Source: an uncultured Pseudomonadota bacterium (GTDB taxonomy: Bacteria > Pseudomonadota > Gammaproteobacteria > Steroidobacterales > Steroidobacteraceae). From it: a DNA stretch of 64,000 bases. The DNA is taken from the NCBI GenBank assembly GCA_903862885.1, contig CAIOZU010000035.1:62001-126000 (forward strand). The letters run 5' to 3'. Position numbers and translations under genes: made by a program. The notes beneath the pieces were generated by a model. That model made no database searches and had not been told where the DNA came from. It was given only the letters and a program-made list of their open reading frames with translations. This document shows, one piece after another, positions 1-64,000 of the stretch. Positions within the stretch are counted from its first letter, which is position 1, and every line of letters begins with the position of its first letter.

Positions 1-688
1 CGCGCGCTAAGGTGTTGCCACCCACCGAATCAATACAACCGGCAAAGCGCTCCGCTTCCAAAGGGCGTTTATGTGGATCGGCAAAAGGCGAGCGATCGAT
101 CACGCTCGTTGCACCGAGCGCCATCAAATAGTCCTGCAGCTCAGCGCGACCGGTGGAGGCCACGACTTGATAACCTAGATGGGATAACAAAGCAGTCGCC
201 ACCGAACCCACGCCACCACCCGCGCCGGTGACCAACACCTCACCGTGCGACGGCTGCAGCCCTTGCGCCTCTAGGGCAATCACGGCGAGCATCGCGGTTA
301 AGCCGGCCGTGCCAATCGCCATCGCCTGACGCGAGCTTAATCCTTTCGGTAAAGGCACCAACCAATCGGCTTTCACCGACGCCCGCTGCGCATAACCACC
401 CCAATGTCGCTCACCAACCTGCCACCCGGTCAGCACCACGGCATCACCCGGCTGGTAGCGGGCATCGCGGCTCGCGGTGACCGTACCCGCGAAGTCGATA
501 CCCGGCACATGGGGATAGGTCTTCACCAAGCCACCGAGCCCTTGGACCACTAAGCCGTCTTTGTAATTGATGGTGGAGTACTCGACCGCCACCTGCACCT
601 CACCCGCCGGGAGGGCCGAGTCATCCAGTGAAGTGACCGCGGCGGTGACCGCGCCCGCCTCGTTTGTCAGTTGCAGTGCATTAAACAT
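1..688 (-). CDS. acuI: AcuI/YhdH-type NADPH quinone/acrylyl-CoA reductase (3' end cut off)
   Basis: Zinc-free medium-chain dehydrogenase/reductase. The family reduces acrylyl-CoA or similar enoyl thioesters with NADPH in the cytoplasm. The first 229 residues are visible; the C-terminus lies left of the window. Family signatures seen are STINYKDGL near residue 40, the PGIDFAGTV stretch, and the Rossmann loop GAGGGVGSVA near residue 170. The start ATG at 688 follows AAGGAGAG at 8 nt spacing. It is divergent from the GntR operon, and a perfect palindrome (741-755) lies between them, so the GntR protein may control both. Its role here may be disposal of propionyl/acrylyl-CoA or of an enoyl intermediate from side-chain breakdown; that part is inference. 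Confidence 0.85.
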   Translation of the reverse strand, partial: MFNALQLTNEAGAVTAAVTSLDDSALPAGEVQVAVEYSTINYKDGLVVQGLGGLVKTYPHVPGIDFAGTVTASRDARYQPGDAVVLTGWQVGERHWGGYAQRASVKADWLVPLPKGLSSRQAMAIGTAGLTAMLAVIALEAQGLQPSHGEVLVTGAGGGVGSVATALLSHLGYQVVASTGRAELQDYLMALGATSVIDRSPFADPHKRPLEAERFAGCIDSVGGNTLAR

Positions 689-740
689 CCAAGCTCTCCT
701 TGAGGGGCGATGACCAGACCGCTACCTTAAGCTATTTCCT

Positions 741-755
741 ATTTGTCTGACAAAT
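741..755. promoter_or_regulatory. Perfect 15-bp palindrome, probable GntR/FCD operator
   Basis: ATTTGTC-T-GACAAAT is a perfect inverted repeat around one central base. It lies in the divergent gap between acuI (start 688) and the GntR gene (start 793). FCD-type GntR regulators usually bind short palindromes with GT..AC-type arms close to their own gene, so autoregulation and joint control of the divergent genes is the likely role. It overlaps an alternative ATG at 754, which argues against that start. Confidence 0.6.
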
Positions 756-792
756 GTTACTTTCAAGGTGCCTTCCCTGCAGCGGTCGCACC

Positions 793-1578
793 ATGAGCAT
801 TCAATATCAAGGCCTAGTCACCCACGGACTCGCCAGTCAGATTGCTGACAAGATCAAGCAAGCGATCTTAGACGGCGCGCTCAAGGTCGATGAACGCCTA
901 CCCACCGAGGAAGAACTCGCGCAACGCTTTGCGGTCTCCCGGCCCACCATCCGCGAGGCCTTAAAGCGCTTGGCCGCTCAACACCTGATTCGCTCACGAC
1001 GCGGACCCACCGGTGGCACTTTCGTCAATCAACCCACGCAGGCAGAGACGCGCCTGATGATGGCGAATGCGACCGCCTTACTGGTGTCCATGGGCGAACT
1101 CTCCCTCGGAGACATCGCCGAGACGCGTCAGGAAATCGAAAGTCTGTGCTGTCGCTTAGCAGCCACCCGTCGAACCGATGCGCAATTGGCGGTGATGGCG
1201 GAGGAAATCAAACGACAGCGCGATCCGACCCTGTCCGATCAGGATTTTTGCGCATCCGATGTGCGCTTCCATTGCACCTTGATCGCGTCGGCACATAACC
1301 CCGCACTCGAGCTCGCGGCGGCGGGTGTCATTGAGTCACTGCAGCCGGCGGTGAATCTGATGATATTCCGCTTCAGAGATCGCGCCCAAGTCGCCAATCA
1401 ACACGACACCCTCTATCAGGCCTTAGTGGCCCGCGATGCACAGGGCGCTATGAGCGCGTTAACTCACTATATGGATGTATTGACCACGCAATACCAAGCG
1501 GCTCAAGAGGCCAGCGAAACACCGAAAAAGCCGCGCAAAATAAAGCCAGTCACAGCGCAAGCACCCCGCCATGAGTAA
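793..1578 (+). CDS. GntR family transcriptional regulator, FadR/FCD subfamily
   Basis: DNA-binding repressor of 261 residues. An N-terminal winged helix (about residues 5-75) carries the GntR signature with LPTEEELAQRF and SRPTIREALKRL. An all-helical FCD effector domain follows, with the expected metal/effector residues (Asp/His in 'FCASDVRFHCTL' and later His residues). An ATG also exists at 754, but homologous proteins begin near MSIQ, and the upstream ATG sits inside the palindromic operator. The gene overlaps the MFS gene by 8 nt, so GntR-MFS-SDR is one operon. The likely inducer is a carboxylic acid or sugar acid taken up by the transporter; this is inferred from the family. Confidence 0.88.
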   Translation: MSIQYQGLVTHGLASQIADKIKQAILDGALKVDERLPTEEELAQRFAVSRPTIREALKRLAAQHLIRSRRGPTGGTFVNQPTQAETRLMMANATALLVSMGELSLGDIAETRQEIESLCCRLAATRRTDAQLAVMAEEIKRQRDPTLSDQDFCASDVRFHCTLIASAHNPALELAAAGVIESLQPAVNLMIFRFRDRAQVANQHDTLYQALVARDAQGAMSALTHYMDVLTTQYQAAQEASETPKKPRKIKPVTAQAPRHE

Positions 1579-2818
1579 TCCCCGAGGCGCTTCGCGATTG
1601 GTTCTGCTGGTGACCTCGGCGGTGTTTATCAACTACATCGATCGGGGTAATTTAGCAACTGCAGCCCCGTTGATTCAAGATGAATTACATCTGCGTGCCA
1701 CGGAATTAGGCATCTTAATGTCGGCGTTTTACTACGGCTACGTGCCTTGTATGCCACTGATGGGATGGCTCGCCGAGCGCTTTGGTACCCACAAAATATT
1801 AGCCGGTGCCGTGGCTGTCTGGTCGCTCGCCACCTTACTCACCGGCTTCGCCGGCAGCTTCATCGCACTACTGGGACTACGCGTCTTATTAGGCATCGGC
1901 GAGAGCGCTGCTTTCCCGTGCGCCTCTAAAGTGATTGCCAACGCCGTGGATGTGACCCGCTTAGGCGTTGCCAACGGCATCATGAGTTTTGGTTATCTCT
2001 TAGGCCCCGCCGTCGGTACCCTGATCGGCGGTTATCTGATGACGGTGATCGGTTGGCGCGCCGTTTTCATCATCTTCGGTAGCGCCTCCTTGCTGTGGTT
2101 AGTGCCATGGAGCCGTGCCGCCTCGGCACTCAAAGAGAGCACGGCCGCCCAGGAAGGCACTCAACCCGCCTTCCGTGACATCTTAAAACAGCGCGCCTTA
2201 TGGGGCGCCTCCATCGGTCACTTCGCCTCGAACTATGGCTACTACTTTATTATTTCGTGGTTGCCTTTTTATCTGGTCAAGTCACGCGGATTTTCGATTG
2301 CCTCCATGGCGGAGATCGCGTCGTGGGCCTATCTGCTGAACGCCCTCAGTGCCTTTGGCATGGGTTGGCTGACGGATCGCTGGATCCGCCACGGCCAAAA
2401 CCCCACGGTCATCTATAAAAGCATCATGGGCATCACCCACTTGATTGGCATCGGCTGCATGGCTGGCATGGTGCTGCTGCCTGAGAAGCAATCGATCGCC
2501 TCTTTATTTATTTTTGAACTGGTCAGCGGTTGCTCCTACACCGGTTTATTCGCCATCCCACAAATCCTTGCTGGACCGCAGGCGACTGGGCGTTGGGTCG
2601 GTGTACAAAATGCCGCAGGTAACGTGGCGGGTATCATTGCCCCCTTAATCACCGGTATCTTGGTAGACCAAACCGGTCACTTTGAGCTCGCCTTCGCGCT
2701 CGCGGCCGGTATCAACCTCTTGGGCTTTATCGGTTGGGTGTTTATCCTACCGGCGATACGACCGGTGCAGTGGCCAGCGCGATCATTGGGTGAGCGCGCA
2801 TCTGGCGTAGGAGCCTGA
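1571..2818 (+). CDS. MFS transporter, anion:cation symporter (ACS) type
   Basis: Inner-membrane importer of 415 residues with about twelve hydrophobic helices. The N-terminal stretch NYIDRGNLATAAP and the loop GWLAERFGTH between helices 2 and 3 are typical of the ACS family, which imports organic anions such as sugar acids, phthalate or other carboxylates with protons. The start overlaps the 3' end of the GntR gene by 8 nt. The SDR gene follows after one base, so the three genes are co-transcribed. The substrate is not visible from sequence; a hydroxylated carboxylate oxidised by the following SDR is the simplest reading. Confidence 0.88.
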   Translation: MSNPRGASRLVLLVTSAVFINYIDRGNLATAAPLIQDELHLRATELGILMSAFYYGYVPCMPLMGWLAERFGTHKILAGAVAVWSLATLLTGFAGSFIALLGLRVLLGIGESAAFPCASKVIANAVDVTRLGVANGIMSFGYLLGPAVGTLIGGYLMTVIGWRAVFIIFGSASLLWLVPWSRAASALKESTAAQEGTQPAFRDILKQRALWGASIGHFASNYGYYFIISWLPFYLVKSRGFSIASMAEIASWAYLLNALSAFGMGWLTDRWIRHGQNPTVIYKSIMGITHLIGIGCMAGMVLLPEKQSIASLFIFELVSGCSYTGLFAIPQILAGPQATGRWVGVQNAAGNVAGIIAPLITGILVDQTGHFELAFALAAGINLLGFIGWVFILPAIRPVQWPARSLGERASGVGA

Positions 2819-2819
2819 G

Positions 2820-3590
2820 ATGAACCCCTCTGATCTCATCGACTTTAAGCTCACCGGAAAGCGCGCGCTGGTGACCGGCAGCGCATCCGGCATTGGGCTT
2901 GCCACGGCGGAGCGTCTTGCACGCAGCGGCGCGCGCGTGGCCATGAATGATTTGTCCATCGACGCCTTGGATCGTGCCGTGACACGCCTGTTAGCCGAAG
3001 GACTTCAGGTCTATGCGGTGCCGGGTGATCTCAGCGTGGCCACCCAAGCACGCGCCGTCGCAAACGATGCCCTGACACAGCTCTCGGGCCTTGACTATCT
3101 CATCAACAACGCCGGCGCACCGCTCACCAAAGACCCGATGCCCGCGCACGACTTAGACGCCCTCACTGACGACTTTTGGGATCGCATCCTGCGGGTTAAT
3201 CTCATGAGCGCTTTTTGGATGACCCAAGCGCTGGCGCCTGCCTTAAGACAATCAAAGGGGGCGGTGGTGAACACCGCCTCTATCGCGGCGATGACCGGTG
3301 GCGGCAGCAGTGCGGCTTATGTGACCGCCAAATCGGGTCTCGTGGGTCTCACCCGAGAACTGGCGCGTGGCTTGGCTCCACAGGTTCGAGTCAATGGCAT
3401 CGCACCGGGTTTGGTCAACTCGCCCTGGGAATGCTCTTTCGGTGATCTGCAAGCGGCCGCTGACTCTACCGTCCCACTGCGTCGCGTGGGAGAACCCGCC
3501 GACTATGCGGAGGTCATCGTCTATCTATGTGCGGGGGGTCGCTACATCACCGGTGAGATCATCGCGGTCACCGGCGGCGTATTCATCTAG
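2820..3590 (+). CDS. SDR family NAD(P)-dependent oxidoreductase
   Basis: Classical short-chain dehydrogenase of 256 residues, cytoplasmic, interconverting a secondary alcohol and a ketone. It shows the cofactor loop TGSASGIG (about residues 20-27), NNAG, the active-site Ser in the NTASIAAMTGG region, and Tyr-x3-Lys in AAYVTAKSG. It starts one base after the MFS stop codon and is the last gene of the GntR-MFS-SDR operon. It converges on the nitronate monooxygenase gene with only 16 nt between stops. The substrate is probably whatever the transporter imports. Confidence 0.88.
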   Translation: MNPSDLIDFKLTGKRALVTGSASGIGLATAERLARSGARVAMNDLSIDALDRAVTRLLAEGLQVYAVPGDLSVATQARAVANDALTQLSGLDYLINNAGAPLTKDPMPAHDLDALTDDFWDRILRVNLMSAFWMTQALAPALRQSKGAVVNTASIAAMTGGGSSAAYVTAKSGLVGLTRELARGLAPQVRVNGIAPGLVNSPWECSFGDLQAAADSTVPLRRVGEPADYAEVIVYLCAGGRYITGEIIAVTGGVFI

Positions 3591-3606
3591 ACACGCTTCG
3601 CCTACC

Positions 3607-4605
<999 letters not shown>

Positions 4606-4646
4606 CTAAAAATCTACTCAGGCCAGACAACCCGCCGCTCAAGCGA

Positions 4647-5150
4647 CTAGCGACGCTTGATTGACCGTGACGCCTCGCGCTCAACGACCAGCGATGACGC
4701 CGACATCGCATCCAATCGCAATAAATTATGTTTCATAATCGTCAGCAGAGCCGCCAGTTGGCTTTGCTGGCTCACCGAGATACCCTCGAGCGTCTGTGCC
4801 TTCATATCAGCGGCGATATCGTCCATGCGACGGGTGAGCGCTTTACCTTTGGGGGACACCGACACGCGCTTGGAGCGGCGATCCATTGGGTCGGCGGTGC
4901 GAACCACAAAGCCCTTCTCTTCCAAGCGATCGACTAAACCGCCCACACTCACCTTACCCACATCCAACAGCAAGGCCAGTTCCGTCTGTGTCATGGAGCG
5001 GCCTTCATGGCGCGAAAGACCGGCGAGCACCCACCACTGTGAGCGGGTAATCCCCAATGGCTTAACGCGCTGATCGAATACCGTTCGTCGCAGCCGGGAT
5101 ACGTCATGCACCAAGCCACCAATGCGAAGCGGTTGAATTTTTTTGGCCAT
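4647..5150 (-). CDS. MarR family transcriptional regulator
   Basis: Winged-helix regulator of 167 residues. The core has LGITRSQWWVLAGLSRHEG, the recognition helix region TELALLLDVGKVSVGGLVDRLEEKG, and the wing with DRRSKRVSVSPKG. The reading frame is open well upstream, but the MAKKIQPLR start at 5150 gives normal MarR length. GAAGGA lies about 12 nt upstream, so the site is weak. It lies between the thiolase (92 nt away) and nitronate monooxygenase genes on the same strand and probably regulates this block in response to an aromatic or steroid-like ligand. MarR proteins commonly bind such compounds; the ligand here is inferred. Confidence 0.88.
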   Translation of the reverse strand: MAKKIQPLRIGGLVHDVSRLRRTVFDQRVKPLGITRSQWWVLAGLSRHEGRSMTQTELALLLDVGKVSVGGLVDRLEEKGFVVRTADPMDRRSKRVSVSPKGKALTRRMDDIAADMKAQTLEGISVSQQSQLAALLTIMKHNLLRLDAMSASSLVVEREASRSIKRR

Positions 5151-5242
5151 AGGGCGATCGCGTCCTTCATTCCAGCCAGCCACTTCGGTCGGTGTGCGTG
5201 TTGGGCTCGATGCCTGCACACACGGTCTGACCTTGGGTGCTC

Positions 5243-6424
5243 TCAGCGCTTCAGCAGCACCGACGAGCCGTGACCAAAAAGACCCTGATTGGCGGTGATA
5301 CCCACCTTGGCTTTTTTCACCTGCCGAGCGCCGGCGGCGCCACGCAATTGCCACACCACTTCGCACACCTGCGCCAGTGCTTGGGCGGGGACTGCTTCCC
5401 CAAAAGACGCCAAGCCGCCGCTGGGATTCACCGGGATACGACCCCCTATGGCGGTCGCCCCACTGCGCAGCAAGCCCTCGGCTTCACCGGTTTTACACAG
5501 GTGCAGATACTCATACCAATCAAGCTCCATGGAGGAGGCCAAGTCATAAACCTCGGCCAACGACACATCTTCTGGCCCGATACCTGCCTCTGCATAGGCT
5601 TTTAAAGCGATCGATGCGCGAAACGAATGCGCCTCAGCAGCCACCGCGGAATCGGTGGCGATATCCGGCATCTCCACTTCGCCACTGGCAAAGCGCGGCG
5701 TCACAGTAGAGATAGCGGCAATGCGAACGGGACGTTTCACACCGAGTCGCTTGGCGTACGCCGCACTGGCGATCACAACCGCCGCACCGCCGTCTGAGGT
5801 CGCGCAGATCTGCAACAAGCGAAGCGGATCAGCCACCATCGCCGAGGACATCACTTCATCGGCACTGAAGGCCTTGCGGTAGCGCGCATTGACATTGTGT
5901 ACCCCGGCTGCGGCGTTTTTTACCTTGATCGCGGTAAAGTCCTGTTCGGTGGCACCATACAGCGCCATGCGACGACGCGCATACAACGCAAAATACGTCG
6001 GGTTGGTGATACCGACATAAAAGCGCACCCAATCCGGATCATCCGGCCGATAGCCTTTGGCAGGCGCAAGAAAACCTTTCGGTGTGGTGTCAGCACCCAC
6101 CACCAAAGCCACCTCGCAATCCCCCGCCAAAATTTTTGCGCGCGCCGCGGCCAGGGCTTGTGAGCCGGATGCGCAGGCGGCATAGGAGGTATTGACCTCA
6201 GCACCCTGCCAACCGAGCGCTTGGGCGAACGTCGCCCCGGCGACATAGCCCGGATAGCCGCAACGCATGGTCGCCGCCCCTGAAATAAAGCCCACCTCAC
6301 GCCACTCGACACCCGCATCCGCTAACGCGGCGCGCGCGGCATGCACGCCGTATTCAACAAAGTGGCGACCCCACTTACCCCAAGGATGCATCCCTACACC
6401 TAACACGACGACATCCCGACTCAT
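5243..6424 (-). CDS. SCP-x/Ltp2-type thiolase or steroid side-chain aldolase
   Basis: Thiolase-fold protein of 393 residues of the non-decarboxylating lipid-transfer group. The nucleophile region YAACASGSQAL carries a Cys near residue 90, and the C-terminus has NPSGGLASFGE and the GHG motif. The start at 6424 overlaps the stop of the DUF35 gene by 4 nt (ATGA), so the two proteins are made together. In steroid catabolism such pairs (Ltp2 with the ChsH2 DUF35 domain; proteobacterial Sal/Shy) cleave the C17 side chain by retro-aldol reaction, while others are true ketothiolases. Sequence alone does not tell me which. The DUF35 partnership is the strongest clue. Confidence 0.82.
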   Translation of the reverse strand: MSRDVVVLGVGMHPWGKWGRHFVEYGVHAARAALADAGVEWREVGFISGAATMRCGYPGYVAGATFAQALGWQGAEVNTSYAACASGSQALAAARAKILAGDCEVALVVGADTTPKGFLAPAKGYRPDDPDWVRFYVGITNPTYFALYARRRMALYGATEQDFTAIKVKNAAAGVHNVNARYRKAFSADEVMSSAMVADPLRLLQICATSDGGAAVVIASAAYAKRLGVKRPVRIAAISTVTPRFASGEVEMPDIATDSAVAAEAHSFRASIALKAYAEAGIGPEDVSLAEVYDLASSMELDWYEYLHLCKTGEAEGLLRSGATAIGGRIPVNPSGGLASFGEAVPAQALAQVCEVVWQLRGAAGARQVKKAKVGITANQGLFGHGSSVLLKR

Positions 6425-6876
6425 GACGCGCTCCCAGTCAACGCGCCCAGTGGCCGCCATTTCCACACCACCACATCCAAAGCCTCTGTCTGATGGAGCG
6501 TCTCCACCACCAATTCCATTTGCATGCCGACCTGCAATTGATCAACTCCACACCCTTCCACCACTTGACCAAGCACCGTCATCTTTTCGTGCTCAAGGGT
6601 GACGGCAGCAATCGCAAACGGTACAAAAGGCACCGCAGCCACATAGGGTTCAGGGGGTTGATAGGACGCACTGGTGTAAGACCACAGCCGTCCGGTGCGA
6701 CTCAGTGGCACCGACTCAAACGCCGTACTATCACACACCGGGTTGCGACAAAACGTCGACAGCTTAGGAAAGAAAAAGGTCCCGCAGGCGACACAGCGTG
6801 ACCCCAACAAGTGCGGCTGATCTTTCTCCAGCGTATACCAGCCCTCAATGGCCGCTCGTCGTTGTCGATCCGTCAT
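6421..6876 (-). CDS. DUF35 OB-fold/zinc-ribbon protein, thiolase partner
   Basis: Small protein of 151 residues. An N-terminal zinc ribbon (CVAC near residues 28-31 and a second pair in CRNPVC near 43-48) is followed by an OB-fold (about residues 60-140, with VPFAIAAVTLE and VLGQVVEG). DUF35 proteins bind CoA thioesters and assemble with SCP-x-type thiolases; ChsH2 contains such a domain and activates the aldolase Ltp2. The stop codon overlaps the thiolase start by 4 nt. A GC-rich 354-nt leader lies upstream. No strong ribosome site is seen before the ATG. Confidence 0.85.
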   Translation of the reverse strand: MTDRQRRAAIEGWYTLEKDQPHLLGSRCVACGTFFFPKLSTFCRNPVCDSTAFESVPLSRTGRLWSYTSASYQPPEPYVAAVPFVPFAIAAVTLEHEKMTVLGQVVEGCGVDQLQVGMQMELVVETLHQTEALDVVVWKWRPLGALTGSAS

Positions 6877-7230
6877 CGTGGGTCTCGCTCTTGATCTAAA
6901 GGTCTATCATGCGGCACCGCGCGCGCGCTGTCATCTGCGACACGTGGCGTGCGCACGACGCGTCGCACCACCGAACGACGGGTTGTCGGTGGCGATTAAA
7001 GTCGCCGACAGGACCGGTGAATGCGAGGCTTAAAGCGACGACTCGCGATGAGCACACGCCGGCTCGAGGCGATCGCAGCACACAGGCGGCGCTCACCGGC
7101 GACGTTTAAGATAACGCGACGCCCACCGGTGGGGGCAACCGGGCCACCCGGCGCGGCGCGCGCGACGGCTCGAGCAGCTGACCGCCACGCGCTTCGATAT
7201 AACCTTATAATTTCCACATAACCTATTGAT
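6877..7230. other. 354-nt non-coding gap upstream of the DUF35-thiolase genes
   Basis: GC-rich stretch with no convincing gene on either strand. It should hold the promoter of the minus-strand DUF35 operon. A hairpin is visible at 6984-7010: TGTC and GGCGA pair with TCGCC and GACA, with a 3-nt bulge. An AT-rich end (about 7198-7230) contains a TATAAT-like hexamer, on the plus strand, that has no downstream gene to serve. I see no clear sigma-70 pair on the minus strand. Confidence 0.4.
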
Positions 7231-8004
7231 CTAAATACCGTAACCGCCTGCTACTGCGATGCGCTGTCCGGTCACGTAGGCGGCGCGATTGGAGGCCAAG
7301 AACACGGCCGCCTGGCCCACCTCTTCGGGCTTACCCCAACGCTTCAGGGCGAGTGATTTCTGTACTTCTTGAACCCACTGCGCATCGAACACGCCTTGAC
7401 GGGTCAATTCTAAAAACATCCCCGCTTCGATCACGCCGAGTAACACGGTATTGGCGCGCACCAGATGCTTGCCTTCTTCGCGCGCAATGCCAGTGATCAA
7501 TGCTTCGATGGCGGCTTTAGGCGCCACCGACATCACATCCCCTTCGGGCCATCGCAGATGACCGGCCGAGCCGAGATGCACGTAGGAGCCGCCACCCCAC
7601 GCCCTCAGCTTCGACAGCGTTGCCTGCAGCACGTTGTAAAAGCCATTGAGATCCTGATTGACCACGGTCTGCCACTGCTCACGACTCATGTCACCGACAC
7701 TCACTTGTGTGGCGAGCGTACCCGCACCCACGACAACGGTGTGCAAACGGCCATGGGCAGTGGCAGCGGCTGACACCGCCGCATCCACGCCACTCGCATC
7801 ACCGATTGTCATCTGATGCACACTCGCCTCGCGGCCAAGCGCGCGCACGCGTTCTGCGACCGACTCTGCCACCTCACGTTTTTTGTTATAGGTGATCGCC
7901 ACATCGCTACCGGCACGCGCGAATTCAGTACACACCGCCTGACCCACGCCTCCACTGCCACCAATCACCAGCACCGCGCCCTTCGGAAATAGATCATTAC
8001 TCAT
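7231..8004 (-). CDS. SDR-fold protein lacking the catalytic tyrosine
   Basis: Protein of 257 residues with a normal SDR scaffold: GGSGGVGQAV nucleotide loop, a C-terminal GYVTGQ-like segment and the final GG. The active site is altered. The position of Tyr in Tyr-x3-Lys reads Ser (SVAPK, Ser codon TCG), and NNAG is replaced by VGAG. The Ser of the triad (HLGSAG) and the Lys remain. This may be a catalytically changed dehydrogenase, a ligand-binding relative, or an enzyme that recruits another proton donor. It lies upstream of the DUF35-thiolase genes and downstream of two SnoaL-like genes on the same strand. Confidence 0.82.
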   Translation of the reverse strand: MSNDLFPKGAVLVIGGSGGVGQAVCTEFARAGSDVAITYNKKREVAESVAERVRALGREASVHQMTIGDASGVDAAVSAAATAHGRLHTVVVGAGTLATQVSVGDMSREQWQTVVNQDLNGFYNVLQATLSKLRAWGGGSYVHLGSAGHLRWPEGDVMSVAPKAAIEALITGIAREEGKHLVRANTVLLGVIEAGMFLELTRQGVFDAQWVQEVQKSLALKRWGKPEEVGQAAVFLASNRAAYVTGQRIAVAGGYGI

Positions 8005-8047
8005 CGTATTGCTCCTAGCAGGTATCCGTTAAATCCCAACGCAGCCA

Positions 8048-8551
8048 TCAGCCAGCAACCGATCGGGCAGCAAGCAAAGCCGTCAAGGGGCCATCGGCGT
8101 AACTGCAGTGCAAGGCGGTTTTAAACTCCGAGCGACTCTTGGTGATCTTCCAAACACCCTCGATGCGCTGATACTCATCGTGATACAGCACACTGAGAAA
8201 AGTGACTGTTTTACCCTGCGTATTGATATTCCGATAATCCAAGGACCACAAGCCGGTGGCGTGCGTATCATCGGTGAAATCAATCTCCGAATTGGCCGCA
8301 TGGTGCATATCGAGCACGTGTGGGTGACAGCCCAAGGTGCGGTACAACTCAGCAAAGGCATCCCGATCGCGAAAGACACCGAGGTGTCCCATATCGATCT
8401 CAATTTGCCCGCTCGCAAAGCAATCGCGAGCGCTGTCTGGGTCTTGTTGGTCACAGGCGTTTAAGTAGCGCGCCTTAACGCGCCGAATCGCTTCTAGGGC
8501 TTCGAGACGCTCAATGCGACGCTGCCATTCGATCGGTACCGATACGGACAT
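8048..8551 (-). CDS. SnoaL/NTF2-like protein
   Basis: Protein of 167 residues with the SnoaL_4-type NTF2 fold: helix RRVKARYLNACDQQD, then DCFASGQIEIDMG, and a C-terminal sheet with GVWKITKSRSEF. This family includes polyketide cyclases, dehydratases and isomerases that act on hydrophobic rings. ATG 8551 is preceded by AAGGTGA at 7 nt. A GTG at 8560 would overlap the upstream stop by 4 nt but has no ribosome site. The gene follows a second SnoaL-like gene directly, which suggests a hetero-oligomer or consecutive steps. The function is unknown. Confidence 0.78.
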   Translation of the reverse strand: MSVSVPIEWQRRIERLEALEAIRRVKARYLNACDQQDPDSARDCFASGQIEIDMGHLGVFRDRDAFAELYRTLGCHPHVLDMHHAANSEIDFTDDTHATGLWSLDYRNINTQGKTVTFLSVLYHDEYQRIEGVWKITKSRSEFKTALHCSYADGPLTALLAARSVAG

Positions 8552-8556
8552 GGAAC

Positions 8557-9081
8557 TCACCTTTTTGATTGATTAAAAAAAGACAGCACCTGATACGACG
8601 GATCTTGGTCATCCGCTCGACCCAGTGGAGCAGCGGCTGCAAACGGCGCAAAGGCGGCGAGATCCGCAACCCCACTCCGACACCAATCGAGCGCTAAGGA
8701 GCGCCGATAGAAACGCCACACCCCGGCACGGCGCTCATAGCGATCCAGAAACCGCCCAGCGATCACCAGCTCACGTGACTGCGGCGGATGCGTGCGATGA
8801 TACGCCTGCGTGTAAATCTCACCTTCGGCCAGATCACCGGTCACGACGAAAAGTGCATTGCTGATGCTATGCACCGTGCACTCAAAGCCGCTCAGAACAG
8901 AGGGCAGCCACGCCACATAGTCATCCGCAGAGCCTTTAAATAGGGCGCCGTGATCGTCTATGGCATCCTCATGATAAAGCGCGCGCAGCGCCTGATATTC
9001 GCGCCGATCAATGGCCCGACAATAGCGCAGCACCAACTCATGCAAGGCCTGCTGATCGAGCAGTGAATCGAGGTCAGCCAT
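8557..9081 (-). CDS. SnoaL/NTF2-like protein
   Basis: Protein of 174 residues with an NTF2-like cone. The N-terminal helices contain VLRYCRAIDRREYQALRALYHEDAI, a segment shared by the SnoaL_4 group. The last 35 residues (alanine-rich, then charged) extend beyond the fold. It lies 9 nt after the SDR gene at 9091 and its stop overlaps the ribosome site of the next SnoaL gene, so the block is translated as a unit. A hydratase, cyclase or isomerase role on a ring substrate is typical for the family, but no catalytic residues can be assigned. Confidence 0.78.
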   Translation of the reverse strand: MADLDSLLDQQALHELVLRYCRAIDRREYQALRALYHEDAIDDHGALFKGSADDYVAWLPSVLSGFECTVHSISNALFVVTGDLAEGEIYTQAYHRTHPPQSRELVIAGRFLDRYERRAGVWRFYRRSLALDWCRSGVADLAAFAPFAAAAPLGRADDQDPSYQVLSFFNQSKR

Positions 9082-9090
9082 CGTGACAGG

Positions 9091-9858
9091 CTACAGCCGC
9101 GGTGGACTGTAGATACCGGCCGTTAAGCCGCCATCGGCGGTGAACACACTGCCGGTGGTATAACTGGCCTCATCTGAGGCCAGAAATAACACCGTGCCGG
9201 CAATTTCATCCGGCGTGCCCATGCGACGCATCGGCGCGGTGGGCATATCCATGCCGACTAAGGATTCGAGCGGCACCTGATAAGACTCCGCGATCAAGGG
9301 CGTCAACATGCCGCCTGGACAGAGCGCATTGATACGAATGCCGTAGGCGGCAATCTCCAAGGCGGCCGCTCGGGTCATCCCAATGACCGCGTGCTTACTT
9401 GCCGTGTACGGCAACGCATGACTCACGCCTTCAAGGCCCGCAGTCGATGCGATATTAACGATCGATCCGCCACCCGCCGCCCGCATGGCTGGCACGCTGT
9501 GGCGAATGCCTAAGAAGGTACCGGTCTGATTAATCCCAATGGTCAGCTGATAGTCTTGCAGCGACGTCTCAAGTAACGGCTTGGTGCGAAACACCCCGGC
9601 GTTGTTCACCAGGATGCGAAGCCCCCCAAAGGCCGCCTCGGTCGCCGCGACCACACGAATCCAGTCGGCTTCGCAGGTCACGTCCAATCGTTGGTAGCTC
9701 GCCCGCGCGCCTAAGGAAGCCGCCAAGGCCTGCCCCTCCTCGTCGCGAACATCGGCGATCACAACGGACGCGCCCTCACGATGGAACAGTCGGACGATAC
9801 TCGCCCCAAAGCCGCGTGATCCACCGGTCACCAAAGCCACTTTGTCTTTTAAGCGCAT
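9091..9858 (-). CDS. SDR family oxidoreductase
   Basis: Classical SDR of 255 residues. It contains TGGSRGFG (cofactor loop), NNAGVF, the Ser of NIASTAG, and Tyr-x3-Lys in LPYTASKHAV. The reading frame is open further upstream, but MRLKDKVALVTGG at 9858 is the natural SDR start, with a GAGAGAG stretch before it. It heads the minus-strand block that continues into the two SnoaL genes (9-nt gap) and the Tyr-less SDR. An alcohol/ketone interconversion on a ring substrate is likely, perhaps as a hydroxysteroid dehydrogenase; the position on the ring is not readable. Confidence 0.87.
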   Translation of the reverse strand: MRLKDKVALVTGGSRGFGASIVRLFHREGASVVIADVRDEEGQALAASLGARASYQRLDVTCEADWIRVVAATEAAFGGLRILVNNAGVFRTKPLLETSLQDYQLTIGINQTGTFLGIRHSVPAMRAAGGGSIVNIASTAGLEGVSHALPYTASKHAVIGMTRAAALEIAAYGIRINALCPGGMLTPLIAESYQVPLESLVGMDMPTAPMRRMGTPDEIAGTVLFLASDEASYTTGSVFTADGGLTAGIYSPPRL

Positions 9859-10077
9859 ATGAACTCTCTCTAGTGATCTATCTGCCCATTGCCAGTGGCT
9901 CAGGCGACGGGGCAGCCCCGGTACGCCCGATCCATCATAGACAGGGCAGCGAGCAAACGATAGCCACCGCCCCACCCCGCTTCGCAGAAAGTTCGCTATG
10001 ATCTAGGTCGGCCGATGCGCTGACACCGAGCGTCGTGAGGCCCGCGTGAACTAACCGAGTGAATCACTGAGGTATCC

Positions 10078-11964
10078 GTGAGCAACCCGTCCCCCGACCG
10101 CCCCACCCGAACACGGCACGGGCTCATCGCCTGCGCCCGACTGGTACTTTGTTTTGCACCGGCCCTACTGCCGGGCGCCGTCATCGCCGCGGCCCCCGAT
10201 GGGGCGGCGCTGTTCGCCGAGCGCTGCGCCGCCTGTCACGATCATGCGTCGGACCGCATTCCCTCGACGGTGTATTTAGCGACCACTCGCTCACCGGAAG
10301 ATGTGATCGATGCGCTCACCCGCGGCGCCATGCAAGCGCAGGGCACCGGCCTCACCGCAGAGGAGCGTGTCGCGCTCGCGACCCATCTGACCGGTCGCCC
10401 ACCAAGTGCGGGCGGTCGCGCCGATCCGATGGCCAATAGATGCTCCCAGCCATTGGAACCTACCCACGTGCAAAGTGGCGACTCCAACGGCTGGGGTATG
10501 GATCGGCAGAACACGCGCTTTCAGTCGCAGCCGGGGCTGACGGCGGCGGATCTGCCGCGACTAAAACTCAAGTGGGTCTTCGCTTTTCCAGGGGCGGTGG
10601 TCTACGGACAGCCCGCTCTGGTCGGCAAGCAGATACTGACCAGTGGCTCGGGCGGTTACTTGTTTTCACTGGATCCGAACAGTGGCTGCACTCACTGGGT
10701 CTATAACGCCGGCGCCACCCTTCGCACCCCCTCCTTAGTGGGATCCGTCAAGCTCCCCCACGCTAAGCACCACACCACACAGCCCACGACGCGCCAACTG
10801 GTGTGGATCGGTGATGACAAAGGCACGCTACACGCGGTCGATACCCAGACCGGCACCCTCGTGTGGAAGCGACGCCTCGATGAGCACTTGGCGGCCCGCT
10901 TACTGGGTGCACCGACGCTGTATCACGGCGTCTTGTACCAGCCGGTCAGCTCGCTCGAGGAAGTCTATGCGGCCAACCCTCAGTATCCTTGCTGCAGCTT
11001 CCGCGGCAGCATCGTGGCGTTAGACCCCGCCACGGGTCGTGTCTTGTGGAAAAAAACCACCATTCAAGAACCCTGGAGCGACTTGCCGAAAAATGAGAGC
11101 GGCAAGGTGATTCGCGGCCCGGCGGGCGGCTCGGTGTTTTCATCACCTACCGTCGATCCAGAGCGCAACCTGTTGTACGTGGGCTCAGGCGACTCCTATA
11201 CGAACGTTAAAACCGCCTCAACCGATGCCATCATCGCGATGAACGCCACCACCGGTGCGCGCGTGTGGACGCATCAGGTAGATCCCAACGACGCATGGAT
11301 CATGTTGTGCAATGGCCGCTCCGTTGATAACTGCCCCAGTGAGTTGGGACCTGATTTTGATTTCTCCGCATCACCGATCTTAGTGAAGCCAACACACGGT
11401 CCGCAGATGCTGATCGCAGCCTCCAAGTCAGGGGCGGTCTATGGACTCGATCCCGCCCATGGCGGCAAAGCGTTGTGGATGCGATCCATTGTGAAAGGCA
11501 GCAGCAATGGTGGCATCTTGTGGGGTGGCGCCGTTGATGGCACCACCGCCTACATCGGCACGTCCGAATACGATCTCGCCTCGGGTACCGGCGGCGGCGC
11601 CTTGGTGGCTTTGGATCTGGTGACCGGCGCGATTCGCTGGCAGACCCCAACACCGGCCTCGCCATGCGGCTGGGGACCGGCGCGCTGCGGTCACTCGGTA
11701 CTCGCCGCGGTGACCGCGACCGCGGATATTATTTTTGCCGGCGCCATGGACGGTCACATTCGCGCCTACGCCCCCACCGATGGCCATATCCTCTGGGAAT
11801 TCGATGTCAGCCAACGCTTTGATGCCGTCAACGGCGTCACCGCGACCGGGGGCGGCATCGACTATGGTGGACAGGTGCTGGTGCAGGGGCTGTTGCTGGT
11901 ACAGTCGGGCTCTCCCCGCCAGCGCGGCAACGCGTTACTTGCCTTCAGCGTCGACGGCCAATAG
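10078..11964 (+). CDS. Cytochrome c-PQQ alcohol dehydrogenase (polyvinyl-alcohol dehydrogenase-like)
   Basis: Periplasmic quinohaemoprotein of 628 residues. A signal peptide (hydrophobic about residues 16-38) is followed by a small cytochrome c domain with CAACH at residues 50-54 and a likely Met ligand near 85. The rest is a PQQ beta-propeller with repeated W/G-rich blades such as GTLVWKRRLDEH and GRVLWKKTT. The vicinal Cys pair in YPCCSF near residue 304 matches the ring disulfide typical of PQQ alcohol dehydrogenases. This domain order (haem first) is that of polyvinyl-alcohol dehydrogenase. It starts at GTG with TGAGG upstream. No pqq synthesis genes are in the window. A substrate with a bulky alcohol, such as a sterol or terpene, is possible. 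Confidence 0.86.
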   Translation: MSNPSPDRPTRTRHGLIACARLVLCFAPALLPGAVIAAAPDGAALFAERCAACHDHASDRIPSTVYLATTRSPEDVIDALTRGAMQAQGTGLTAEERVALATHLTGRPPSAGGRADPMANRCSQPLEPTHVQSGDSNGWGMDRQNTRFQSQPGLTAADLPRLKLKWVFAFPGAVVYGQPALVGKQILTSGSGGYLFSLDPNSGCTHWVYNAGATLRTPSLVGSVKLPHAKHHTTQPTTRQLVWIGDDKGTLHAVDTQTGTLVWKRRLDEHLAARLLGAPTLYHGVLYQPVSSLEEVYAANPQYPCCSFRGSIVALDPATGRVLWKKTTIQEPWSDLPKNESGKVIRGPAGGSVFSSPTVDPERNLLYVGSGDSYTNVKTASTDAIIAMNATTGARVWTHQVDPNDAWIMLCNGRSVDNCPSELGPDFDFSASPILVKPTHGPQMLIAASKSGAVYGLDPAHGGKALWMRSIVKGSSNGGILWGGAVDGTTAYIGTSEYDLASGTGGGALVALDLVTGAIRWQTPTPASPCGWGPARCGHSVLAAVTATADIIFAGAMDGHIRAYAPTDGHILWEFDVSQRFDAVNGVTATGGGIDYGGQVLVQGLLLVQSGSPRQRGNALLAFSVDGQ

Positions 11965-11983
11965 CGACAAAAAACGGGCAACG

Positions 11984-12008
11984 TCGGCACTCGCCACCCG
12001 AGTGCCGA
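11984..12008. terminator. Bidirectional terminator hairpin
   Basis: A perfect 10-bp stem (TCGGCACTCG / CGAGTGCCGA) with loop CCACC sits between the convergent PQQ dehydrogenase and CMD genes. On the minus strand a run of six T follows about 10 nt downstream; on the plus strand GCGTTTAA follows. The position and stem strength make termination of both genes likely. Confidence 0.72.
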
Positions 12009-12012
12009 GCGT

Positions 12013-12528
12013 TTAAGCCGCGGGGACCGCGATCTCCGTCACCGGGAAGCTCTCTGGCATGCCACTTAAGCTCACCGCCGCGCGTGACAGGGCATTGAAG
12101 GTCGCAATCGCAATGGCCATGTGAGCGAGCTGATCGGCTGGCAGCGCGTGCAGGCGAGTGGCCAGTGTCGCCTCTAAACGTTCCGGATGCAGCAGGTAGG
12201 TGTCCGCGAATTCAACCAACAGCGTCTCTTCAGCCGAGAGCGCATCCAGACCGGTCACCGCTGCAATGGAACTGACTTTCTGCTCGGTCAGGCCGTCGTT
12301 TTTTGCGACGTCATAGCGCACCGCTTTACAGATGACGCAGTTCACCGCATTGGCATTGCGAAGGCGCAACAACTCCACCCGCGCAGGGCGTAACGGATGC
12401 CCCTGAAACAACATCGCCGCCAGTGACACGATCGGCTCCAACGTCTCTTTGACGAGTCCCAAGCTCGAGTCACGAATCACATGTCCCGTCGTCACAGCGG
12501 GCACCCCCGCACGCGGTAGCGCGCTCAT
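12013..12528 (-). CDS. Carboxymuconolactone decarboxylase/AhpD-like protein with CxxC
   Basis: CMD-fold all-helical protein of 171 residues. The AhpD-type redox motif is present as CVIC inside NAVNCVICKAVRYDVAKNDG. AhpD-like members reduce peroxides or pass electrons through this Cys pair; others are decarboxylases. The start overlaps the stop of the second CMD gene by 4 nt, so the two are co-translated and may form a mixed oligomer. The gene converges on the PQQ dehydrogenase gene. Confidence 0.84.
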   Translation of the reverse strand: MSALPRAGVPAVTTGHVIRDSSLGLVKETLEPIVSLAAMLFQGHPLRPARVELLRLRNANAVNCVICKAVRYDVAKNDGLTEQKVSSIAAVTGLDALSAEETLLVEFADTYLLHPERLEATLATRLHALPADQLAHMAIAIATFNALSRAAVSLSGMPESFPVTEIAVPAA

Positions 12529-13007
12529 GAGGCACTCCCAGACGGCATTTGACTGAAGATTTGACCGAGCCTGATCCGTCCATCGATCACGCCCAGCGCC
12601 TCAATCAGCGCCACCAGACCCGGTTCACCAAAGTGGGTTTTGACGTCATCCGCCAGTTCATCAGAGATCAGGCTCGCATCCATCGCATGCATCTCGGCAA
12701 AGTCGAGCGCCACGCGCTCCGCCGGGGTAAAGCCGCGTGCCGCGGTGATCTGACCCCCAATGACGGCCTGCACCTTGTCCTCTGAGAGTCCCGCCTGTTG
12801 GGCGCTCGGATGGCGCACCTTGAGTTCCGCGTCAGCGCCGCGCAGCCGGGCGACGCGTAGGCGACACAGTTCGAGCAGCTGCGCTGAAAGATAAGGCTGA
12901 GTCCAGATAGATGTCCACAAGCGCTCATAGGCCATAGCCAAGGGCCCAGCCGCCACCAACGCCTCCTGTAAGCCCAACGAGTGCGTTTCCCTATTCACAG
13001 ACGCCAT
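12525..13007 (-). CDS. CMD-family protein without the CxxC motif
   Basis: CMD-fold protein of 160 residues, paralogous to its neighbour. Shared features are the helix LLELCRLRVARLRGADAEL and the GLSEDKVQAVIGG segment. The place of the redox Cys pair reads RGAD, so AhpD-type thiol chemistry is not possible. Its stop overlaps the start of the CxxC-bearing paralogue. It may be a structural or substrate-binding partner, or a decarboxylase-type member. It is divergent from the flavoprotein gene at 13139. Confidence 0.82.
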   Translation of the reverse strand: MASVNRETHSLGLQEALVAAGPLAMAYERLWTSIWTQPYLSAQLLELCRLRVARLRGADAELKVRHPSAQQAGLSEDKVQAVIGGQITAARGFTPAERVALDFAEMHAMDASLISDELADDVKTHFGEPGLVALIEALGVIDGRIRLGQIFSQMPSGSAS

Positions 13008-13065
13008 AGCAAAGTCCTCTCAGTACAGTGGCCTAAAGCATACCTCTTCCGTCCGCCGTCCGACA

Positions 13066-13095
13066 ATGTGACACTAGGGCTCACATCAGGCCTGA
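13066..13095. promoter_or_regulatory. Two adjoining inverted repeats in a divergent promoter region
   Basis: ATGTGA-N9-TCACAT is followed immediately by the perfect palindrome TCAGGCCTGA (13086-13095). Both lie between the divergent CMD pair and the flavoprotein gene. The 9-nt spacer differs from the 6-nt spacer of CRP sites. A local regulator binding here would control both directions; none is assigned. Confidence 0.35.
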
Positions 13096-13138
13096 CACGA
13101 CACCTTCACTCACCCTCTCTCAACATAGGTCGCGCATC

Positions 13139-14833
13139 ATGGATCCATCGCATCCGCTCTGGGCATCTGCCGTCGAAGCTCCTCAGGTCATTGACCACGC
13201 CGATGCGATCGCCTGGACCGATCACACCGATCTTTTGGTCGTCGGCTATGGCGGTGCGGGGGTGGCGGCGGCACTGGAAGCGGCGAGTCGCGGCCGGCAG
13301 GTATTGGCGGTCGATCGCTACGAAGGCGGTGGCTCCTCAGCCGCCAATGGCGGGGTGTTCTACGCCGGGGGCGGAACGGCCATTCAGCGCCAGGCGGGTG
13401 TCGAGGACACCGTCGAGGACATGTTCCGCTATCTCCAATTAGAAACCCAAGGCATTGTCTCTGACAAAACGCTGCGTCACTTCTGCGACACCAGTGTGGA
13501 GACCGTCGACTGGCTCTTAGGCCATGGCGCGAAACTCTCTGCGGACGGCGTGTTCTCTGAAAAAGTCTCCTATCCACCCCTTCGCTATCATCTCTATCAC
13601 CCGGATAACTCGCTGTTACCGGCCTCCATTGCCACAGCGAAGCCCGCCGCCCGCGGTCATCGCACCGCCGTCTACAACCAAGGCAAGGCCTGGGGCTTAG
13701 GCATCGGCATCTGGGGTCCACTCGATGTGGCCGCGCGCGCTGCCGGCGTGCGCTTTAATCGGCACACCGAGGTGCGCCAACTGATCACCGATCGCTCAGG
13801 CGCGGTGCTCGGTGCGAAGGCTTTGACGATTCCTGAGGGCAGCCGAGCGGCAGCGCGATTCGTTCGCTACATCCAGCGCGCGAATTTCTTACTGGAACTC
13901 ATTCCGCCGGTCATCCCCTTGGCCGCGATCACCATCGCACTGGCTCGACGCTATCTAACGGCCGCGGCGCGCATCGAAGCCAAGCATCGAGTGACGCGCT
14001 TTATTCGTGCGCGCTCCGGTGTACTCCTCAGCGCCGGTGGCTTTATTTTGAACCGCACCATGATCGATCACTACGCGCCCCTCTATAGCCGGGGCCTGCC
14101 GAACGGCACCTTAGGCGATACCGGCAGCGGCCTGAGACTGGGCGAGAGTGTCGGTGGCGCCTTAGGTTCGATGGACCGAATCACCGGTTGGTGCAACATC
14201 AACCCACCGGGTGCGTGGGTAAAAGGCATGGTGGTTAATCAACAAGGTGCGCGCATCTGTCACGAAGGCGCCTATGGATCTACCTTAGGCGATGCCGTCG
14301 CTCACAGCCCAGGGGGCGTGGCTTTTCTTATTTTTGATGAACGCGTGCATCGCGAAGCCTTAACTCAGCTGCGACCCGGCGATCATTTGGTGAAATACCA
14401 ACGACAAGTAGCCCGCTTAAATCTCTTGATGAATCATCACAAAGCCACCACCTTAGAGGCACTTGCCACCCGCTGTGGCATTGACGCCCAAGGCCTGACC
14501 GCCACCGTGCGTCAGTACAACGAAGTCGCCAGTGGCCGGCAGACCGACCCCTTTGGCAAGCAAGCACCCGACGTCACGCATCTCGATCAAGCGCCCTTTC
14601 ATGCCATCGATGTGTCGGTACATAGCCGTTTCTTCCCTATGCCGGTGCTAACGCTTGGCGGCCTTCGCGTCGATGAAGACACCGGTCAGGTGCTCAATGC
14701 AAGCAGCCAACCCATCACCGGTCTGTATGCGGCCGGTCGCACGGCGGTGGGTATCTGCTCTGCGATCTACATGAGTGGGCTCGCCTACGCCGACTGCGTC
14801 TACTCAGGTCGACGCGTGGGCCGCGCCATTTAA
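13139..14833 (+). CDS. KstD-like FAD-dependent dehydrogenase/reductase with hydrophobic insert
   Basis: Flavoprotein of 564 residues in the fumarate reductase/3-ketosteroid dehydrogenase superfamily. It has the dinucleotide loop GYGGAG (residues 36-41), the FAD segment GGGSSAANGGVFYAGGG, and the C-terminal FAD motif GLYAAGRTAVG. It lacks the YPGPG..LGPAMTF signature of true Delta-1 dehydrogenases. An unusual stretch at about residues 249-269 (LLELIPPVIPLAAITIALA) is hydrophobic enough for membrane association. It is paralogous to the gene at 19044. A role in steroid or terpenoid ring dehydrogenation or reduction is likely from context; the bond is unknown. Confidence 0.8.
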   Translation: MDPSHPLWASAVEAPQVIDHADAIAWTDHTDLLVVGYGGAGVAAALEAASRGRQVLAVDRYEGGGSSAANGGVFYAGGGTAIQRQAGVEDTVEDMFRYLQLETQGIVSDKTLRHFCDTSVETVDWLLGHGAKLSADGVFSEKVSYPPLRYHLYHPDNSLLPASIATAKPAARGHRTAVYNQGKAWGLGIGIWGPLDVAARAAGVRFNRHTEVRQLITDRSGAVLGAKALTIPEGSRAAARFVRYIQRANFLLELIPPVIPLAAITIALARRYLTAAARIEAKHRVTRFIRARSGVLLSAGGFILNRTMIDHYAPLYSRGLPNGTLGDTGSGLRLGESVGGALGSMDRITGWCNINPPGAWVKGMVVNQQGARICHEGAYGSTLGDAVAHSPGGVAFLIFDERVHREALTQLRPGDHLVKYQRQVARLNLLMNHHKATTLEALATRCGIDAQGLTATVRQYNEVASGRQTDPFGKQAPDVTHLDQAPFHAIDVSVHSRFFPMPVLTLGGLRVDEDTGQVLNASSQPITGLYAAGRTAVGICSAIYMSGLAYADCVYSGRRVGRAI

Positions 14834-14908
14834 GTGGGTCGCGTGATTGAATGGACCGTGGTGCGTTCACTGACGCCAAGCCAAGCGATGGGGTGACACG
14901 CGTGAGTC

Positions 14909-14939
14909 AAAACACCCGTCAGCCGTCCGAGCGCTGACG
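14909..14939 (-). terminator. Probable intrinsic terminator of the sulfotransferase gene
   Basis: CGTCAGC and GCTGACG form a 7-bp stem (14917-14939). Read on the minus strand, GGGTGTTTTG follows. It lies 3 nt past the sulfotransferase stop and between convergent genes. Confidence 0.45.
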
Positions 14940-14941
14940 AC

Positions 14942-16201
14942 TCAGTTTACCTCAACCTTGATGGGATAGCGCTGCAGGTAAAAGCCAAATCGAGCACGCA
15001 GCGCTGCGGCCGTCACGCCAAAATCCCGCGTGAGATGGTAGCGGACTTGACCATCCTTACCGCGCGGATGGGATGCCAAGTAAGCCTGCAGTCTTGCCTG
15101 CGCTGCCTGATCGAGTGGCATGTCCACGCGCGCATAGACGCGCTCCAGTGTGGCCATCGGATCCGTCATCAACTCGTGAAACATCACATCCAAACGGGCG
15201 GCTTCATCAAACTGCGTCCGATCACGCACCGAACCCTGCAGCAAGTGCTCGATGCGCGCCGGCCAATAGTCGAGCAGCGCAGCGAGATCGACGCGCTTGC
15301 GTCCGATGCGCTGGTTATAACCTAACATCGTCATCGTCGACTGCAGCACGGCCACCGGATCTCGGTGAGTGACGATCAGGGTGGCGTCGGGAAACGTATG
15401 CTTCAGCGCAGGCAGTTGTTCTAAATGCTGGGGACATTTCAGAATCCAACGCTTGGGCACACCGCCCCTACGCCATTGCAATATTCGCAACACATCTTTC
15501 ATGTACTCGTAGTGTGGCTGCTGATCCGTTGCGTAGTAATGATCGCGCCAGCGCGGCGAGTGCGCCAACCACTCAAAGCTGTAGGACGCAAAGTCCGGCC
15601 CCATTAGCTCAAGTTCCTCATGGATGTGATCCGGATCGAGTGGATGCATCGCCGCCAATAGCGGTACAGTCTGCTGCATCTGCGCCCAAGCATCCGCCGC
15701 GCGTTGATAGCGGGGATCCACCCCATTCGCAAGCAGCGCCTCACCGATGCGCGGCACAGGCTCATAGGACTCCCACAGTGGCATCGACTGAAAGCGCGGG
15801 TCTGCACCCAACAGATTCACCAAGTGCGTGGTGCCACTGCGAGGCAAGCCGACCACGATGACCGGCGCTAGAATCTGCTGCTCTAGGATCTCAGGATGCC
15901 GAGTCAGCAGATCATGGATGAGCAGTCGATTGCACGCATAGCGGATCAAATAGCCCTGTAACACAAAGCGGTGTAGGCCAGTGAGTGCGTCGCACCCTCC
16001 CCACTCCTCCCTAAGCACCTTCAAGCGCACCCGAAAATCGTCGGCCCCAAAGTCTTCAAGCCCCGTGGTCGCACGCGCAGCCGCCAAAATAGCGTCTTCA
16101 CTAAAATCAACCGCCAAGGTCTCACCCCACGCCAGGGCCTGACGCTGCGCCTCGTTGAGCTGTGGCTCGGCCAAATCATCAATATCGATCGCGCTACTCA
16201 T
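14942..16201 (-). CDS. PAPS-dependent sulfotransferase (Sulfotransfer_3 family)
   Basis: Protein of 419 residues. The 5'-phosphosulfate loop reads GLPRSGTTHL, and the 3'-phosphate site is in THRDPVAVLQST (Arg and Ser). A helical N-terminus with ATTGLEDFGADDF is shared with the two other sulfotransferases in the window. The family moves sulfate from PAPS to alcohols or phenols. The open frame reaches 16270, but MSSAIDI at 16201 has GGGAG at 5 nt. It lies next to a KSI-like gene and an alkylsulfatase-like gene. A hydroxylated steroid or lipid acceptor is inferred. Confidence 0.86.
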   Translation of the reverse strand: MSSAIDIDDLAEPQLNEAQRQALAWGETLAVDFSEDAILAAARATTGLEDFGADDFRVRLKVLREEWGGCDALTGLHRFVLQGYLIRYACNRLLIHDLLTRHPEILEQQILAPVIVVGLPRSGTTHLVNLLGADPRFQSMPLWESYEPVPRIGEALLANGVDPRYQRAADAWAQMQQTVPLLAAMHPLDPDHIHEELELMGPDFASYSFEWLAHSPRWRDHYYATDQQPHYEYMKDVLRILQWRRGGVPKRWILKCPQHLEQLPALKHTFPDATLIVTHRDPVAVLQSTMTMLGYNQRIGRKRVDLAALLDYWPARIEHLLQGSVRDRTQFDEAARLDVMFHELMTDPMATLERVYARVDMPLDQAAQARLQAYLASHPRGKDGQVRYHLTRDFGVTAAALRARFGFYLQRYPIKVEVN

Positions 16202-16257
16202 GACACTCCCTATCGTTCGTGAGCACGCCCCGCCGCATTGCTCGCGACTGCGATGAC

Positions 16258-16701
16258 TTAAGTCGACCAACCATTCGCCAGCTGCACCGGATCAACCCAG
16301 TCAACCGCGTGTCGGTTGTCCTCGCCGAAATAGGCATGAAAGCGCTCGATCAATCCCTCGTCATTAAACTCAAAGGTATCGAGAGTGGCCATGCAAAAAG
16401 GCTCCGCCAGGCGTGGCATACGCGCAATGAATGCACAGGCCGCGTGCCGACGCGCCACCCGAACCTCGCCCGAAGGCTGCATTAAAATGAGCCCGCCGGT
16501 GTACTCAAACATCCCTCTAAAGTACTGAGCAATCGCCGCCCGACCCTTGATCGGGCCGCTGTGCGTTTCGGGGTTGCCCCCAATCGGATCCTCAAAGCTG
16601 GCATCCTCAGAAAATAGCGATACGATCGCCTGCACGTCACCCGCCGTCAGCGCACGCGCATAGTTCTCGATTGCGTTTCGCATCTGCTCTTTACTCAGCA
16701 T
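16258..16701 (-). CDS. Ketosteroid isomerase-like NTF2-fold protein
   Basis: Protein of 147 residues with the Delta5-3-ketosteroid isomerase layout. Tyr14 and Asp38 (in FEDPIGG) sit exactly where KSI has its oxyanion Tyr and general base, and a second acid is Asp108 (TLDTFEF). The C-terminal FHAYFGEDN matches the KSI ending. It is about 20 residues longer than classical KSI. It has a strong ribosome site, AAAAGGAGAAC. Neighbours are a sulfotransferase (57 nt downstream) and an alkylsulfatase-like gene upstream. Isomerisation of a 3-keto-5-ene steroid or analogous substrate is plausible. Confidence 0.82.
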   Translation of the reverse strand: MLSKEQMRNAIENYARALTAGDVQAIVSLFSEDASFEDPIGGNPETHSGPIKGRAAIAQYFRGMFEYTGGLILMQPSGEVRVARRHAACAFIARMPRLAEPFCMATLDTFEFNDEGLIERFHAYFGEDNRHAVDWVDPVQLANGWST

Positions 16702-16773
16702 ATTGTTCTCCTTTTATCGCCACACATGAACACGCTGCCATTCAATCGTATTGGCTCGAGCGCGCCAAGACGT

Positions 16774-18045
16774 CTACGGCGCGTCATGTAGCAATCCCTC
16801 GAGGCGGGTGATTTCAGATCGGAGCCAGCCAGTCTCCCAAAAGTTTTTAGCACCCGAGCGCGCCAGTAGACCCTGATTGGCATCTCGTGCCAATCGCAGT
16901 GACGCCCCATCGCGCGCATCATAGGCAAGCGCTGCCTCGGCGAACAACATGGCACCCTCAAGATCACCCGCCGCCAGCCTTGCTCGACCGCTGGAGACGG
17001 TTGCAGCAAGCCCAGCCAAAGCGACTAACTCGGGATGAATATCGCGCTCACGGGTGGCATACAGCTCGCTGGTCGCTTGCGCTTTAAACCAACCCATATA
17101 GCTCTCCCAAATCGTGCGCACCGCCCAACTCACCTTGCCATAGCCTTCGCCGACGGACAACGCGTCCGGCAAACTCAGCGTGCGCATGAGCGTCCAGATG
17201 TCCTCACCGGCATTGATGCGCCGTAAGGTCTCGGTGTGCACATACTCCACTGCCGCCTCGAGCCGATCGAGGCAGGCACGTATCAGCCGATGCCCCACAA
17301 TCGGATCAAAGTGGCCGGTAATCAACATCTCTGGATCCAGTGCACGAATGCGCCGCAGAGAGGCAAGATACGGCTCAACGAACCGGTACTTGTCGCCACG
17401 CACCGTATTAAAATTCGGAAAATGCGGGAACAGTGGACCGAACATATTACCGGTGAATACGATGCGCTCCTTCGGCAGCCACAGCACGCAGCTGTCGATC
17501 GTCTCTCCACCGGGCGTCGCGTACAGCTCAAGCGCTAAGTCACCCACCGTCAGATGGTGAGCGTCCTCAAAGGTGACATCCGGTACCGGCACATCCTGAA
17601 CAGGCGGTCGCCCGCTCGCCGTGGCCGCAGCCACCATCGCATCAATCCATGCTTTCAGCCAGATCGAGGCCTGACTTAAGCGCACACCGCGAATGCGCGC
17701 ATCATCCGCTTGGCAGATTGCATTATTACGCTGCGCGATCAGTTGCGTACCAGGCTCCCTAAAAAGCTGTACGCCACCGACGTGATCCACATGCCCTTGC
17801 GTTAGGATGATGTAGGGAGTGGGGCCCTCCTGCACCGCATCAAACACACGCTTGTGGGTGGGCGCCTCAAAGCCCATGCCGGTATTTACGATCACACGCC
17901 CCACCTTCGTGCACAGCATGTAAGCGTTCGATAGCCCGTAGGACATGTAGATGAAGTCGTTGATCGGCACGGCCCGCTCAAGCCACGCGGGGCGATTCGC
18001 AAAAAAGTCAGGCCTCTCCTCCACCAACTGTTTAACGAGATCCAT
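16774..18045 (-). CDS. MBL-fold hydrolase of the alkylsulfatase-like group, altered metal motif
   Basis: Protein of 423 residues. The N-terminal metallo-beta-lactamase domain (about residues 30-250) has TQGHVDHVGG, where the usual first His of HxHxDH is Gln (codon CAA), followed by GETIDSCVLWLP and TGHFDPIVGH. The C-terminal region, with RLAAGDLEGAMLFAEAAL and NFWETGWLRSEITRLE, resembles the dimerisation domain of SdsA-type alkylsulfatases. Those enzymes cleave primary sulfate esters. ATG 18045 has CGGAG upstream. It sits beside a sulfotransferase gene, so it may act on sulfated compounds. The Gln may change or weaken metal binding. Confidence 0.78.
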   Translation of the reverse strand: MDLVKQLVEERPDFFANRPAWLERAVPINDFIYMSYGLSNAYMLCTKVGRVIVNTGMGFEAPTHKRVFDAVQEGPTPYIILTQGHVDHVGGVQLFREPGTQLIAQRNNAICQADDARIRGVRLSQASIWLKAWIDAMVAAATASGRPPVQDVPVPDVTFEDAHHLTVGDLALELYATPGGETIDSCVLWLPKERIVFTGNMFGPLFPHFPNFNTVRGDKYRFVEPYLASLRRIRALDPEMLITGHFDPIVGHRLIRACLDRLEAAVEYVHTETLRRINAGEDIWTLMRTLSLPDALSVGEGYGKVSWAVRTIWESYMGWFKAQATSELYATRERDIHPELVALAGLAATVSSGRARLAAGDLEGAMLFAEAALAYDARDGASLRLARDANQGLLARSGAKNFWETGWLRSEITRLEGLLHDAP

Positions 18046-18183
18046 GAAAGGCTCCGGCAGACCATCGAGCAGACCGATAGCGCCACCCTATCAGCATCTT
18101 GACGTGCCATTATTCACCTTCGACTCGCATTTTCATCGCGAGATCCAGAGCCTACTTGAGATAAGCCATACTCGATTCCGCAA

Positions 18184-18211
18184 GCGGCACCCCGTTAAAC
18201 GAGGGTGCCGC
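18184..18211. promoter_or_regulatory. Strong hairpin in a divergent gap, leader of the SDR gene
   Basis: GCGGCACCC pairs with GGGTGCCGC (9 bp), and inside it CGTT pairs with AACG, giving 13 pairs with one bulged A and a very small loop. It ends 15 nt before the AGGAG ribosome site of the SDR gene at 18237. No T-run follows on either strand, so an operator or a translation-control leader is likelier than a terminator. Confidence 0.55.
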
Positions 18212-18236
18212 AAAAGGGATTCATCAGGAGCGAACC

Positions 18237-18995
18237 ATGCCTTCCTCACTGGGTTGCCGATTTGACTACACCGGTCGTCACGTATTAATCACCGGCGGCA
18301 CCGCCGGTATCGGCCTAGCGATCGCACACGCGTACCGAGACGCCGGCGCCATCGTGTCGGTGACCGGCCGTAAGTCTCGACTCGCGGACTATAGTGGCAA
18401 CTTCGATCGCCTAGGTTACTTCCAGATGGAAGCCAATGACCCAGGCCACATTGCGGCTATCGCCCGTGGCCTGCCGACACTCGATATCTTGGTAAACAAT
18501 GCCGGCGAACCGGCACCGGGTGGTTTCGAGGTTCGCTTTGAACCCGACACCTTTGAACTGACCGTACAGATCATCTTGTTTGGACCCTATCGCTTAGCGC
18601 ACGCGCTAAAGCCTGTGCTCGCAAAAAGCGATATGCCAGGGGGCGCGAGTGTTGTGAACTTGGCCTCACTCTCGTCCTACTTTGGTATGGATGCAGTCCC
18701 AGGCTACGGTGCAGCCAAAGCGGCCATCGTGCAGTTAACCAAAACCTTAGCTATTTCGTGGCAGAGCGATGGCATTCGTGTCAACGCCATCGCACCCGGA
18801 CACACCCGCACTCGGCTCTTTGATCAGGTCATCGACCTACCTGAATTCGTGAATCCGATTCTCGCGCGCACACCCATGGGACGATTTGCGGAGGCGGACG
18901 AGATGGCAGGACCCGTGCTATTTCTCACCAGTCCGCAGGCGAGCTTTATCACCGGTCAAACCGTGCCCATCTGTGGTGGTTATTCGATTTTCTAA
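18237..18995 (+). CDS. SDR family oxidoreductase
   Basis: Classical SDR of 252 residues: TGGTAGIG cofactor loop, NNAGEP, Ser in NLASLSSYFG, and Tyr-x3-Lys in GYGAAKAAI. TCAGGAG precedes the ATG at 7 nt. A strong hairpin lies just upstream. The flavoprotein gene at 19044 follows on the same strand after 48 nt, so the two may act in sequence: alcohol to ketone, then ring dehydrogenation. It is divergent from the alkylsulfatase-like gene. Confidence 0.87.
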   Translation: MPSSLGCRFDYTGRHVLITGGTAGIGLAIAHAYRDAGAIVSVTGRKSRLADYSGNFDRLGYFQMEANDPGHIAAIARGLPTLDILVNNAGEPAPGGFEVRFEPDTFELTVQIILFGPYRLAHALKPVLAKSDMPGGASVVNLASLSSYFGMDAVPGYGAAKAAIVQLTKTLAISWQSDGIRVNAIAPGHTRTRLFDQVIDLPEFVNPILARTPMGRFAEADEMAGPVLFLTSPQASFITGQTVPICGGYSIF

Positions 18996-19043
18996 CTTTC
19001 ATAGCCTGCGACTGCGCTCACCCACTGCGACGGACTCACCCAC

Positions 19044-20753
19044 ATGAACACAACCCGACTGGAGCAAGTCGCCGGCACCGGCGTCATGGTCGACGCACCC
19101 CGCGTCGTGCCGGATGCGAGTGCGGTCCAGTGGGATGACACCGCCGATGTCCTCGTCATTGGCTTAGGCGGTGCCGGAGCGGCCGCCGCGCTCCAGGCGA
19201 AAGAAGACGGCGCGGACGTGTTGGTGATTGAGCGCTTCGCGGGGGGTGGCAGCACCGCCATGTCAGGCGGCGTATTTTATGCCGGCAACACGCGCTTCCA
19301 AAAAGAAGCCGGCATTCATGACTCGCCGCAGGATATGTTTGACTATCTGCAGCAAGAGCGCAAAGACGCGGTCAGTGAGCATACCCTTCGTCGCTTTTGT
19401 GAGCAAAGCGCTGACACGATGGATTGGCTGGTCAAGCACGGCGTTCCGTTCCAAGGCTCGGTATACCACGCGAAGACTAACTATCCACCCGATGGCAAGT
19501 ACCTGTACTTTTCTGGCAATGAGAATACGCCCTCATTCGCTCAACAAGCGAAACCCGCACCGCGGGGTCATCGCACCGTAGGCAAAGGACTCACCGGACA
19601 TATTTATTTTAAAGCACTGAAAACGGCAGTCGAGCAAAGTCAGATCCGCTGCCGCACCCACAGTCGTGCGATGCGCCTGATCATCGATGCCTCAGCCGCC
19701 GTCATCGGCATTGAAACCTTAGAAATCCGCGATGCGGCAGGCCAAAAAGCCCATCAAGCGCTGTACGCGAAGCTTGATCCTCGAATGCCTTTTATTAGTA
19801 AAAAAGCCGAGCGCGCGATCACCGACGCGGCGGCACTAGAGGCGACCCGTGGAGTGCGCCAGTGCATCCGTGCACGCCAGGGCGTCATCTTATCAACGGG
19901 GGGCTTCAGCTATAACGCCGGCATGCTGCATCAACAGATGCCTTTTTTGGCACGTCATAAAGACGCCTTCATGCGTCTTGGCTCAGTTGCCTGCAGTGGG
20001 GCGGGCATTCAGTTAGGCGTCTCGGTGGGTGGCGCGACCCGCAAGCTTGATCGCGTGTGCTTAGGCCGACTGATCTCGCCACCCGATGCGTTGGTGCGTG
20101 GACTCATCATCAACCAAAGTGGCGATCGCTTCATTAATGAGGATGCCTACAATGCACTGCTCGGCGATGCGATTAGCCAGCAGCCCAAGGGCCAAGCGTG
20201 GATCATTCTGGATCAACAGTTACACCGTCTGTTACTGCGTCAGCTGATCCCATCCAAGGCGGGTAACTTTCAGACGAACCAATTACCTGCGCTCCTCAAT
20301 CGACTATTCGGCGGCACAAAAAAACACCGCACACTAGCAGGCCTCGCTGGAAAAATAGGAGTCGATCCCACTGCACTTGAGCGCACGGTGACCCGCTTAC
20401 GCACCGCGATGAGTCAAGGGCTGCCTGATCCCCTCGGCAAAAACCCAGATTACTGTCAGCCTTTGGGCGACGGGCCCTACTGGGCACTGAATACGTCGCT
20501 GGATAATAAATTCGCGTTCTTTATTTTCTTTACGCTCGGCGGTCTGCAAATTGATGAGCAACGCGGTCTGGTGGTACGTCACGATGGATCGATCATTGAG
20601 GGCTTGTATGCGGCTGGCCGTGCAGCGGTCGGGATTGCCTCGGATGGTTACATCAGTGGTATCTCCTTAGCGGATTGTGTGTTTTCGGGACGGCGAGCGG
20701 GCCGGGATGCGGCTACCCGCAGTCCAGCCACCGGGCCGTGCACAGCACAATAG
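19044..20753 (+). CDS. KstD-like FAD-dependent dehydrogenase/reductase
   Basis: Flavoprotein of 569 residues, close paralogue of the gene at 13139. It has GLGGAG at residues 40-45, GGGSTAMSGGVFYAGN, and the C-terminal GLYAAGRAAVGIASDGYISG. The insert that is hydrophobic in the other copy is charged and helical here (around YAKLDPRMPFISKKAERA). The PGPG..LGPAMTF signature of 3-ketosteroid Delta-1 dehydrogenase is absent, so it may introduce or remove a different double bond. It follows an SDR on the same strand. The ribosome site is weak. A 216-nt AT-rich gap follows. Confidence 0.82.
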   Translation: MNTTRLEQVAGTGVMVDAPRVVPDASAVQWDDTADVLVIGLGGAGAAAALQAKEDGADVLVIERFAGGGSTAMSGGVFYAGNTRFQKEAGIHDSPQDMFDYLQQERKDAVSEHTLRRFCEQSADTMDWLVKHGVPFQGSVYHAKTNYPPDGKYLYFSGNENTPSFAQQAKPAPRGHRTVGKGLTGHIYFKALKTAVEQSQIRCRTHSRAMRLIIDASAAVIGIETLEIRDAAGQKAHQALYAKLDPRMPFISKKAERAITDAAALEATRGVRQCIRARQGVILSTGGFSYNAGMLHQQMPFLARHKDAFMRLGSVACSGAGIQLGVSVGGATRKLDRVCLGRLISPPDALVRGLIINQSGDRFINEDAYNALLGDAISQQPKGQAWIILDQQLHRLLLRQLIPSKAGNFQTNQLPALLNRLFGGTKKHRTLAGLAGKIGVDPTALERTVTRLRTAMSQGLPDPLGKNPDYCQPLGDGPYWALNTSLDNKFAFFIFFTLGGLQIDEQRGLVVRHDGSIIEGLYAAGRAAVGIASDGYISGISLADCVFSGRRAGRDAATRSPATGPCTAQ

Positions 20754-20969
20754 GAAAAGAAACTTTAAGTAAGTCTTATAAACATTTGATTAATATATTA
20801 TTATATCTGAATACCTGCGTGACTCATCGGCCCACGTGTCGGGCAGCGACCCGACCCACGCCTCATAAAAAAACCGACTCGGCTCTCGGCAGACTTCGCA
20901 TCCGACCGCGTCGGACGCTATGCTTAACCGACCGGCCTTGTTGCGCCCACCCTCACCACAGAGTCCCGC
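20754..20969. other. Non-coding gap with AT-rich segment and small inverted repeat
   Basis: About 216 nt before the LLM gene. The left part (about 20760-20815) is strikingly AT-rich compared with its surroundings and could hold a promoter, though no clear -35/-10 pair is visible. A perfect inverted repeat TCCGAC-CGC-GTCGGA lies at 20901-20915, about 55 nt upstream of the LLM start codon, and could be an operator. Confidence 0.35.
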
Positions 20970-21839
20970 ATGAAATTTTGGCAAATGCTCACCTGGATGG
21001 AACCCGACCAGATTCTAGAGGTTGGACGCTTTGCGGAGGAGCTTGGCTTTGAAGGCGTGATGATGGGCGATCACGGCGTCTATCCCAAAGACATCGAAGC
21101 GAGCTATCCCTATTCGGCCGATGGCAAGCCACCGATGGCGCCCGATTCTGATTATCCCGATTGCTGGGTCACCTTAGGCGCACTGGGTGCGGTGACCACG
21201 CGCCTGAAGACCTCGGTCTCTATCTACGTGCTGCCACTTCGCAACGTCTTTGAAGTCGCACGCGCCACCGGCACACTCGCCTTGTTGAGCAACAATCGTT
21301 TTGTTTTGGGTGCAGGTCTTGGCTGGATGAAAGAAGAGTTTGACATCTACGGTGTAGATTTCAAAACCCGCGGCCGACGCTGCGATGAAATGATCGATGC
21401 GCTGCATAAGCTCTGGGCGGGCGGCATGGTGGAACACCATGGAACGTTAGTCGATTTCCCGCCACTACAGATTGCACCCCACCCGACACAACCCGTGCCG
21501 ATCTACATGGGCGGCGCCTCCCCGGCTGCGTTAAAACGCGCAGCCACACGTGCCGATGGCTGGATCGGCGCAGGTAACACGCCAGAGCAGGTACCTGGCA
21601 TCGTGAGAGAGCTCGATCGACTGCGTGCGGAGGCGGGTCGCAGCGATCGGCCCTTTGAAACGGTGATTGGTCTTTCCACACCACCTGATCTGGCAACCTT
21701 CCAACGCCTGTATGCAGAAGGCATGACGGCCGGTGTCAGTTATCCTTTTTTCTACACCTGTGGCCCCCGCTCAAGCTTGGACGTAAAAAAACGCGCCATG
21801 GAAGATTTCGCTAAACGCTTTATTCACCGCGTCCACTGA
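20970..21839 (+). CDS. LLM-family flavin/F420-dependent oxidoreductase
   Basis: Luciferase-like TIM-barrel protein of 289 residues. Typical segments are ELGFEGVMMGDHG, LLSNNRFVLGAGLGWMKEEF, RGRRCDEMIDALHKLW and PIYMGGASPAALKRAA. The group includes F420-dependent reductases and FMNH2 monooxygenases. A cofC gene at the window's right end shows that F420 is probably made, which favours F420. It heads a plus-strand run with a VOC and a SnoaL gene (gaps of 49 and 37 nt). It is paralogous to the gene at 50352. Confidence 0.86.
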   Translation: MKFWQMLTWMEPDQILEVGRFAEELGFEGVMMGDHGVYPKDIEASYPYSADGKPPMAPDSDYPDCWVTLGALGAVTTRLKTSVSIYVLPLRNVFEVARATGTLALLSNNRFVLGAGLGWMKEEFDIYGVDFKTRGRRCDEMIDALHKLWAGGMVEHHGTLVDFPPLQIAPHPTQPVPIYMGGASPAALKRAATRADGWIGAGNTPEQVPGIVRELDRLRAEAGRSDRPFETVIGLSTPPDLATFQRLYAEGMTAGVSYPFFYTCGPRSSLDVKKRAMEDFAKRFIHRVH

Positions 21840-21860
21840 TCGACTGCTCGACATCACCGC

Positions 21861-21880
21861 CCACGTAAGACCACGTAAGG
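21861..21880 (+). repeat. Tandem 10-bp duplication at the VOC ribosome site
   Basis: CCACGTAAGA is followed directly by CCACGTAAGG; nine of ten bases match. The second copy supplies the AAGGA ribosome-binding site of the VOC gene starting at 21889. Confidence 0.5.
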
Positions 21881-21888
21881 ATTCCGCT

Positions 21889-22371
21889 ATGAATATGCCC
21901 TCTACCAGTCTACCCACCGCACTCGCCACCGTCGGCTTGCCGGCATTGGTTCAAGTGGGCTTCGTGGTCAAAAACCTAAAGCAAGCCATCGCCCAGTACG
22001 AACCCCTATTTGGTCCGTTCACGACGATGGACGGCAGCGTGCAGGGCGCCACCTATCGCGGGCGAACGGAAGATGCCAATTTGGACATCGCATTCGGTCA
22101 TAGCGGCAAGCTTGAGATTGAACTCATTGAGTGGAAAGGCGGCCATAGCCCGCACCGTGAGTTCATCGAAAAGGGTCGTGAGGGTATGCATCATGTGCAG
22201 TTTCGCGTCAAAAACTGTGATGCATGGATCAAGAAATTAGAGCCCATTGGCTACCAGACCATTTGGTACAAGCGATGGTCCGCAGACACTACATTCGCCT
22301 ACATGGAGCGCGAAGGCGATCCACTCATCGTTGAATTTCTACAGATGCCTGCTGGCGGCCCCGGCGCTTGA
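21889..22371 (+). CDS. VOC/glyoxalase superfamily protein
   Basis: Protein of 160 residues with two beta-alpha-beta-beta-beta halves. Likely metal or acid positions are seen in LEIELIEW, MHHVQFRVKN and PLIVEFLQ. The family includes methylmalonyl-CoA epimerase, glyoxalase I and ring-cleaving dioxygenases; a 160-residue single unit fits epimerase or lyase types. AAGGATTCCGCT precedes the start. It lies between the LLM oxidoreductase and a SnoaL protein on the same strand, so it probably acts on the product of one of them. Confidence 0.82.
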   Translation: MNMPSTSLPTALATVGLPALVQVGFVVKNLKQAIAQYEPLFGPFTTMDGSVQGATYRGRTEDANLDIAFGHSGKLEIELIEWKGGHSPHREFIEKGREGMHHVQFRVKNCDAWIKKLEPIGYQTIWYKRWSADTTFAYMEREGDPLIVEFLQMPAGGPGA

Positions 22372-22408
22372 GCGCATCTTAGCTAACCACCCCTAGGGAG
22401 AATCGATC

Positions 22409-22861
22409 ATGCTCAGTCTTCAAGAGATTTCCGACCGTATGGAAATCCAGATCCTAATGAACACCTATAGCAATGCCATTGACGCTCGTGAGTTTGATCG
22501 CCTGGATGAGGTGTTCACCCCCGATGCGTACATTGATTATCGAGCCATGGGTGGCATTTTTGGCCACTTCCCGGAGATCAAAGCGTGGCTTAAATCAGTG
22601 CTGGTCAATTTCCCGAATTACTTCCATATGGTCACCAATACCGAACTGACCTTTGAAGGTGACACGGCGCGCGCCAAAACGATTTGCTTCAATCCCATGG
22701 AAGTCCCTCTTCCGGGGGGCAGTACACAGGTGATGTTCTTAGGTCTTTGGTATGTCGATCAGTTGGTGCGCACGCCCAAGGGCTGGCGCTTAAGCCGACG
22801 CGTAGAGCAAGGCTGCTTCCAACACCACGTGCCCGAGCACGTGCAAATTCCAAACGCCTGA
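22409..22861 (+). CDS. SnoaL/NTF2-like protein
   Basis: Protein of 150 residues of the SnoaL_4 type. It opens with DRMEIQILMNTYSNAIDAREFDRLDEVF and has the motif DAYIDYRAMGG and a C-terminal GWRLSRRVEQG. The group contains scytalone-dehydratase-like and cyclase folds with a deep hydrophobic pocket. AGGGAG precedes the ATG. It is last in the LLM-VOC-SnoaL run and is followed by a strong terminator-like hairpin. A dehydratase or isomerase function is possible but not shown. Confidence 0.8.
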   Translation: MLSLQEISDRMEIQILMNTYSNAIDAREFDRLDEVFTPDAYIDYRAMGGIFGHFPEIKAWLKSVLVNFPNYFHMVTNTELTFEGDTARAKTICFNPMEVPLPGGSTQVMFLGLWYVDQLVRTPKGWRLSRRVEQGCFQHHVPEHVQIPNA

Positions 22862-22869
22862 GGCCTTGA

Positions 22870-22893
22870 CGGTGCGGGCGAGTGCCCGCACCG
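22870..22893. terminator. Hairpin between convergent genes
   Basis: CGGTGCGGGC-GAGT-GCCCGCACCG, a perfect 10-bp GC-rich stem with a 4-nt loop, lies between the convergent SnoaL and Gfo/Idh/MocA genes. No T-run follows on either strand; it may still block transcription from both sides. Confidence 0.55.
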
Positions 22894-22916
22894 CGCCCAC
22901 ACAGCCTAGAGCGACG

Positions 22917-24041
22917 CTACCGCTTAACCTCAACCCAGCGCTGCGAGGCCGCCGACTGACGCGCGGCATCTAACACCGCCTGCCCGGCCACCGCATCGTG
23001 AAAGTCAGCCCCGCGCTCAACGGTGGGCGGCGCCTCACCCAAGATCTGGGCCCGCATATCTTTAAAGACACGCGCGTACGGCGCCACATCAAAGCCCTGC
23101 GTATGCCAGCGATCCTGCTCGGTCTGAATCAGTTGCGTGATAGGGAACGGCGTGGGCGGCGGATTAACAAGCTCTGCGGGCATCGCGATGGAACGAGCCC
23201 CCGCGGCATCTTGCACCCAGACCTCCTCTGGGTCGCCATACACCGCACCACTTTGGATCCACGCCGCACCGCGTGTGCCAACCAGCTTCGTCGCCATGAC
23301 CAACGGACCGGGTGCCGCCAGCGCTGCCATCAGGAGCCCTTTAGCGCCTCGCTCGGTCACAAACTGCACGCTGTAGCAATCATCCGCCGTCATGTGTGGA
23401 CGACCCGGTGCAAGGGTTTGCAAGACCGCACTGACCGCCACGATCTCACCCATCAGATAGCGCACCTGATCGATCATGTGCGCGCCAAACGCCCCTAGAA
23501 AGCCACCCCCCTGGCTCGCGTCTTCCCACCACGGCGACAAGGCCTCCGTCGGGTCTTGCAGGCCCGACTGATGATAAATACGTAAAAAATGCAAAGGCTC
23601 ACCGATCAGACCACCGCTCACCACGCGCCGCAGCAGCGCCTGCGCACTATCAAAGCGAAACTCGGCACCGAGTCGGTGCACCACGCCGGCGGCCGTTGCC
23701 GCCGCAAGCATCGCGCGCGCCTCTGTGAGGTCTTTGGCAAATGGCTTCTCACACATCACATGCCGACCCGCATGGATCGCCTGCATCACCGGATCATAGT
23801 GCGCATGCGGTGGCGTCGCGATTGTCACTAATTGGATCTTGGGGTCGGCAAGTGCCTCGGACAGCTCATCGGTCGCCAAGGGAATACCTAAAGGCGCTGC
23901 CCGCTCCACGGTCCGCGCGCGGCTTCGACCCACGATGGCGCGTACCTCAAAGCCTGCCTCACGTAATGCGCGTACATGGGTGAATAACCCAAAGCCCGTC
24001 CCTACCACCACCGCGCCCATTGGGGCGTCTTTATTGTCCAT
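22917..24041 (-). CDS. Gfo/Idh/MocA family NAD(P)-dependent oxidoreductase
   Basis: Protein of 374 residues. The N-terminal Rossmann fold has GTGFGLF, then ATPPHAHYD and HVMCEKPFAKDL, the diagnostic EKP motif of the family. The C-terminal alpha/beta domain contains GGGFLGAFGAHMIDQVRYLMG, with the usual His. Members oxidise or reduce sugars, inositols and related alcohols. MDNKDAP at 24041 is preceded by AAGGAGTG; the longer frame has no ribosome site. It is divergent from a SnoaL gene. The link to the steroid genes is unclear. Confidence 0.87.
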   Translation of the reverse strand: MDNKDAPMGAVVVGTGFGLFTHVRALREAGFEVRAIVGRSRARTVERAAPLGIPLATDELSEALADPKIQLVTIATPPHAHYDPVMQAIHAGRHVMCEKPFAKDLTEARAMLAAATAAGVVHRLGAEFRFDSAQALLRRVVSGGLIGEPLHFLRIYHQSGLQDPTEALSPWWEDASQGGGFLGAFGAHMIDQVRYLMGEIVAVSAVLQTLAPGRPHMTADDCYSVQFVTERGAKGLLMAALAAPGPLVMATKLVGTRGAAWIQSGAVYGDPEEVWVQDAAGARSIAMPAELVNPPPTPFPITQLIQTEQDRWHTQGFDVAPYARVFKDMRAQILGEAPPTVERGADFHDAVAGQAVLDAARQSAASQRWVEVKR

Positions 24042-24148
24042 TACGACACTCCTTGCGTGTTGCCATCGCACTGAAGTGTATACGCTGGCTGTCCCCGCGC
24101 GCACTGGTGTAGTCTTATCTGCTCAATCACCGCCTGAGACCATACGCT

Positions 24149-24565
24149 ATGGATGGCAACGCGCTCCCCCCATCAGACCAACTCGCCATCCACGCTCTCA
24201 TGGGGCTCTATGGGCATGTGATCGATGAGCGCCAATGGGATCAAATGAGCGCCCTGTTCACCACCGATGTGGTCTACGACATGAGCGATTTTGGACTGGG
24301 CCGCCTTCACGGGATGGATGCCATCCGAGGACTGTGGATTGAACAAATCCCTCACCACCCGCTGGCGCACCACGCCACCAACATCGTCATCACCGCCGAC
24401 TCACCGGACAAGGCGCGGGTCCTCTCTAAAGGCTTAGGCGTGGGTCATGGCGGTCGAGTGGGCAGCGTCGTGTATCGGGATGTGGTGCGTCGCGAATCCC
24501 AAGGATGGCGAATTGCAGAACGCGTCGGTCAATTAAGACGCACGACACCGGCTAGCCCGTCATAG
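24149..24565 (+). CDS. SnoaL/NTF2-like protein
   Basis: Protein of 138 residues with an N-terminal LAIHALMGLYGHVIDERQWDQMSALF segment, typical of the SnoaL_4 group, followed by DVVYDMSDFGLG and a C-terminal GWRIAERV. No clear ribosome site is seen. It is a lone plus-strand gene between the divergent Gfo/Idh/MocA gene and the convergent CoA-transferase gene. Catalytic residues cannot be assigned. Confidence 0.77.
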   Translation: MDGNALPPSDQLAIHALMGLYGHVIDERQWDQMSALFTTDVVYDMSDFGLGRLHGMDAIRGLWIEQIPHHPLAHHATNIVITADSPDKARVLSKGLGVGHGGRVGSVVYRDVVRRESQGWRIAERVGQLRRTTPASPS

Positions 24566-24595
24566 CGCGCTCGAGCGTACTGCAGCGCTTCTCTA

Positions 24596-25849
24596 CTAAA
24601 GCGACCGTGCGATCGCCGCCCACTGTGTCTTAAGCTCGCTCCTAAACGCGGGCGCCGCAATCTCGATCAGCGCCTCGGCCCGTGCGTACACACCGCGATC
24701 ACGGAGATCAGCCGCCCCGTATTCTGTAACGATCACATCCACGTCCGTGCGGCTTAAGGTACTTACCGCCGGCGGGGTTAATGTCGCCACTATGCGTGAC
24801 ACGGACCCGCGAAGCGCGGTGGCTGGCAGAGCCACGACACACAGACCGGTCGGGTTCAGCCGTGCCGCGCGCGCAAAATCAGGCGCACCCCCCGCGCCAC
24901 TGACGGCTGCCTGTGAGGCGTGCTCCAGTGCGCACTGACCAAATAAGTCGACTTCAATGGCACTATTGATGGCGACAAAGCCCGACACGGCGCTCAACTG
25001 AGCAGGATCGTGGGTCTGCTCACAACCTCGCAGATGAAAGCTCGATCGCTCGCGCGCCCATTCATACAGCAGCCCTTCCCCCACCAGAGCACACGCCAGA
25101 TGCGTCTCATCGAGACTGAGCGCACCCGCAGCCTCCAAGGTCATGGCCCCATCGCCAAACATGCCACCGGACAATACCAAACGCCGCCGATCACGCAACA
25201 GATGCACCAGGGCACCTGGCACCTTGCCAATCCCCGCCTGCAGCCTCGCCCCATCGCCAATCCACGGTGCCACCTGCGCAGCAATCCGTTTGGATACCTC
25301 ATCAATGGGTCCGGTCGCATAGGTGGGTAAGGGCGTGTCGGTCTCAGCGGTTGCTGCGAAATCTTTGATCGCCACCGACGGCGCACCGGCCACCCGCGGC
25401 GTCTGTGCGTTCATCACTAAGAACGCGCGCTTGCATCGACTGAGTGCCAAGGGCAAAAACTCCACCGTGGGACCCAAGGAACAGCGACCCGCCGCATCGG
25501 GCGCGGAGGCTTGCACGATGACCGTATCGAAGGCATGGGTGTGCGCGTTGATGGAGCGGCTAAAGCCTGCGTAACTGGTGGGCAGATGCTCATAGCGACC
25601 CGTTCGCTGTAATTCTGCAAAGGCGGCGGGCATGAACAGGCCGCGCACCCGCGCGGATGGATCGAGACGCGAAAAATCAAAACGATTCATACCCGGGATG
25701 GCGCTGCTGGTGATCACCAGCCCCCGACTGCGCGCGGGCTCAGACGCCCATGCCTCTAATAAGGCCGTGGGCTCGCCCGCACCGCCAGAGACGAATACCC
25801 GCTCGCCCGGGGAAAGCGCGGCCACTATGTGCTTGAGATCACTCCCCAC
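24596..25849 (-). CDS. Acetyl-CoA hydrolase/CoA-transferase family protein
   Basis: Cytoplasmic protein of 417 residues of the Cat1/4-hydroxybutyrate CoA-transferase type. Motifs include VFVSGGAGEPTALL near the N-terminus, GIGKVPGAL, and NSAIEVDLFGQ near residues 295-305 with the family's conserved Glu, plus EYGAADLRDRG near the C-terminus. It would move CoA between an acyl-CoA and a free acid. The start is GTG with GAGGGGA upstream. It follows PaaY with a 32-nt gap in a four-gene minus-strand run that begins with a sulfotransferase. Confidence 0.85.
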   Translation of the reverse strand: MGSDLKHIVAALSPGERVFVSGGAGEPTALLEAWASEPARSRGLVITSSAIPGMNRFDFSRLDPSARVRGLFMPAAFAELQRTGRYEHLPTSYAGFSRSINAHTHAFDTVIVQASAPDAAGRCSLGPTVEFLPLALSRCKRAFLVMNAQTPRVAGAPSVAIKDFAATAETDTPLPTYATGPIDEVSKRIAAQVAPWIGDGARLQAGIGKVPGALVHLLRDRRRLVLSGGMFGDGAMTLEAAGALSLDETHLACALVGEGLLYEWARERSSFHLRGCEQTHDPAQLSAVSGFVAINSAIEVDLFGQCALEHASQAAVSGAGGAPDFARAARLNPTGLCVVALPATALRGSVSRIVATLTPPAVSTLSRTDVDVIVTEYGAADLRDRGVYARAEALIEIAAPAFRSELKTQWAAIARSL

Positions 25850-25881
25850 CGACTTCCCCTCGAGACACCCAGAGTGCGCGC

Positions 25882-26496
25882 TCAGCGCGCGGCTAGGCTA
25901 TTTTTAAAATCACCCAGCGGCACCGTCTGATCACGCGCGCGCCGCGGCCGATTAGCCTCCACCACCGCCAGCGGTGCGCACTCCGTGAAGGACTGCAGAC
26001 AGCGCGCAGCCAAGCGCTGGTAAATGACCGTGCCCTCTGCCTTCCAGGTCACCTCAGCATCGGTCAATACCCGCACCACCCGGGCCGGTGAGCCTAAAGC
26101 GAGTGAGCGCGGTGGAATCACCATCCCCTCTCTCACAAAAGACGCCGCACCCACGAAGCTGTACTCACCGACTCGCACGCTGTCCATGACGATGGCTCCA
26201 ATGCCGATCAGCGCCCCGCGCTCGATATGACAGCCATGCAAGATTGCGGCGTGACCGATGTGCGCGTCTTGATCCAACTGCGCATCCTGACCCGGGAAGG
26301 AATGCAGCACACAGTTGTCCTGCACGTTGACCCCCTCACTCAGTACGATTCGACCAAAATCTCCGCGCAAGGAGGCACCGGGCCCGATATAGCAGTGCGC
26401 CGCGATCTGCACATCGCCGATGAGGCTGGCCGTCGGATGCACGAAACTCGTGGCATCCACCACCGGCACCAAGCCTTCAAAGGCGTAACAGGGCAC
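25882..26496 (-). CDS. paaY: PaaY-type left-handed beta-helix thioesterase
   Basis: Gamma-carbonic-anhydrase-fold protein of 204 residues with hexapeptide repeats (SLIGDVQIAAHCYIGPGASLRGDFG, then HIGHAAILHGCHIERGALIG). The His residues of the zinc site (HIGH, HGCH) are present, and the opening MPCYAFEGLVPVV is that of PaaY. PaaY hydrolyses dead-end CoA thioesters in phenylacetate breakdown, freeing CoA. No paa genes are nearby, so here it may free CoA trapped in steroid or propionyl-type thioesters. It lies between an SDR and a CoA-transferase on the same strand. Confidence 0.86.
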   Translation of the reverse strand: MPCYAFEGLVPVVDATSFVHPTASLIGDVQIAAHCYIGPGASLRGDFGRIVLSEGVNVQDNCVLHSFPGQDAQLDQDAHIGHAAILHGCHIERGALIGIGAIVMDSVRVGEYSFVGAASFVREGMVIPPRSLALGSPARVVRVLTDAEVTWKAEGTVIYQRLAARCLQSFTECAPLAVVEANRPRRARDQTVPLGDFKNSLAAR

Positions 26497-26528
26497 GGTT
26501 TATCTCCTCACCGACGATCGATCACTCA

Positions 26529-27323
26529 TCAAGTGGGCATCCACTCGCCGCCGTTCGCATCGAGTGCCGCGCCGGTGACGGCAGAGGAATAATCCGACAC
26601 CATAAACAGCGCCGCCCGCGCGCACTCATCATCCGTCACCATGCGCTTTAGAGCGATGTTGGTCGAGATCGAATCAATCAGTGTCTTCTCAGGCACATTG
26701 TTCTGCTTGGACGCATAGCTCACATAGCCTTGCACAGGGATACCCCACATCCAGCCCATGCGCACCACGTTCACGCGAATATTATCGGCGCCTAATTCAA
26801 AGGCGAGATACTTAGACGCCGCATTGAGCGCACCTTTGGATGCGGCATAGCCGCCCTCACCGGTCCCGTTAGGTTTAACCGTCGCTTGCGTGCTGATATT
26901 GACAATGGCACCGCCCTTTTGCGCTTTCATGACCGGCGTCACCGCTTGGATCATCTGCATGGTTCCGATGAGGTTGGTATCAATCACATCCTTCCAGGTT
27001 TTAAGATCAGCAACGTCAGCGCGCGATGGCGTACCCCAGTTAAACGCACTGTTCACTAGCCCATCAATCCGTCCAAAGGCTTTATGCGCGGCCGCGACAA
27101 ACGCTTTGCAATCGGCTTCTTGGCGAATATCCCCAACACACTTCAGCACTTTACACGCGGGGTTGACTTCCAGAATGCGTTTCTCCGCATCATCGAGTTT
27201 TGCCTGGGTGCGCGCCCCAATAGCGAGCGCCTTGGCGCCCTCACGAGCGGCCTCGACCGCCAACTTCACACCAAGTCCCGGACCGATACCGGAAATGATC
27301 AATACTTTGTCTTTTAATAACAC
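26529..27323 (-). CDS. SDR family oxidoreductase, copy A of a duplicated cassette
   Basis: Protein of 264 residues with the unusual cofactor loop SGIGPGLG in place of TGxxxGIG, and NSAF at the NNAG position. The active site is intact: Ser in NISTQATV and Tyr-x3-Lys in GGYAASKGAL. It is strikingly similar to the SDR at 33084 (shared RMGWMWG and TDDECARAALF-type segments). It starts with GTG after GAGGAGACGACG, 10 nt past the sulfotransferase stop. The sulfotransferase-SDR order is repeated at 31894-33875. Confidence 0.87.
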   Translation of the reverse strand: MLLKDKVLIISGIGPGLGVKLAVEAAREGAKALAIGARTQAKLDDAEKRILEVNPACKVLKCVGDIRQEADCKAFVAAAHKAFGRIDGLVNSAFNWGTPSRADVADLKTWKDVIDTNLIGTMQMIQAVTPVMKAQKGGAIVNISTQATVKPNGTGEGGYAASKGALNAASKYLAFELGADNIRVNVVRMGWMWGIPVQGYVSYASKQNNVPEKTLIDSISTNIALKRMVTDDECARAALFMVSDYSSAVTGAALDANGGEWMPT

Positions 27324-27333
27324 CGTCGTCTCC

Positions 27334-28509
27334 TCATGAATGCTGGGTAGTTAAAATATGTTTTTCACGATAATTCTTAAACCGCTGTTCGAGCTCCGCT
27401 TGGGTAAAGCCCGCCTCTTCCAACGTGTACTCATGCTTGGGGCGCCCTTCACGGGGATGTGAGTCCATATAGGCGGCAATCGCCGCGTGCGCGGTCGGGG
27501 TCATCGGCAAGCCAATGCGCTCAAAGATTCGCTCCACCACACCTAAGGGCTTTGACACCGTGTCCCTGAAATCGACATCGACGAACTTCGTGGGCGACCA
27601 GCCTTTACGCATCTCCAAACAATGGTTGAGATGCTCCTGCAGCGTTTCGCACCATTGACGACCGGCCTCTCGTGCGTCCGCCGTATCGGAGCCGAGCGCC
27701 CACAGACCCTGCACCATGCTGGCGTAGGAAGGAATCGAGGTGACCGGGTCACGGTGCGTCTGCACAAAGGTCACCTCTGGCAACAGATCATTGAGCACTT
27801 CCACATAGCCTAAATGCATGGGTGTTTTTAATACCCAACGCTCGGCGTGCTGGCCGCGCTTATGCTTCTGCCACTGCAAGAATTTCATGAGCTTCACCAA
27901 ATACACATAAGCGGGTCTAAGATCCTGCGCGTGCACCCACTCGCGATAACTAGGGACACAGGCCAAAGATTCTGATGTGGTGGTCAAAAGCGTCTGATCC
28001 AACAACATGATGTCCTCGTCCGCACCCATCGCATCCCAAGGGTGAATGGCCGCTAACGCCGGAGCCGCCTGCAAGATAGCCTCCACCTCAAGCTTTGCCG
28101 CCGCGATACGGCTCGCACCCGATAGATCATCCGCGCCCGGCACCGGAAAGCGACACTCCCACCACGCTGCTGCATAAAAGCGCTTATCTGCTGCAATGAG
28201 CCGATGCAATAAGGTCGTGCCGGTGCGTGACAATCCCACAATGACGACGGTGGGTGGCAGACGCTCCTCTAGAATCTCTGGGTGGCGTTTAAACCAGTCA
28301 CAGGCCCGAAGGCGCGTCACCAAAATTCCCAGCAAGCGGGTGTGCCACAGATACACCCCCGTGCCATTGAGCTTAGCCTCAGTCCGAAGCGCTGCCGTTA
28401 ATCGGGTGAGCGGCTCCTCGATCGCTGGCTCACCAAAGTCGGAAAGACCCGCCTCCGTCTGCGCCAGCGCCATTAACTCTTTAGGATCCAAGGTCATGGG
28501 ATTACTCAT
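27334..28509 (-). CDS. PAPS-dependent sulfotransferase, copy A
   Basis: Protein of 391 residues. GLSRTGTTLLHRLI is the 5'-phosphosulfate loop and THRDPVTSIPSYAS the 3'-phosphate region. AWWECRFPVP and HPREGRPKHEYTLEEAGF are shared almost word for word with the copy at 31894. It lies 10 nt before the paired SDR and 46 nt after the KstD gene, all on the minus strand. Sulfation of a hydroxyl on a steroid or terpenoid intermediate is the natural guess; a PAPS-making operon lies at 44775-48438. Confidence 0.87.
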   Translation of the reverse strand: MSNPMTLDPKELMALAQTEAGLSDFGEPAIEEPLTRLTAALRTEAKLNGTGVYLWHTRLLGILVTRLRACDWFKRHPEILEERLPPTVVIVGLSRTGTTLLHRLIAADKRFYAAAWWECRFPVPGADDLSGASRIAAAKLEVEAILQAAPALAAIHPWDAMGADEDIMLLDQTLLTTTSESLACVPSYREWVHAQDLRPAYVYLVKLMKFLQWQKHKRGQHAERWVLKTPMHLGYVEVLNDLLPEVTFVQTHRDPVTSIPSYASMVQGLWALGSDTADAREAGRQWCETLQEHLNHCLEMRKGWSPTKFVDVDFRDTVSKPLGVVERIFERIGLPMTPTAHAAIAAYMDSHPREGRPKHEYTLEEAGFTQAELEQRFKNYREKHILTTQHS

Positions 28510-28555
28510 GGAATTGCTCTTCGTATTGGTCTTTGGATAACGATTGAGAGATCTT

Positions 28556-30265
28556 TTAGGATTGACCGCTCATGTGTTTGGCCGCTTGCCACGCAAAGGT
28601 CATTGCCGGACCGAGCGTTGAACCAGGACCCGGATAGCGCGGCAAAATGGGTGCTGCGCTGTTACCGAGCGCATACAGCCCAGCGATCTTCGTGCCATCG
28701 GCTCGCGTCACTTGCGAGTTCACATCAATCACCACACCCCCGTGCGTCCCAAAGTCGCCCGGCTCCATGCGCATGGCATAAAAGGGCGACTCGACGATCG
28801 GCGCAAGGCACGGATTCGGCTGAATGCGTGGGTCGGCGTAATAGCGATCGTACTCGGCATCACCCCGAGCGTATTCCAGATCCTTACCGGTCTTGGCATA
28901 GGCATTCATCGCGGTCACGGTCCGCTCAAGGCCCGCCGGATCAATACCCGCTTTCACCGCGAGCTCTTTAATGGAGTCTGCCTTGGTGAGAAATCCCGAC
29001 GAGTAATAACTCTTCGGCACCATCCACTCCGGTCGAAATGCGGTCGGCCACAAGGGGCCATTAAAATACGAGCGCCGTGAGCGGCCATCAAACACCATCC
29101 ACGCAGGCACCTGTGGATCGTCGTCGCGTTGCTTACCGAATAAGGCCAATTGATAGGTCAGGTAGTTCTGTGACTCATTGGCGATGCGCACACCGCGTTT
29201 CGTGACCATGATGTTGCCAGGATAAGATTTATCCATGATCGCCAGCCGCGGCACCGGGTCATCCGGGCTCTTTAGGGTGGTACACCACCACCCGCCATCC
29301 ATCAGGTGCGTCGCCGCACCCAATCCGACCGCTGCCTGGATAGCGTCACCGGTGTTCGCACCGTGCGCCGCACTCCACGCCACATTGGTCGGCTTAGGCA
29401 GATACTGATCGCGCATCGCCTGATTGTGTTCAAAGCCACCTGCCGCGAGCACTACCCCACGGCGCGTGCGTACCACGGTCTTAACCCCCGCCTGCTCGAT
29501 CACCGCACCAATGACCCGACCACTCGCATCGCTTAGCAGTTCGGTCATTTGGGTATTCAGCATCAGGGGCATCTGTCGATCGAGCATTGACCACCGCAGC
29601 CGCGCGATGCCGGCCGCTCCGCAGGCGATGCGTCGCGAGCGGCGATGGGTCAGCATCCATGGAATATCGAAGTAATGATTCGTGATCAACTTGCGCGCGC
29701 GCTGCTTCCAACCTGGCATCTGCGCCATGAGAATCTGCGCATCCACTTGCGTCATAGCGATGCGATCAAACATCCACATCATATGGTGGGTGTCGCGCAG
29801 TCGACTCTCCTCTGCGCCCAGTTCAGTGCGTAGTAACGGCGCAGGCTCGAGGGACCGATGGCCTGGTTTAGCACCGGGAAGTGTCGACCAGTAATCGGGA
29901 TAATGCGCCAAGGACTCGTACCGCACACGAGTCCGCTCATGCAAAAAGGCCAACATGCGCGGCCCTTCGCGCAGATACATTTGCTGCAGCTCTAAGGGCA
30001 CCGTCCCCGCCGGGGTCGTCCCCTGCACGTACTGCAGCGCTTCCTCATAACTGTCCTGGGCGCCGGCCGCTTTCGAGTAGTCACTGCAAGGGATCCATAT
30101 GCCGCCACCTGACGTCGCACTGGTGCCGCCATACAGCGCGGTTTTCTCGATCACTAGCACCTGCTTGAGGCCCATCTCATAGGCACACAGTGCAGCCGTT
30201 AAGCCGCCGTTACCTGAGCCCACCACCAGGACATCGACCTCCAGATCCGGATTTTGCTTAATCAC
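28556..30265 (-). CDS. 3-Ketosteroid dehydrogenase-type flavoprotein (KstD-like)
   Basis: FAD protein of 569 residues. GSGNGG at 16-21 and ALYGGTSATSGGGIWIP form the FAD site. The C-terminus carries GLYALGN and YPGPGSTLGPAMTFAWQAA, the signature of 3-ketosteroid dehydrogenases, which place a double bond in ring A (Delta-1 or Delta-4) and start ring B opening. It starts at GTG 30265 with GAGGCGAAT upstream. A ketosteroid isomerase gene is divergent 76 nt away, which supports a 3-keto-steroid substrate. It is the best KstD candidate of three related flavoproteins in the window. Confidence 0.85.
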   Translation of the reverse strand: MIKQNPDLEVDVLVVGSGNGGLTAALCAYEMGLKQVLVIEKTALYGGTSATSGGGIWIPCSDYSKAAGAQDSYEEALQYVQGTTPAGTVPLELQQMYLREGPRMLAFLHERTRVRYESLAHYPDYWSTLPGAKPGHRSLEPAPLLRTELGAEESRLRDTHHMMWMFDRIAMTQVDAQILMAQMPGWKQRARKLITNHYFDIPWMLTHRRSRRIACGAAGIARLRWSMLDRQMPLMLNTQMTELLSDASGRVIGAVIEQAGVKTVVRTRRGVVLAAGGFEHNQAMRDQYLPKPTNVAWSAAHGANTGDAIQAAVGLGAATHLMDGGWWCTTLKSPDDPVPRLAIMDKSYPGNIMVTKRGVRIANESQNYLTYQLALFGKQRDDDPQVPAWMVFDGRSRRSYFNGPLWPTAFRPEWMVPKSYYSSGFLTKADSIKELAVKAGIDPAGLERTVTAMNAYAKTGKDLEYARGDAEYDRYYADPRIQPNPCLAPIVESPFYAMRMEPGDFGTHGGVVIDVNSQVTRADGTKIAGLYALGNSAAPILPRYPGPGSTLGPAMTFAWQAAKHMSGQS

Positions 30266-30341
30266 ATTCGCCTCGCAGGAAGTTGTTCGCTATTCTTAAA
30301 CACCTGAGCATCATCACTGGGTCTAACTGAAGGAGCCTCCT

Positions 30342-30704
30342 ATGCCCACCTCTGTTGTCATGAAAGCCGCCATGCAAGCCTACATCAATCACTTCAACAG
30401 CGGCAGCGCTGAGGCCGTGGCCGATCTCTACGCCCCTGAGGCCAGCGTCGAAGACCCCGTCGGCGGACCGGTGATCTCGGGCCGTGCCGCGATCTTGGCT
30501 TTCTACCAGAAGAACATCGCCACCGGCGCCAAACTCGTACTCGATGCACCGATTCGAGGCTCGCATGGTAATTCAGCGGCGATGGCGTTCAGCGCGACCA
30601 TTGGCCCCCTGACCGTTCGCGTCATTGATGTCATGACCTTCGATGAAGCGGGAAAATTCACCAGCATGCGCGCCTACTTCGGACCTGACGACATCTTGCA
30701 GTAA
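30342..30704 (+). CDS. ksi: Delta5-3-ketosteroid isomerase
   Basis: Protein of 120 residues, close in length and layout to Comamonas KSI. Tyr14 (oxyanion), Asp38 in VEDPVGG (general base) and Asp96 in VIDVMTF (second oxyanion acid) are in register, and the ending SMRAYFG matches KSI. It moves a 5,6 double bond to 4,5 in 3-keto steroids in the cytoplasm. The ATG follows GAAGGAG at 6 nt. It is divergent from the KstD-type gene, giving the classical sequence isomerase then ring A dehydrogenase. Confidence 0.9.
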   Translation: MPTSVVMKAAMQAYINHFNSGSAEAVADLYAPEASVEDPVGGPVISGRAAILAFYQKNIATGAKLVLDAPIRGSHGNSAAMAFSATIGPLTVRVIDVMTFDEAGKFTSMRAYFGPDDILQ

Positions 30705-30747
30705 CCGACCAGCGGCTCAAAGCACGCACAGAGCACACGCTGAGTCC

Positions 30748-31626
30748 TCACCTCACGATCGCAGGATGCGGGATACGCGGCTCACCCAACATGGGCCGAT
30801 GTGAGGGCGGCTGACGACCGCCTTCATCTTGCAATCCATACTCGATCGCAAGCTCTGCGGTGATGAAGGTTTGACCTGAGCGCTTCATCAGCGTGGGATC
30901 CGCCGCAAGCGCCGCAATCACCCGGCCGTTGAGCCGCGGGGTTTCAGCCATCTTCATGAAGTCCGTGTACTGATCCGGACGATCTTGCACAGCGACTGCG
31001 GTGCGCTCGGTGATTTGCATACCCAGCCACAAGGATACCGCCGCTACCTGCGTGTCGGCTAAATCCACGCCCATATCGGCAGCCAATTTATCCACGCCCG
31101 CTTTCTGCGCACCATAGGCAGGACCGTGCATGTAACAGACGCTGCCAAAGGACGACACGAACGTAATTAAGCCACTGCGCTTAGGCACCATCAGCTGAGC
31201 CGCGTAGTACGAAGCCACGTAGGCCGAGCGCAGACCCACATCCAAAATGTCGACCATGTCGAGCGGCTTCTCCCAGAATCCACCTGGATCAATCAAATTG
31301 TCATGAATGAAGGTCGCATTATTCACAAGGACATCAAGGCCACCGGATTCGGAGGCCACCTGCGCAAACAGAGCCGCCACCTGTTCATCTTTGCTGTGAT
31401 CACAGGCGACCGCAATGGCATGCCCACCGGCGGCGCGAATTTCATTCACTGTCTCGTGAATGGTGCCGGGTAACGCGTGTTGCTTTGCGCGACCTAAGCT
31501 ATGCGTATTCGAGCGACCCGTGACGTACACGGTCATACCGGAGGCAGCGAGACCGAGTGCAATGCCCTTGCCTGCCCCACGACTCGCGCCCGTTACCACC
31601 GCCACCTTTGGTTTCGATTTTTTCAT
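30748..31626 (-). CDS. SDR of the DHRS1-like group
   Basis: Protein of 292 residues, longer than usual SDRs. TGASRGAGKGIA, CDHSKDEQVAALF, NNATF and FVSSFGSVCYMHGPAYGAQKAGVDKLAADM follow the layout of DHRS1, whose members reduce steroid and retinoid carbonyls. Tyr-x3-Lys is intact. A loop after the active site (SLWLGMQITE) and a C-terminal tail complete the match. AGGGGTTGCA precedes the ATG. It converges on the KSI gene and is divergent from the second sulfotransferase. Confidence 0.86.
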   Translation of the reverse strand: MKKSKPKVAVVTGASRGAGKGIALGLAASGMTVYVTGRSNTHSLGRAKQHALPGTIHETVNEIRAAGGHAIAVACDHSKDEQVAALFAQVASESGGLDVLVNNATFIHDNLIDPGGFWEKPLDMVDILDVGLRSAYVASYYAAQLMVPKRSGLITFVSSFGSVCYMHGPAYGAQKAGVDKLAADMGVDLADTQVAAVSLWLGMQITERTAVAVQDRPDQYTDFMKMAETPRLNGRVIAALAADPTLMKRSGQTFITAELAIEYGLQDEGGRQPPSHRPMLGEPRIPHPAIVR

Positions 31627-31893
31627 TGCAACCCCTATTGCCTACCTGATATCTACGGGTTGGCCGCTCAGTCGGGCATCACCCGTCCGCCGATCGGTCA
31701 CCGATGAAGCTCATCTTGCCACGATAGGGGTGGGCTGAGAAATTCATTACCGGCGGCCTAGGTCGATGGTAGGCTTCAAGCGCCGGGAGTAGCCACCCTC
31801 ACCGGTCAGATCGATGCGCCGGCCCCATACCCAGACCTCGGGGGAAGCGGCTGGCCCGATCTATATATAAGTGGCCCGAAAAGTGAATGAGCC
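31627..31893. other. Divergent promoter region with TATATATAAG element
   Basis: The 267-nt gap between the DHRS1-like SDR and sulfotransferase copy B. TATATATAAG (about 31862-31871), some 25 nt before the sulfotransferase ATG, is a likely -10 region. It is flanked by two copies of GGCCCGA. No confident -35 is seen. Confidence 0.35.
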
Positions 31894-33078
31894 ATGAACC
31901 ACCACGTCACATTGGAATCAGAACCTCTGTTGGCCGCTGCCCGAGAGGCCACTGGCCTCTCTCGGCTCGATGGGCCTGATTTAATGGAGCCGCTCACGCG
32001 TCTCACCGCAGCGCTTCGATCGGAAGCCCATCTCAACGCCGCCGGCCAGCAAATGTGGGCGGAGCGACTGCACGGCATCTTGGTCACTCGTCTGCGCGCT
32101 TGCGACTGGTTTGAGCGACATCCAGAGATTTTGGAAGAGCAGTTACCACCTCCGGTGGTGATCCTAGGCCTCGGTCGTACGGGCACCACCCTGTTACAGC
32201 GCCTACTCGCCGCGGACGAACGCTTTTACTCAGCCGCTTGGTGGGAATGTCGCTTTCCGGTGCCTGCCCCAGATGACATGGCGGGCGATCAGCGTAAGGC
32301 ACTCGCCCAAGCGGAAGTCGCTGCCATCTTGGCCTACCGACCAGAACTCGCCGCGATCCATCCGTGGGATGCGCTCGCGGCGGATGAGGACATCTTGCTG
32401 CTCGATCAAACCCTGCTGTCGACAACCGCTGAGTGCATGGCCTTTATTCCCAGCTACCGCGATTGGTTAATCCAGCAAGACTTGAGCCCCGCGTACCGCT
32501 ATCTCGAACGATTTCTCAAATTTATTCAGTGGCAAAAGCGACAGCGGGGCATACAGGGCAGTCGCTGGGTGCTGAAGACCCCCATGCACTTAGGTTATAT
32601 CGATCACTTACTCTCGGTGTGGCCCGAAGCCACCTTCGTGCAAACCCATCGAGACCCACTCGCCACCATCCCCTCCTTTACCAGCTTCGTTTACAGCTTA
32701 TGGGCCGGTGTCAGCGATACCGCAAGCCCCCAAGAAGCGGGTCAACAAATCAGTGGCTACTTTGAGCGCATGCTCAATCGTTGCTTAACTTTACGCGAGC
32801 ACCTAGCGCCCGAAAAGTTTGTGGATGTCGACTTTAGGGACACGGTCTCACAGCCCATGCAGGTCATCGAGCGCATCTATAAAGCCATTGACCTGCCCCT
32901 CAATGCACTTGCTCGCGCCCAAATCATGGGCTACCTTGCTACTCATCCGCGCGAGGGGCGACCGACTCACCAGTACACGCTGGAGCAGTTCGGACTGACC
33001 TCGCTTGATCTCGAACACCGTTTTGCGCGATACCGCGCCCGTCATGTTGCCGCCTTTCAAGATATATCACTGGAGTAA
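31894..33078 (+). CDS. PAPS-dependent sulfotransferase, copy B
   Basis: Protein of 394 residues with GLGRTGTTLLQRLL (5'-phosphosulfate loop) and THRDPLATIPSFTS (3'-phosphate site). It matches the copy at 27334 over its length, including AWWECRFPVP, ILLLDQTLLSTTAE and THPREGRPTHQYTLEQFGL. The paired SDR starts 6 nt after the stop. The ribosome site before the ATG is weak (AGTGA). Acceptor unknown; a hydroxylated ring compound is likely by context. Confidence 0.86.
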   Translation: MNHHVTLESEPLLAAAREATGLSRLDGPDLMEPLTRLTAALRSEAHLNAAGQQMWAERLHGILVTRLRACDWFERHPEILEEQLPPPVVILGLGRTGTTLLQRLLAADERFYSAAWWECRFPVPAPDDMAGDQRKALAQAEVAAILAYRPELAAIHPWDALAADEDILLLDQTLLSTTAECMAFIPSYRDWLIQQDLSPAYRYLERFLKFIQWQKRQRGIQGSRWVLKTPMHLGYIDHLLSVWPEATFVQTHRDPLATIPSFTSFVYSLWAGVSDTASPQEAGQQISGYFERMLNRCLTLREHLAPEKFVDVDFRDTVSQPMQVIERIYKAIDLPLNALARAQIMGYLATHPREGRPTHQYTLEQFGLTSLDLEHRFARYRARHVAAFQDISLE

Positions 33079-33083
33079 AACGC

Positions 33084-33875
33084 ATGTTACTGAAAGATAA
33101 AGTCATCATCGTCTCAGGCATTGGTCCTGGCTTAGGATACAAGCTTGCCGTGGAAGCGGCCCGTGAAGGCGCGCGCGCCATCACCCTCACCGCGCGCACC
33201 GCCTCAAAGCTCGATGAGGTAGAAAAACAGATTCAAGCGGTCGCTCCCAACTGCAAAGTCTTGAAAGTGCAAACCGATATTCAAGACAAAGCGCAGTGCC
33301 AGCGCGCCGCCGATGAAACGATGAAGGCGTTTGGACGCATCGATGGGCTTGCCAACAGCGGCTACATTCACGGTGGTTTTCTGCCGATCGAGACCTCTAA
33401 CCTCGACGAGTGGAATGACGTCTTTGCCACCAATGTCAAAGGCTCCACCCAGATGACGCTCGCCTGCGTCCCGCACATGAAAGCCAATGGTGGCGGCGCG
33501 GTGGTCATGATCAACTCGATGGGCATGATGAAGCCCTACGCGGGCGGTGGGCTGTATGCCGCGACCAAGGGTGCACTGCTTATCACCACCAAATATCTGG
33601 CCGTGGAATTAGGCCCAGACAACATCCGTGTCAACACCGCGCGCATGGGTTGGATGTGGGGCGAGCCGGTAAAACAAAGCATCAAGTGGATGGCCGAGGC
33701 GCAAAAACTCACCGAGCAACAGGTCATTGATGGCATCTCAGCCAACATCCCGCTGCGCCGCATGATCACGGACGATGAGTGCGCACGCACCGCGCTATTT
33801 TTGCTGTCGGACTACGCCAGTGGCGTGACCGGCGCGATCATCGACTGCAATGGTGGCGAAAGTGTGACCCCATGA
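33084..33875 (+). CDS. SDR family oxidoreductase, copy B of a duplicated cassette
   Basis: Protein of 263 residues with the same odd cofactor loop SGIGPGLG as copy A at 26529. Its active site is intact, with Ser in INSMGMM and Tyr-x3-Lys in LYAATKGAL. It shares ARMGWMWGEPV and MITDDECARTALFLLSDYASGVTGA with copy A. GGAG of the ribosome site overlaps the end of the sulfotransferase gene. The stop overlaps the VOC start by 4 nt, so sulfotransferase-SDR-VOC is one operon. Confidence 0.87.
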   Translation: MLLKDKVIIVSGIGPGLGYKLAVEAAREGARAITLTARTASKLDEVEKQIQAVAPNCKVLKVQTDIQDKAQCQRAADETMKAFGRIDGLANSGYIHGGFLPIETSNLDEWNDVFATNVKGSTQMTLACVPHMKANGGGAVVMINSMGMMKPYAGGGLYAATKGALLITTKYLAVELGPDNIRVNTARMGWMWGEPVKQSIKWMAEAQKLTEQQVIDGISANIPLRRMITDDECARTALFLLSDYASGVTGAIIDCNGGESVTP

Positions 33876-34336
33876 GCGCGGCCCCGCCGCCTAAGATCTC
33901 GCATATCGGCATGTGCGTCACCGACTTGGAACAGTCGGTGGCGTTTTACTGCGGCGCACTCGGTTTTAGTCGCGCTGAAGCCTACGAGTTCAGCGAGGGA
34001 CTCGACGCCATCATGGAAATGGAGCGGGTGTCACTGCGATCGCAGTTCATCCGCCGCGACGATGGCTTCGCCATTGAATTGCTCGAAATTAAAAACCCAA
34101 CGCCGACCGGTTCGCGCGAGCGTCGCCCGCTCAATCAGTTTGGCCTCACCCACTTGTCTTTTTATGTGGACGACATACAAGCCACCGCCCGCGAGCTACA
34201 AAAACATGGCGGCCAGGTGCACGCGCACACGATGACGAATATGGGTTTTGTCAGTCTGATCTACTGCAACGATCCCGATGGCATCCGCATCGAGCTCATG
34301 CAAATGACCCCTGAACCGCCAGCCGGCTCCGCTTAA
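33872..34336 (+). CDS. VOC/glyoxalase superfamily protein
   Basis: Protein of 154 residues. HIGMCVTDLEQSVAFYCGALGF opens the first module; FAIELLEI, LTHLSFYVDD and IRIELMQM give the usual His/Glu metal set. It resembles lactoylglutathione lyase and methylmalonyl-CoA epimerase relatives. The start at 33872 overlaps the SDR stop (ATGA), and its own stop overlaps the 3' end of the convergent SDR gene by 4 nt. The longer open frame upstream lies inside the SDR gene and is not used. It is probably a lyase or epimerase step after the SDR. Confidence 0.84.
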   Translation: MSAAPPPKISHIGMCVTDLEQSVAFYCGALGFSRAEAYEFSEGLDAIMEMERVSLRSQFIRRDDGFAIELLEIKNPTPTGSRERRPLNQFGLTHLSFYVDDIQATARELQKHGGQVHAHTMTNMGFVSLIYCNDPDGIRIELMQMTPEPPAGSA

Positions 34337-35124
34337 AGACGCTGCGATGACACGTTACCGCCGTCGACAATGATCTCGGCGGCGGTTAGGTAACTCGCTT
34401 CATCTGACAACAGAAAACGCACCACGCGACCCACTTCCTCCGGCCGGCCGATACGCGAAAGCAAAATTCGCTTCTCAAACACACCCGGTAGGGCCGTCAG
34501 CGCCGGCTGGGTCATGGGGGTCACAATGAATCCGGGTGACACACTGTTGATGCGTATCCCCTCATTAGCCAAGCGATCCGCCAGTGAGCGGACCAGCGAC
34601 AACACCCCGCCTTTGCTCGCCGAGTAAATGGGATTGACCGCATTACCGAGCGTGGCATTGATGGAAGCCATCGCGACCATCGCTGAACCCGGCTCTCGAC
34701 GCAGATCCTCCATAAAGGTTTGTAATAACAACACAATCGCCCGCAGGTGCACATCGATACCCGCATTCCAGTTCTCAATCGTGATGCCCTCCAAGGAGCC
34801 GGTATCCACCACGCCCGCGCAGTGCACCAATCCACCCACGGAGGGCAACACGGCGCGGGTGGCGATGGCCGCGGCCTGAATCGCCTCCACACTTCGCACA
34901 TCGACACCGAGCCCCACCGTCGTCACGCCATAGGCTGCGGCAATCTCCAGCGCCCTCGCCCGCGCCACCTCAGCCTGCAGATCCCAAAGTGCCACGGGAC
35001 GCCCGACGGCGGCGAGTGCGTGGGCACTCGCGAGCCCAAGCCCCGAGGCGCCGCCGGTGATGACCACCCCGGTCGGGGGGCTACTCAATCGGGGTTGATA
35101 GACATCGCTTATGACATCGCTCAT
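34333..35124 (-). CDS. SDR family oxidoreductase
   Basis: Protein of 263 residues: TGGASGLG, HCAGVV at the NNAG position, Ser in AMASINATLG, Tyr-x3-Lys in PIYSASKGGV. ATG 35124 follows GAGGAG; a GTG directly before it is possible. The 3' end overlaps the VOC gene by 4 nt tail to tail. It is divergent from the B12 mutase operon with 146 nt between starts. The substrate is unknown; a 3-hydroxyacyl or hydroxysteroid substrate would fit the location. Confidence 0.86.
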   Translation of the reverse strand: MSDVISDVYQPRLSSPPTGVVITGGASGLGLASAHALAAVGRPVALWDLQAEVARARALEIAAAYGVTTVGLGVDVRSVEAIQAAAIATRAVLPSVGGLVHCAGVVDTGSLEGITIENWNAGIDVHLRAIVLLLQTFMEDLRREPGSAMVAMASINATLGNAVNPIYSASKGGVLSLVRSLADRLANEGIRINSVSPGFIVTPMTQPALTALPGVFEKRILLSRIGRPEEVGRVVRFLLSDEASYLTAAEIIVDGGNVSSQRL

Positions 35125-35217
35125 CACAGGGCTCCTCGCTGCTTACCGAGCATCGCTTACGTAGACGCACCCTACGGCATGCGAGGCCACCTGCAAAGCC
35201 TCGCCTTCAAGACCCAC

Positions 35218-35247
35218 TTACCAGAGGCGTTCGACCTCAGGTACTAT
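35218..35247 (+). promoter_or_regulatory. Candidate sigma-70 promoter of the mutase operon
   Basis: TTACCA and TACTAT are separated by 18 nt and lie 24 nt upstream of the mutase start codon. A GAGGAG ribosome site follows. The match is moderate, found by eye. Confidence 0.35.
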
Positions 35248-35270
35248 CGAAGCCATCTGAGGAGATTGGT

Positions 35271-37019
35271 ATGGCCATCCCGAATAGACACCCTGACAAC
35301 CCAGTGCGCGATGCACTGACTCCAGAGCGCAGCGTGAGCCCGCTGACCGACGCTTTTAACGCGTGGCAGCAAAACACCCAAGGTCCGGAAGTGGCGAAGC
35401 GCGGTGAGCGACAGACCCCCTTTAAAACCCAGGCCCTGCACTGGCCTGTCCATCCGCTGTACACACCGCTCGATCTCGAAGCCGCCGGCTTTGATTATCA
35501 ACGCGATGTCGGCTTTCCCGGCGAGTATCCCTACACGCGCAGCGTCAATCCAAACGGCAATCGATCTGCGCTTTGGACCATGGCGCAAGTCACCGGCTTT
35601 GGTCGTGGCACCGACTGGGCGAAGCGCGCGCGCTTTATGTTGGACCAAGGGCTGCAAGGCCTCATCCTCGAACACGATCTCGCCACCACCAACGGCTACG
35701 ACTCAGATGACCCGTTAGCCGAAGGCGAAGTGGGTCGCGCAGGCCTTGCCATCGATTCGCTCGAGGATCTCGAGCGCGCCTTTGATCTGCCTTTCGACCG
35801 CCTCAAATACTTGATGTCAGTGTGCAACGCGCCGCAGCCGGTGAACTTAGCGATGATTATCGCCGCCTTAGAGGCCAAAGGCGTTGATCCTAAACAGTTC
35901 GTGCTGCACATCGTCAATGGTATTTTGATCGAGTACACCTGTGTGGGTCGTTACATCTATCCACCGAAGCATGGGCTACGCATCGCCACCGACTGCTTTG
36001 AGTACATGATTGAGCACCACCCCAACTGGGCACCGATCTCCATCATTTCAGCGCAGCTGTATGCCGCTCGTGCCAATCCTGTACAGGAACTGGCCTTCTC
36101 ACTGAGCATTGCGTTGCAGCACATCGATGCGCTGTTAGAGCGTGGCCACTCGATCGACAAGGTCGCACCGTATTTCCATTTTGTGACTGGCATTGACATG
36201 GACTTTTTTGAGGGCATCTGCAAGCTGCGCGCCTTTCGAAAGATCTGGGCGCGCTTAATGCGTGAGCGCTACAAGGCGACCCGACCAGAGGCCATGAAAG
36301 TGCGCGTGATGAGCTCGCCCGGCACCATGTCACTGACTCTGCAGCAGCCGCTAAACAATATCTCGCGACTGGCCATCATGGCGACCGCCTGCGCACTCGG
36401 CGGCGTTGGCGAGACCATGACTACCCCGCTGCACGATGAGGCGCACGCACTGCCCGCCGATGAAGCGATTCGCGTCGGCGCCGCCATTCAGCACATCGTT
36501 GCCCATGAAACGGGCGTCGCCGACACCATTGACCCCTTAGCCGGCTCCTACTACGTCGAGACCCTCACTCGACAGATAGAGGATGCGGTCATGACGGAGA
36601 TCGACAAGATCATGGCGATGGGTGGGGCGCTCGCCGCCATTGAACGCGGCTACTTCCAGCGTGAACTCGCTCGCGAACAATGCGATCGGAATCGCGCCTT
36701 AGAAGACGGCAGCCGAAAGTTAGTCGGCGTGAATCATCTGGTGCATGCCGAAGAGCGCCGTGAGATCCCCATCTTTAAACTGGCCGACGAGGTCGAGGCC
36801 GAACAGATTGAGCGCCTACAAGAACTGCGCAAGCGCCGCGACCAAAACGCGGTGGATGTCGCACTCGCCGCCGTTCGCGACGCTGCCCGCTCAGGCACTA
36901 ATCTGGTACCACCGTGCCTGGTGGCGGTGAAGGCCTACGCGACCCATGGTGAGATTTGCAACGCCATGCGTGATGTATTTGGCGTGCACCACCCGGACGC
37001 ACAAACGGCCGGCGTGTAA
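35271..37019 (+). CDS. B12-dependent acyl-CoA mutase, large (substrate-binding) subunit, atypical
   Basis: Protein of 582 residues, the TIM-barrel part of a methylmalonyl-CoA-mutase-type enzyme without its own B12 domain, as in isobutyryl-CoA and 2-hydroxyisobutyryl-CoA mutases. Family anchors are NGYDSDDPLAEGEVG, RYIYPPKHGLR, DEAHALP and IDPLAGSYYVE. By gap-free spacing, Tyr89 and Arg207 of methylmalonyl-CoA mutase correspond to Val107 and Val225, and His244 to Gln262. It therefore cannot bind methylmalonyl-CoA in the known way. It rearranges some other acyl-CoA, perhaps a branched fragment from ring or side-chain breakdown. First gene of a four-gene operon; GAGGAG upstream. Confidence 0.86.
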   Translation: MAIPNRHPDNPVRDALTPERSVSPLTDAFNAWQQNTQGPEVAKRGERQTPFKTQALHWPVHPLYTPLDLEAAGFDYQRDVGFPGEYPYTRSVNPNGNRSALWTMAQVTGFGRGTDWAKRARFMLDQGLQGLILEHDLATTNGYDSDDPLAEGEVGRAGLAIDSLEDLERAFDLPFDRLKYLMSVCNAPQPVNLAMIIAALEAKGVDPKQFVLHIVNGILIEYTCVGRYIYPPKHGLRIATDCFEYMIEHHPNWAPISIISAQLYAARANPVQELAFSLSIALQHIDALLERGHSIDKVAPYFHFVTGIDMDFFEGICKLRAFRKIWARLMRERYKATRPEAMKVRVMSSPGTMSLTLQQPLNNISRLAIMATACALGGVGETMTTPLHDEAHALPADEAIRVGAAIQHIVAHETGVADTIDPLAGSYYVETLTRQIEDAVMTEIDKIMAMGGALAAIERGYFQRELAREQCDRNRALEDGSRKLVGVNHLVHAEERREIPIFKLADEVEAEQIERLQELRKRRDQNAVDVALAAVRDAARSGTNLVPPCLVAVKAYATHGEICNAMRDVFGVHHPDAQTAGV

Positions 37020-37050
37020 ATCGCACACGCTAAGCGCTCACGGAGAAAAA

Positions 37051-37713
37051 ATGAAAAGTATTTGTCTACTAAGCCGCCGCGCAGACTTATCGCCGCAACA
37101 GTTTCGTGACTATTACGAAAATACCCACGCAGTCTTAGGCGCCAAGCACTTCCCCTTCACCCGCTATGCACGTAATCACTTACACGCCACTCGCGAGCAA
37201 ACTGCTAATTTTAATTGCTACAGCGAGTTTTGGAGTGATGACATGCCCAGCATCGTCACGATGATGAGTGGCCCCATTGGCGCGCTGTTCGCTGAGGACG
37301 AGGCACGCTTCATGGATCGAAGTCTGATCCGCCCCGCGATGGCAACCGAGCATCGATTGGCAGGCCCCAGCACACCGCCGCTGAGCGATCGCAAGTACGC
37401 ACAGTTTTTTACCCGTGCCGCGAACATCAGTGACGCCGAGTGGCAAGACACGTTGCAGACGTACGGCGCCCAGTGGTTGAGCGCCGCAAAGGTGCCGGTC
37501 ACAGGACTTGTCTTAGATGTGATCTCGTCATGGCCTGGTGTGATCTTCCCATTTGACGCGGTCTTACAAGCGAGTATCGGCGGTACCTCAACACAGATCA
37601 GCGCACCCCCACTACCCGCCGCGTTGGTCTGCGTCCATTCTGCTTGGATGGACACGACAGAGACGCCCCCCGAGACCTTGCTCAGCAACCTACCCGCCGG
37701 GACGCGCACATGA
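37051..37713 (+). CDS. EthD-domain (dimeric alpha/beta-barrel) protein
   Basis: Protein of 220 residues, probably two ferredoxin-like halves. The first starts SICLLSRRADLSPQQFRDYYENTHA, the EthD opening, and the second begins near DRKYAQFFTRAANISDAEWQ. EthD proteins were first found beside cytochrome P450 genes for ether breakdown; their role is unclear, and related folds are monooxygenases or lyases. MKSICLL at 37051 follows CGGAGAAAAA. It sits between the two mutase subunit genes and overlaps the small-subunit gene by 4 nt, a placement I do not know from characterised mutase operons. Confidence 0.75.
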   Translation: MKSICLLSRRADLSPQQFRDYYENTHAVLGAKHFPFTRYARNHLHATREQTANFNCYSEFWSDDMPSIVTMMSGPIGALFAEDEARFMDRSLIRPAMATEHRLAGPSTPPLSDRKYAQFFTRAANISDAEWQDTLQTYGAQWLSAAKVPVTGLVLDVISSWPGVIFPFDAVLQASIGGTSTQISAPPLPAALVCVHSAWMDTTETPPETLLSNLPAGTRT

Positions 37714-38144
37714 CCGCCTTTGCCAACCGACGATTGCGGGTGCTTCTCGCCAAACTCGGCATGGACACGCACACGATCGGCGTGACGGTCATCGCGCATG
37801 CGTTGCGAGATGCCGGCTTTGAAGTGATCTTCACCGGCCTCAAACAAACCGCGGAAATGGTGGCGAATACGGCAGTGCAAGAGGACGTGGATGTGGTGGG
37901 CGTGAGCTCTCTATCCGCCGCCCATATGAAACACCTGCCTAAGCTCGCTGAGTTCCTCAGACAAAAAGGTGCCGGTGACAAGCTCCTGATCGCCGGCGGT
38001 GTCGTGCCACTCGAGGATATCCCGCAACTAGAGCGCGCCGGTGTGCAGAAAATATTCACCATGGGCACCGAAACCAAAACCATCGTCGACTACCTGCAGA
38101 CGTGGTGGGCCGCCAAACTCGCCGCGGAGCAATCCGGCGGATGA
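37710..38144 (+). CDS. B12-dependent acyl-CoA mutase, small (cobalamin-binding) subunit
   Basis: Protein of 144 residues with the base-off cobalamin motif D-x-H-x-x-G as Asp19-Thr-His21-Thr-Ile-Gly24, followed by VGVSSLSAAHM and LIAGGVVP, as in IcmB, HcmB and the C-terminal domain of MutB. His21 should be the lower cobalt ligand. The start overlaps the EthD stop and the stop overlaps the MeaB start, both by 4 nt (ATGA). A longer open frame upstream is inside the EthD gene. It forms the working enzyme with the large subunit at 35271. Confidence 0.9.
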   Translation: MTAFANRRLRVLLAKLGMDTHTIGVTVIAHALRDAGFEVIFTGLKQTAEMVANTAVQEDVDVVGVSSLSAAHMKHLPKLAEFLRQKGAGDKLLIAGGVVPLEDIPQLERAGVQKIFTMGTETKTIVDYLQTWWAAKLAAEQSGG

Positions 38145-39109
38145 GCCAAACGGCTGCGGGCATCGCCGCGGGTGTACTGGCGCGTGAGATCGGCGCCGGA
38201 GCGCGCTTGATCCGCTGGCTGGAGGAGAGCGACCCACGCGGTCGCGACGCCTTGGCGTTGATTTATCCGCACACCGGACGTGCGCATCTGATCGGCATCA
38301 CAGGCCCCCCAGGGGCTGGCAAATCCACACTCACCAACGCGCTGATCAGCGAGCAGCGCAAACGCGGTCGACGCGTGGGCGTGATTGCCATCGATCCCTC
38401 AAGCCCCTTTAGTGGTGGCGCGGTCCTTGGGGATCGCGTGCGCATGCAAACGCATGCGTTGGACACCGATGTCTTCATTCGCTCCATGGGCACCCGCGGC
38501 CAATTAGGCGGCCTCTCCCGAGCAACCTTCGATGCCATCCTTGTGCAAGACGCGATGGGCTATGACGTGGTGATCGTCGAAACCGTTGGTGTCGGCCAAG
38601 ACGAATTAGATATCGTCTCTTTGGCGCACTCCACCGTTATTGTGAGCGTGCCCGGCTTAGGCGATGAAGTGCAGGCTATCAAGGCGGGGCTTTTAGAGGC
38701 GGGCGATCTATTTGTGGTGAATAAAGCGGATCGAGAAGGTGCGGATGCGCTCACCCGGCAACTCGAACTGATGCTGCACTTACGCGAACAAACCCGTCCC
38801 CATGCATGGAAACCCCCACTGATGCACACCACTGCCCTTACGGGCCAGGGGGTCGCAGCACTCACCGACGCGCTCGATGAACACTTAGCCACCCTGAAAG
38901 CATCCGGCGCATTCACCCAGTGCCTTATCGCGCGTAACCGCCACATGTTTGACAGTCTGTTGCGAGATCTGGCGGCCCAGCACATTTTAGCGGCGGCCTC
39001 AGCGCAGCCTGCCACCGCGGCGCTGATCCACGCCATGCAAGCCGGTCAGATCGATCCTTACTCGGCCGCGACCCAACTGGTCGCCTGCATGTCCTTACAA
39101 TTTCCCTAA
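38141..39109 (+). CDS. meaB: MeaB/ArgK-type G3E GTPase, mutase chaperone
   Basis: P-loop GTPase of 322 residues. GPPGAGKST at 55-63 is the Walker A loop, ETVGVGQDELDI the switch/Walker B region, and NKAD the guanine motif; the C-terminal helices form the dimer arm. MeaB proteins gate adenosylcobalamin delivery to acyl-CoA mutases and eject damaged cofactor. The start overlaps the small-subunit stop by 4 nt, so it is dedicated to this mutase. It ends the operon. A weak hairpin over its stop codon is followed by TTTT. Confidence 0.9.
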   Translation: MSQTAAGIAAGVLAREIGAGARLIRWLEESDPRGRDALALIYPHTGRAHLIGITGPPGAGKSTLTNALISEQRKRGRRVGVIAIDPSSPFSGGAVLGDRVRMQTHALDTDVFIRSMGTRGQLGGLSRATFDAILVQDAMGYDVVIVETVGVGQDELDIVSLAHSTVIVSVPGLGDEVQAIKAGLLEAGDLFVVNKADREGADALTRQLELMLHLREQTRPHAWKPPLMHTTALTGQGVAALTDALDEHLATLKASGAFTQCLIARNRHMFDSLLRDLAAQHILAAASAQPATAALIHAMQAGQIDPYSAATQLVACMSLQFP

Positions 39110-39116
39110 GGTTTTC
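39093..39116 (+). terminator. Weak terminator at the end of the mutase operon
   Basis: CCTTA-N9-TAAGG spans the meaB stop codon and is followed by TTTTCC. The stem is only 5 bp, so termination may be partial. Confidence 0.3.
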
Positions 39117-39473
39117 CTCGATTACTCACGCGCATTTAAATAGAATTCGGACCCTCAGGAAGACAAACGGAAAGCGCTTGTGGGGTGCCAGCCACGCCCC
39201 CGATCCGCGCCCCACGCACTGAGGCGCACCTGCGAAGCCAGATTGAGAAAAAATTACGCATTCGGGTTATTTTGTGATATTAATATCCTCTGATTGATCT
39301 GGACGGGGTCCGGCTATCCGGACCGTAGCCAGATGCGAAGGGGGGTACCACGCCATCAAGATGTTGTATAAAAACAACATCTCGGGGGCAAGGCGCGTGA
39401 ACCCCCTACTCCGATCGGCTGCGATCGGTGTTGGGATTCGATTAAAACTTTACTTTTTTTTGGGGGACGTTTC
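39110..39473. other. 364-nt leader of the TonB receptor with a chain of inverted repeats
   Basis: No gene is seen. Four perfect inverted repeats stand in a row: GATATTAATATC (39276-39287), GGTCCGG-CTAT-CCGGACC (39307-39324), AGATGTTGT-ATAAAA-ACAACATCT (39359-39382) and CCGATCG-GCTG-CGATCGG (39411-39428). A GGGGG/CCCCC pair lies between the last two. The ribosome site TGGGGGAC follows. Operators and/or a folded mRNA leader controlling the receptor are likely. I looked for cobalamin-riboswitch boxes and found none. Confidence 0.5.
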
Positions 39474-41987
39474 ATGTTGAAAAACAAACAGCGCAAGCAT
39501 TTGTTGCTCGCCCTTAGCATTAACGGCGTATTGGCCGGTCTTGCCACACCGCTCGCGGTACTCGCAGCAGACAGCACGGGTGGTATTGAAGAAGTGATCG
39601 TCACCGCGCAAAAGCGCGAAGAGCGCTTACAAGAAACCCCTATTTCAATCGGCGTCTTTGAAGGCGCTGATTTCGCCAAGATGGGTGGCACCAGCTTTGC
39701 CGACATCATTGGCAATTCTCCCTCACTGATGGCAACCCCCTATCCGAGTTCGACCAACACCTTGACGGTGTTCATGCGTGGCCAGGGCGCAGGTGATGCG
39801 GGTCAAATCACCAAGGACGGCGGCGTCGGTCTTTACGTCGATGGCTTCTACGTGCCGCGTCTCATGGCAACGACCTTTGACGTTGCAGACGTCGACCGTA
39901 TCGAAATTCTGCGCGGCCCCCAGGGTACCCTGTACGGCCGCAACACCACCGGTGGTGCAGTCAACATCATTTCCAAAGACCCGTCCGGTCAGTCTGGTTT
40001 TAAGGGTGATGTGACTTACGGCAACTACGGGACGATCCGTGCATTGGCCTCGGTGGATATGGCCGCCATCAATGATTTCGCGATCAAAGTCACCGGCGTG
40101 ACCAGCTCAAATGACGGCTTCGTCAAGAATGTGGGCGCGCAAGTCGACAACCAAAACAACTACAACATAAGCAAAAACAACGCCGGTCGTATTGATGTGA
40201 AATACGCCCCAGCCGGCAGCGCGCTGTCCGGTAAGTACTCCTTCGAGACAGGCGACCTAGAAAGCACGCCGCAGTACTACCAGAACGCGCAAGTCGCCAC
40301 TGGCTGCGCGCCAGTCGCAGGCGTGGGCATACTACCGTATGGAGCACATTGCGCGAACGGCGCCCCGGGACTTGGTATCGTTTCAGTAGGGTCAAGCTTC
40401 CTAGACGGGACAAACTATCCGGTTTTCGCTACACCCGCTGACCAACTGGGTTACAACACGGATCGTTTCAGCACATGGCGCTCGTCTAACTTACCCCTGA
40501 GCGGAGCCAACTATAAAAACAGCGGGCTGACCTTGAACTATCAAGTGTCTGACACACTAACGATCAAGTCATTGACCGGCTACCGCGAACTCGATACCAA
40601 GTACTATCAGGATTACGCAGACGTATTCTTAAGCGCCATACCTAGCTACGGCATCGCTTTTGCGACCGGCTTCTTAACAGCCGATGCGATCACCAGCAAA
40701 ACCTTCTCCGAGGAATTGCAGGCCATCGGCTCGATTGGCGACTCACTGCATTACGTATTGGGCGCTTTCTACTCGAAAGAAGACGGCAGACACGAAGAGT
40801 TTGTTAACGTCAAAATCGCGGCGTTTTTCCTAGACGATGTCACGGATCGATTAGTCAATGCGTCCTCAAAGTCTGAGGCACTGTACGGCCAGATGACTTG
40901 GGCGGCGTCTGACAAGATGGATCTGATCTTCGGCGCCCGTTACACCGAGGACAAGCGTACTGCGGATCGCACCTATAACGTGCTCTGTGGCCCGAATAAC
41001 GAGCCCAACATGCAGAGCACACAGAACTTGCTGTACGGTACGCCCATTGGTGGCGGATGCGGCGGTGCGACCCTACCGCAGCCTGGCGTGACCAACGGCT
41101 CAGGCGAAGTGTCCTCAAGCCACTTTGACCCTGCTTTCACGCTGAACTACAAGTGGTCACGAGATCTCGACACCTACTTCCGTTTTGCAACGGGTTACCG
41201 TGCCGGTGGTTTCAATGAGTCCACACCCGTGTTCTTGTTGACCTTCCAGCCTGAGAAGCTCACCAGCTACGAGGTAGGCCTGAAGTCGGCTTGGCTCGAT
41301 CACCGTGCGCAACTAAATATTGCTGCGTTCCACAGCGATTATAAGAACCAGCAGTTGGACATTTCAGTGAATGCCAGCGATCTGTCACAGACCGGTACGT
41401 TTAACGCCGGTACCAGCAAGATCGACGGTGGTGAACTGGAGCTGACCCTCGTGCCGATAGACGATTTGAAGCTGACCTTCAGTGACGCGTACCTCAAGGG
41501 CACCGTGAAAAGTGTCGATGCGGTTTGCGGCACAATCTTCAATCCGTACCTAACGGACACGACCACTTGCGCACCAGGCGCCCCAGCACCAACGGATCGC
41601 TTCTCACTCGGGTACTTGCCTAAGAACAACTACTCGTTCGGAGCGGACTACACGTTCTTGAAGTCAGCTAAGGGCAGCTTCTTTGCTCACGCCGACCTCA
41701 ATCACCACGACGCCGCTTACGGTACGTCGACGGTGGGTCCTGCTGTGCCTAACACCAGTGACTACATAACACCTGGTCACACCACCAGTGATGCACGCTT
41801 AGGTTACACGGCGGACATGACAGGCGGCGGCACCGTGATGGTTTCGCTGTGGTGCAAGAACTGCGGTGACAAGGACTACGCAGCCCACGTCATTGGCAAC
41901 GGCGACCCACTGGCCGGTTACTACGGCCAAGCGGTTGCACGGGCATGGCCGCGGACCTTCGGCATCAACTTGAACGTCAAGTACTGA
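39474..41987 (+). CDS. TonB-dependent outer-membrane receptor
   Basis: Protein of 837 residues. A signal peptide (residues 1-31, LALSINGVLAGLATPLAVLAA) is followed by a TonB box EEVIVTAQKREERLQETP, a plug domain (VFMRGQG, IEILRGPQGTLYGRNTTGGAVNI) and a 22-strand barrel ending in aromatic residues (KY). Such receptors import large or scarce substrates across the outer membrane. The neighbours suggest a sterol, bile acid or terpenoid; cobalamin for the upstream mutase is possible, but no cobalamin riboswitch is seen. A structured leader precedes it and a strong terminator follows. Confidence 0.9.
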   Translation: MLKNKQRKHLLLALSINGVLAGLATPLAVLAADSTGGIEEVIVTAQKREERLQETPISIGVFEGADFAKMGGTSFADIIGNSPSLMATPYPSSTNTLTVFMRGQGAGDAGQITKDGGVGLYVDGFYVPRLMATTFDVADVDRIEILRGPQGTLYGRNTTGGAVNIISKDPSGQSGFKGDVTYGNYGTIRALASVDMAAINDFAIKVTGVTSSNDGFVKNVGAQVDNQNNYNISKNNAGRIDVKYAPAGSALSGKYSFETGDLESTPQYYQNAQVATGCAPVAGVGILPYGAHCANGAPGLGIVSVGSSFLDGTNYPVFATPADQLGYNTDRFSTWRSSNLPLSGANYKNSGLTLNYQVSDTLTIKSLTGYRELDTKYYQDYADVFLSAIPSYGIAFATGFLTADAITSKTFSEELQAIGSIGDSLHYVLGAFYSKEDGRHEEFVNVKIAAFFLDDVTDRLVNASSKSEALYGQMTWAASDKMDLIFGARYTEDKRTADRTYNVLCGPNNEPNMQSTQNLLYGTPIGGGCGGATLPQPGVTNGSGEVSSSHFDPAFTLNYKWSRDLDTYFRFATGYRAGGFNESTPVFLLTFQPEKLTSYEVGLKSAWLDHRAQLNIAAFHSDYKNQQLDISVNASDLSQTGTFNAGTSKIDGGELELTLVPIDDLKLTFSDAYLKGTVKSVDAVCGTIFNPYLTDTTTCAPGAPAPTDRFSLGYLPKNNYSFGADYTFLKSAKGSFFAHADLNHHDAAYGTSTVGPAVPNTSDYITPGHTTSDARLGYTADMTGGGTVMVSLWCKNCGDKDYAAHVIGNGDPLAGYYGQAVARAWPRTFGINLNVKY

Positions 41988-42013
41988 TCGGTCACGAGGC
42001 TTAGCCTCGAACT

Positions 42014-42050
42014 AACGGCCCGTCTGCTCACGCAGTCGGGCCGTTTTCTT
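42014..42050 (+). terminator. Intrinsic terminator of the TonB receptor gene
   Basis: AACGGCCCG and CGGGCCGTT pair (9 bp), with a second inner stem CTGC/GCAG and loop TCAC, followed by TTTTCTT. A textbook rho-independent terminator. Confidence 0.88.
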
Positions 42051-42151
42051 TGGTGACCACGGACCAATGGTGTGATGTCCATTTTGGAAATCCTGAACGC
42101 ACGCCTTACAGACCATTCTCCTGCAAGCGCTTAAACCGGGCAGGAGCACCC

Positions 42152-42157
42152 TATAAT
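42152..42157 (+). promoter_or_regulatory. Candidate -10 box for the MFS gene
   Basis: A perfect TATAAT lies 55 nt upstream of the MFS start at 42212. The matching -35 (around CTTAAA, 42130-42135) is weak. Confidence 0.4.
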
Positions 42158-42211
42158 CGAACGCACGGCTGCGAGCCAAGTCCGTCCTAGTCAAAGCACC
42201 TTAGAGGCTTC

Positions 42212-43441
42212 ATGACCACCTACCAACGACTACTGTTTTTGCTCCTCTCTGTCATCGTCCTATTTGAGGGTTTCGACGTCTCTTTGGCGGCCATCACTCT
42301 GCCTTACGTCGCCCATGATTTTGTGGTCGACGCGGGCCAGGCCGGCCGAGCCTTAGCACTCGCCTCCAGCGGCGCCATTGCAGCGTTCTTTACGATCCGA
42401 TTAGCCGATCGCTTTGGTCGACGCCCCGTCCTCATTGCAGCGGTGGCAGGCTTTGCTGGCTTCTCCCTAGCGACTGCTTTCGCGACCTCACTCACTCAAT
42501 TCGCCGTCCTACAATTTTTCGCTCGAATCAGCTTAGTCACACAAGTCACCCTCGCCTATCTATTCCTGTCCGAGTCACTACCGACAAAGCGGCGCGGACG
42601 AGTCAGTGGCTTTATGATGGCTTTTGCAGGCGTGGGAGCGGCTTGCCCCACGTTACTGCTGCCCCTCTTTATCGAGGGCTCGCTCGGTTGGCGAGGCATG
42701 TATGCCGTCGGCGGCCTACCACTACTCGTCGTGCCGATTCTGTGGTTTTTTCTACGCGAGTCGGATGCATTCTTGGCGGCACGAACCGCCACGAGCGCAC
42801 CTTTCCTTGGGCTCGTGGCGCAAATTCAGAAAGCGTGGTCACCACCGTTGCGACGCCGTTTTGCCGGCATCAGCATCCTGTGGTTTTGTATTAACTTTGG
42901 TGGCGCCACTGTCATGTCATTTTTTACTTGGTATGTCTTAAGAGAGCGCGCCTGGACACCATCCGACTTACGCCTTCTGGCACCCTTTGGTCTGGCACTC
43001 TCGTTTTTGGGGAGCATCTTGGCAGGCCAAGCAATGGATCGCATCGGGCGTCGACTCAGCGCGGTTCTGTATTTGTTAGCAGCCACCGTAGTCGCTGTCA
43101 TTTGCTATCAGTCCCATAGCCATCTGGTGATTGGCGCTTGCTTTGTTCTTTTACAGGCACTGCAAGGCATTTGGGTGGTGGCCTATGTGTACACCACTGA
43201 ACTCTTCCCTACGGACTTCTGTGGGGCGGCCAGCGGACTCTCCAACAACTTGTTCGGTCGTTGGGGACAGGTTATCGCCACCGCCGCAGTGGGTTCTCTG
43301 ACGGCCTACGTCGGCACCACCAGCGCCGCGGTGGTGCCATTGGCTTTCGTCGCGCTCATCAGCATTCCCATCGTGCTATGGCTTTTACCGGAAACCGCAA
43401 GCACCGACCGAAGCCAGCCTGACAGCGCTCCGTCGCTCTAG
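42212..43441 (+). CDS. MFS transporter, AAHS-like
   Basis: Inner-membrane protein of 409 residues with twelve predicted helices. It has LFEGFDVSLAAITLPYV at the N-terminus, RLADRFGRRPVLI between helices 2 and 3, and YTTELFPTDFCGAASGL, a segment common to the metabolite/aromatic-acid:H+ symporters. AGAGG precedes the ATG. It converges on a second MFS gene, with a strong hairpin between them. The substrate may be an organic acid such as a bile-acid or aromatic fragment; the sequence does not settle it. Confidence 0.85.
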   Translation: MTTYQRLLFLLLSVIVLFEGFDVSLAAITLPYVAHDFVVDAGQAGRALALASSGAIAAFFTIRLADRFGRRPVLIAAVAGFAGFSLATAFATSLTQFAVLQFFARISLVTQVTLAYLFLSESLPTKRRGRVSGFMMAFAGVGAACPTLLLPLFIEGSLGWRGMYAVGGLPLLVVPILWFFLRESDAFLAARTATSAPFLGLVAQIQKAWSPPLRRRFAGISILWFCINFGGATVMSFFTWYVLRERAWTPSDLRLLAPFGLALSFLGSILAGQAMDRIGRRLSAVLYLLAATVVAVICYQSHSHLVIGACFVLLQALQGIWVVAYVYTTELFPTDFCGAASGLSNNLFGRWGQVIATAAVGSLTAYVGTTSAAVVPLAFVALISIPIVLWLLPETASTDRSQPDSAPSL

Positions 43442-43450
43442 CGCTATACT

Positions 43451-43481
43451 CGTGGGCGCATCAGACCGCTGATGCGCCACG
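43451..43481. terminator. Hairpin between two convergent MFS genes
   Basis: CGTG-G-GCGCATCAG pairs with CTGATGCGC-CACG (13 bp with one bulged G, loop ACCG). It overlaps the stop codon of the minus-strand MFS gene. No T-run on either side; it probably blocks read-through in both directions. Confidence 0.55.
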
Positions 43482-44645
43482 AAGGCGGACGAGCGAACTG
43501 AGCCAGGCTGCGCACATCAGGCCGCAGAATCCAGCCAACCACATCAGCGCGTGGGTTGGCTGACCACTCGCCACCACCTCTAGAATCGTCTGCGCGAGCA
43601 GAGGCGCCGCATAGTAACCGGCCAGCGCCTGCCCAAGAGCAGAACTGCGGCTGGCCGAATCCGACGCCTCTGAGGCGACTGCATACAGATTAGAAATCAC
43701 TAGCCCCATGGCGGCACCAAAGAGTCCATACGCACACAAGGCGATCGGTACATTGGGAGACAAGGCGAAAGCCAATAAACCCAAAGCCAAGACACCAAAG
43801 CCAAAGCCAAACACCAAAGTCGCTGACAGGACAGCACGGACTCGACCAAAAAAGGGCGACACAATGGCGGCTGCCAAGGTGAAAGGCATCAAACACAGTC
43901 CGATCACAGCCGCGCTCTGCACCCCAATGGAGGCCAACTTAAAGGGCGCGTAAATCGGTTGCACGTTAATGGCCGCACCGACACTCATGCCAAGAAGAAT
44001 CAGATCCAGACGCACAGGTAAGCGTGCGCGCCCACCCGATGGTGCCGCCGCCTGCAGACCCTTCGGATAGCCGATCCACGCCAAAACGGCGACCGGGATA
44101 CCCAGCAGGTGAAGCAGAAAACTGGCTCGCCAGTCTAAGTCGCCTAGGACACCGGACAGTGGCAGCAAAAGCATGGCCAGAAAAGTACCAAAACCCACCA
44201 TCAATCCCATCCACCGATTACGTGCCACCTCATCACAGGCCTCGGCAACAATCGTGACCGTGACGGTGCCCACCACAGCGGCACATAGCCCAACGACAAA
44301 ACGACTGGCAACGATGATCATCAGATCATCGACCAGGTAGCCGCATAGACCTGCCAAAGTGAACAAGCAGGCGGCCAACATCAGCAAGCGCTGACGCCCC
44401 AACCAAGTGGCCACCAAGGGCGCAAGCGGCGCCCCCACCACAATACCAATCGATCCCACCGTCATCGTGGCACGACTGAGGCCAGCCGCCATCGCGGTGT
44501 CTGTAAAGTGCGCCTGCAAGAGCGGCAATATCGGTCCCGTACCGGCGACCGCCAAGGTCGTCATGCCGGTAGAAATCAAAAAGAGGGCGACAAAGGCGTT
44601 ACTCAGCCCTTGAGCGGGTTTGGTGTCTGACGAAGTGGCCATCAT
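43461..44645 (-). CDS. MFS transporter, YbfB/CynX or DHA-like
   Basis: Inner-membrane protein of 394 residues with about twelve hydrophobic helices. ATWLGRQRLLMLAACLFTLAGL marks the helix 2-3 loop, and GTGPILPLLQAHFTDTAMAAGL the first helix. The family exports drugs or moves organic ions. AGGAG precedes ATG 44645. It is downstream of cysQ on the same strand, with a hairpin between. Its direction and substrate are unknown. Confidence 0.83.
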   Translation of the reverse strand: MMATSSDTKPAQGLSNAFVALFLISTGMTTLAVAGTGPILPLLQAHFTDTAMAAGLSRATMTVGSIGIVVGAPLAPLVATWLGRQRLLMLAACLFTLAGLCGYLVDDLMIIVASRFVVGLCAAVVGTVTVTIVAEACDEVARNRWMGLMVGFGTFLAMLLLPLSGVLGDLDWRASFLLHLLGIPVAVLAWIGYPKGLQAAAPSGGRARLPVRLDLILLGMSVGAAINVQPIYAPFKLASIGVQSAAVIGLCLMPFTLAAAIVSPFFGRVRAVLSATLVFGFGFGVLALGLLAFALSPNVPIALCAYGLFGAAMGLVISNLYAVASEASDSASRSSALGQALAGYYAAPLLAQTILEVVASGQPTHALMWLAGFCGLMCAAWLSSLVRLRGASAV

Positions 44646-44720
44646 GATCAGCTCCTAATAGCCACACGCGCGGCGTAGCGTCGATGTTGAGCGGTCATGG
44701 CATTCCGCTGGCTTTACCTC

Positions 44721-44749
44721 TGACCCCTCAAGACCATGATTGAGGGTCA
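44721..44749. terminator. Hairpin after cysQ
   Basis: TGACCCCTCAA pairs with TTGAGGGTCA (10 bp, one bulged C; loop of 8 nt). It lies 26 nt beyond the cysQ stop. No T-run follows on the minus strand, so termination efficiency is uncertain. Confidence 0.45.
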
Positions 44750-44774
44750 TCTACACCACTGACGCAACCGTATC

Positions 44775-45596
44775 TCAGCGCAGCATGGATACCCAGTCAC
44801 GTGTCCCATCTGCGTATACCAAGAAGTAGGGATTGAGAATATTTTCTTTGGCGTTGTAGCGAAGCGCGCTACCGTCCGCCTGGACGACCGTACCACCCGC
44901 CGCAGACACCACCGCGTGTGCCGCCGCAGTGTCCCACTCGGAGGTCAATCCAAGTCTTGGGTACACATCGGCTGAGCCTTCCGCGACCATGCAGAGTTTC
45001 AGCGCACTGCCCACCGGTATCAGTTCATAAGGGCCGATCTTATCGAGGAAGGCGTCCAACGAATCCCCGCGATGGGATCGACTACCGACCACACGCACCG
45101 GTGTCGACGTGGTGGATTGGGCATGAATTGCAGTCACACCCTGACTATCTTGGCGGTGGGCACCCTGCCCAACCACGCCCCAGTACATCGTATCGCGAGC
45201 CGGCACATAGACAACGCCCAGCACCGCTTCCTGATTGTCGATCAGCGCAATATTGACTGTGAATTCGCCGTTGCGTGACAGAAACTCCTTGGTACCATCC
45301 AAAGGATCCACCAGCCAGTAACGGCTCCACTGACGCCTGGTCTCATAGGGAATCTCGACTGATTCTTCTGATAACACCGGTAGCGCTGGTGACAAGGCTT
45401 CAAGTCCCGCAACAATCGCCCGATGCGCGCGTAGATCCGCTTGAGTCAATGGCGAGTCATCTGACTTTGTGGTTTCACCAAAATCCCCCGACCCATAGAC
45501 ATCCATGATCTCCGCACCCGCGCGACGAGCAATCGCCACGGCGGCGGTTGCCAGCCGACTTAGCTCAGCCAACGCATCTGCTGTCACAGAACTCAC
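44775..45596 (-). CDS. cysQ: 3'(2'),5'-Bisphosphate nucleotidase CysQ
   Basis: Protein of 273 residues of the inositol-monophosphatase fold. LPVLSEES and [13 protein letters not shown] are the metal-binding motifs, with [12 protein letters not shown]-type sequence ([12 protein letters not shown]) near the C-terminus. It dephosphorylates PAP, the by-product of sulfotransferases and PAPS reductase, which otherwise inhibits them. It starts at GTG, overlapping the cysNC stop by 4 nt. The combined gene order cysD-cysNC-cysQ makes and recycles the sulfotransferase cofactor. Confidence 0.92.
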
Positions 45597-47500
45597 AGCC
45601 GGCCTAAGTAACCGCCATCACGCAGATAACTGATGATGCGATCAGCCGCCGCATCCGGTGCGGTCAGCGCGGTGTCGATGCGAATCTCTGCTGACTCAGG
45701 CGCCTCATAGGCCGAGTCAATACCGGTGAAGTTCTTAAGCTCTCCGCTGCGGGCTTTCTTATACAGGCCCTTCACATCACGCTTTTCGGCTTCCGCTAAG
45801 GTGGTGTCAATAAACACCTCAATGAACTCGCCCTCCTCCACCAGGGCGCGCGCCGCGCGCCGCTCTGCCCGGAAGGGGGAAATAAAAGACACCAGCACGA
45901 TCATGCCGGCATCGATCATGAGCTTAGACACTTCCGCCACACGACGAATGTTCTCCACCCGATCTTGCTCTGTGAAACCCAAATCTTTATTAAGACCATG
46001 ACGCACATTGTCGCCATCGAGCAGGTAGGTGTGACGCCCTAAGGCTGCCAGCTTTCGCTCCACCACATTAGCAATGGTGCTCTTACCCGCGCCGGATAAT
46101 CCTGTGAGCCACAGAATGACGGGCTTTTGCCCCTTTAAGATGCCACGAGCGGTCTTATTGATATCGAGCGCTTGCCAGTGGATGTTCTGCGACCGACGCA
46201 ACTCAAACTCGAGCAAACCGGCACCAACCGTATTATTGGTCAGTCGGTCGATCAAAATAAATCCGCCCAAGTCGCGGTTTTTAGCATAGGGCTCAAAGGT
46301 GATGGGCTGATCTAGCGCCAACTCACACACACCGATGTCATTCAGCTCCAACCGTTCCGCGGCCAATTGCTCTAAGGTGTTGACGTTCACCTTATGCTTG
46401 ATGGGCATCACCGTCGCAGTCACGGTGCGCGCGCCAATTTTCATCAAGTACGAGCGGCCTTGCAGCAACGCATCATCGTGCATCCATACAATCGTCGCCT
46501 GGAACTGATCGGCCACCACCGGTGGATCATCCACGGCCGCAATCACATCGCCACGACTCACATCCACCTCATCGGTGAGTGTTAGCGTCACCGATTGACC
46601 GGCCACCGCGACCGGCAGATCGCCGTCAGCCGTCACAATGCGCGCCACCTGACTGGTACGTCCCGAGGGCAATACCCGAATCTTATCGCCCGGTCTCACC
46701 GTGCCACTGACAATCTGACCTGCAAAACCACGGAAGTCGAGATTTGGACGGTTCACCCACTGCACGACGTACCGGAAAGGCGAATTAGCGCCTAGGTCCG
46801 TCACATCGACGCTCTCTAAGTGCTCCATCAGCACAGGGCCTTTGTACCAAGGCATGTTGGGTCCATGCTCAATGATGTTATCGCCGTACGCTGCTGACAT
46901 CGGGATCGCCGTGATCTCATCAAAGCCGATCTGCGCCGCGAACGCTTTATAGTCCGCGAGAATCGTATTAAAGACCTCTTGCGAGTAACCGACCAGATCG
47001 ATCTTATTGATCGCGAGCACCACTCGGCGGATACCGAGCAGCGACACCAAGTAACTGTGCCGGCGTGTTTGCGTGAGCAAGCCTTTACGGGCATCGATCA
47101 ACACCACGGCCAGATCAGCCGTCGAGGCACCGGTCACCATGTTGCGGGTGTACTGCTCGTGACCCGGTGTATCTGCAACGATGAATTTACGCCGCTCAGT
47201 CGAGAAAAAGCGATAGGCCACATCAATGGTGATGCCTTGTTCACGCTCGGCGGCCAAACCATCGACCAACAGCGCAAAATCGATCTCAGCACCGCGCGTG
47301 CCGTCTTTCTTTGAATCCGCCTCAAGCGCGATCATTTGGTCTTCGAAAATCATCTTAGATTCGTACAGTAATCGCCCAATCAGGGTCGACTTACCATCAT
47401 CCACTGAACCGCAAGTAATAAACCGCAGCAAACTCTTATGCTGATGCACCTTTAGGTACGCTTCAATATCTGAGCCAATCAGGTCACTCTGGTGAGCCAT
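45593..47500 (-). CDS. cysNC: Bifunctional ATP sulfurylase large subunit/APS kinase CysNC
   Basis: Fusion of 635 residues. The N-terminal GTPase (CysN) has GSVDDGKST near residue 32, [12 protein letters not shown] and NKIDLV, followed by EF-Tu-like domains 2 and 3. The C-terminal APS kinase begins near residue 450 with GLSGAGKST and DGDNVRHGL. CysN with CysD makes APS from sulfate and ATP; the kinase half makes PAPS. The ATG shares one base with the cysD stop (TGATG). PAPS is the donor for the three sulfotransferases in the window. Confidence 0.94.
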
Positions 47501-48438
47501 CAGAAGTACCCCTCTTGCTTCTTCTTTTCCATCGACGCGGCCGAGTCATGATCAATCACTCGCCCCTGACGCTCTGAGGTTTTGGTCAGCAGCATTTCCT
47601 GAATAATGGCCGGCAGCGTGTCCGCTTCGCTCTCCACCGCCCCCGTCAATGGGTAGCACCCGAGCGTACGGAATCGCACCATCTTCATCTGTGGCACTTC
47701 GCCTGGCTTCAGTGGCATACGATCATCATCCACCATGATCAGCGAACCATCGCGTTCGACCACGGGCCGTTTGGCCGAGAAATACAGCGGTACGATCGGT
47801 ATGCTTTCAAGATGAATGTACTGCCACACATCTAACTCAGTCCAGTTAGAGATCGGGAATACGCGGATCGACTCACCTTTATGCTTGCGGGTGTTGTACA
47901 AGCTCCAGAGCTCGGGACGCTGATTCTTTGGATCCCACCGGTGCTGAGCTGAGCGGAATGAGAAGATGCGTTCCTTGGCCCGGCTTTTCTCCTCATCACG
48001 CCGCGCGCCACCAAAGGCCGCATCGAAGCCATACTTGTCGAGCGCTTGCTTCAAACCCTGCGTCTTCATCACATCCGTATGGACCTGTGAGCCATGCGTG
48101 AAGGGACCAATACCCTGATCAACCCCTTCCTGGTTAATATGGATCAGTAGATCCATCCCCAGCTTCTTGGCCATCGCATCGCGGAACTCATACATCGCCC
48201 GGAACTTCCAAGTGGTGTCCACGTGCAACAGAGGAAACGGTGGTGGCGCCGGATAAAACGCCTTCATAGCCAGATGCAACATCACGGCGCTGTCTTTGCC
48301 GATTGAGTACAGCATCACTGGCTTTTCGCACTCAGCGACCACTTCGCGAAGAATCTGAATGCTCTCTGCTTCGAGCCGTTGCAAATGAGTGAGCATACTG
48401 CCGGGTGCTTCAGTTGCCGCCGCTGGTCTCAACTTCAT
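47500..48438 (-). CDS. cysD: Sulfate adenylyltransferase small subunit CysD
   Basis: Protein of 312 residues of the PP-loop family. Key segments are [21 protein letters not shown] (PP-loop), [27 protein letters not shown] and [15 protein letters not shown]. It forms APS with CysN. The open frame continues to a TTG at 48462, but ATG 48438 has GGGGA 4 nt upstream and gives the normal length. First gene of the cysD-cysNC-cysQ operon. No cysH, cysI or cysG is adjacent, unlike many assimilatory clusters. Confidence 0.93.
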
Positions 48439-49048
48439 AGTGTCCCCGTGTCCTTGATTCAAGTCTTCGCTCGTCGCGACGATGCGCTAGCCGATCAATT
48501 TTAACGCTACCCTATGTAACATACTAGCGAACTATTTTTATACTCGTTTTTTCGTTTTTGGGCCTGCTGTTATCGCAAGCGGCCCAGCGGCCAGACACGC
48601 GGTGGTGGCGCGGGTCGCAGGCGTAGGCAGCACCGCCCGTAGCAGTAAACGACGGCCGGTGCGCCGCCCCCAACCCGATCTAGAGACACCACCTAGGCCG
48701 CCACCGACCCCCATGCCGCCGCCCCCGATCGGCCGAGCGCCCAAATGACCAATCAAGAGCGGGAAAGAACAGACAATCCACCGCAAAAGTCGCACCGGAC
48801 GGGCGTCTGGCCAATCGCCCCTGTGCAAGCAGCCGCGACACAGGCCGCACCCACCACTGACGGCGTACGCGAATTGGAAGACTGGGTAGCCGACAACCTT
48901 TATCTGTCGTACAGTCGGGCTGCGAGGCTGCGAAAGCACCCTTGGCGCGATCGCCAATCAATCGGCTAAGCGCTGAGAAACCAGACCGCGGCCCACGACC
49001 CTGTGTAGCGTTGCCCCAACCCGTATACCCCACGAGAGTGAGCACACC
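48439..49048. other. 610-nt gap without a convincing gene
   Basis: The region between the divergent cysD and KSI-like genes. The right half has open frames on both strands, but their translations are low-complexity (Gly/Arg- or Pro-rich), have no ribosome sites and match no family I know. The left end (about 48490-48560) is AT-rich and should hold the cysD promoter on the minus strand; TATAAA- and TAAAAT-like hexamers occur there without a clear -35. Confidence 0.4.
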
Positions 49049-49471
49049 ATGACCATCCCCAACACCGCGCGTGAGATGGCGTTAAAATCACGCGAATACG
49101 TACACAACCACAATAAAGAGCAATGGCTCGCGATGTTCGCAGACGATGCCATCATTCAAGACCCCATTGGCCCCTCCTACCTCGACCCAACCGGCAAAGG
49201 GTTTAGTACGCCACAAGAGCGCGAGGCGTTCTGGGACAATAATATTGCGCATTCCAATATTAAGATCACTGTCCGAGAGTCCTATAGCGTGGGCAATGAG
49301 TGCGCGAACCTATTGCATTTAGTCATTGAATACACCTACGAAAGCCAGCGCTTCCGGCAGACCATTGACGGCGTTTTTACCTATGAGCTCAATGATCACG
49401 GGAAGCTACAACGACTGCGCGGCTACTGGTCGGATTCTGAGAATGCACGCCGCGAAACCATTCCAGGGTAG
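49049..49471 (+). CDS. Ketosteroid isomerase-like NTF2-fold protein
   Basis: Protein of 140 residues. Tyr17 in REYVHNHN, Asp38 in IIQDPIG and an Asp in RQTIDGVFTYEL correspond to the Tyr/Asp/Asp set of ketosteroid isomerases, with a 3-residue deletion between the first two. The ending LQRLRGYW fits the fold. GAGTGAG precedes the ATG. It heads a plus-strand run with an SDR (43 nt gap) and an LLM oxidoreductase. Isomerisation or dehydration of a ring ketone is plausible. Confidence 0.8.
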   Translation: MTIPNTAREMALKSREYVHNHNKEQWLAMFADDAIIQDPIGPSYLDPTGKGFSTPQEREAFWDNNIAHSNIKITVRESYSVGNECANLLHLVIEYTYESQRFRQTIDGVFTYELNDHGKLQRLRGYWSDSENARRETIPG

Positions 49472-49513
49472 ACATTCGGCCGCACCGGTCTCACGATTGT
49501 TAAGGAGTTTTTA

Positions 49514-50269
49514 GTGCTACTCACTGGAAAGTCAGCCGTAGTAACCGGTGGCGCGTCGGGTATCGGCGAGGCCTGTGCGCGGCTTTTTACCGCTGAAGGT
49601 GCATCCGTCTTAATTGCGGACGTAGACCAACGGGCGGGTCAAGCACTCGCAGACGAACTCGCCACTGCCGGCCACCGCTGCCACTACATTTATGCCGACG
49701 TCACCAATGAGACCTCGGTGGAGACTATGATCGCGAAAGCGATGCAACTGTATTCACGGCTTGACTGCGCTGTAAACAACGCAGGCATTGGCGGTGCTGC
49801 CGACAGCATAGAGAAGCTATCGTTAACAGACTGGCAGCGCGTAATCGATGTGAATCTAACCAGTGTATTTCTGTGTCTGAAGCACGAACTCAAGGTCATG
49901 CTTCCCAATCAATCAGGCTCTATTGTCAATGTGTCATCTGGAGCAGGACTGATTGCCGTCCCCAACATGGCCGCTTACGCGTCCAGCAAACATGGGGTAT
50001 TAGGCCTTACCAAAACAGCTGCGACTGAAAATCTCAGAACGGGCATTCGAATTAACGCCATCTTACCGGGAAGCACCCGCACGCCCATGGTACAAGCGAG
50101 TATGGATATGGATGAAACGATTAGAAAAATGATCTTGGACAGTGCACGCTGCGGACGCTTAGCGGAACCCATGGAAATCGCACAGAATATTGCTTGGCTG
50201 TGTAGCGATCGCGCCTCTTATGTCAGCGGAGAAAGCATTTGCGTGGACTACGCAACCGTTTGTCGTTAA
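49514..50269 (+). CDS. SDR family oxidoreductase
   Basis: Classical SDR of 251 residues. TGGASGIG cofactor loop, NNAGIGG, Ser in NVSSGAGL, Tyr-x3-Lys in AAYASSKHGV, and the usual PGSTRTPM segment. It begins at GTG after AAGGAG. It lies between the KSI-like gene and an LLM oxidoreductase on the same strand, and a terminator-like hairpin with six T follows its stop. A hydroxysteroid dehydrogenase role is inferred. Confidence 0.87.
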   Translation: MLLTGKSAVVTGGASGIGEACARLFTAEGASVLIADVDQRAGQALADELATAGHRCHYIYADVTNETSVETMIAKAMQLYSRLDCAVNNAGIGGAADSIEKLSLTDWQRVIDVNLTSVFLCLKHELKVMLPNQSGSIVNVSSGAGLIAVPNMAAYASSKHGVLGLTKTAATENLRTGIRINAILPGSTRTPMVQASMDMDETIRKMILDSARCGRLAEPMEIAQNIAWLCSDRASYVSGESICVDYATVCR

Positions 50270-50280
50270 CGGCGTTTTTT
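50256..50280 (+). terminator. Possible weak terminator after the SDR gene
   Basis: CCGTT-N7-AACGG covers the SDR stop codon and is followed by CGTTTTTT. The stem is 5 bp only. Confidence 0.4.
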
Positions 50281-50351
50281 AACTGCGCCACTTTATACAC
50301 CGCGCCCATCTGAAAATAGCGCCGCTAATTCGGATGCAGTAGGAGCTGCTT

Positions 50352-51251
50352 ATGAAATTTTGGCTATCATTGGTATCAGTTCGTGAGTCAGAGCAATTGC
50401 CTGAGCTCGCTCGCTATGCAGAAAAGCTCGGGTTCCACGGACTCATGATTGGCGACCATATCGCATGGCCCAAACACATCAGCACACCCTACCCCTACTC
50501 GCCTGATGGGAAAATTTTCGTTCCACCGGATACCCCGTGGCCGGATCCTTGGGTGTTATTTGCCCATCTAGGCGCGATCACTGAGAAACTTCACTTCGCA
50601 TCCAACATTTATTTGGCGGCGCTACGCGATCCTTTCACTGTCGCCAAGAGTGTCGCGACGGCCGCTCTTCTCACTAATAACCGCATCATCTGCGGCGTCT
50701 CCGCTGGTTGGCTCAAGGAGGAGTTTGAACTGGCTGGCATTGACTTCGAATCGCGAGGACGACGTCTTGACGAGATGCTCACCGTCATACGTCAGTTGTG
50801 GACGGGTGAGTTTGTGAGCCATCAGAGTGAGTTTTTTCAGTTTGAAGGCAACTGCTGCCCACCTCCACCAAAGGCGGTGGAAATTTGGTGTGGCGGCGGC
50901 GCGCCACCGGCTATGCGTCGCGCGGCGCGCAACGATGGCTGGCTACCTCTTCCGATGAGCGTTCAAGCGGCTAAGGCTGCGGTCGAACAATTACGGACCA
51001 TGCGTAAACAAGCCGGACTTGATCCCGCGACGCTTCGCGTTGGTTTGCCACTTGCAGAGCCCGTCACTCAGAGCGGAGTGGATGCGATCCGTGAAATGGG
51101 TCTCGATGACCTTGTCGTGATTGCGCCCTGGCTTCCATCACCGTGGGATGTCACATCATGGCTCGACCCGGGCGACGACATGTCTCGACTCGATGTGAAG
51201 AAAAAAAGCTTACTACGCTACGCGGAGACGGTCATACATACACTACGCTAA
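50352..51251 (+). CDS. LLM-family flavin/F420-dependent oxidoreductase
   Basis: Luciferase-like barrel of 299 residues, paralogous to the gene at 20970. Shared features are the MKFW start, LGFHGLMIGDH, YPYSPDGK, LLTNNRIICGVSAGWLKEEFELAGIDF, RGRRLDEML and the C-terminal DVKKK stretch. GTAGGAGCTGCTT carries the ribosome site. The probable cofactor is F420, given cofC in the same window; FMN is the alternative. It is followed by an SRPBCC gene. Confidence 0.86.
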   Translation: MKFWLSLVSVRESEQLPELARYAEKLGFHGLMIGDHIAWPKHISTPYPYSPDGKIFVPPDTPWPDPWVLFAHLGAITEKLHFASNIYLAALRDPFTVAKSVATAALLTNNRIICGVSAGWLKEEFELAGIDFESRGRRLDEMLTVIRQLWTGEFVSHQSEFFQFEGNCCPPPPKAVEIWCGGGAPPAMRRAARNDGWLPLPMSVQAAKAAVEQLRTMRKQAGLDPATLRVGLPLAEPVTQSGVDAIREMGLDDLVVIAPWLPSPWDVTSWLDPGDDMSRLDVKKKSLLRYAETVIHTLR

Positions 51252-51317
51252 GGCATACCCTGCGTTGGGGTAACACGCTGGGAATTCGTTTATTTGCTAC
51301 TAATGGAGAAATTTTTC

Positions 51318-51857
51318 ATGCACATGCAAGAATGGATGCGTCACGCAAAAACACTGAAACAGGACCCAAAGGAAGGATTCGATCCAGGGGCCGTCACGGT
51401 ATCTGATCTCATCGATATTGCTGCGCCGGCGCGTATCGTCTGGGGCATTTTGACTGACATGCCGCGTTACAGCGAATGGAACCCGTTTTGCATTCGTGCG
51501 GTCTCCACACTCGCGATGGGGGCCCCGGTTGAGATGACCCTAGTTAACTATCTTGCACCCGGTACGCTCATGCCCAATGTCGAGTACGTGTGCGCGTTTG
51601 AACCGGAGCGACTGATCTCATGGGAATTGAAGTACAACCCCGCCTTTCCCTATCCGGCGCGACGTGACCAAATGATTGAGCCTACCGGCCCAAACAGCTG
51701 CAGCTATCTCTCCACCGACGCATTCCTAGGCGAGCATGGCGTGCATGTGTTTTTGTTCGCGGGTCCTTGGGTCAAGCGGGCATTTGATGACACGGCCCGC
51801 GCCCTCAAGGCACGCGCAGAGGCCATGTTTGCCGCCGAGCGCGCCGCCCAGTCCTAA
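51318..51857 (+). CDS. SRPBCC (START/Bet v1-like) domain protein
   Basis: Protein of 179 residues with the helix-grip fold. IDIAAPARIVWGILTDMPRYSEWNPFCIRAV is the family opening, and a long C-terminal helix (KRAFDDTARALKARAEAMFAAERA) closes the pocket. Such proteins bind hydrophobic ligands or act as cyclases and hydrolases. TGGAGAA lies 9 nt before ATG 51318; a TTG start at 51294 lacks a site. It follows the LLM gene, and a long hairpin separates it from the next SnoaL gene. A steroid-binding role is conceivable. Confidence 0.82.
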   Translation: MHMQEWMRHAKTLKQDPKEGFDPGAVTVSDLIDIAAPARIVWGILTDMPRYSEWNPFCIRAVSTLAMGAPVEMTLVNYLAPGTLMPNVEYVCAFEPERLISWELKYNPAFPYPARRDQMIEPTGPNSCSYLSTDAFLGEHGVHVFLFAGPWVKRAFDDTARALKARAEAMFAAERAAQS

Positions 51858-51888
51858 GAGACTGGGGACCCTCAGATCGAGCACACAC

Positions 51889-51931
51889 AGGTCAGTCGGC
51901 GTGACGCCCTAGGGGCATCGTCGGCTGACCT
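51889..51931. promoter_or_regulatory. Long imperfect hairpin between SRPBCC and SnoaL genes
   Basis: AGGTCAG pairs with CTGACCT. Inside, TCGGCG pairs with CGTCGG (two G-T wobbles), and GCCC pairs with GGGC around loop TAG, giving 17 pairs with one internal loop. It ends about 21 nt before the next ATG and close to its GGGAG ribosome site. There is no T-run. It may be a leader element or an attenuating structure. Confidence 0.5.
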
Positions 51932-51952
51932 TGAACCTGCCAAGGGAGCACT

Positions 51953-52426
51953 ATGAGCTTAAGACTAGAGGACATAGAGCGGATTAAGCAGCTTCAGTAC
52001 CGCTACTACCGTTCAGCCGATACGGGCGATCTCGTCGAGGTGGCCCGCTGTTTTACGACGAAGGCGAGTGTCGCTTGGATAGGTGGCTCGTATCGTGTGG
52101 AACTGACCGGCCGAGAGGCGATCGTCGGCGCGCTACGCGCCATGCTGCATGCTGAGCTCGCCATCATCCACACCGCCCATCATCCAGAAATCACCGTGCA
52201 TTCAGCCGAGGCCGCTGAGGGTATCTGGTATCAAACGGATTGGACCTTGCATCTTAAAAACAAAACCGTTACCCAAGGGGCTTGTCTGGCGCGCATGACG
52301 TACCAGAGGGAAGAGGGTGTTTGGCGGATCGCTCACTACGGCTATACCCGCATCTATGAGCAGGTGGAGCCACTTGATCAGCTCCCTCAGATCACCGCCC
52401 ACGCACTCGGCACCCCGCACGCGTAA
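51953..52426 (+). CDS. SnoaL/NTF2-like protein
   Basis: Protein of 157 residues. It opens with LEDIERIKQLQYRYYRSADTGDLVEVARCF, characteristic of the SnoaL_4 group, and has a C-terminal VWRIAHYGYTRIYE. AAGGGAGCACT gives a good ribosome site. A long hairpin lies just upstream. It converges on an SDR gene 14 nt away. Cyclase, dehydratase or isomerase activity is typical of the fold; the substrate is unknown. Confidence 0.8.
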   Translation: MSLRLEDIERIKQLQYRYYRSADTGDLVEVARCFTTKASVAWIGGSYRVELTGREAIVGALRAMLHAELAIIHTAHHPEITVHSAEAAEGIWYQTDWTLHLKNKTVTQGACLARMTYQREEGVWRIAHYGYTRIYEQVEPLDQLPQITAHALGTPHA

Positions 52427-52440
52427 GCGCCGTTCGCCAC

Positions 52441-53235
52441 CTACACCGGGGTCTGACTGCCCAGCTCGTTAAGGTACAAAAATACGGGGCGCTCGCCGCC
52501 CCCATGGACTGCCAACTGCGCACCGCTCACATAGGCGGACACGGGGGATGCCAGATAAAGGCAGGCATCGGCAATATCTTGCGGGTCGGCCATGCGCTTT
52601 AAGGGCAGCATCGCACTGATGCGCGCCACCCCCGCTGCCCCGCCGTAATGCTCGGCTGCCCCTTCGGTATAGACTAAGCCCACCACCACGGCATTCACAC
52701 GCACTTTTGGGCCCCACTCCATGGCGAGGCTTGTGGTGGCATGCAAAAGACCCGCTTTCGCCGCCCCATAGACGGCCGCGGTGGGTGCCGGTCGGATCCC
52801 CGCCACACTCGCAATGTTAACGATACTGCCGCCGCGAGGATTGGCCTGCATCAGCCGATTAGCACCCTGAGCACACAGCAACGGGGCCAGTAGGTTCAGA
52901 TCCAGCACCCGCTCGATTAAGCGCGCGGAGGTTACCTCTAAGGCCGCTGACGGGCCGCCCCCTGCGTTGTTAATGAGCACATCGAGCGTGCCATAGTCCT
53001 TTGCTATGACCTCAAACAGCCCGTTCACCGCCTCCGCGTCGCGCACATCGCAGGCCATGAAGCGCGCGCGATGACCCTGGTGCTCAGGCAGCTCTGTGGG
53101 TTGGCTTCGGCCGCAGACAATGACCTCACAATCGGCGGCCAAAAAAGAACGGGCGATGGCGAGGCCAATACCTCGGGTACCCCCAGTGACCAGAACGACG
53201 GCTTTGGGGTGCTGTGGGATCTGTGCTGAAATCAT
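52441..53235 (-). CDS. SDR family oxidoreductase
   Basis: Classical SDR of 264 residues: TGGTRGIG, NNAGGGPS, Ser in NIASVAGI, Tyr-x3-Lys in AAVYGAAKAG. It starts at MISAQIP (53235) or at an ATG at 53256; neither has a clear ribosome site, so the start is uncertain by 7 codons. It is divergent from the acyl-CoA ligase gene, and the short gap must hold both promoters. A hydroxyacyl-CoA or hydroxysteroid substrate is likely by context. Confidence 0.84.
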   Translation of the reverse strand: MISAQIPQHPKAVVLVTGGTRGIGLAIARSFLAADCEVIVCGRSQPTELPEHQGHRARFMACDVRDAEAVNGLFEVIAKDYGTLDVLINNAGGGPSAALEVTSARLIERVLDLNLLAPLLCAQGANRLMQANPRGGSIVNIASVAGIRPAPTAAVYGAAKAGLLHATTSLAMEWGPKVRVNAVVVGLVYTEGAAEHYGGAAGVARISAMLPLKRMADPQDIADACLYLASPVSAYVSGAQLAVHGGGERPVFLYLNELGSQTPV

Positions 53236-53304
53236 CTTCACATCGTACCCGAGCATTTGCTATTTTTGAAAGAGTTTATACACCGGCACGCGCGTGAGGC
53301 TCCT

Positions 53305-54873
53305 TTGAACGCATCTATTCCTCAGACCTACCCCGCCTTGGTCGCCCGCGCAGCCCAGTTGTTCGGACAGGCGCCGGCTATCGTCACCGACTCCACCCGC
53401 TGTTCCTTTACCGAACTGGAAGCACGGGTGTTCCAGGTAGCCCGTGCGTTGCTCGCCAACGGCGTGCGCCATGGCGATCGAATCGCCTTGTGGGCACCGA
53501 ACTCACCGGAGTGGATTTACGCCGCTTTAGGCGCCACGAGCATTGGCGCCATCTTGGTGCCGATGAACACGCGATTGAAAGGACAAGAAGCCGCTTACAT
53601 ATTAACGAGCAGTGGCGCCTGCCACCTGTTCACCGTGCACGACTTCCTAGGCACCTGCTATCCGGATCTGATTGCCGCGGCTGATTTACCCTTACTCAAA
53701 AAAATCACGCTACTCACGGGTACGCACCCGCGCGCTCAATCTTGGTCTGACTTTTTAGCGTCCAGTGACTTAAGCGCACCGGCCGAGTGTACAGCCGCGA
53801 TCGCGAAGGTCGGACCGGATGACATCTCCGACATCATGTACACCTCAGGCACAACCGGAAAGCCTAAAGGCGTCATGGCGTCGCAGCAGCAGAGCATCCG
53901 CGTATTTTGGACGTGGAGTGAATGGGTCGGCCTTGAGCAAGCGGATCACTATCTGATCGCCAATCCCTTCTTTCATACCTTTGGCTACAAATCCGGTTGG
54001 CTCGCCTGTCTATTGCGTGGCGCAACCATTTTCCCCATGCCGGTGTTCGATGCCGCTGAGGCATTACGCCTGATCGCACACCACCGCATCACGGTGCTAC
54101 CAGGGCCGCCGACCATCTTCCATGCCCTGTTAAGTCATGAGAAGCGCGCGACCAGCGACCTTTCAAGCCTGCGCCTCGGTATCACCGGTGCCGCCTCAGT
54201 GCCTGCGGCACTCATTGCGCGCATGCGCACGGAACTCGGTTTTAAAACCGTCTTAACCGCCTATGGTTTAACCGAGTCGTGCGGGGTACTCACCATCTGC
54301 CCGCATGGCACTTCCGATGAGAAAGTCGCTGGCACCTGTGGCGTCGCCATTCCAGGTATTGAGTTGCGCTTGGTCGATGATAGCGGACAGATCGCAGAGC
54401 CTGGCCTGCCGGGTGAGGTGCTCGCCCGCGGCTACAACGTCATGAAGGGCTATTTTCAGGATCCGACAGCAACCGCCCTTGCCATTGATGCAGACGGTTG
54501 GTTACACACGGGCGATATCGGTGTGATGGATGAGCAAGGTTTTCTAAAGATCACTGATCGAAAGAAAGACATGTTCATCGTCGGCGGATTCAATTGCTAC
54601 CCTGCTGAAATCGAAAACCTCATGAGCGCACATCCGGCCATTGCCCAAGTGGCGGTGGTCGGATCAGCCGATGAGCGTTTGGGCGAAGTGGGTCATGCTT
54701 TCGTGGTCTTAAGACCCGGTGCGAGCGTGGATGAGAGCACACTCACCCAGTGGTGTCGCACCAACATGGCTAACTACAAAGTGCCCCGTCGAATTGAGTT
54801 TGTCGACAGCCTGCCACTCAACGCGGCAGGTAAAGTACAGAAGTTTGCGCTACGCGAAGGACACGCTCGCTGA
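53305..54873 (+). CDS. Acyl-CoA ligase, FadD3-like
   Basis: Adenylate-forming enzyme of 522 residues. TSGTTGKPKG is the P-loop, YGLTESCG the A5 motif, LHTGDIG and DRKKDMFIVGGFNCYPAEIE the hinge region, and a C-terminal GKVQK carries the catalytic Lys. The GGFNCYPAEIE hinge and length fit FadD3, which loads CoA on the C/D-ring propanoate (HIP) after HsaAB-HsaCD action. TTG 53305 is preceded by TGAGG at 5-6 nt; an earlier TTG at 53257 has none. Its 3' end overlaps the hydratase gene by 24 nt. The HIP substrate is inferred from the hsaAB neighbourhood. Confidence 0.83.
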   Translation: MNASIPQTYPALVARAAQLFGQAPAIVTDSTRCSFTELEARVFQVARALLANGVRHGDRIALWAPNSPEWIYAALGATSIGAILVPMNTRLKGQEAAYILTSSGACHLFTVHDFLGTCYPDLIAAADLPLLKKITLLTGTHPRAQSWSDFLASSDLSAPAECTAAIAKVGPDDISDIMYTSGTTGKPKGVMASQQQSIRVFWTWSEWVGLEQADHYLIANPFFHTFGYKSGWLACLLRGATIFPMPVFDAAEALRLIAHHRITVLPGPPTIFHALLSHEKRATSDLSSLRLGITGAASVPAALIARMRTELGFKTVLTAYGLTESCGVLTICPHGTSDEKVAGTCGVAIPGIELRLVDDSGQIAEPGLPGEVLARGYNVMKGYFQDPTATALAIDADGWLHTGDIGVMDEQGFLKITDRKKDMFIVGGFNCYPAEIENLMSAHPAIAQVAVVGSADERLGEVGHAFVVLRPGASVDESTLTQWCRTNMANYKVPRRIEFVDSLPLNAAGKVQKFALREGHAR

Positions 54874-55665
54874 GCCGACACCGGATAACTCTAAGCGAAA
54901 GCGATCGCCCGGCCGCGCGGTTTCTAAGGGCACCAATGAGCCGGACAAAATGACATCGCCCGCATCTAGGGTGACACCGTACTGACCTAAGGTATTGGCA
55001 AGCCAAGCCACCGCCGCTAGCGGAGAGCCTTGCACCGCCGATCCCTGACCCTCAGACAAAAATACGTCGTTCTTAAATACGCGAACGGTCAGGGCTGCCA
55101 AATCGTGCGCCCGCGGATCCACCCGTGCGGCACCCAACACAAATACACCGCACGAGGCATTGTCAGCAATCGTGTCCACAATGCGAATATCCCACTTCTC
55201 AATGCGTGAATCGACGATCTCAAAGCAGGGCGCGATGGTATCGGTCGCCGCCAACACATCCGCCGCCGTCACCCCAGGTCCTTGCAACGGATGCTTTAAA
55301 ATCAAGGCAATCTCCGCCTCCGCTCTCGGCTGAATCAGGCCATCCGCAATGCGAACGCAACCGCCATCCTCAATCCACATGCGATCCGTTAAGAACCCAA
55401 AGTCAGGCTGATGAACGCCTAACATGTCTTGTACGGCTTTACTCGTGACCCCAATTTTCTTACCGACCACTTTTTCGCCGTTGGCCAAACGATATTCCAA
55501 GATACCTAAGGAGATCGCATAGGCATCGTCAATGGTCAGATCCAATGATCGATCACGCAGCGGAGGCACCGGGCGCTGCTCACGCAGCGCCTGATAAAGC
55601 TCTTTCGAAAGCGCTTGCTGGATCGCACGACGCGGGGCAGTGGTGGATAATGGAGTCGATGACAT
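54850..55665 (-). CDS. hsaE: 2-Hydroxydienoate hydratase, TesE/HsaE-like
   Basis: Protein of 271 residues of the 2-keto-4-pentenoate hydratase (MhpD/TesE) family. VVGKKIGVTSKAVQDMLGVHQPDFG, PRAEAEIALIL with the two metal-binding Glu, FEIVDSRI and NASCGVFVLG are diagnostic. In steroid catabolism it hydrates 2-hydroxyhexa-2,4-dienoate, the ring A fragment, before aldol cleavage. It overlaps the 3' end of the ligase gene by 24 nt (convergent). AAGGA lies 11 nt before the ATG. It is divergent from hsaAB across a 380-nt gap. Confidence 0.85.
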   Translation of the reverse strand: MSSTPLSTTAPRRAIQQALSKELYQALREQRPVPPLRDRSLDLTIDDAYAISLGILEYRLANGEKVVGKKIGVTSKAVQDMLGVHQPDFGFLTDRMWIEDGGCVRIADGLIQPRAEAEIALILKHPLQGPGVTAADVLAATDTIAPCFEIVDSRIEKWDIRIVDTIADNASCGVFVLGAARVDPRAHDLAALTVRVFKNDVFLSEGQGSAVQGSPLAAVAWLANTLGQYGVTLDAGDVILSGSLVPLETARPGDRFRLELSGVGSASVSFA

Positions 55666-56045
55666 AGCGATGACAGTCCTTAATCAGTGGGCCCATGACC
55701 GAGTAGTGAGCGCGTGGCGACATCATAAATCGACACCCTACTCGGCCCACGGTATTTTTTAAGCCGCATCCGATCAGGAACCGGTGTGTGACGATCGCCC
55801 CCCCATCCGGGACCCAGATTAAGGCGTCATCCCACCGGACGGCCCGAGCCCAGCCCCACTGGGCACACGCCTCAAACACCCATCCGAGCACCCCCCCGCC
55901 TGCCCGACGGAGGTCCGGACCCCGGAACTAATCATGCGTAATTTAGGGACAATAAAACTACGAATTTTGTTGCCTGACTGAAATATGACTCGCTATACTG
56001 CAACCTAGGGTCACTTCTCATCACGTCACGCCTCGAGGTCCTCCT
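55666..56045. other. 380-nt divergent gap between the hydratase and hsaA
   Basis: No convincing gene; an open frame at 55580-55891 mostly lies antisense to or inside known sequence and has no ribosome site. The right part is AT-rich and holds a good sigma-70 promoter toward hsaA (55970-55999). TGACT occurs twice, 11 nt apart, in the spacer, and GTTGC/GCAAC arms (55969-56004) flank the promoter; a regulator could bind there. Confidence 0.45.
55970..55999 (+). promoter_or_regulatory. Sigma-70-type promoter of hsaAB
   Basis: TTGCCT and TATACT are separated by 18 nt, about 47 nt upstream of the hsaA start codon. This is the best promoter match by eye in the window. Confidence 0.6.
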
Positions 56046-57245
56046 ATGGCTACCGTTTTTGCACCCACCGCGAACCCCACACCGGCTGAACTGGTCAGGC
56101 GCGCTCGGGCCATGATCCCCGCACTGAAAGCACGCAACGCCGCCGCCACCGAGCAGCGCGTCTTGCCCGCAGAGACGATCGCCGAGATGAAAGCGGCTGG
56201 CTTCTTTCGTGTCCTACAGCCTGCACGCTACGGTGGCTATGAATACGATCCGGGTGTGTTCAGCGACATCCAAATGGCACTGGCAGAAGGTTGCATGTCG
56301 ACCGCCTGGGTCTACGGCGTAGTCGGCGTCCATCCGTTCCAACTCGCGCTTTTTGACAAGCGCGCACAAGATGACGTGTGGGGTACCGACACATCAACCC
56401 TCGCCTCATCAAGCTATCAACCGGTCGGTCAAGTGGAGCGCGTAGATGGCGGCTTTCTGCTGTCCGGTCGCTGGGGATTCTCAAGCGGCTGCGAGCACTG
56501 CAACTGGGTGTTACTGGGCTCCTTAGTGCCGCCCGCGAATGCGGGTGAACCACCCGATATGCGCACCTTCCTCGTGCCACGTGCCGACTATGAAATCATT
56601 CGCGACTGGACGGTGTTTGGTATGCAAGGGACTGGCAGCCACGGCATCATTCTGAACAAAGCCTTCGTTCCCGAGTACCGCACGCATCGCGCGGTAGATG
56701 GTTTTCTCGGCACCAATCCGGGTGGCTCGGTGAACACCGCGCCACTCTATAAATTGCCGTGGGCACAAGTGTTTGTGCGCGCTGTCTCGACCGCCTCCAT
56801 CGGCGCCTTACAAGGCGCATTGGATGCGTATAACGCGATCGCTGCCTCACGCATCTCCACCAACACCGGCAAAGCCACCAAGGTGGATCCGGCGGCATTA
56901 AATGCCTCTGCGCACACACAGTCAGCCATCTATGAAATGAAAACGGTCCTGCACCGCAACTTCGACGAGATGATGGCGCACCTGCGCGCGGGCACCGACA
57001 TTCCAATGACCGATCGCATTCGCTACCGTTACGAGTCTTCGCAGATTTCACGGCGCTGCGCTGCGCTGTGCGACGCCTTGATGCCGCTGCTCGGTGGCCG
57101 CGCCATCTATATGGACAGCCCCGTGGTTCGTTTTTGGTTGGACCTCAATGCGGCACGCGCGCATGTGGCCAATGACCCGACCCTCGTGGGCACCTCACTC
57201 GGCATGATCTATCTGGGAGGGAGCGCCCAGGAATTCTTCGTATGA
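56046..57245 (+). CDS. hsaA: 3-Hydroxy-9,10-secoandrostatrienedione 4-hydroxylase, oxygenase component HsaA
   Basis: Flavin-dependent monooxygenase of 399 residues with the acyl-CoA-dehydrogenase fold. GFFRVLQPARYGGYEYD, WGFSSGCEHCNWVLLGS, GMQGTGSHGI and YRTHRAVDGFLGTNPGG match HsaA/TesA2. It hydroxylates the aromatised ring A of the 9,10-seco steroid to a catechol, using FADH2/FMNH2 from HsaB. The stop overlaps the hsaB start by 4 nt. A clear promoter lies upstream. This gene is the strongest evidence that the window degrades steroids aerobically. Confidence 0.9.
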   Translation: MATVFAPTANPTPAELVRRARAMIPALKARNAAATEQRVLPAETIAEMKAAGFFRVLQPARYGGYEYDPGVFSDIQMALAEGCMSTAWVYGVVGVHPFQLALFDKRAQDDVWGTDTSTLASSSYQPVGQVERVDGGFLLSGRWGFSSGCEHCNWVLLGSLVPPANAGEPPDMRTFLVPRADYEIIRDWTVFGMQGTGSHGIILNKAFVPEYRTHRAVDGFLGTNPGGSVNTAPLYKLPWAQVFVRAVSTASIGALQGALDAYNAIAASRISTNTGKATKVDPAALNASAHTQSAIYEMKTVLHRNFDEMMAHLRAGTDIPMTDRIRYRYESSQISRRCAALCDALMPLLGGRAIYMDSPVVRFWLDLNAARAHVANDPTLVGTSLGMIYLGGSAQEFFV

Positions 57246-57811
57246 CAGCAAGCGCTGCCACTCAATCGACTGGCGATGCGCACACGCTGTCGCCGTTGGA
57301 GTTGCGTAAGGCCTTTGGCAGTTTCACCACGGGCGTCACGGTGGTGACCGCTGTGAGCCCTGACGGCAGCCCCATTGGCATCACGGCTAATTCCGTTACG
57401 TCGGTGTCTTTAGATCCCCCGCTGTTGCTGTGGTGCTTAGCCAACCGCAGCAGCGGTCTCTCCGCCTTCGGCCTACAGGCCCCCTTTGCCGTCCACGTCT
57501 TAAGCGAACGTCAGGCGGAGATCGCCACCCACTTTGCCCGCTCCGGACGACCCAAGTTCGAGATCGACAGCGCCTGGCAAGCAAACCCCGTACCGCCCCA
57601 CATTGCCGACGTAGTGGCGCGTATCGAGTGCACGGTTGAGACGCTCTATCCGGGTGGTGATCACACCATCATCATCGGTCGGGTCACCGGCATCGCGATG
57701 CACGCGCATCCGCCCCTCGCCTTTTATGCCAGTCGCTTCGGGCGGTTCCACAAATCGGCCACCGGTGGCAGCATCGAAACCTGGGGCAGCCTAGCAGACG
57801 GGTGGATGTAG
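57242..57811 (+). CDS. hsaB: Flavin reductase component HsaB
   Basis: Protein of 189 residues of the HpaC-like flavin reductase family. GSFTTGVTVVTAVSPDG, GITANSVTSVSLDPPLLLWCL and HTIIIGRVTGIAMH mark the FMN site. It supplies reduced flavin to HsaA. It starts inside the hsaA stop codon (ATGA). A 28-nt gap separates it from the convergent SnoaL gene. The extradiol dioxygenase (HsaC) and the hydrolase (HsaD) that should act next are not in this window. Confidence 0.9.
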   Translation: MTASAATQSTGDAHTLSPLELRKAFGSFTTGVTVVTAVSPDGSPIGITANSVTSVSLDPPLLLWCLANRSSGLSAFGLQAPFAVHVLSERQAEIATHFARSGRPKFEIDSAWQANPVPPHIADVVARIECTVETLYPGGDHTIIIGRVTGIAMHAHPPLAFYASRFGRFHKSATGGSIETWGSLADGWM

Positions 57812-57838
57812 GCACCGCTTCAGCGCTTATACGCCCCT

Positions 57839-58264
57839 CTAGCCTAAGGGATGGACGGGGCTACTGTTGATAAAGGGCACTTCCATCCGACGCTCCAGAA
57901 AGCGCCAGCGGCCGCCACTTCGCACCAATCGATCATGGTAGCGAATGTACCAGTCATGCTTCACATGACTGCCATCGGCCTGCTTCTCCACATGACTCGC
58001 CACACAGTTCACCACCCCACTGGCCACATCGCCGTCGACCTCGTACAGGGGATTAAATACGTTGTGCTGCGTCCACACAAAACGTTTTTGTAGCTCGCTG
58101 ACGATCATGTCAGCGATCGGCCCGGTTAATTCATAGCCAGGACCGACGATCTTGCTCTCCGCCACAAAGCAATCGGCCAAAGCCGCCTGATCCCGGCGAT
58201 CGGCGCCAAGCGCGTAGCGGTAGAGCAAAGTCTGAATGTCAGCAGATGCAGTGGTGGCACTCAT
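57839..58264 (-). CDS. SnoaL/NTF2-like protein
   Basis: Protein of 141 residues, SnoaL_4 type. IQTLLYRYALGADRRDQAALADCF opens the fold, and KHDWYIRYHDRLVRSGGRWRFLERRME closes it. GAGGACGACC precedes the ATG. It converges on hsaB and follows a NAD(P)-binding protein gene (110 nt) on the same strand. The substrate and reaction are unknown. Confidence 0.8.
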   Translation of the reverse strand: MSATTASADIQTLLYRYALGADRRDQAALADCFVAESKIVGPGYELTGPIADMIVSELQKRFVWTQHNVFNPLYEVDGDVASGVVNCVASHVEKQADGSHVKHDWYIRYHDRLVRSGGRWRFLERRMEVPFINSSPVHPLG

Positions 58265-58374
58265 AATCGGTCGTCCTCTTCTATCTATTTCTATGGATTA
58301 ATTCGCGCTTCACTGGGCTAAGGAGAGGCCCCGGTCGGCGCAAGCCTTCACGATCTACGCCCTATAGAGTCACC

Positions 58375-59280
58375 CTAGCTCTTGTGATACTGCGCCACCA
58401 CTTCATTCACCGCGCGTTGCACGTCGTTGCGGCGATACGCCAACAGCGCCATCTCGGCGGCATCCGGCTGATACGACACGACATTGCCGCGACCCGTATA
58501 AATCGCCACATCCGGCAGCATGGGGTGCGACTGATCCAGAGACGGCACCGGCTGATCATTACTCGCCGCACGGAAGAACATTCTAAAATAGTCTGCGAAT
58601 AAGAGATTCTCATCACCCACCAGATAGGCTTTACCCGACTCACCACGGATCAGTGCCGCGAGAATCGCCTCTGACAGAGACTGGGTTGAGATGAAATTCG
58701 TACCCCCGGCTGGGCCGTAGGCGGGAATGCCCAGCACGCCTTCTGCGTAGCGCGTATACGCTTCAAACATAGCATTGTGGAACCCAGGCACCGCACCCAC
58801 CACAAAGGGGGCATTGACGCTGCACACAAAGAACTGATCATTCGCCAAGGCGCGCGCACCGCTGTCTGACAAGTGGCGTGATCGCACATACGCGATGGTA
58901 TCAATGAGTGCCGGTGCGACTTGCGGATAAAAGCTACCGACCACTAAAAATTTGCGGACCCCGGCGGATCGCGCAAGCGCCGCAAAGCGTGGCACACCGA
59001 TGGTGTTGGCGCGCTCACAATGCTCATCAAATTTCGTGTCAGCCGGTAGATGACGAATATCGTTGCCGGCAGCGAACACAATCGTGTCAAACGCACCGAG
59101 CTGTGCGGCGCTAAAACCGCCCTCAATGTAATCGCCCTGCAAGAAAGGCAAAGCGGCCAGCGCTGACCCGGGCTGCGCCGGTTTACGTGCCGCCAACGTC
59201 ACCTGATGGCCTTGTGATTTCATATAAAGCGCGGCATGACCACCGATCATGCCCGTTCCGCCGACAATCAATATATTCAT
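58375..59280 (-). CDS. Atypical/extended SDR, NAD(P)-binding epimerase-like protein
   Basis: Protein of 301 residues. The N-terminus MNILIVGGTGMIGGHAALYM is the GGTGxIG loop of extended or atypical SDRs. A GVRKFLVVGSFYP stretch occupies the active-site strand, and no clear Tyr-x3-Lys pair is visible at the usual spacing, though an IDTIAYVRSRHLSD segment may provide one. AAGGGG lies 5 nt before ATG 59280; the longer frame has no site. Possible roles are nucleotide-sugar or 3-beta-hydroxysteroid-type chemistry, or ligand sensing. Confidence 0.78.
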   Translation of the reverse strand: MNILIVGGTGMIGGHAALYMKSQGHQVTLAARKPAQPGSALAALPFLQGDYIEGGFSAAQLGAFDTIVFAAGNDIRHLPADTKFDEHCERANTIGVPRFAALARSAGVRKFLVVGSFYPQVAPALIDTIAYVRSRHLSDSGARALANDQFFVCSVNAPFVVGAVPGFHNAMFEAYTRYAEGVLGIPAYGPAGGTNFISTQSLSEAILAALIRGESGKAYLVGDENLLFADYFRMFFRAASNDQPVPSLDQSHPMLPDVAIYTGRGNVVSYQPDAAEMALLAYRRNDVQRAVNEVVAQYHKS

Positions 59281-59370
59281 CACAACCCCTTTAAACGACA
59301 CCTGGGAACCAAACGTTTGAAGCACACGACCCACCGGATGGCCCGATACCACCGCATAGGGCCCGTTTCT

Positions 59371-59427
59371 GTTAGCCGAGTACCCCATACTCGAGCAGAA
59401 AAGTGCTCGACTACCACTCGGGTTAAC
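59371..59427. promoter_or_regulatory. Nested inverted repeats upstream of the NAD(P)-binding gene
   Basis: An inner perfect hairpin TCGAGCA-GAAAAG-TGCTCGA (59391-59410) is framed, on almost the same axis, by GTTA-G-CCGAGT (59371-59381) and ACTCGG-G-TTAAC (59416-59427). It lies 90-150 nt before the start at 59280 on the minus strand and after the GST gene. It could be an operator pair, a leader structure or a processing/termination site. Confidence 0.45.
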
Positions 59428-59496
59428 GCTCGACCACGGTAGCCTGCCGATCCTGCCCTCTCCCCTGAGGAGAAGGGAGCCCCAGCGCCTAGCCCA

Positions 59497-60231
59497 TCAA
59501 GCCAACAAGTACTTACCGCGCCCAAAAAAACGATCGAATTGATCCGCGTCAGCTTTTTTAAACTTTTCCATATCATTCGGCAGGAATCGCTCCCCCGCCT
59601 CAATACCGGCGATCACAGCCGGTCGAGCGATCACCACCTCAAGCCACCGCCGAAGCGACGGATACTCGCGCAGTGCCGGTCCTTCCTCGTTCGCTTGCAG
59701 CCAGGGATACATGGTGCTCAGTAGCCGAATCCAAGGCGCCGTCGCCATATCCGCAATGGAGTATCCATCGGCTAGGTACTCGTGCTCCTTCAAGCGATCA
59801 TCAAGCACTTGCAGCAGACGCCTCACTTCGCTGCGATAACGTGCCAGCGAATACTCATTACCAGCGGGCGCGTACCGACTAAAATGAGTGAGCTGCCCAC
59901 ACATCGGGCCGATGCCCGTGAGCTGCACCATGAGCCACTGAATCTGTCGCGAGCGCGCGAGCGGATCCGACGACAACCCGACCCCTGTTTTTTCTGCCAG
60001 GTATAAAAGAATCGCCCCACTCTCGAACACGGTGTGCGAACCACCCCCTACACTTGAGTGATCAACCAACACCGGCACTTTGCTGTTGGGATTGAGCGCC
60101 TTAAAAGCAGGACGGAACTGATCGCCCTCGAACACACTGATGTGGTGCATCTCATAGGGAAGTCCTGCCTCGTGCAGCATGATCGTGATTTTAACGACAT
60201 TGGGACTGCTCATCCCGTACAGCTCCATCAT
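59497..60231 (-). CDS. Glutathione S-transferase family protein
   Basis: Protein of 244 residues. The thioredoxin-like N-terminal domain begins MELYGMSSPNVVKITIMLHEAGLPYE and has NSKVPVLVDH and FESGAILLYLAEK, with the SNAIL/TRAIL-type Glu-Ser pair that holds glutathione. An all-helical C-terminal domain follows (YSIADMATAPW with the N-capping motif). It resembles Ure2p/YghU-type GSTs. It may detoxify electrophiles formed during ring cleavage, or isomerise or reduce an intermediate. A SnoaL gene precedes it on the same strand. Confidence 0.87.
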   Translation of the reverse strand: MMELYGMSSPNVVKITIMLHEAGLPYEMHHISVFEGDQFRPAFKALNPNSKVPVLVDHSSVGGGSHTVFESGAILLYLAEKTGVGLSSDPLARSRQIQWLMVQLTGIGPMCGQLTHFSRYAPAGNEYSLARYRSEVRRLLQVLDDRLKEHEYLADGYSIADMATAPWIRLLSTMYPWLQANEEGPALREYPSLRRWLEVVIARPAVIAGIEAGERFLPNDMEKFKKADADQFDRFFGRGKYLLA

Positions 60232-60322
60232 TTGACCACTCCCAACTCATTCGACTTAACGCACCAGAGGGTGCACGGAAGGACACACCCTCTCATTTAA
60301 AACCGAGACAGACATCGACCCA

Positions 60323-60772
60323 TCACTCAGGTATCACATAGCCTTTCGGTAACGCACCGATCATGATGGTCTGATTACAGATGCGCTCTTGAATGCGCCA
60401 CCCCGAGGGCAACCTCACCCACTTATCCACGTAGTAACCGGCATTATTAATGACTTCCTGCGAGCCATCGGCCTTCATGCGCGCCATCGGCGCCATAAAG
60501 TAACAACGAGAATCGGCCGTGTCACCGTGAATCTGCACCATCATGTTGGTGATGTAGTGAAGATTAATCGGCCACGGCGCGAGTGCACGATCCAGCCAGG
60601 CCAAGGTGGGTTTGTGATGCCCTTTTTTTCCACCGGTGCTGGTGTAATCAATCGTGCCTTCTGGTGCAAACACTTGATCCATCTGCTCCCACTTGCGCAT
60701 ATCCACCATCCACGCATACGTGAATAGCGTCTGCTCAATCGCTCGAATATCGTCTGCCTGAGATGTCGCCAT
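60323..60772 (-). CDS. SnoaL/NTF2-like protein
   Basis: Protein of 149 residues. IRAIEQTLFTYAWMVDMRKWEQMDQVF is the N-terminal helix pair, followed by GTIDYTSTGG and a C-terminal GWRIQERICNQ. AAGGGG lies 6 nt before the ATG. It sits between another NTF2-like gene (upstream) and the GST gene (downstream) on the minus strand. Ring dehydratase or isomerase chemistry is the family norm. Confidence 0.8.
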   Translation of the reverse strand: MATSQADDIRAIEQTLFTYAWMVDMRKWEQMDQVFAPEGTIDYTSTGGKKGHHKPTLAWLDRALAPWPINLHYITNMMVQIHGDTADSRCYFMAPMARMKADGSQEVINNAGYYVDKWVRLPSGWRIQERICNQTIMIGALPKGYVIPE

Positions 60773-60856
60773 AAAAACCCCTTTTACTTACGTACTTGCT
60801 TAATTATTAATCAACCGGATACAAACGATCGCCGCTCGCGCCATAAAAACCTATCG

Positions 60857-61390
60857 TTAAGCGGCCATCCCCCGCTGTAACATCGTGATCAAACGCGTTT
60901 TCATGGGAATCACCCACTGCGCCTTTAAGGCGGGATCCAGAAGTCCTAAGGATTCCAGTTCGTCGCACAGCGCCATTTGATGACCCAGATCAAAGAGATC
61001 CATCTGCGAACTGAATTTACCCCCACCCCCATAGGTAATAAAGGACACACCATGGGTTTCATAATAGCCCCCATCGGGCCGCCGACCGGGACCGCGGTTC
61101 ATCCAATGGCTGATGATCTGATCGCCCTCAATGGCCCAACCCGTGATCGGAAAACTCCAGCCCTTCCACCCCGAGCCCACATCCATGTCGCGACCATAAT
61201 GGGTCTTACGAATTTCCTCTCGACCATTGGCAAACACCGGCATGCAACCGGCATAAGGACAGCTGTAGACACAGTCCTCATGATAAAACTCATCCGCAAT
61301 CCACGACCACCGGTTGATCTGCTCTGCCTTCTTAAAGGCTTGCGCCAAACCGGCGATCGACTGCTCCACCTCAGCCCGTGGGTATGGCAT
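60857..61390 (-). CDS. NTF2-like protein, divergent
   Basis: Protein of 177 residues with an NTF2-like core. RWSWIADEFYHEDCVYSCPYAG replaces the usual opening, GWAIEGDQIISHWMNRGPG forms central strands, and a 40-residue helical tail (MALCDELESLGLLDPALKAQW) follows. AAAGGG precedes the ATG. It differs from the SnoaL_4 paralogues in length and motif and may be a separate subfamily. It is divergent from an SDR gene across a 231-nt gap. Confidence 0.75.
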   Translation of the reverse strand: MPYPRAEVEQSIAGLAQAFKKAEQINRWSWIADEFYHEDCVYSCPYAGCMPVFANGREEIRKTHYGRDMDVGSGWKGWSFPITGWAIEGDQIISHWMNRGPGRRPDGGYYETHGVSFITYGGGGKFSSQMDLFDLGHQMALCDELESLGLLDPALKAQWVIPMKTRLITMLQRGMAA

Positions 61391-61621
61391 GCGCTTGACC
61401 CTTTTTATGTGCCTCTGTTGAGCTCATCCTGCCACGAAACGGCCCGCACGGCGAGCGCTCCTCCACCACCACTGACCGCGCCTCACGCCGGGTCGACGCA
61501 CCGTTCGCGAGCCTGCGTGCGCCACGGCGGCAGTTGCATGGGTATCGAGCCGGTCGTACCCTAAAGCCTTGGTCAAGCACGCACTCAGCCACCCCCTCCC
61601 TGCCCACCTAAGGATCAGCCC

Positions 61622-62452
61622 ATGGCATCACTCATCGGTAAAACAGCCGTCGTCACGGGCGGCGGTCAAGGAATCGGCCGAGCCTGCGTGCAGGCCTTGG
61701 CGCAGGCCGGGGCACGTGTCGCGGTCCTTGATCTATCGATCGATTCGGCGGCTGCCACCCTTGCCCTATTGACGCACCCGGAGAGGCACTTAGCCCTCGC
61801 CTGCAATGTCGCGGACAGCCAGGCGGTCGCTGCCAGCTTTGCGGCAGTGGATCAGGCATTCGGCCGACTCGACATTCTCGTGAACAACGCAGGTACCGGC
61901 ACCGGACCCCATGATGGCACCACCGAGATGTATGAACGGATGGCCGCGCGCAATGCGCAGCTCGCGCGCGGCGAAGCCCCCACCGTACATGTGGAGCAGG
62001 CCATTTTTATGGAAGACGACGGTTGGCGCAGCGTGCTCGCCGTGAATCTCGATGGCGCTTTTTACTGTGCGCGTGCCGCTCTACGATTGATGGCCAGAGA
62101 CGGCACTGCAGGCTCCATCATTAACATGGCTTCCTCCGCCGTCCAGACCGGCGAAGGCCCACTACATTACGTCACCAGCAAAGCCGCGTTGGTGGGCATG
62201 ACCCGCGCGCTGGCACGCGAAGTGGCCTCACGCGGCATCCGCGTTAACGCGGTCGCACCCGGTCCCACCGACACACCGCTGATGCGCTCGATCCCAGCCG
62301 AATGGATCGCAAGCCTCGCCAAAGCCGTGCCTCTGGGTCGACTCGCTCGCCCAGATGAAATTGCCGCGAGCGTTTTATATCTGGCGAGCGATGAGTCGTC
62401 CTACGTGACCGGCAGCGTACTAGTGAACAATGGCGGAGCGTGCTTCTTCTAA
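61622..62452 (+). CDS. SDR family oxidoreductase with an enlarged loop
   Basis: Protein of 276 residues. TGGGQGIG, NNAGTGTGP, Ser in NMASSAVQ, and Tyr-x3-Lys in LHYVTSKAAL are intact. An insert of about 30 residues after NNAG (HDGTTEMYERMAARNAQLARG) enlarges the substrate side. AAGGATC precedes the ATG. It converges on another SDR gene 52 nt away. The enlarged loop suggests a bulky substrate; a hydroxysteroid is a reasonable guess. Confidence 0.86.
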   Translation: MASLIGKTAVVTGGGQGIGRACVQALAQAGARVAVLDLSIDSAAATLALLTHPERHLALACNVADSQAVAASFAAVDQAFGRLDILVNNAGTGTGPHDGTTEMYERMAARNAQLARGEAPTVHVEQAIFMEDDGWRSVLAVNLDGAFYCARAALRLMARDGTAGSIINMASSAVQTGEGPLHYVTSKAALVGMTRALAREVASRGIRVNAVAPGPTDTPLMRSIPAEWIASLAKAVPLGRLARPDEIAASVLYLASDESSYVTGSVLVNNGGACFF

Positions 62453-62504
62453 GCCAGCCACCCACCGCCGTAGCGTATTCCCGCTCAGCGCTCTGACGCC
62501 GCGT

Positions 62505-63359
62505 TTACGGTGGCCCCAAGATCGCCGTCGCCTCCGCCGTCAGGGTCGGTCGATTGAGTTGCTGCAGGTATTGCGCACGTGCGCTCGCCATCTGCTGGGT
62601 CAGCACAGGGTGCGTGGAGACCCAAAAATCTCCCGCCGCGATACCCTCGAGGATGATCGAGGCCGCTTGGCGCGCGGGCATCCCCTGTTGCGCCAACATG
62701 CCCTTCATCACATTTAAATGATAGCCCACCGACGCGGCGTCTTGACCGATGGGGGCATCCTCAAAAATGCGCGTGGTCACAGGCCCCGGCAGGACAGCCG
62801 AGACCTGCAGGTGAGGCGCCACTCGACTCAACTCCAGTGCGAGGCACTCCGTCAACGACAGTACCGCCTGTTTACTCGCGATATACGGGCCTTGTTGAGC
62901 CATCATACCGAGCCCACCGACCGAGGAGAGATTGGCAATATAGGCCGGCTGAGTACTGGCTCGCATCGCCGGCACAAAAGCCTGCATCCCATGGACGACG
63001 CCCAACACATTGACCCGAAACGCGCGCTCCCACACCGCAGGCGCTATGTCCCAGATAAAGCCCACCACCTCGATGCCCGCGTTATTAATGAGCAGCCGCA
63101 CATCACCATAACGCTCATGGGTTAAACGCGCGAGTCGTGTCATGGCTTCAGCGTCGGCGACATCGGTAGGGACCGAAAAAGCCTCTCCACCGGATTGTTG
63201 AATCGCCACAGCCACCGACTCCATGCGCTCCGCTGAGATATCAGCCAGCACCACCCGCATACCCAGGCGCGCCGCTTCCAGCGCCAGACCCTCACCAATG
63301 CCACTGCCGGCACCCGTGATCACCGCGACGCCACCTGCGAATCGTTCCGTCGCACTCAT
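62505..63359 (-). CDS. SDR family oxidoreductase
   Basis: Protein of 284 residues. TGAGSGIGEG, NNAGIEVVG, Ser in NLSSVGGLG and Tyr-x3-Lys in GPYIASKQAV are present. A C-terminal extension with ILEGIAAGDFWVSTHP is typical of a group of SDRs found with steroid or lipid genes. MSATERF at 63359 follows GAGGAGAAGCC; the longer frame is not needed. It lies 60 nt downstream of cofC on the same strand and may be co-transcribed with it. Confidence 0.86.
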   Translation of the reverse strand: MSATERFAGGVAVITGAGSGIGEGLALEAARLGMRVVLADISAERMESVAVAIQQSGGEAFSVPTDVADAEAMTRLARLTHERYGDVRLLINNAGIEVVGFIWDIAPAVWERAFRVNVLGVVHGMQAFVPAMRASTQPAYIANLSSVGGLGMMAQQGPYIASKQAVLSLTECLALELSRVAPHLQVSAVLPGPVTTRIFEDAPIGQDAASVGYHLNVMKGMLAQQGMPARQAASIILEGIAAGDFWVSTHPVLTQQMASARAQYLQQLNRPTLTAEATAILGPP

Positions 63360-63419
63360 CGGCTTCTCCTCAATGCACACTCGAAGGCCCAAACCCGCAT
63401 CCTGCTGACGCGCGGGACC

Positions 63420-64000
63420 TTAAGCTTGAAAGTCATAGGCCTTTAAATCATCCGGCGTATCGATATCACGCTCCAAGCCCGGTCGCGCCAGCATACGAAG
63501 CGCCAAACCTGCACCCGCCGCCGCTGCAACATGTCGTGCGCAACTGTCAGGCCCATAGGCATAGGCCATGGCCTCTGGCGGTGACATCGCCATCGCATTC
63601 GTCCCCTGACCCTGCTTATCGGGCGCTAGCACCACCGTCGCGGGCAAAAGCGCCTGAGCAAGCGCCTCCAAGTCCATCGCTGATAGCCATGGCAAATCAC
63701 AACTGAGCGCAATCACGCCGTCAGCGCCCTGTGCGCGTGCCCACGCCGCCCCCTGCGCCAACGCCCCATTCAGTGAGGGGGGCGTTGCCTCAAGCAGCGT
63801 CTGCACGCCAAAGCCCGCCGCTCGCGATAACACGTCCTCAGCCGGACTGATCACGATGCAGTCTTTGGCTGCAAAAACGCTCGTGGCGACACGCAAGGTG
63901 TGATCTAAAAAGGATTCGTTTAACTGCTGACGCCGCTCATCGCTCAGTACACTCGCGAGGCGACGCTTGCCATTGGAGAGTGAACGCATCGGAATGAGTA
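63420..64000 (-). CDS. cofC: 2-Phospho-L-lactate (or analogue) guanylyltransferase CofC, 5' end cut off
   Basis: Nucleotidyltransferase of coenzyme F420 biosynthesis, joining a nucleotide to phospholactate, PEP or 3-phosphoglycerate. The visible part reads LIPMRSLSNGKRRLASVL, then NGALAQGAAWARAQGADGVIALSCDLPWLSAMDLEALA, APDKQGQGTNAM, AYGPDSCARH and ERDIDTPDDL, all CofC/FbiD hallmarks. The reading frame stays open to the window edge. The codons before the first internal ATG (63989) give LIP, which matches the usual ALIPLKSL start, so the true start lies past 64000. It supports F420 use by the two LLM enzymes. Confidence 0.85.
   Translation of the reverse strand, partial: LIPMRSLSNGKRRLASVLSDERRQQLNESFLDHTLRVATSVFAAKDCIVISPAEDVLSRAAGFGVQTLLEATPPSLNGALAQGAAWARAQGADGVIALSCDLPWLSAMDLEALAQALLPATVVLAPDKQGQGTNAMAMSPPEAMAYAYGPDSCARHVAAAAGAGLALRMLARPGLERDIDTPDDLKAYDFQA

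What the first reader, a model, noticed from the sequence alone, without database searches (positions are those of the whole stretch)
26529..33875. Sulfotransferase-SDR cassette present twice in opposite orientation
27334-28509 plus 26529-27323 (minus strand) and 31894-33078 plus 33084-33875 (plus strand) hold the same gene pair in the same order. They share long identical stretches such as AWWECRFPVP, HPREGRP, the odd SGIGPGLG loop, RMGWMWG and TDDECAR. Between them lie KstD, KSI and a DHRS1-like SDR. Divergent duplication followed by specialisation, for example for two hydroxyl positions or epimers, is likely. The fixed pairing implies that dehydrogenation/reduction and sulfation are consecutive.
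Basis: partly seen in the sequence, partly recalled or inferred. Interest (0 to 1): 0.72.

Follow-up and report, generated by a model that had tools for sequence, protein, structure and literature searches.

The report
Twice-present steroid sulfation gene pair
In a bacterium that appears to degrade steroids, two old copies of a gene pair (a sulfate-adding enzyme plus an oxidoreductase) sit beside steroid-breakdown genes and near genes that make the sulfate donor, which suggests an untested sulfation step in bacterial steroid metabolism.

Summary
In detail: two sulfotransferase-SDR pairs at the stated coordinates, 60% (ST) and 55% (SDR) identical. In both gene trees copy A groups with SZAS MAGs, copy B with a same-family genome, and these groups are sisters. 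Duplication inside the genus is rejected (AU p 0.015 ST, 0.001 SDR); lateral arrival of one copy is not excluded. The pairing is not fixed: of 80 related ST loci, 28 have the SDR within about 6 kb, 19 directly downstream, 55 have DUF1214 directly upstream and 46 have PAPS-synthesis genes. The window holds the genome's only CysDNC locus (44775-48462 with CysQ), a KstD-like gene and FadD3. ST-A models as a PAPS sulfotransferase, nearest folds STF9 and STF1 of mycobacteria. Best reading: a PAPS-dependent module that sulfonates a hydroxyl of a steroid or early intermediate, with the SDR setting that hydroxyl. Acceptor, position, order and purpose are untested. Nearest known system by function: the Bacteroides BT_0416 cholesterol-sulfonation cluster; SDR, DUF1214 and catabolic setting differ. 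New variant of a known kind.

The parts
26529..27323 (-). SDR-A, short-chain dehydrogenase of NCBIfam PRK07890 type; Y159/K163 invariant
   Evidence: ORF, NF005909 295 bits vs cut-off 258, alignment of 22
27334..28509 (-). ST-A, Sulfotransfer_3 family PAPS-type sulfotransferase
   Evidence: PF13469 E 6.9e-33; AlphaFold2 pLDDT 93, best folds STF9 and STF1
28556..30265 (-). KstD-like 3-ketosteroid delta1-dehydrogenase, upstream of ST-A on the same strand
   Evidence: best NCBIfam hit 3-ketosteroid-delta-1-dehydrogenase, below equivalog cut-off (516 vs 789); orthologue in same place in SZAS MAGs
30342..30704 (+). SnoaL/KSI-like small protein
   Evidence: PF12680; SZAS orthologue 74-76%
30748..31626 (-).
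   Evidence: 58% relative beside KstD and ST in L074
31894..33078 (+). ST-B, Sulfotransfer_3 family sulfotransferase
   Evidence: PF13469 E 6.7e-41; 60% to ST-A
33084..33875 (+). SDR-B, PRK07890-type SDR
   Evidence: NF005909 289 bits vs 258; 55% to SDR-A
44775..45596 (-). CysQ, PAP phosphatase
   Evidence: TIGR01331 289 vs 228.8
45593..47500 (-). CysNC, ATP sulfurylase large subunit fused to APS kinase (makes PAPS)
   Evidence: NF004035 1059 vs 715; only strong APS kinase match in the genome
47500..48462 (-). CysD, ATP sulfurylase small subunit
   Evidence: NF009214 573 vs 413
53257..54873 (+). FadD3-family acyl-CoA ligase (steroid C/D-ring degradation marker; role recalled)
   Evidence: NF005801 725 vs 657
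54850..55665 (-). 2-oxopent-4-enoate hydratase-like (HsaE-like)
   Evidence: TIGR03220 358.6, below cut-off 408.8

Best explanation
The two pairs are two old copies of a PAPS-dependent sulfonation module inside a 9,10-seco steroid-catabolic island. CysD/CysNC supply PAPS (shown: genes present; inferred: supply to these STs). The SDR, probably working as a reductase, sets or exposes one hydroxyl on a steroid or early ring-degradation intermediate, and the ST transfers sulfonate from PAPS to it; CysQ clears the by-product PAP (inferred). I think the sulfate ester most likely keeps an amphipathic intermediate soluble and inside the cell, or protects one hydroxyl while the rings are opened, and that copies A and B serve two different hydroxyl-bearing intermediates. 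Purpose and A/B division are guesses (about 0.35 for this purpose, given the module).
For: Fold and PAPS site: ST-A model pLDDT 93.1; top solved folds STF9 Z 39.9 and STF1 Z 39.8, then other sulfotransferases at 13.7 and below. R95, G97, T99, E165, R253 and S261 are invariant in 30 of 30 aligned STs. PAPS supply: PAPS-synthesis genes within about 6 kb of 46 of 80 related STs, in three arrangements: CysC+Sat (Halieaceae and others), CysD plus an APS-kinase match inside a roughly 640-690 aa ORF, read as CysNC (Cupriavidus, Pseudomonas laurentiana), and CysC without Sat between ST and SDR (L081 Nevskia). ST and SDR go together: of 369 genomes of the class, own genome included, 3 have the ST and all 3 have the SDR, 5 have the SDR in all (Fisher 1.2e-6); tree distances correlate (32 pairs, rho 0.64, 0 of 9999 permutations as high). 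Steroid link: KshA over cut-off in 3 of 3 own-family genomes with an A/B-clade ST, own genome included, against 2 of 53 others (p 3.6e-4), and in 22 of 24 other ST genomes; in two SZAS genomes a KshA_C match lies 0.8 and 3.2 kb from the SDR-ST-KstD-KSI row. Papers: Cupriavidus necator grew on testosterone (PMC4810484, passages seen); Halieaceae and Spongiibacteraceae isolates grew on cholesterol (PMC5790920, passages seen).
Against: No substrate is shown. CysH on contig C4 lacks the Cys-Cys motif of APS reductases (motif recalled; sequence), so it is probably a PAPS reductase and the window's CysDNC also serves sulfur assimilation: its position 10.9 kb away need not be meant for the STs. Of the 80 ST loci, 29 have PAPS genes but no SDR nearby, and 14 (10 of them labelled Myxococcota or Deltaproteobacteria, three with short flanks) have neither SDR, PAPS genes nor DUF1214. 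DUF1214, the commonest neighbour, is not in the window and is unexplained. G028 and G058 have more distant STs and no KshA; with them counted, p is 0.0034. Two ST genomes outside the family, G470 and G476, have no KshA match. Shared species history inflates the tree correlation.
Confidence: 0.6

Rival explanations
1. The sulfate is a leaving group: the SDR makes an alcohol of the right configuration, the ST sulfonates it, and elimination removes the oxygen, giving an alkene that enters ring degradation.
For: Enzymes in which sulfonation leads to elimination (their chemistry is recalled) appear among the fold neighbours: curacin and olefin-synthase ST domains (4gbm, 4gox) and retinol dehydratase (1x8k). 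SnoaL-like genes lie nearby.
Against: A shared fold shows no reaction; the same lists are full of ordinary conjugating sulfotransferases. I saw no lyase partner kept with the pair, but did not search for one systematically.
Confidence: 0.2
2. Sulfonation is outward detoxification or export of inhibitory steroid intermediates, not a catabolic step.
For: Two MFS transporter genes, 42212-43441 and 43461-44645, lie next to the CysQ gene; a detoxifying role of sulfonation is described in PMC10932419 (abstract in listing and passages seen).
Against: The ST sits between KstD and SDR in one same-strand row in the window and in SZAS, an odd place for export only.
Confidence: 0.2
3. The two cassettes are not duplicates made in this lineage but two related cassettes, one of which came by lateral transfer (A from a SZAS-like donor).
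For: Patchy occurrence: an ST at E <= 1e-60 in 2 of 15 genus genomes and 7 of 98 relatives searched, own genome included; A is closest to SZAS MAGs of untold kinship, B to same-family genomes.
Against: G000 and G004 share both pairs; base composition of the window is even (0.55-0.61 GC in 4 kb steps).
Confidence: 0.4
4. The STs are ordinary lipid or exopolysaccharide sulfotransferases that merely lie in a steroid island.
For: 14 of 80 related loci lack the SDR, PAPS and DUF1214 neighbours.
Against: Co-occurrence with the SDR and with KshA and position next to KstD.
Confidence: 0.12

Closest known systems
Bacteroides thetaiotaomicron BT_0411-BT_0416 cholesterol-sulfonation cluster (PMC9417993; abstract and passages seen)
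   Same: A PAPS-dependent sulfotransferase next to putative PAPS-synthesis genes; the acceptor is the sterol 3-hydroxyl; shown by expression, in vitro assay and deletion there.
   Different: Gut anaerobe; the terms short-chain dehydrogenase and oxidoreductase have no occurrence in that paper's main text. Here the ST is paired with a PRK07890 SDR or DUF1214, lies in an aerobic steroid-catabolic island, and occurs twice. BT_0416's sequence was not compared here.
M. tuberculosis STF1 (Rv3529c, named so in PMC8882603, one passage seen) and the neighbouring Rv3530c oxidoreductase
   Same: Closest solved fold together with STF9 (2zq5, Z 39.8, 30% identity); Rv3529c and Rv3530c stand next to each other in a table of cholesterol-catabolic genes (PMC6429209, passages seen).
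   Different: About 30% identity only; Rv3530c's sequence was not at hand, so whether it is of the PRK07890 type was not tested; no acceptor of STF1 was given in the passages seen.
M. avium STF9 (2z6v)
   Same: Same fold, Z 39.9 over 367 residues.
   Different: 24% identity; no gene neighbourhood seen here.
PRK07890 SDR subfamily; 3ucx (M. smegmatis, source organism recalled)
   Same: Both SDRs score above the NCBIfam cut-off; 3ucx is the only PDB sequence at E <= 1e-30 for SDR-A.
   Different: The family model names no reaction.

Membership tests
Sulfotransfer_3 (PF13469), PAPS-dependent sulfotransferases | Profile match over the curated cut-off | tested here: met
   115.2 and 141.4 bits vs 27
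Sulfotransfer_3 (PF13469), PAPS-dependent sulfotransferases | PAPS-site residues: 5'-loop RTGTT, 3'-site Arg and Ser (roles recalled) | tested here: met
   R95, G97, T99, R253, S261 invariant in 30 of 30
Sulfotransfer_3 (PF13469), PAPS-dependent sulfotransferases | Transfer of sulfonate from PAPS | not testable with these tools
   needs an assay
Classical SDR, PRK07890 subfamily (NF005909) | Score over the curated cut-off | tested here: met
   295.1 and 288.8 vs 258
Classical SDR, PRK07890 subfamily (NF005909) | Catalytic Tyr and Lys (YxxxK), glycine-rich loop | tested here: met
   Y159, K163, G12, G14, G16, G18 invariant in 22 of 22; the column that I take for the catalytic Ser (position recalled) holds Thr in SDR-A and Ser in SDR-B (read)
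9,10-seco steroid catabolic cluster | KstD and KshA present | tested here: met
   KshA_C over cut-off at G000:C35:148644 and C44:165; KstD-like gene in window, best NCBIfam name KstD but below equivalog cut-off
9,10-seco steroid catabolic cluster | Growth on a steroid | not testable with these tools
   genome only, no culture
BT_0416-type sterol-sulfonation cluster | ST adjacent to PAPS-synthesis genes | tested here: inconclusive
   In the window CysDNC-CysQ begins 10.9 kb from SDR-B; a PAPS gene within about 6 kb in 46 of 80 related loci
BT_0416-type sterol-sulfonation cluster | Sterol as acceptor | not testable with these tools
   needs an assay

The most novel reading that the evidence does not exclude
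Sulfonation is a true catabolic step in a widespread variant of aerobic steroid degradation: an SDR-ST pair with its own PAPS supply installs a sulfate ester that is later eliminated to remove a ring oxygen, copies A and B act at two positions, and the mycobacterial STF1 gene in the cholesterol region belongs to the same scheme.
Probability: 0.13. Interest if true: 0.82.

Novelty: new variant of a known kind. Interest (0 to 1): 0.55.

Why it matters
If right, bacterial steroid breakdown includes a sulfate-ester stage that the two genomic surveys of steroid degraders looked at here do not mention: the word sulfotransferase has no occurrence in the main texts of PMC4810484 and PMC5790920. It would give a function to a recurring ST-SDR-DUF1214-PAPS neighbourhood in steroid-degrading groups such as Cupriavidus and Halieaceae, and a testable idea for STF1 in the mycobacterial cholesterol region.

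Tried and rejected
Recent local inverted duplication: rejected by the AU tests and by near-saturated synonymous sites between A and B.

Independent acquisition of STs and SDRs: not supported; topologies match.

Decay of one copy: ST-B in G004 has one in-frame TAG, but its dN/dS with the window copy is 0.061; a young mutation or an assembly error is as likely as decay. SDR-B is intact (dN/dS 0.029). The SDR-B value was wrong (frame slip of mine) and is replaced.

A dedicated PAPS supply in this genome: not shown, because CysH looks like a PAPS reductase.

Same pair in Mycolicibacterium madagascariense: an ST is followed by an SDR, but that SDR scores 152 against the PRK07890 cut-off of 258, so it is not the same pair.

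A Sphingobium and a Novosphingobium plasmid SDR of this subfamily (the second just under its cut-off, 256.5 vs 258) have no annotated ST beside them in the stretches read; Sphingomonas paeninsulae has ST then SDR adjacent.

Ten paper searches: no title or abstract start that I saw in the listings describes an ST-SDR module in steroid degradation; DUF1214 with sulfotransferase gave no paper. The library holds open-licence PMC papers only, so this is no proof that nothing is in print.
Full report
What is there. Two gene pairs, each a Sulfotransfer_3 sulfotransferase followed by an SDR, lie at 28509-26529 (minus) and 31894-33875 (plus). ST-A and ST-B are 60% identical over 389 aa without gaps, SDR-A and SDR-B 55% over 260 aa. 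Both SDRs score above the NCBIfam cut-off for PRK07890, a subfamily whose model names no reaction. In the own genome (2.79 Mb, 73 contigs, 99.3% complete) no other SDR match comes near them (next 35% or less), and four further STs stand at 29-33%, three of them on the same 192 kb contig.

History. In both trees the window's A gene and its G004 orthologue group with two SZAS MAGs, the B gene and its G004 orthologue with one same-family genome (G029 for ST, G028 for SDR), and the two groups are sisters (7-row clade 100/100 for ST, 96/83 for SDR). Holding A and B together as a duplication inside the genus is rejected (p-AU 0.0153 for ST, 0.00105 for SDR). So one ancestral pair gave rise to both, before the genus; whether by duplication or by transfer between relatives is open, since an ST at E <= 1e-60 is in only 2 of the 15 genus genomes searched. 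Long branches are present in both trees, the SDR clade support is moderate, and the A group of the ST tree has SH-aLRT 79.

Selection. Between G000 and G004, dN/dS is 0.040 (ST-A, 293 codons), 0.061 (ST-B), 0.025 (SDR-A), 0.029 (SDR-B), 0.025 (SDR-C) and 0.024 (KstD, 494 codons), by a Nei-Gojobori script of mine with high dS values (0.85-1.8), so only the order of magnitude counts. G004's ST-B has one in-frame TAG.

Neighbours. Over the 80 loci (63 with at least 5 kb on both sides): DUF1214 directly upstream on the same strand in 55; a PAPS-synthesis gene (CysC, Sat or CysD) within about 6 kb in 46 (40 of the 63); a PRK07890-type SDR in 28, directly downstream in 19; a KstD relative in 5, one of them G004. 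The 19 SDR-adjacent loci are in Cupriavidus, Paraburkholderia, Nevskia and a Nevskiaceae MAG, Sinimarinibacterium, Aestuariicella, one Halioglobus MAG and the SZAS MAGs. In most Halieaceae loci the ST is preceded by DUF1214 and followed by CysC and Sat, in Spongiibacter with a gap of about 1 kb, and in the genomes searched the SDR lies elsewhere. In Nevskia L081 the order is DUF1214-ST-CysC-SDR. The loci were picked by similarity to the ST, and related strains (nine Cupriavidus, for example) are counted singly, so independent cases are fewer than the counts. 14 of 80 loci show none of these neighbours.

Co-occurrence. In 369 genomes of the class, own genome included, 3 have the ST (E <= 1e-70) and all 3 have the SDR (E <= 1e-50; 5 in all), Fisher 1.2e-6 (I take the two samples to be the same; only the best candidates of each genome were scored). 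One of the two genomes with SDR only, G434, has a 36% ST next to that SDR, below the cut. Of 29 ST-bearing genomes searched, 28 have the SDR at E <= 1e-55; G464 and G029 are the same genome by their coordinates, so 27 of 28 distinct ones. G058 lacks it, and G029's falls outside the clade. ST and SDR tree distances correlate over 32 matched pairs (rho 0.64; 0 of 9999 permutations reach it), which shared ancestry of the genomes also produces.

Steroid setting. The window holds a KstD-like gene next to ST-A, a FadD3-family ligase above cut-off and an HsaE-like hydratase below cut-off. KshA_C over cut-off is in the own genome on the same contig (C35:148644), 0.8 kb from another ST, and in 5 of 56 own-family genomes given to the search: the 3 with an A/B-clade ST and 2 without (p 3.6e-4); counting the distant STs of G028 and G058, which lack KshA, p is 0.0034. 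Of 24 other ST genomes 22 have it (not G470, G476); these were chosen for having the ST, and the base rate of their groups is not known. In SZAS genome G463 the island reads TonB, PQQ protein, FAD dehydrogenase, glyoxalase-like, SnoaL, KshA, then 3.2 kb on SDR-A, ST-A, KstD, KSI; G462 has the same order with KshA 0.8 kb from the SDR (KshA placed from the coordinates). Cupriavidus necator grew on testosterone (PMC4810484, passages seen), and Halieaceae and Spongiibacteraceae isolates grew on cholesterol (PMC5790920, passages seen).

Mechanism. ST-A models with mean pLDDT 93.1 (28 sequences); closest folds are STF9 and STF1, Z 39.9 and 39.8, far above the next (13.7), and nearly all of the 50 rows shown are sulfotransferases. 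PAPS-site residues are invariant in 30 of 30 relatives. E165 aligns with a Glu of STF9 that I recall as the proposed base. The SDRs keep Y159 and K163; an invariant Arg after the second strand (R38) suggests NADP(H) by a rule I recall, hence a reductase, but this is weak. The window's CysD, CysNC and CysQ (44775-48462) include the genome's only strong APS kinase match; CysH sits on another contig. I infer ketone to alcohol by the SDR, alcohol to sulfate ester by the ST, PAP cleared by CysQ. Nothing here shows the acceptor, the position, or the order of the two steps.

Comparison. The nearest described system by function is the Bacteroides BT_0411-BT_0416 cluster, in which BT_0416 makes cholesterol sulfate with PAPS, the neighbouring genes being putative PAPS-synthesis genes (PMC9417993, abstract and passages seen). 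By fold the nearest are STF9 and STF1; STF1 is called Rv3529c in PMC8882603 (one passage seen), and Rv3529c is listed beside Rv3530c, possible oxidoreductase, among cholesterol-catabolic genes in PMC6429209 (passages seen). Whether Rv3530c is of the PRK07890 type I could not test.

Verdict. The finding is larger than the duplicate: a recurring ST neighbourhood (DUF1214, PAPS genes, PRK07890 SDR) in groups that degrade steroids, for which the papers seen here give no function.

Noticed in passing
window 14942-18995: A third Sulfotransfer_3 gene (14942-16270, minus) lies beside a metallo-beta-lactamase with an alkyl-sulfatase dimerisation match (16774-18045) and an SDR (18237-18995): a possible sulfate-ester hydrolase next to a sulfotransferase.
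   Followed up: partly
L187 5-1635 (G000:C35:166005-167635): A relative of that third ST (67%) lies directly next to a relative (50%) of the SDR at 18237, so a second ST-SDR neighbourhood of other subfamilies is also present twice on this contig.
   Followed up: no
L029 585-2643 and L113 1507-3600: In G028 and in G434 (another family) STs of one distant lineage lie divergently next to a PRK07890-like SDR: a separate association of the two families.
   Followed up: partly
G000:C21:4382-6533: In the own genome a DUF1214 match (23 bits, below cut-off 25) lies upstream of another ST on the same strand.
   Followed up: no
L065, L107 and L103: In two Myxococcota MAGs the ST follows methylmalonyl-CoA mutase and MeaB genes 57-66% identical to those of the window (35271-39109); in L103 only the mutase was matched.
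   Followed up: no
L027 1897-1899: Single in-frame TAG in the ST-B gene of G004; the frame is otherwise open.
   Followed up: partly
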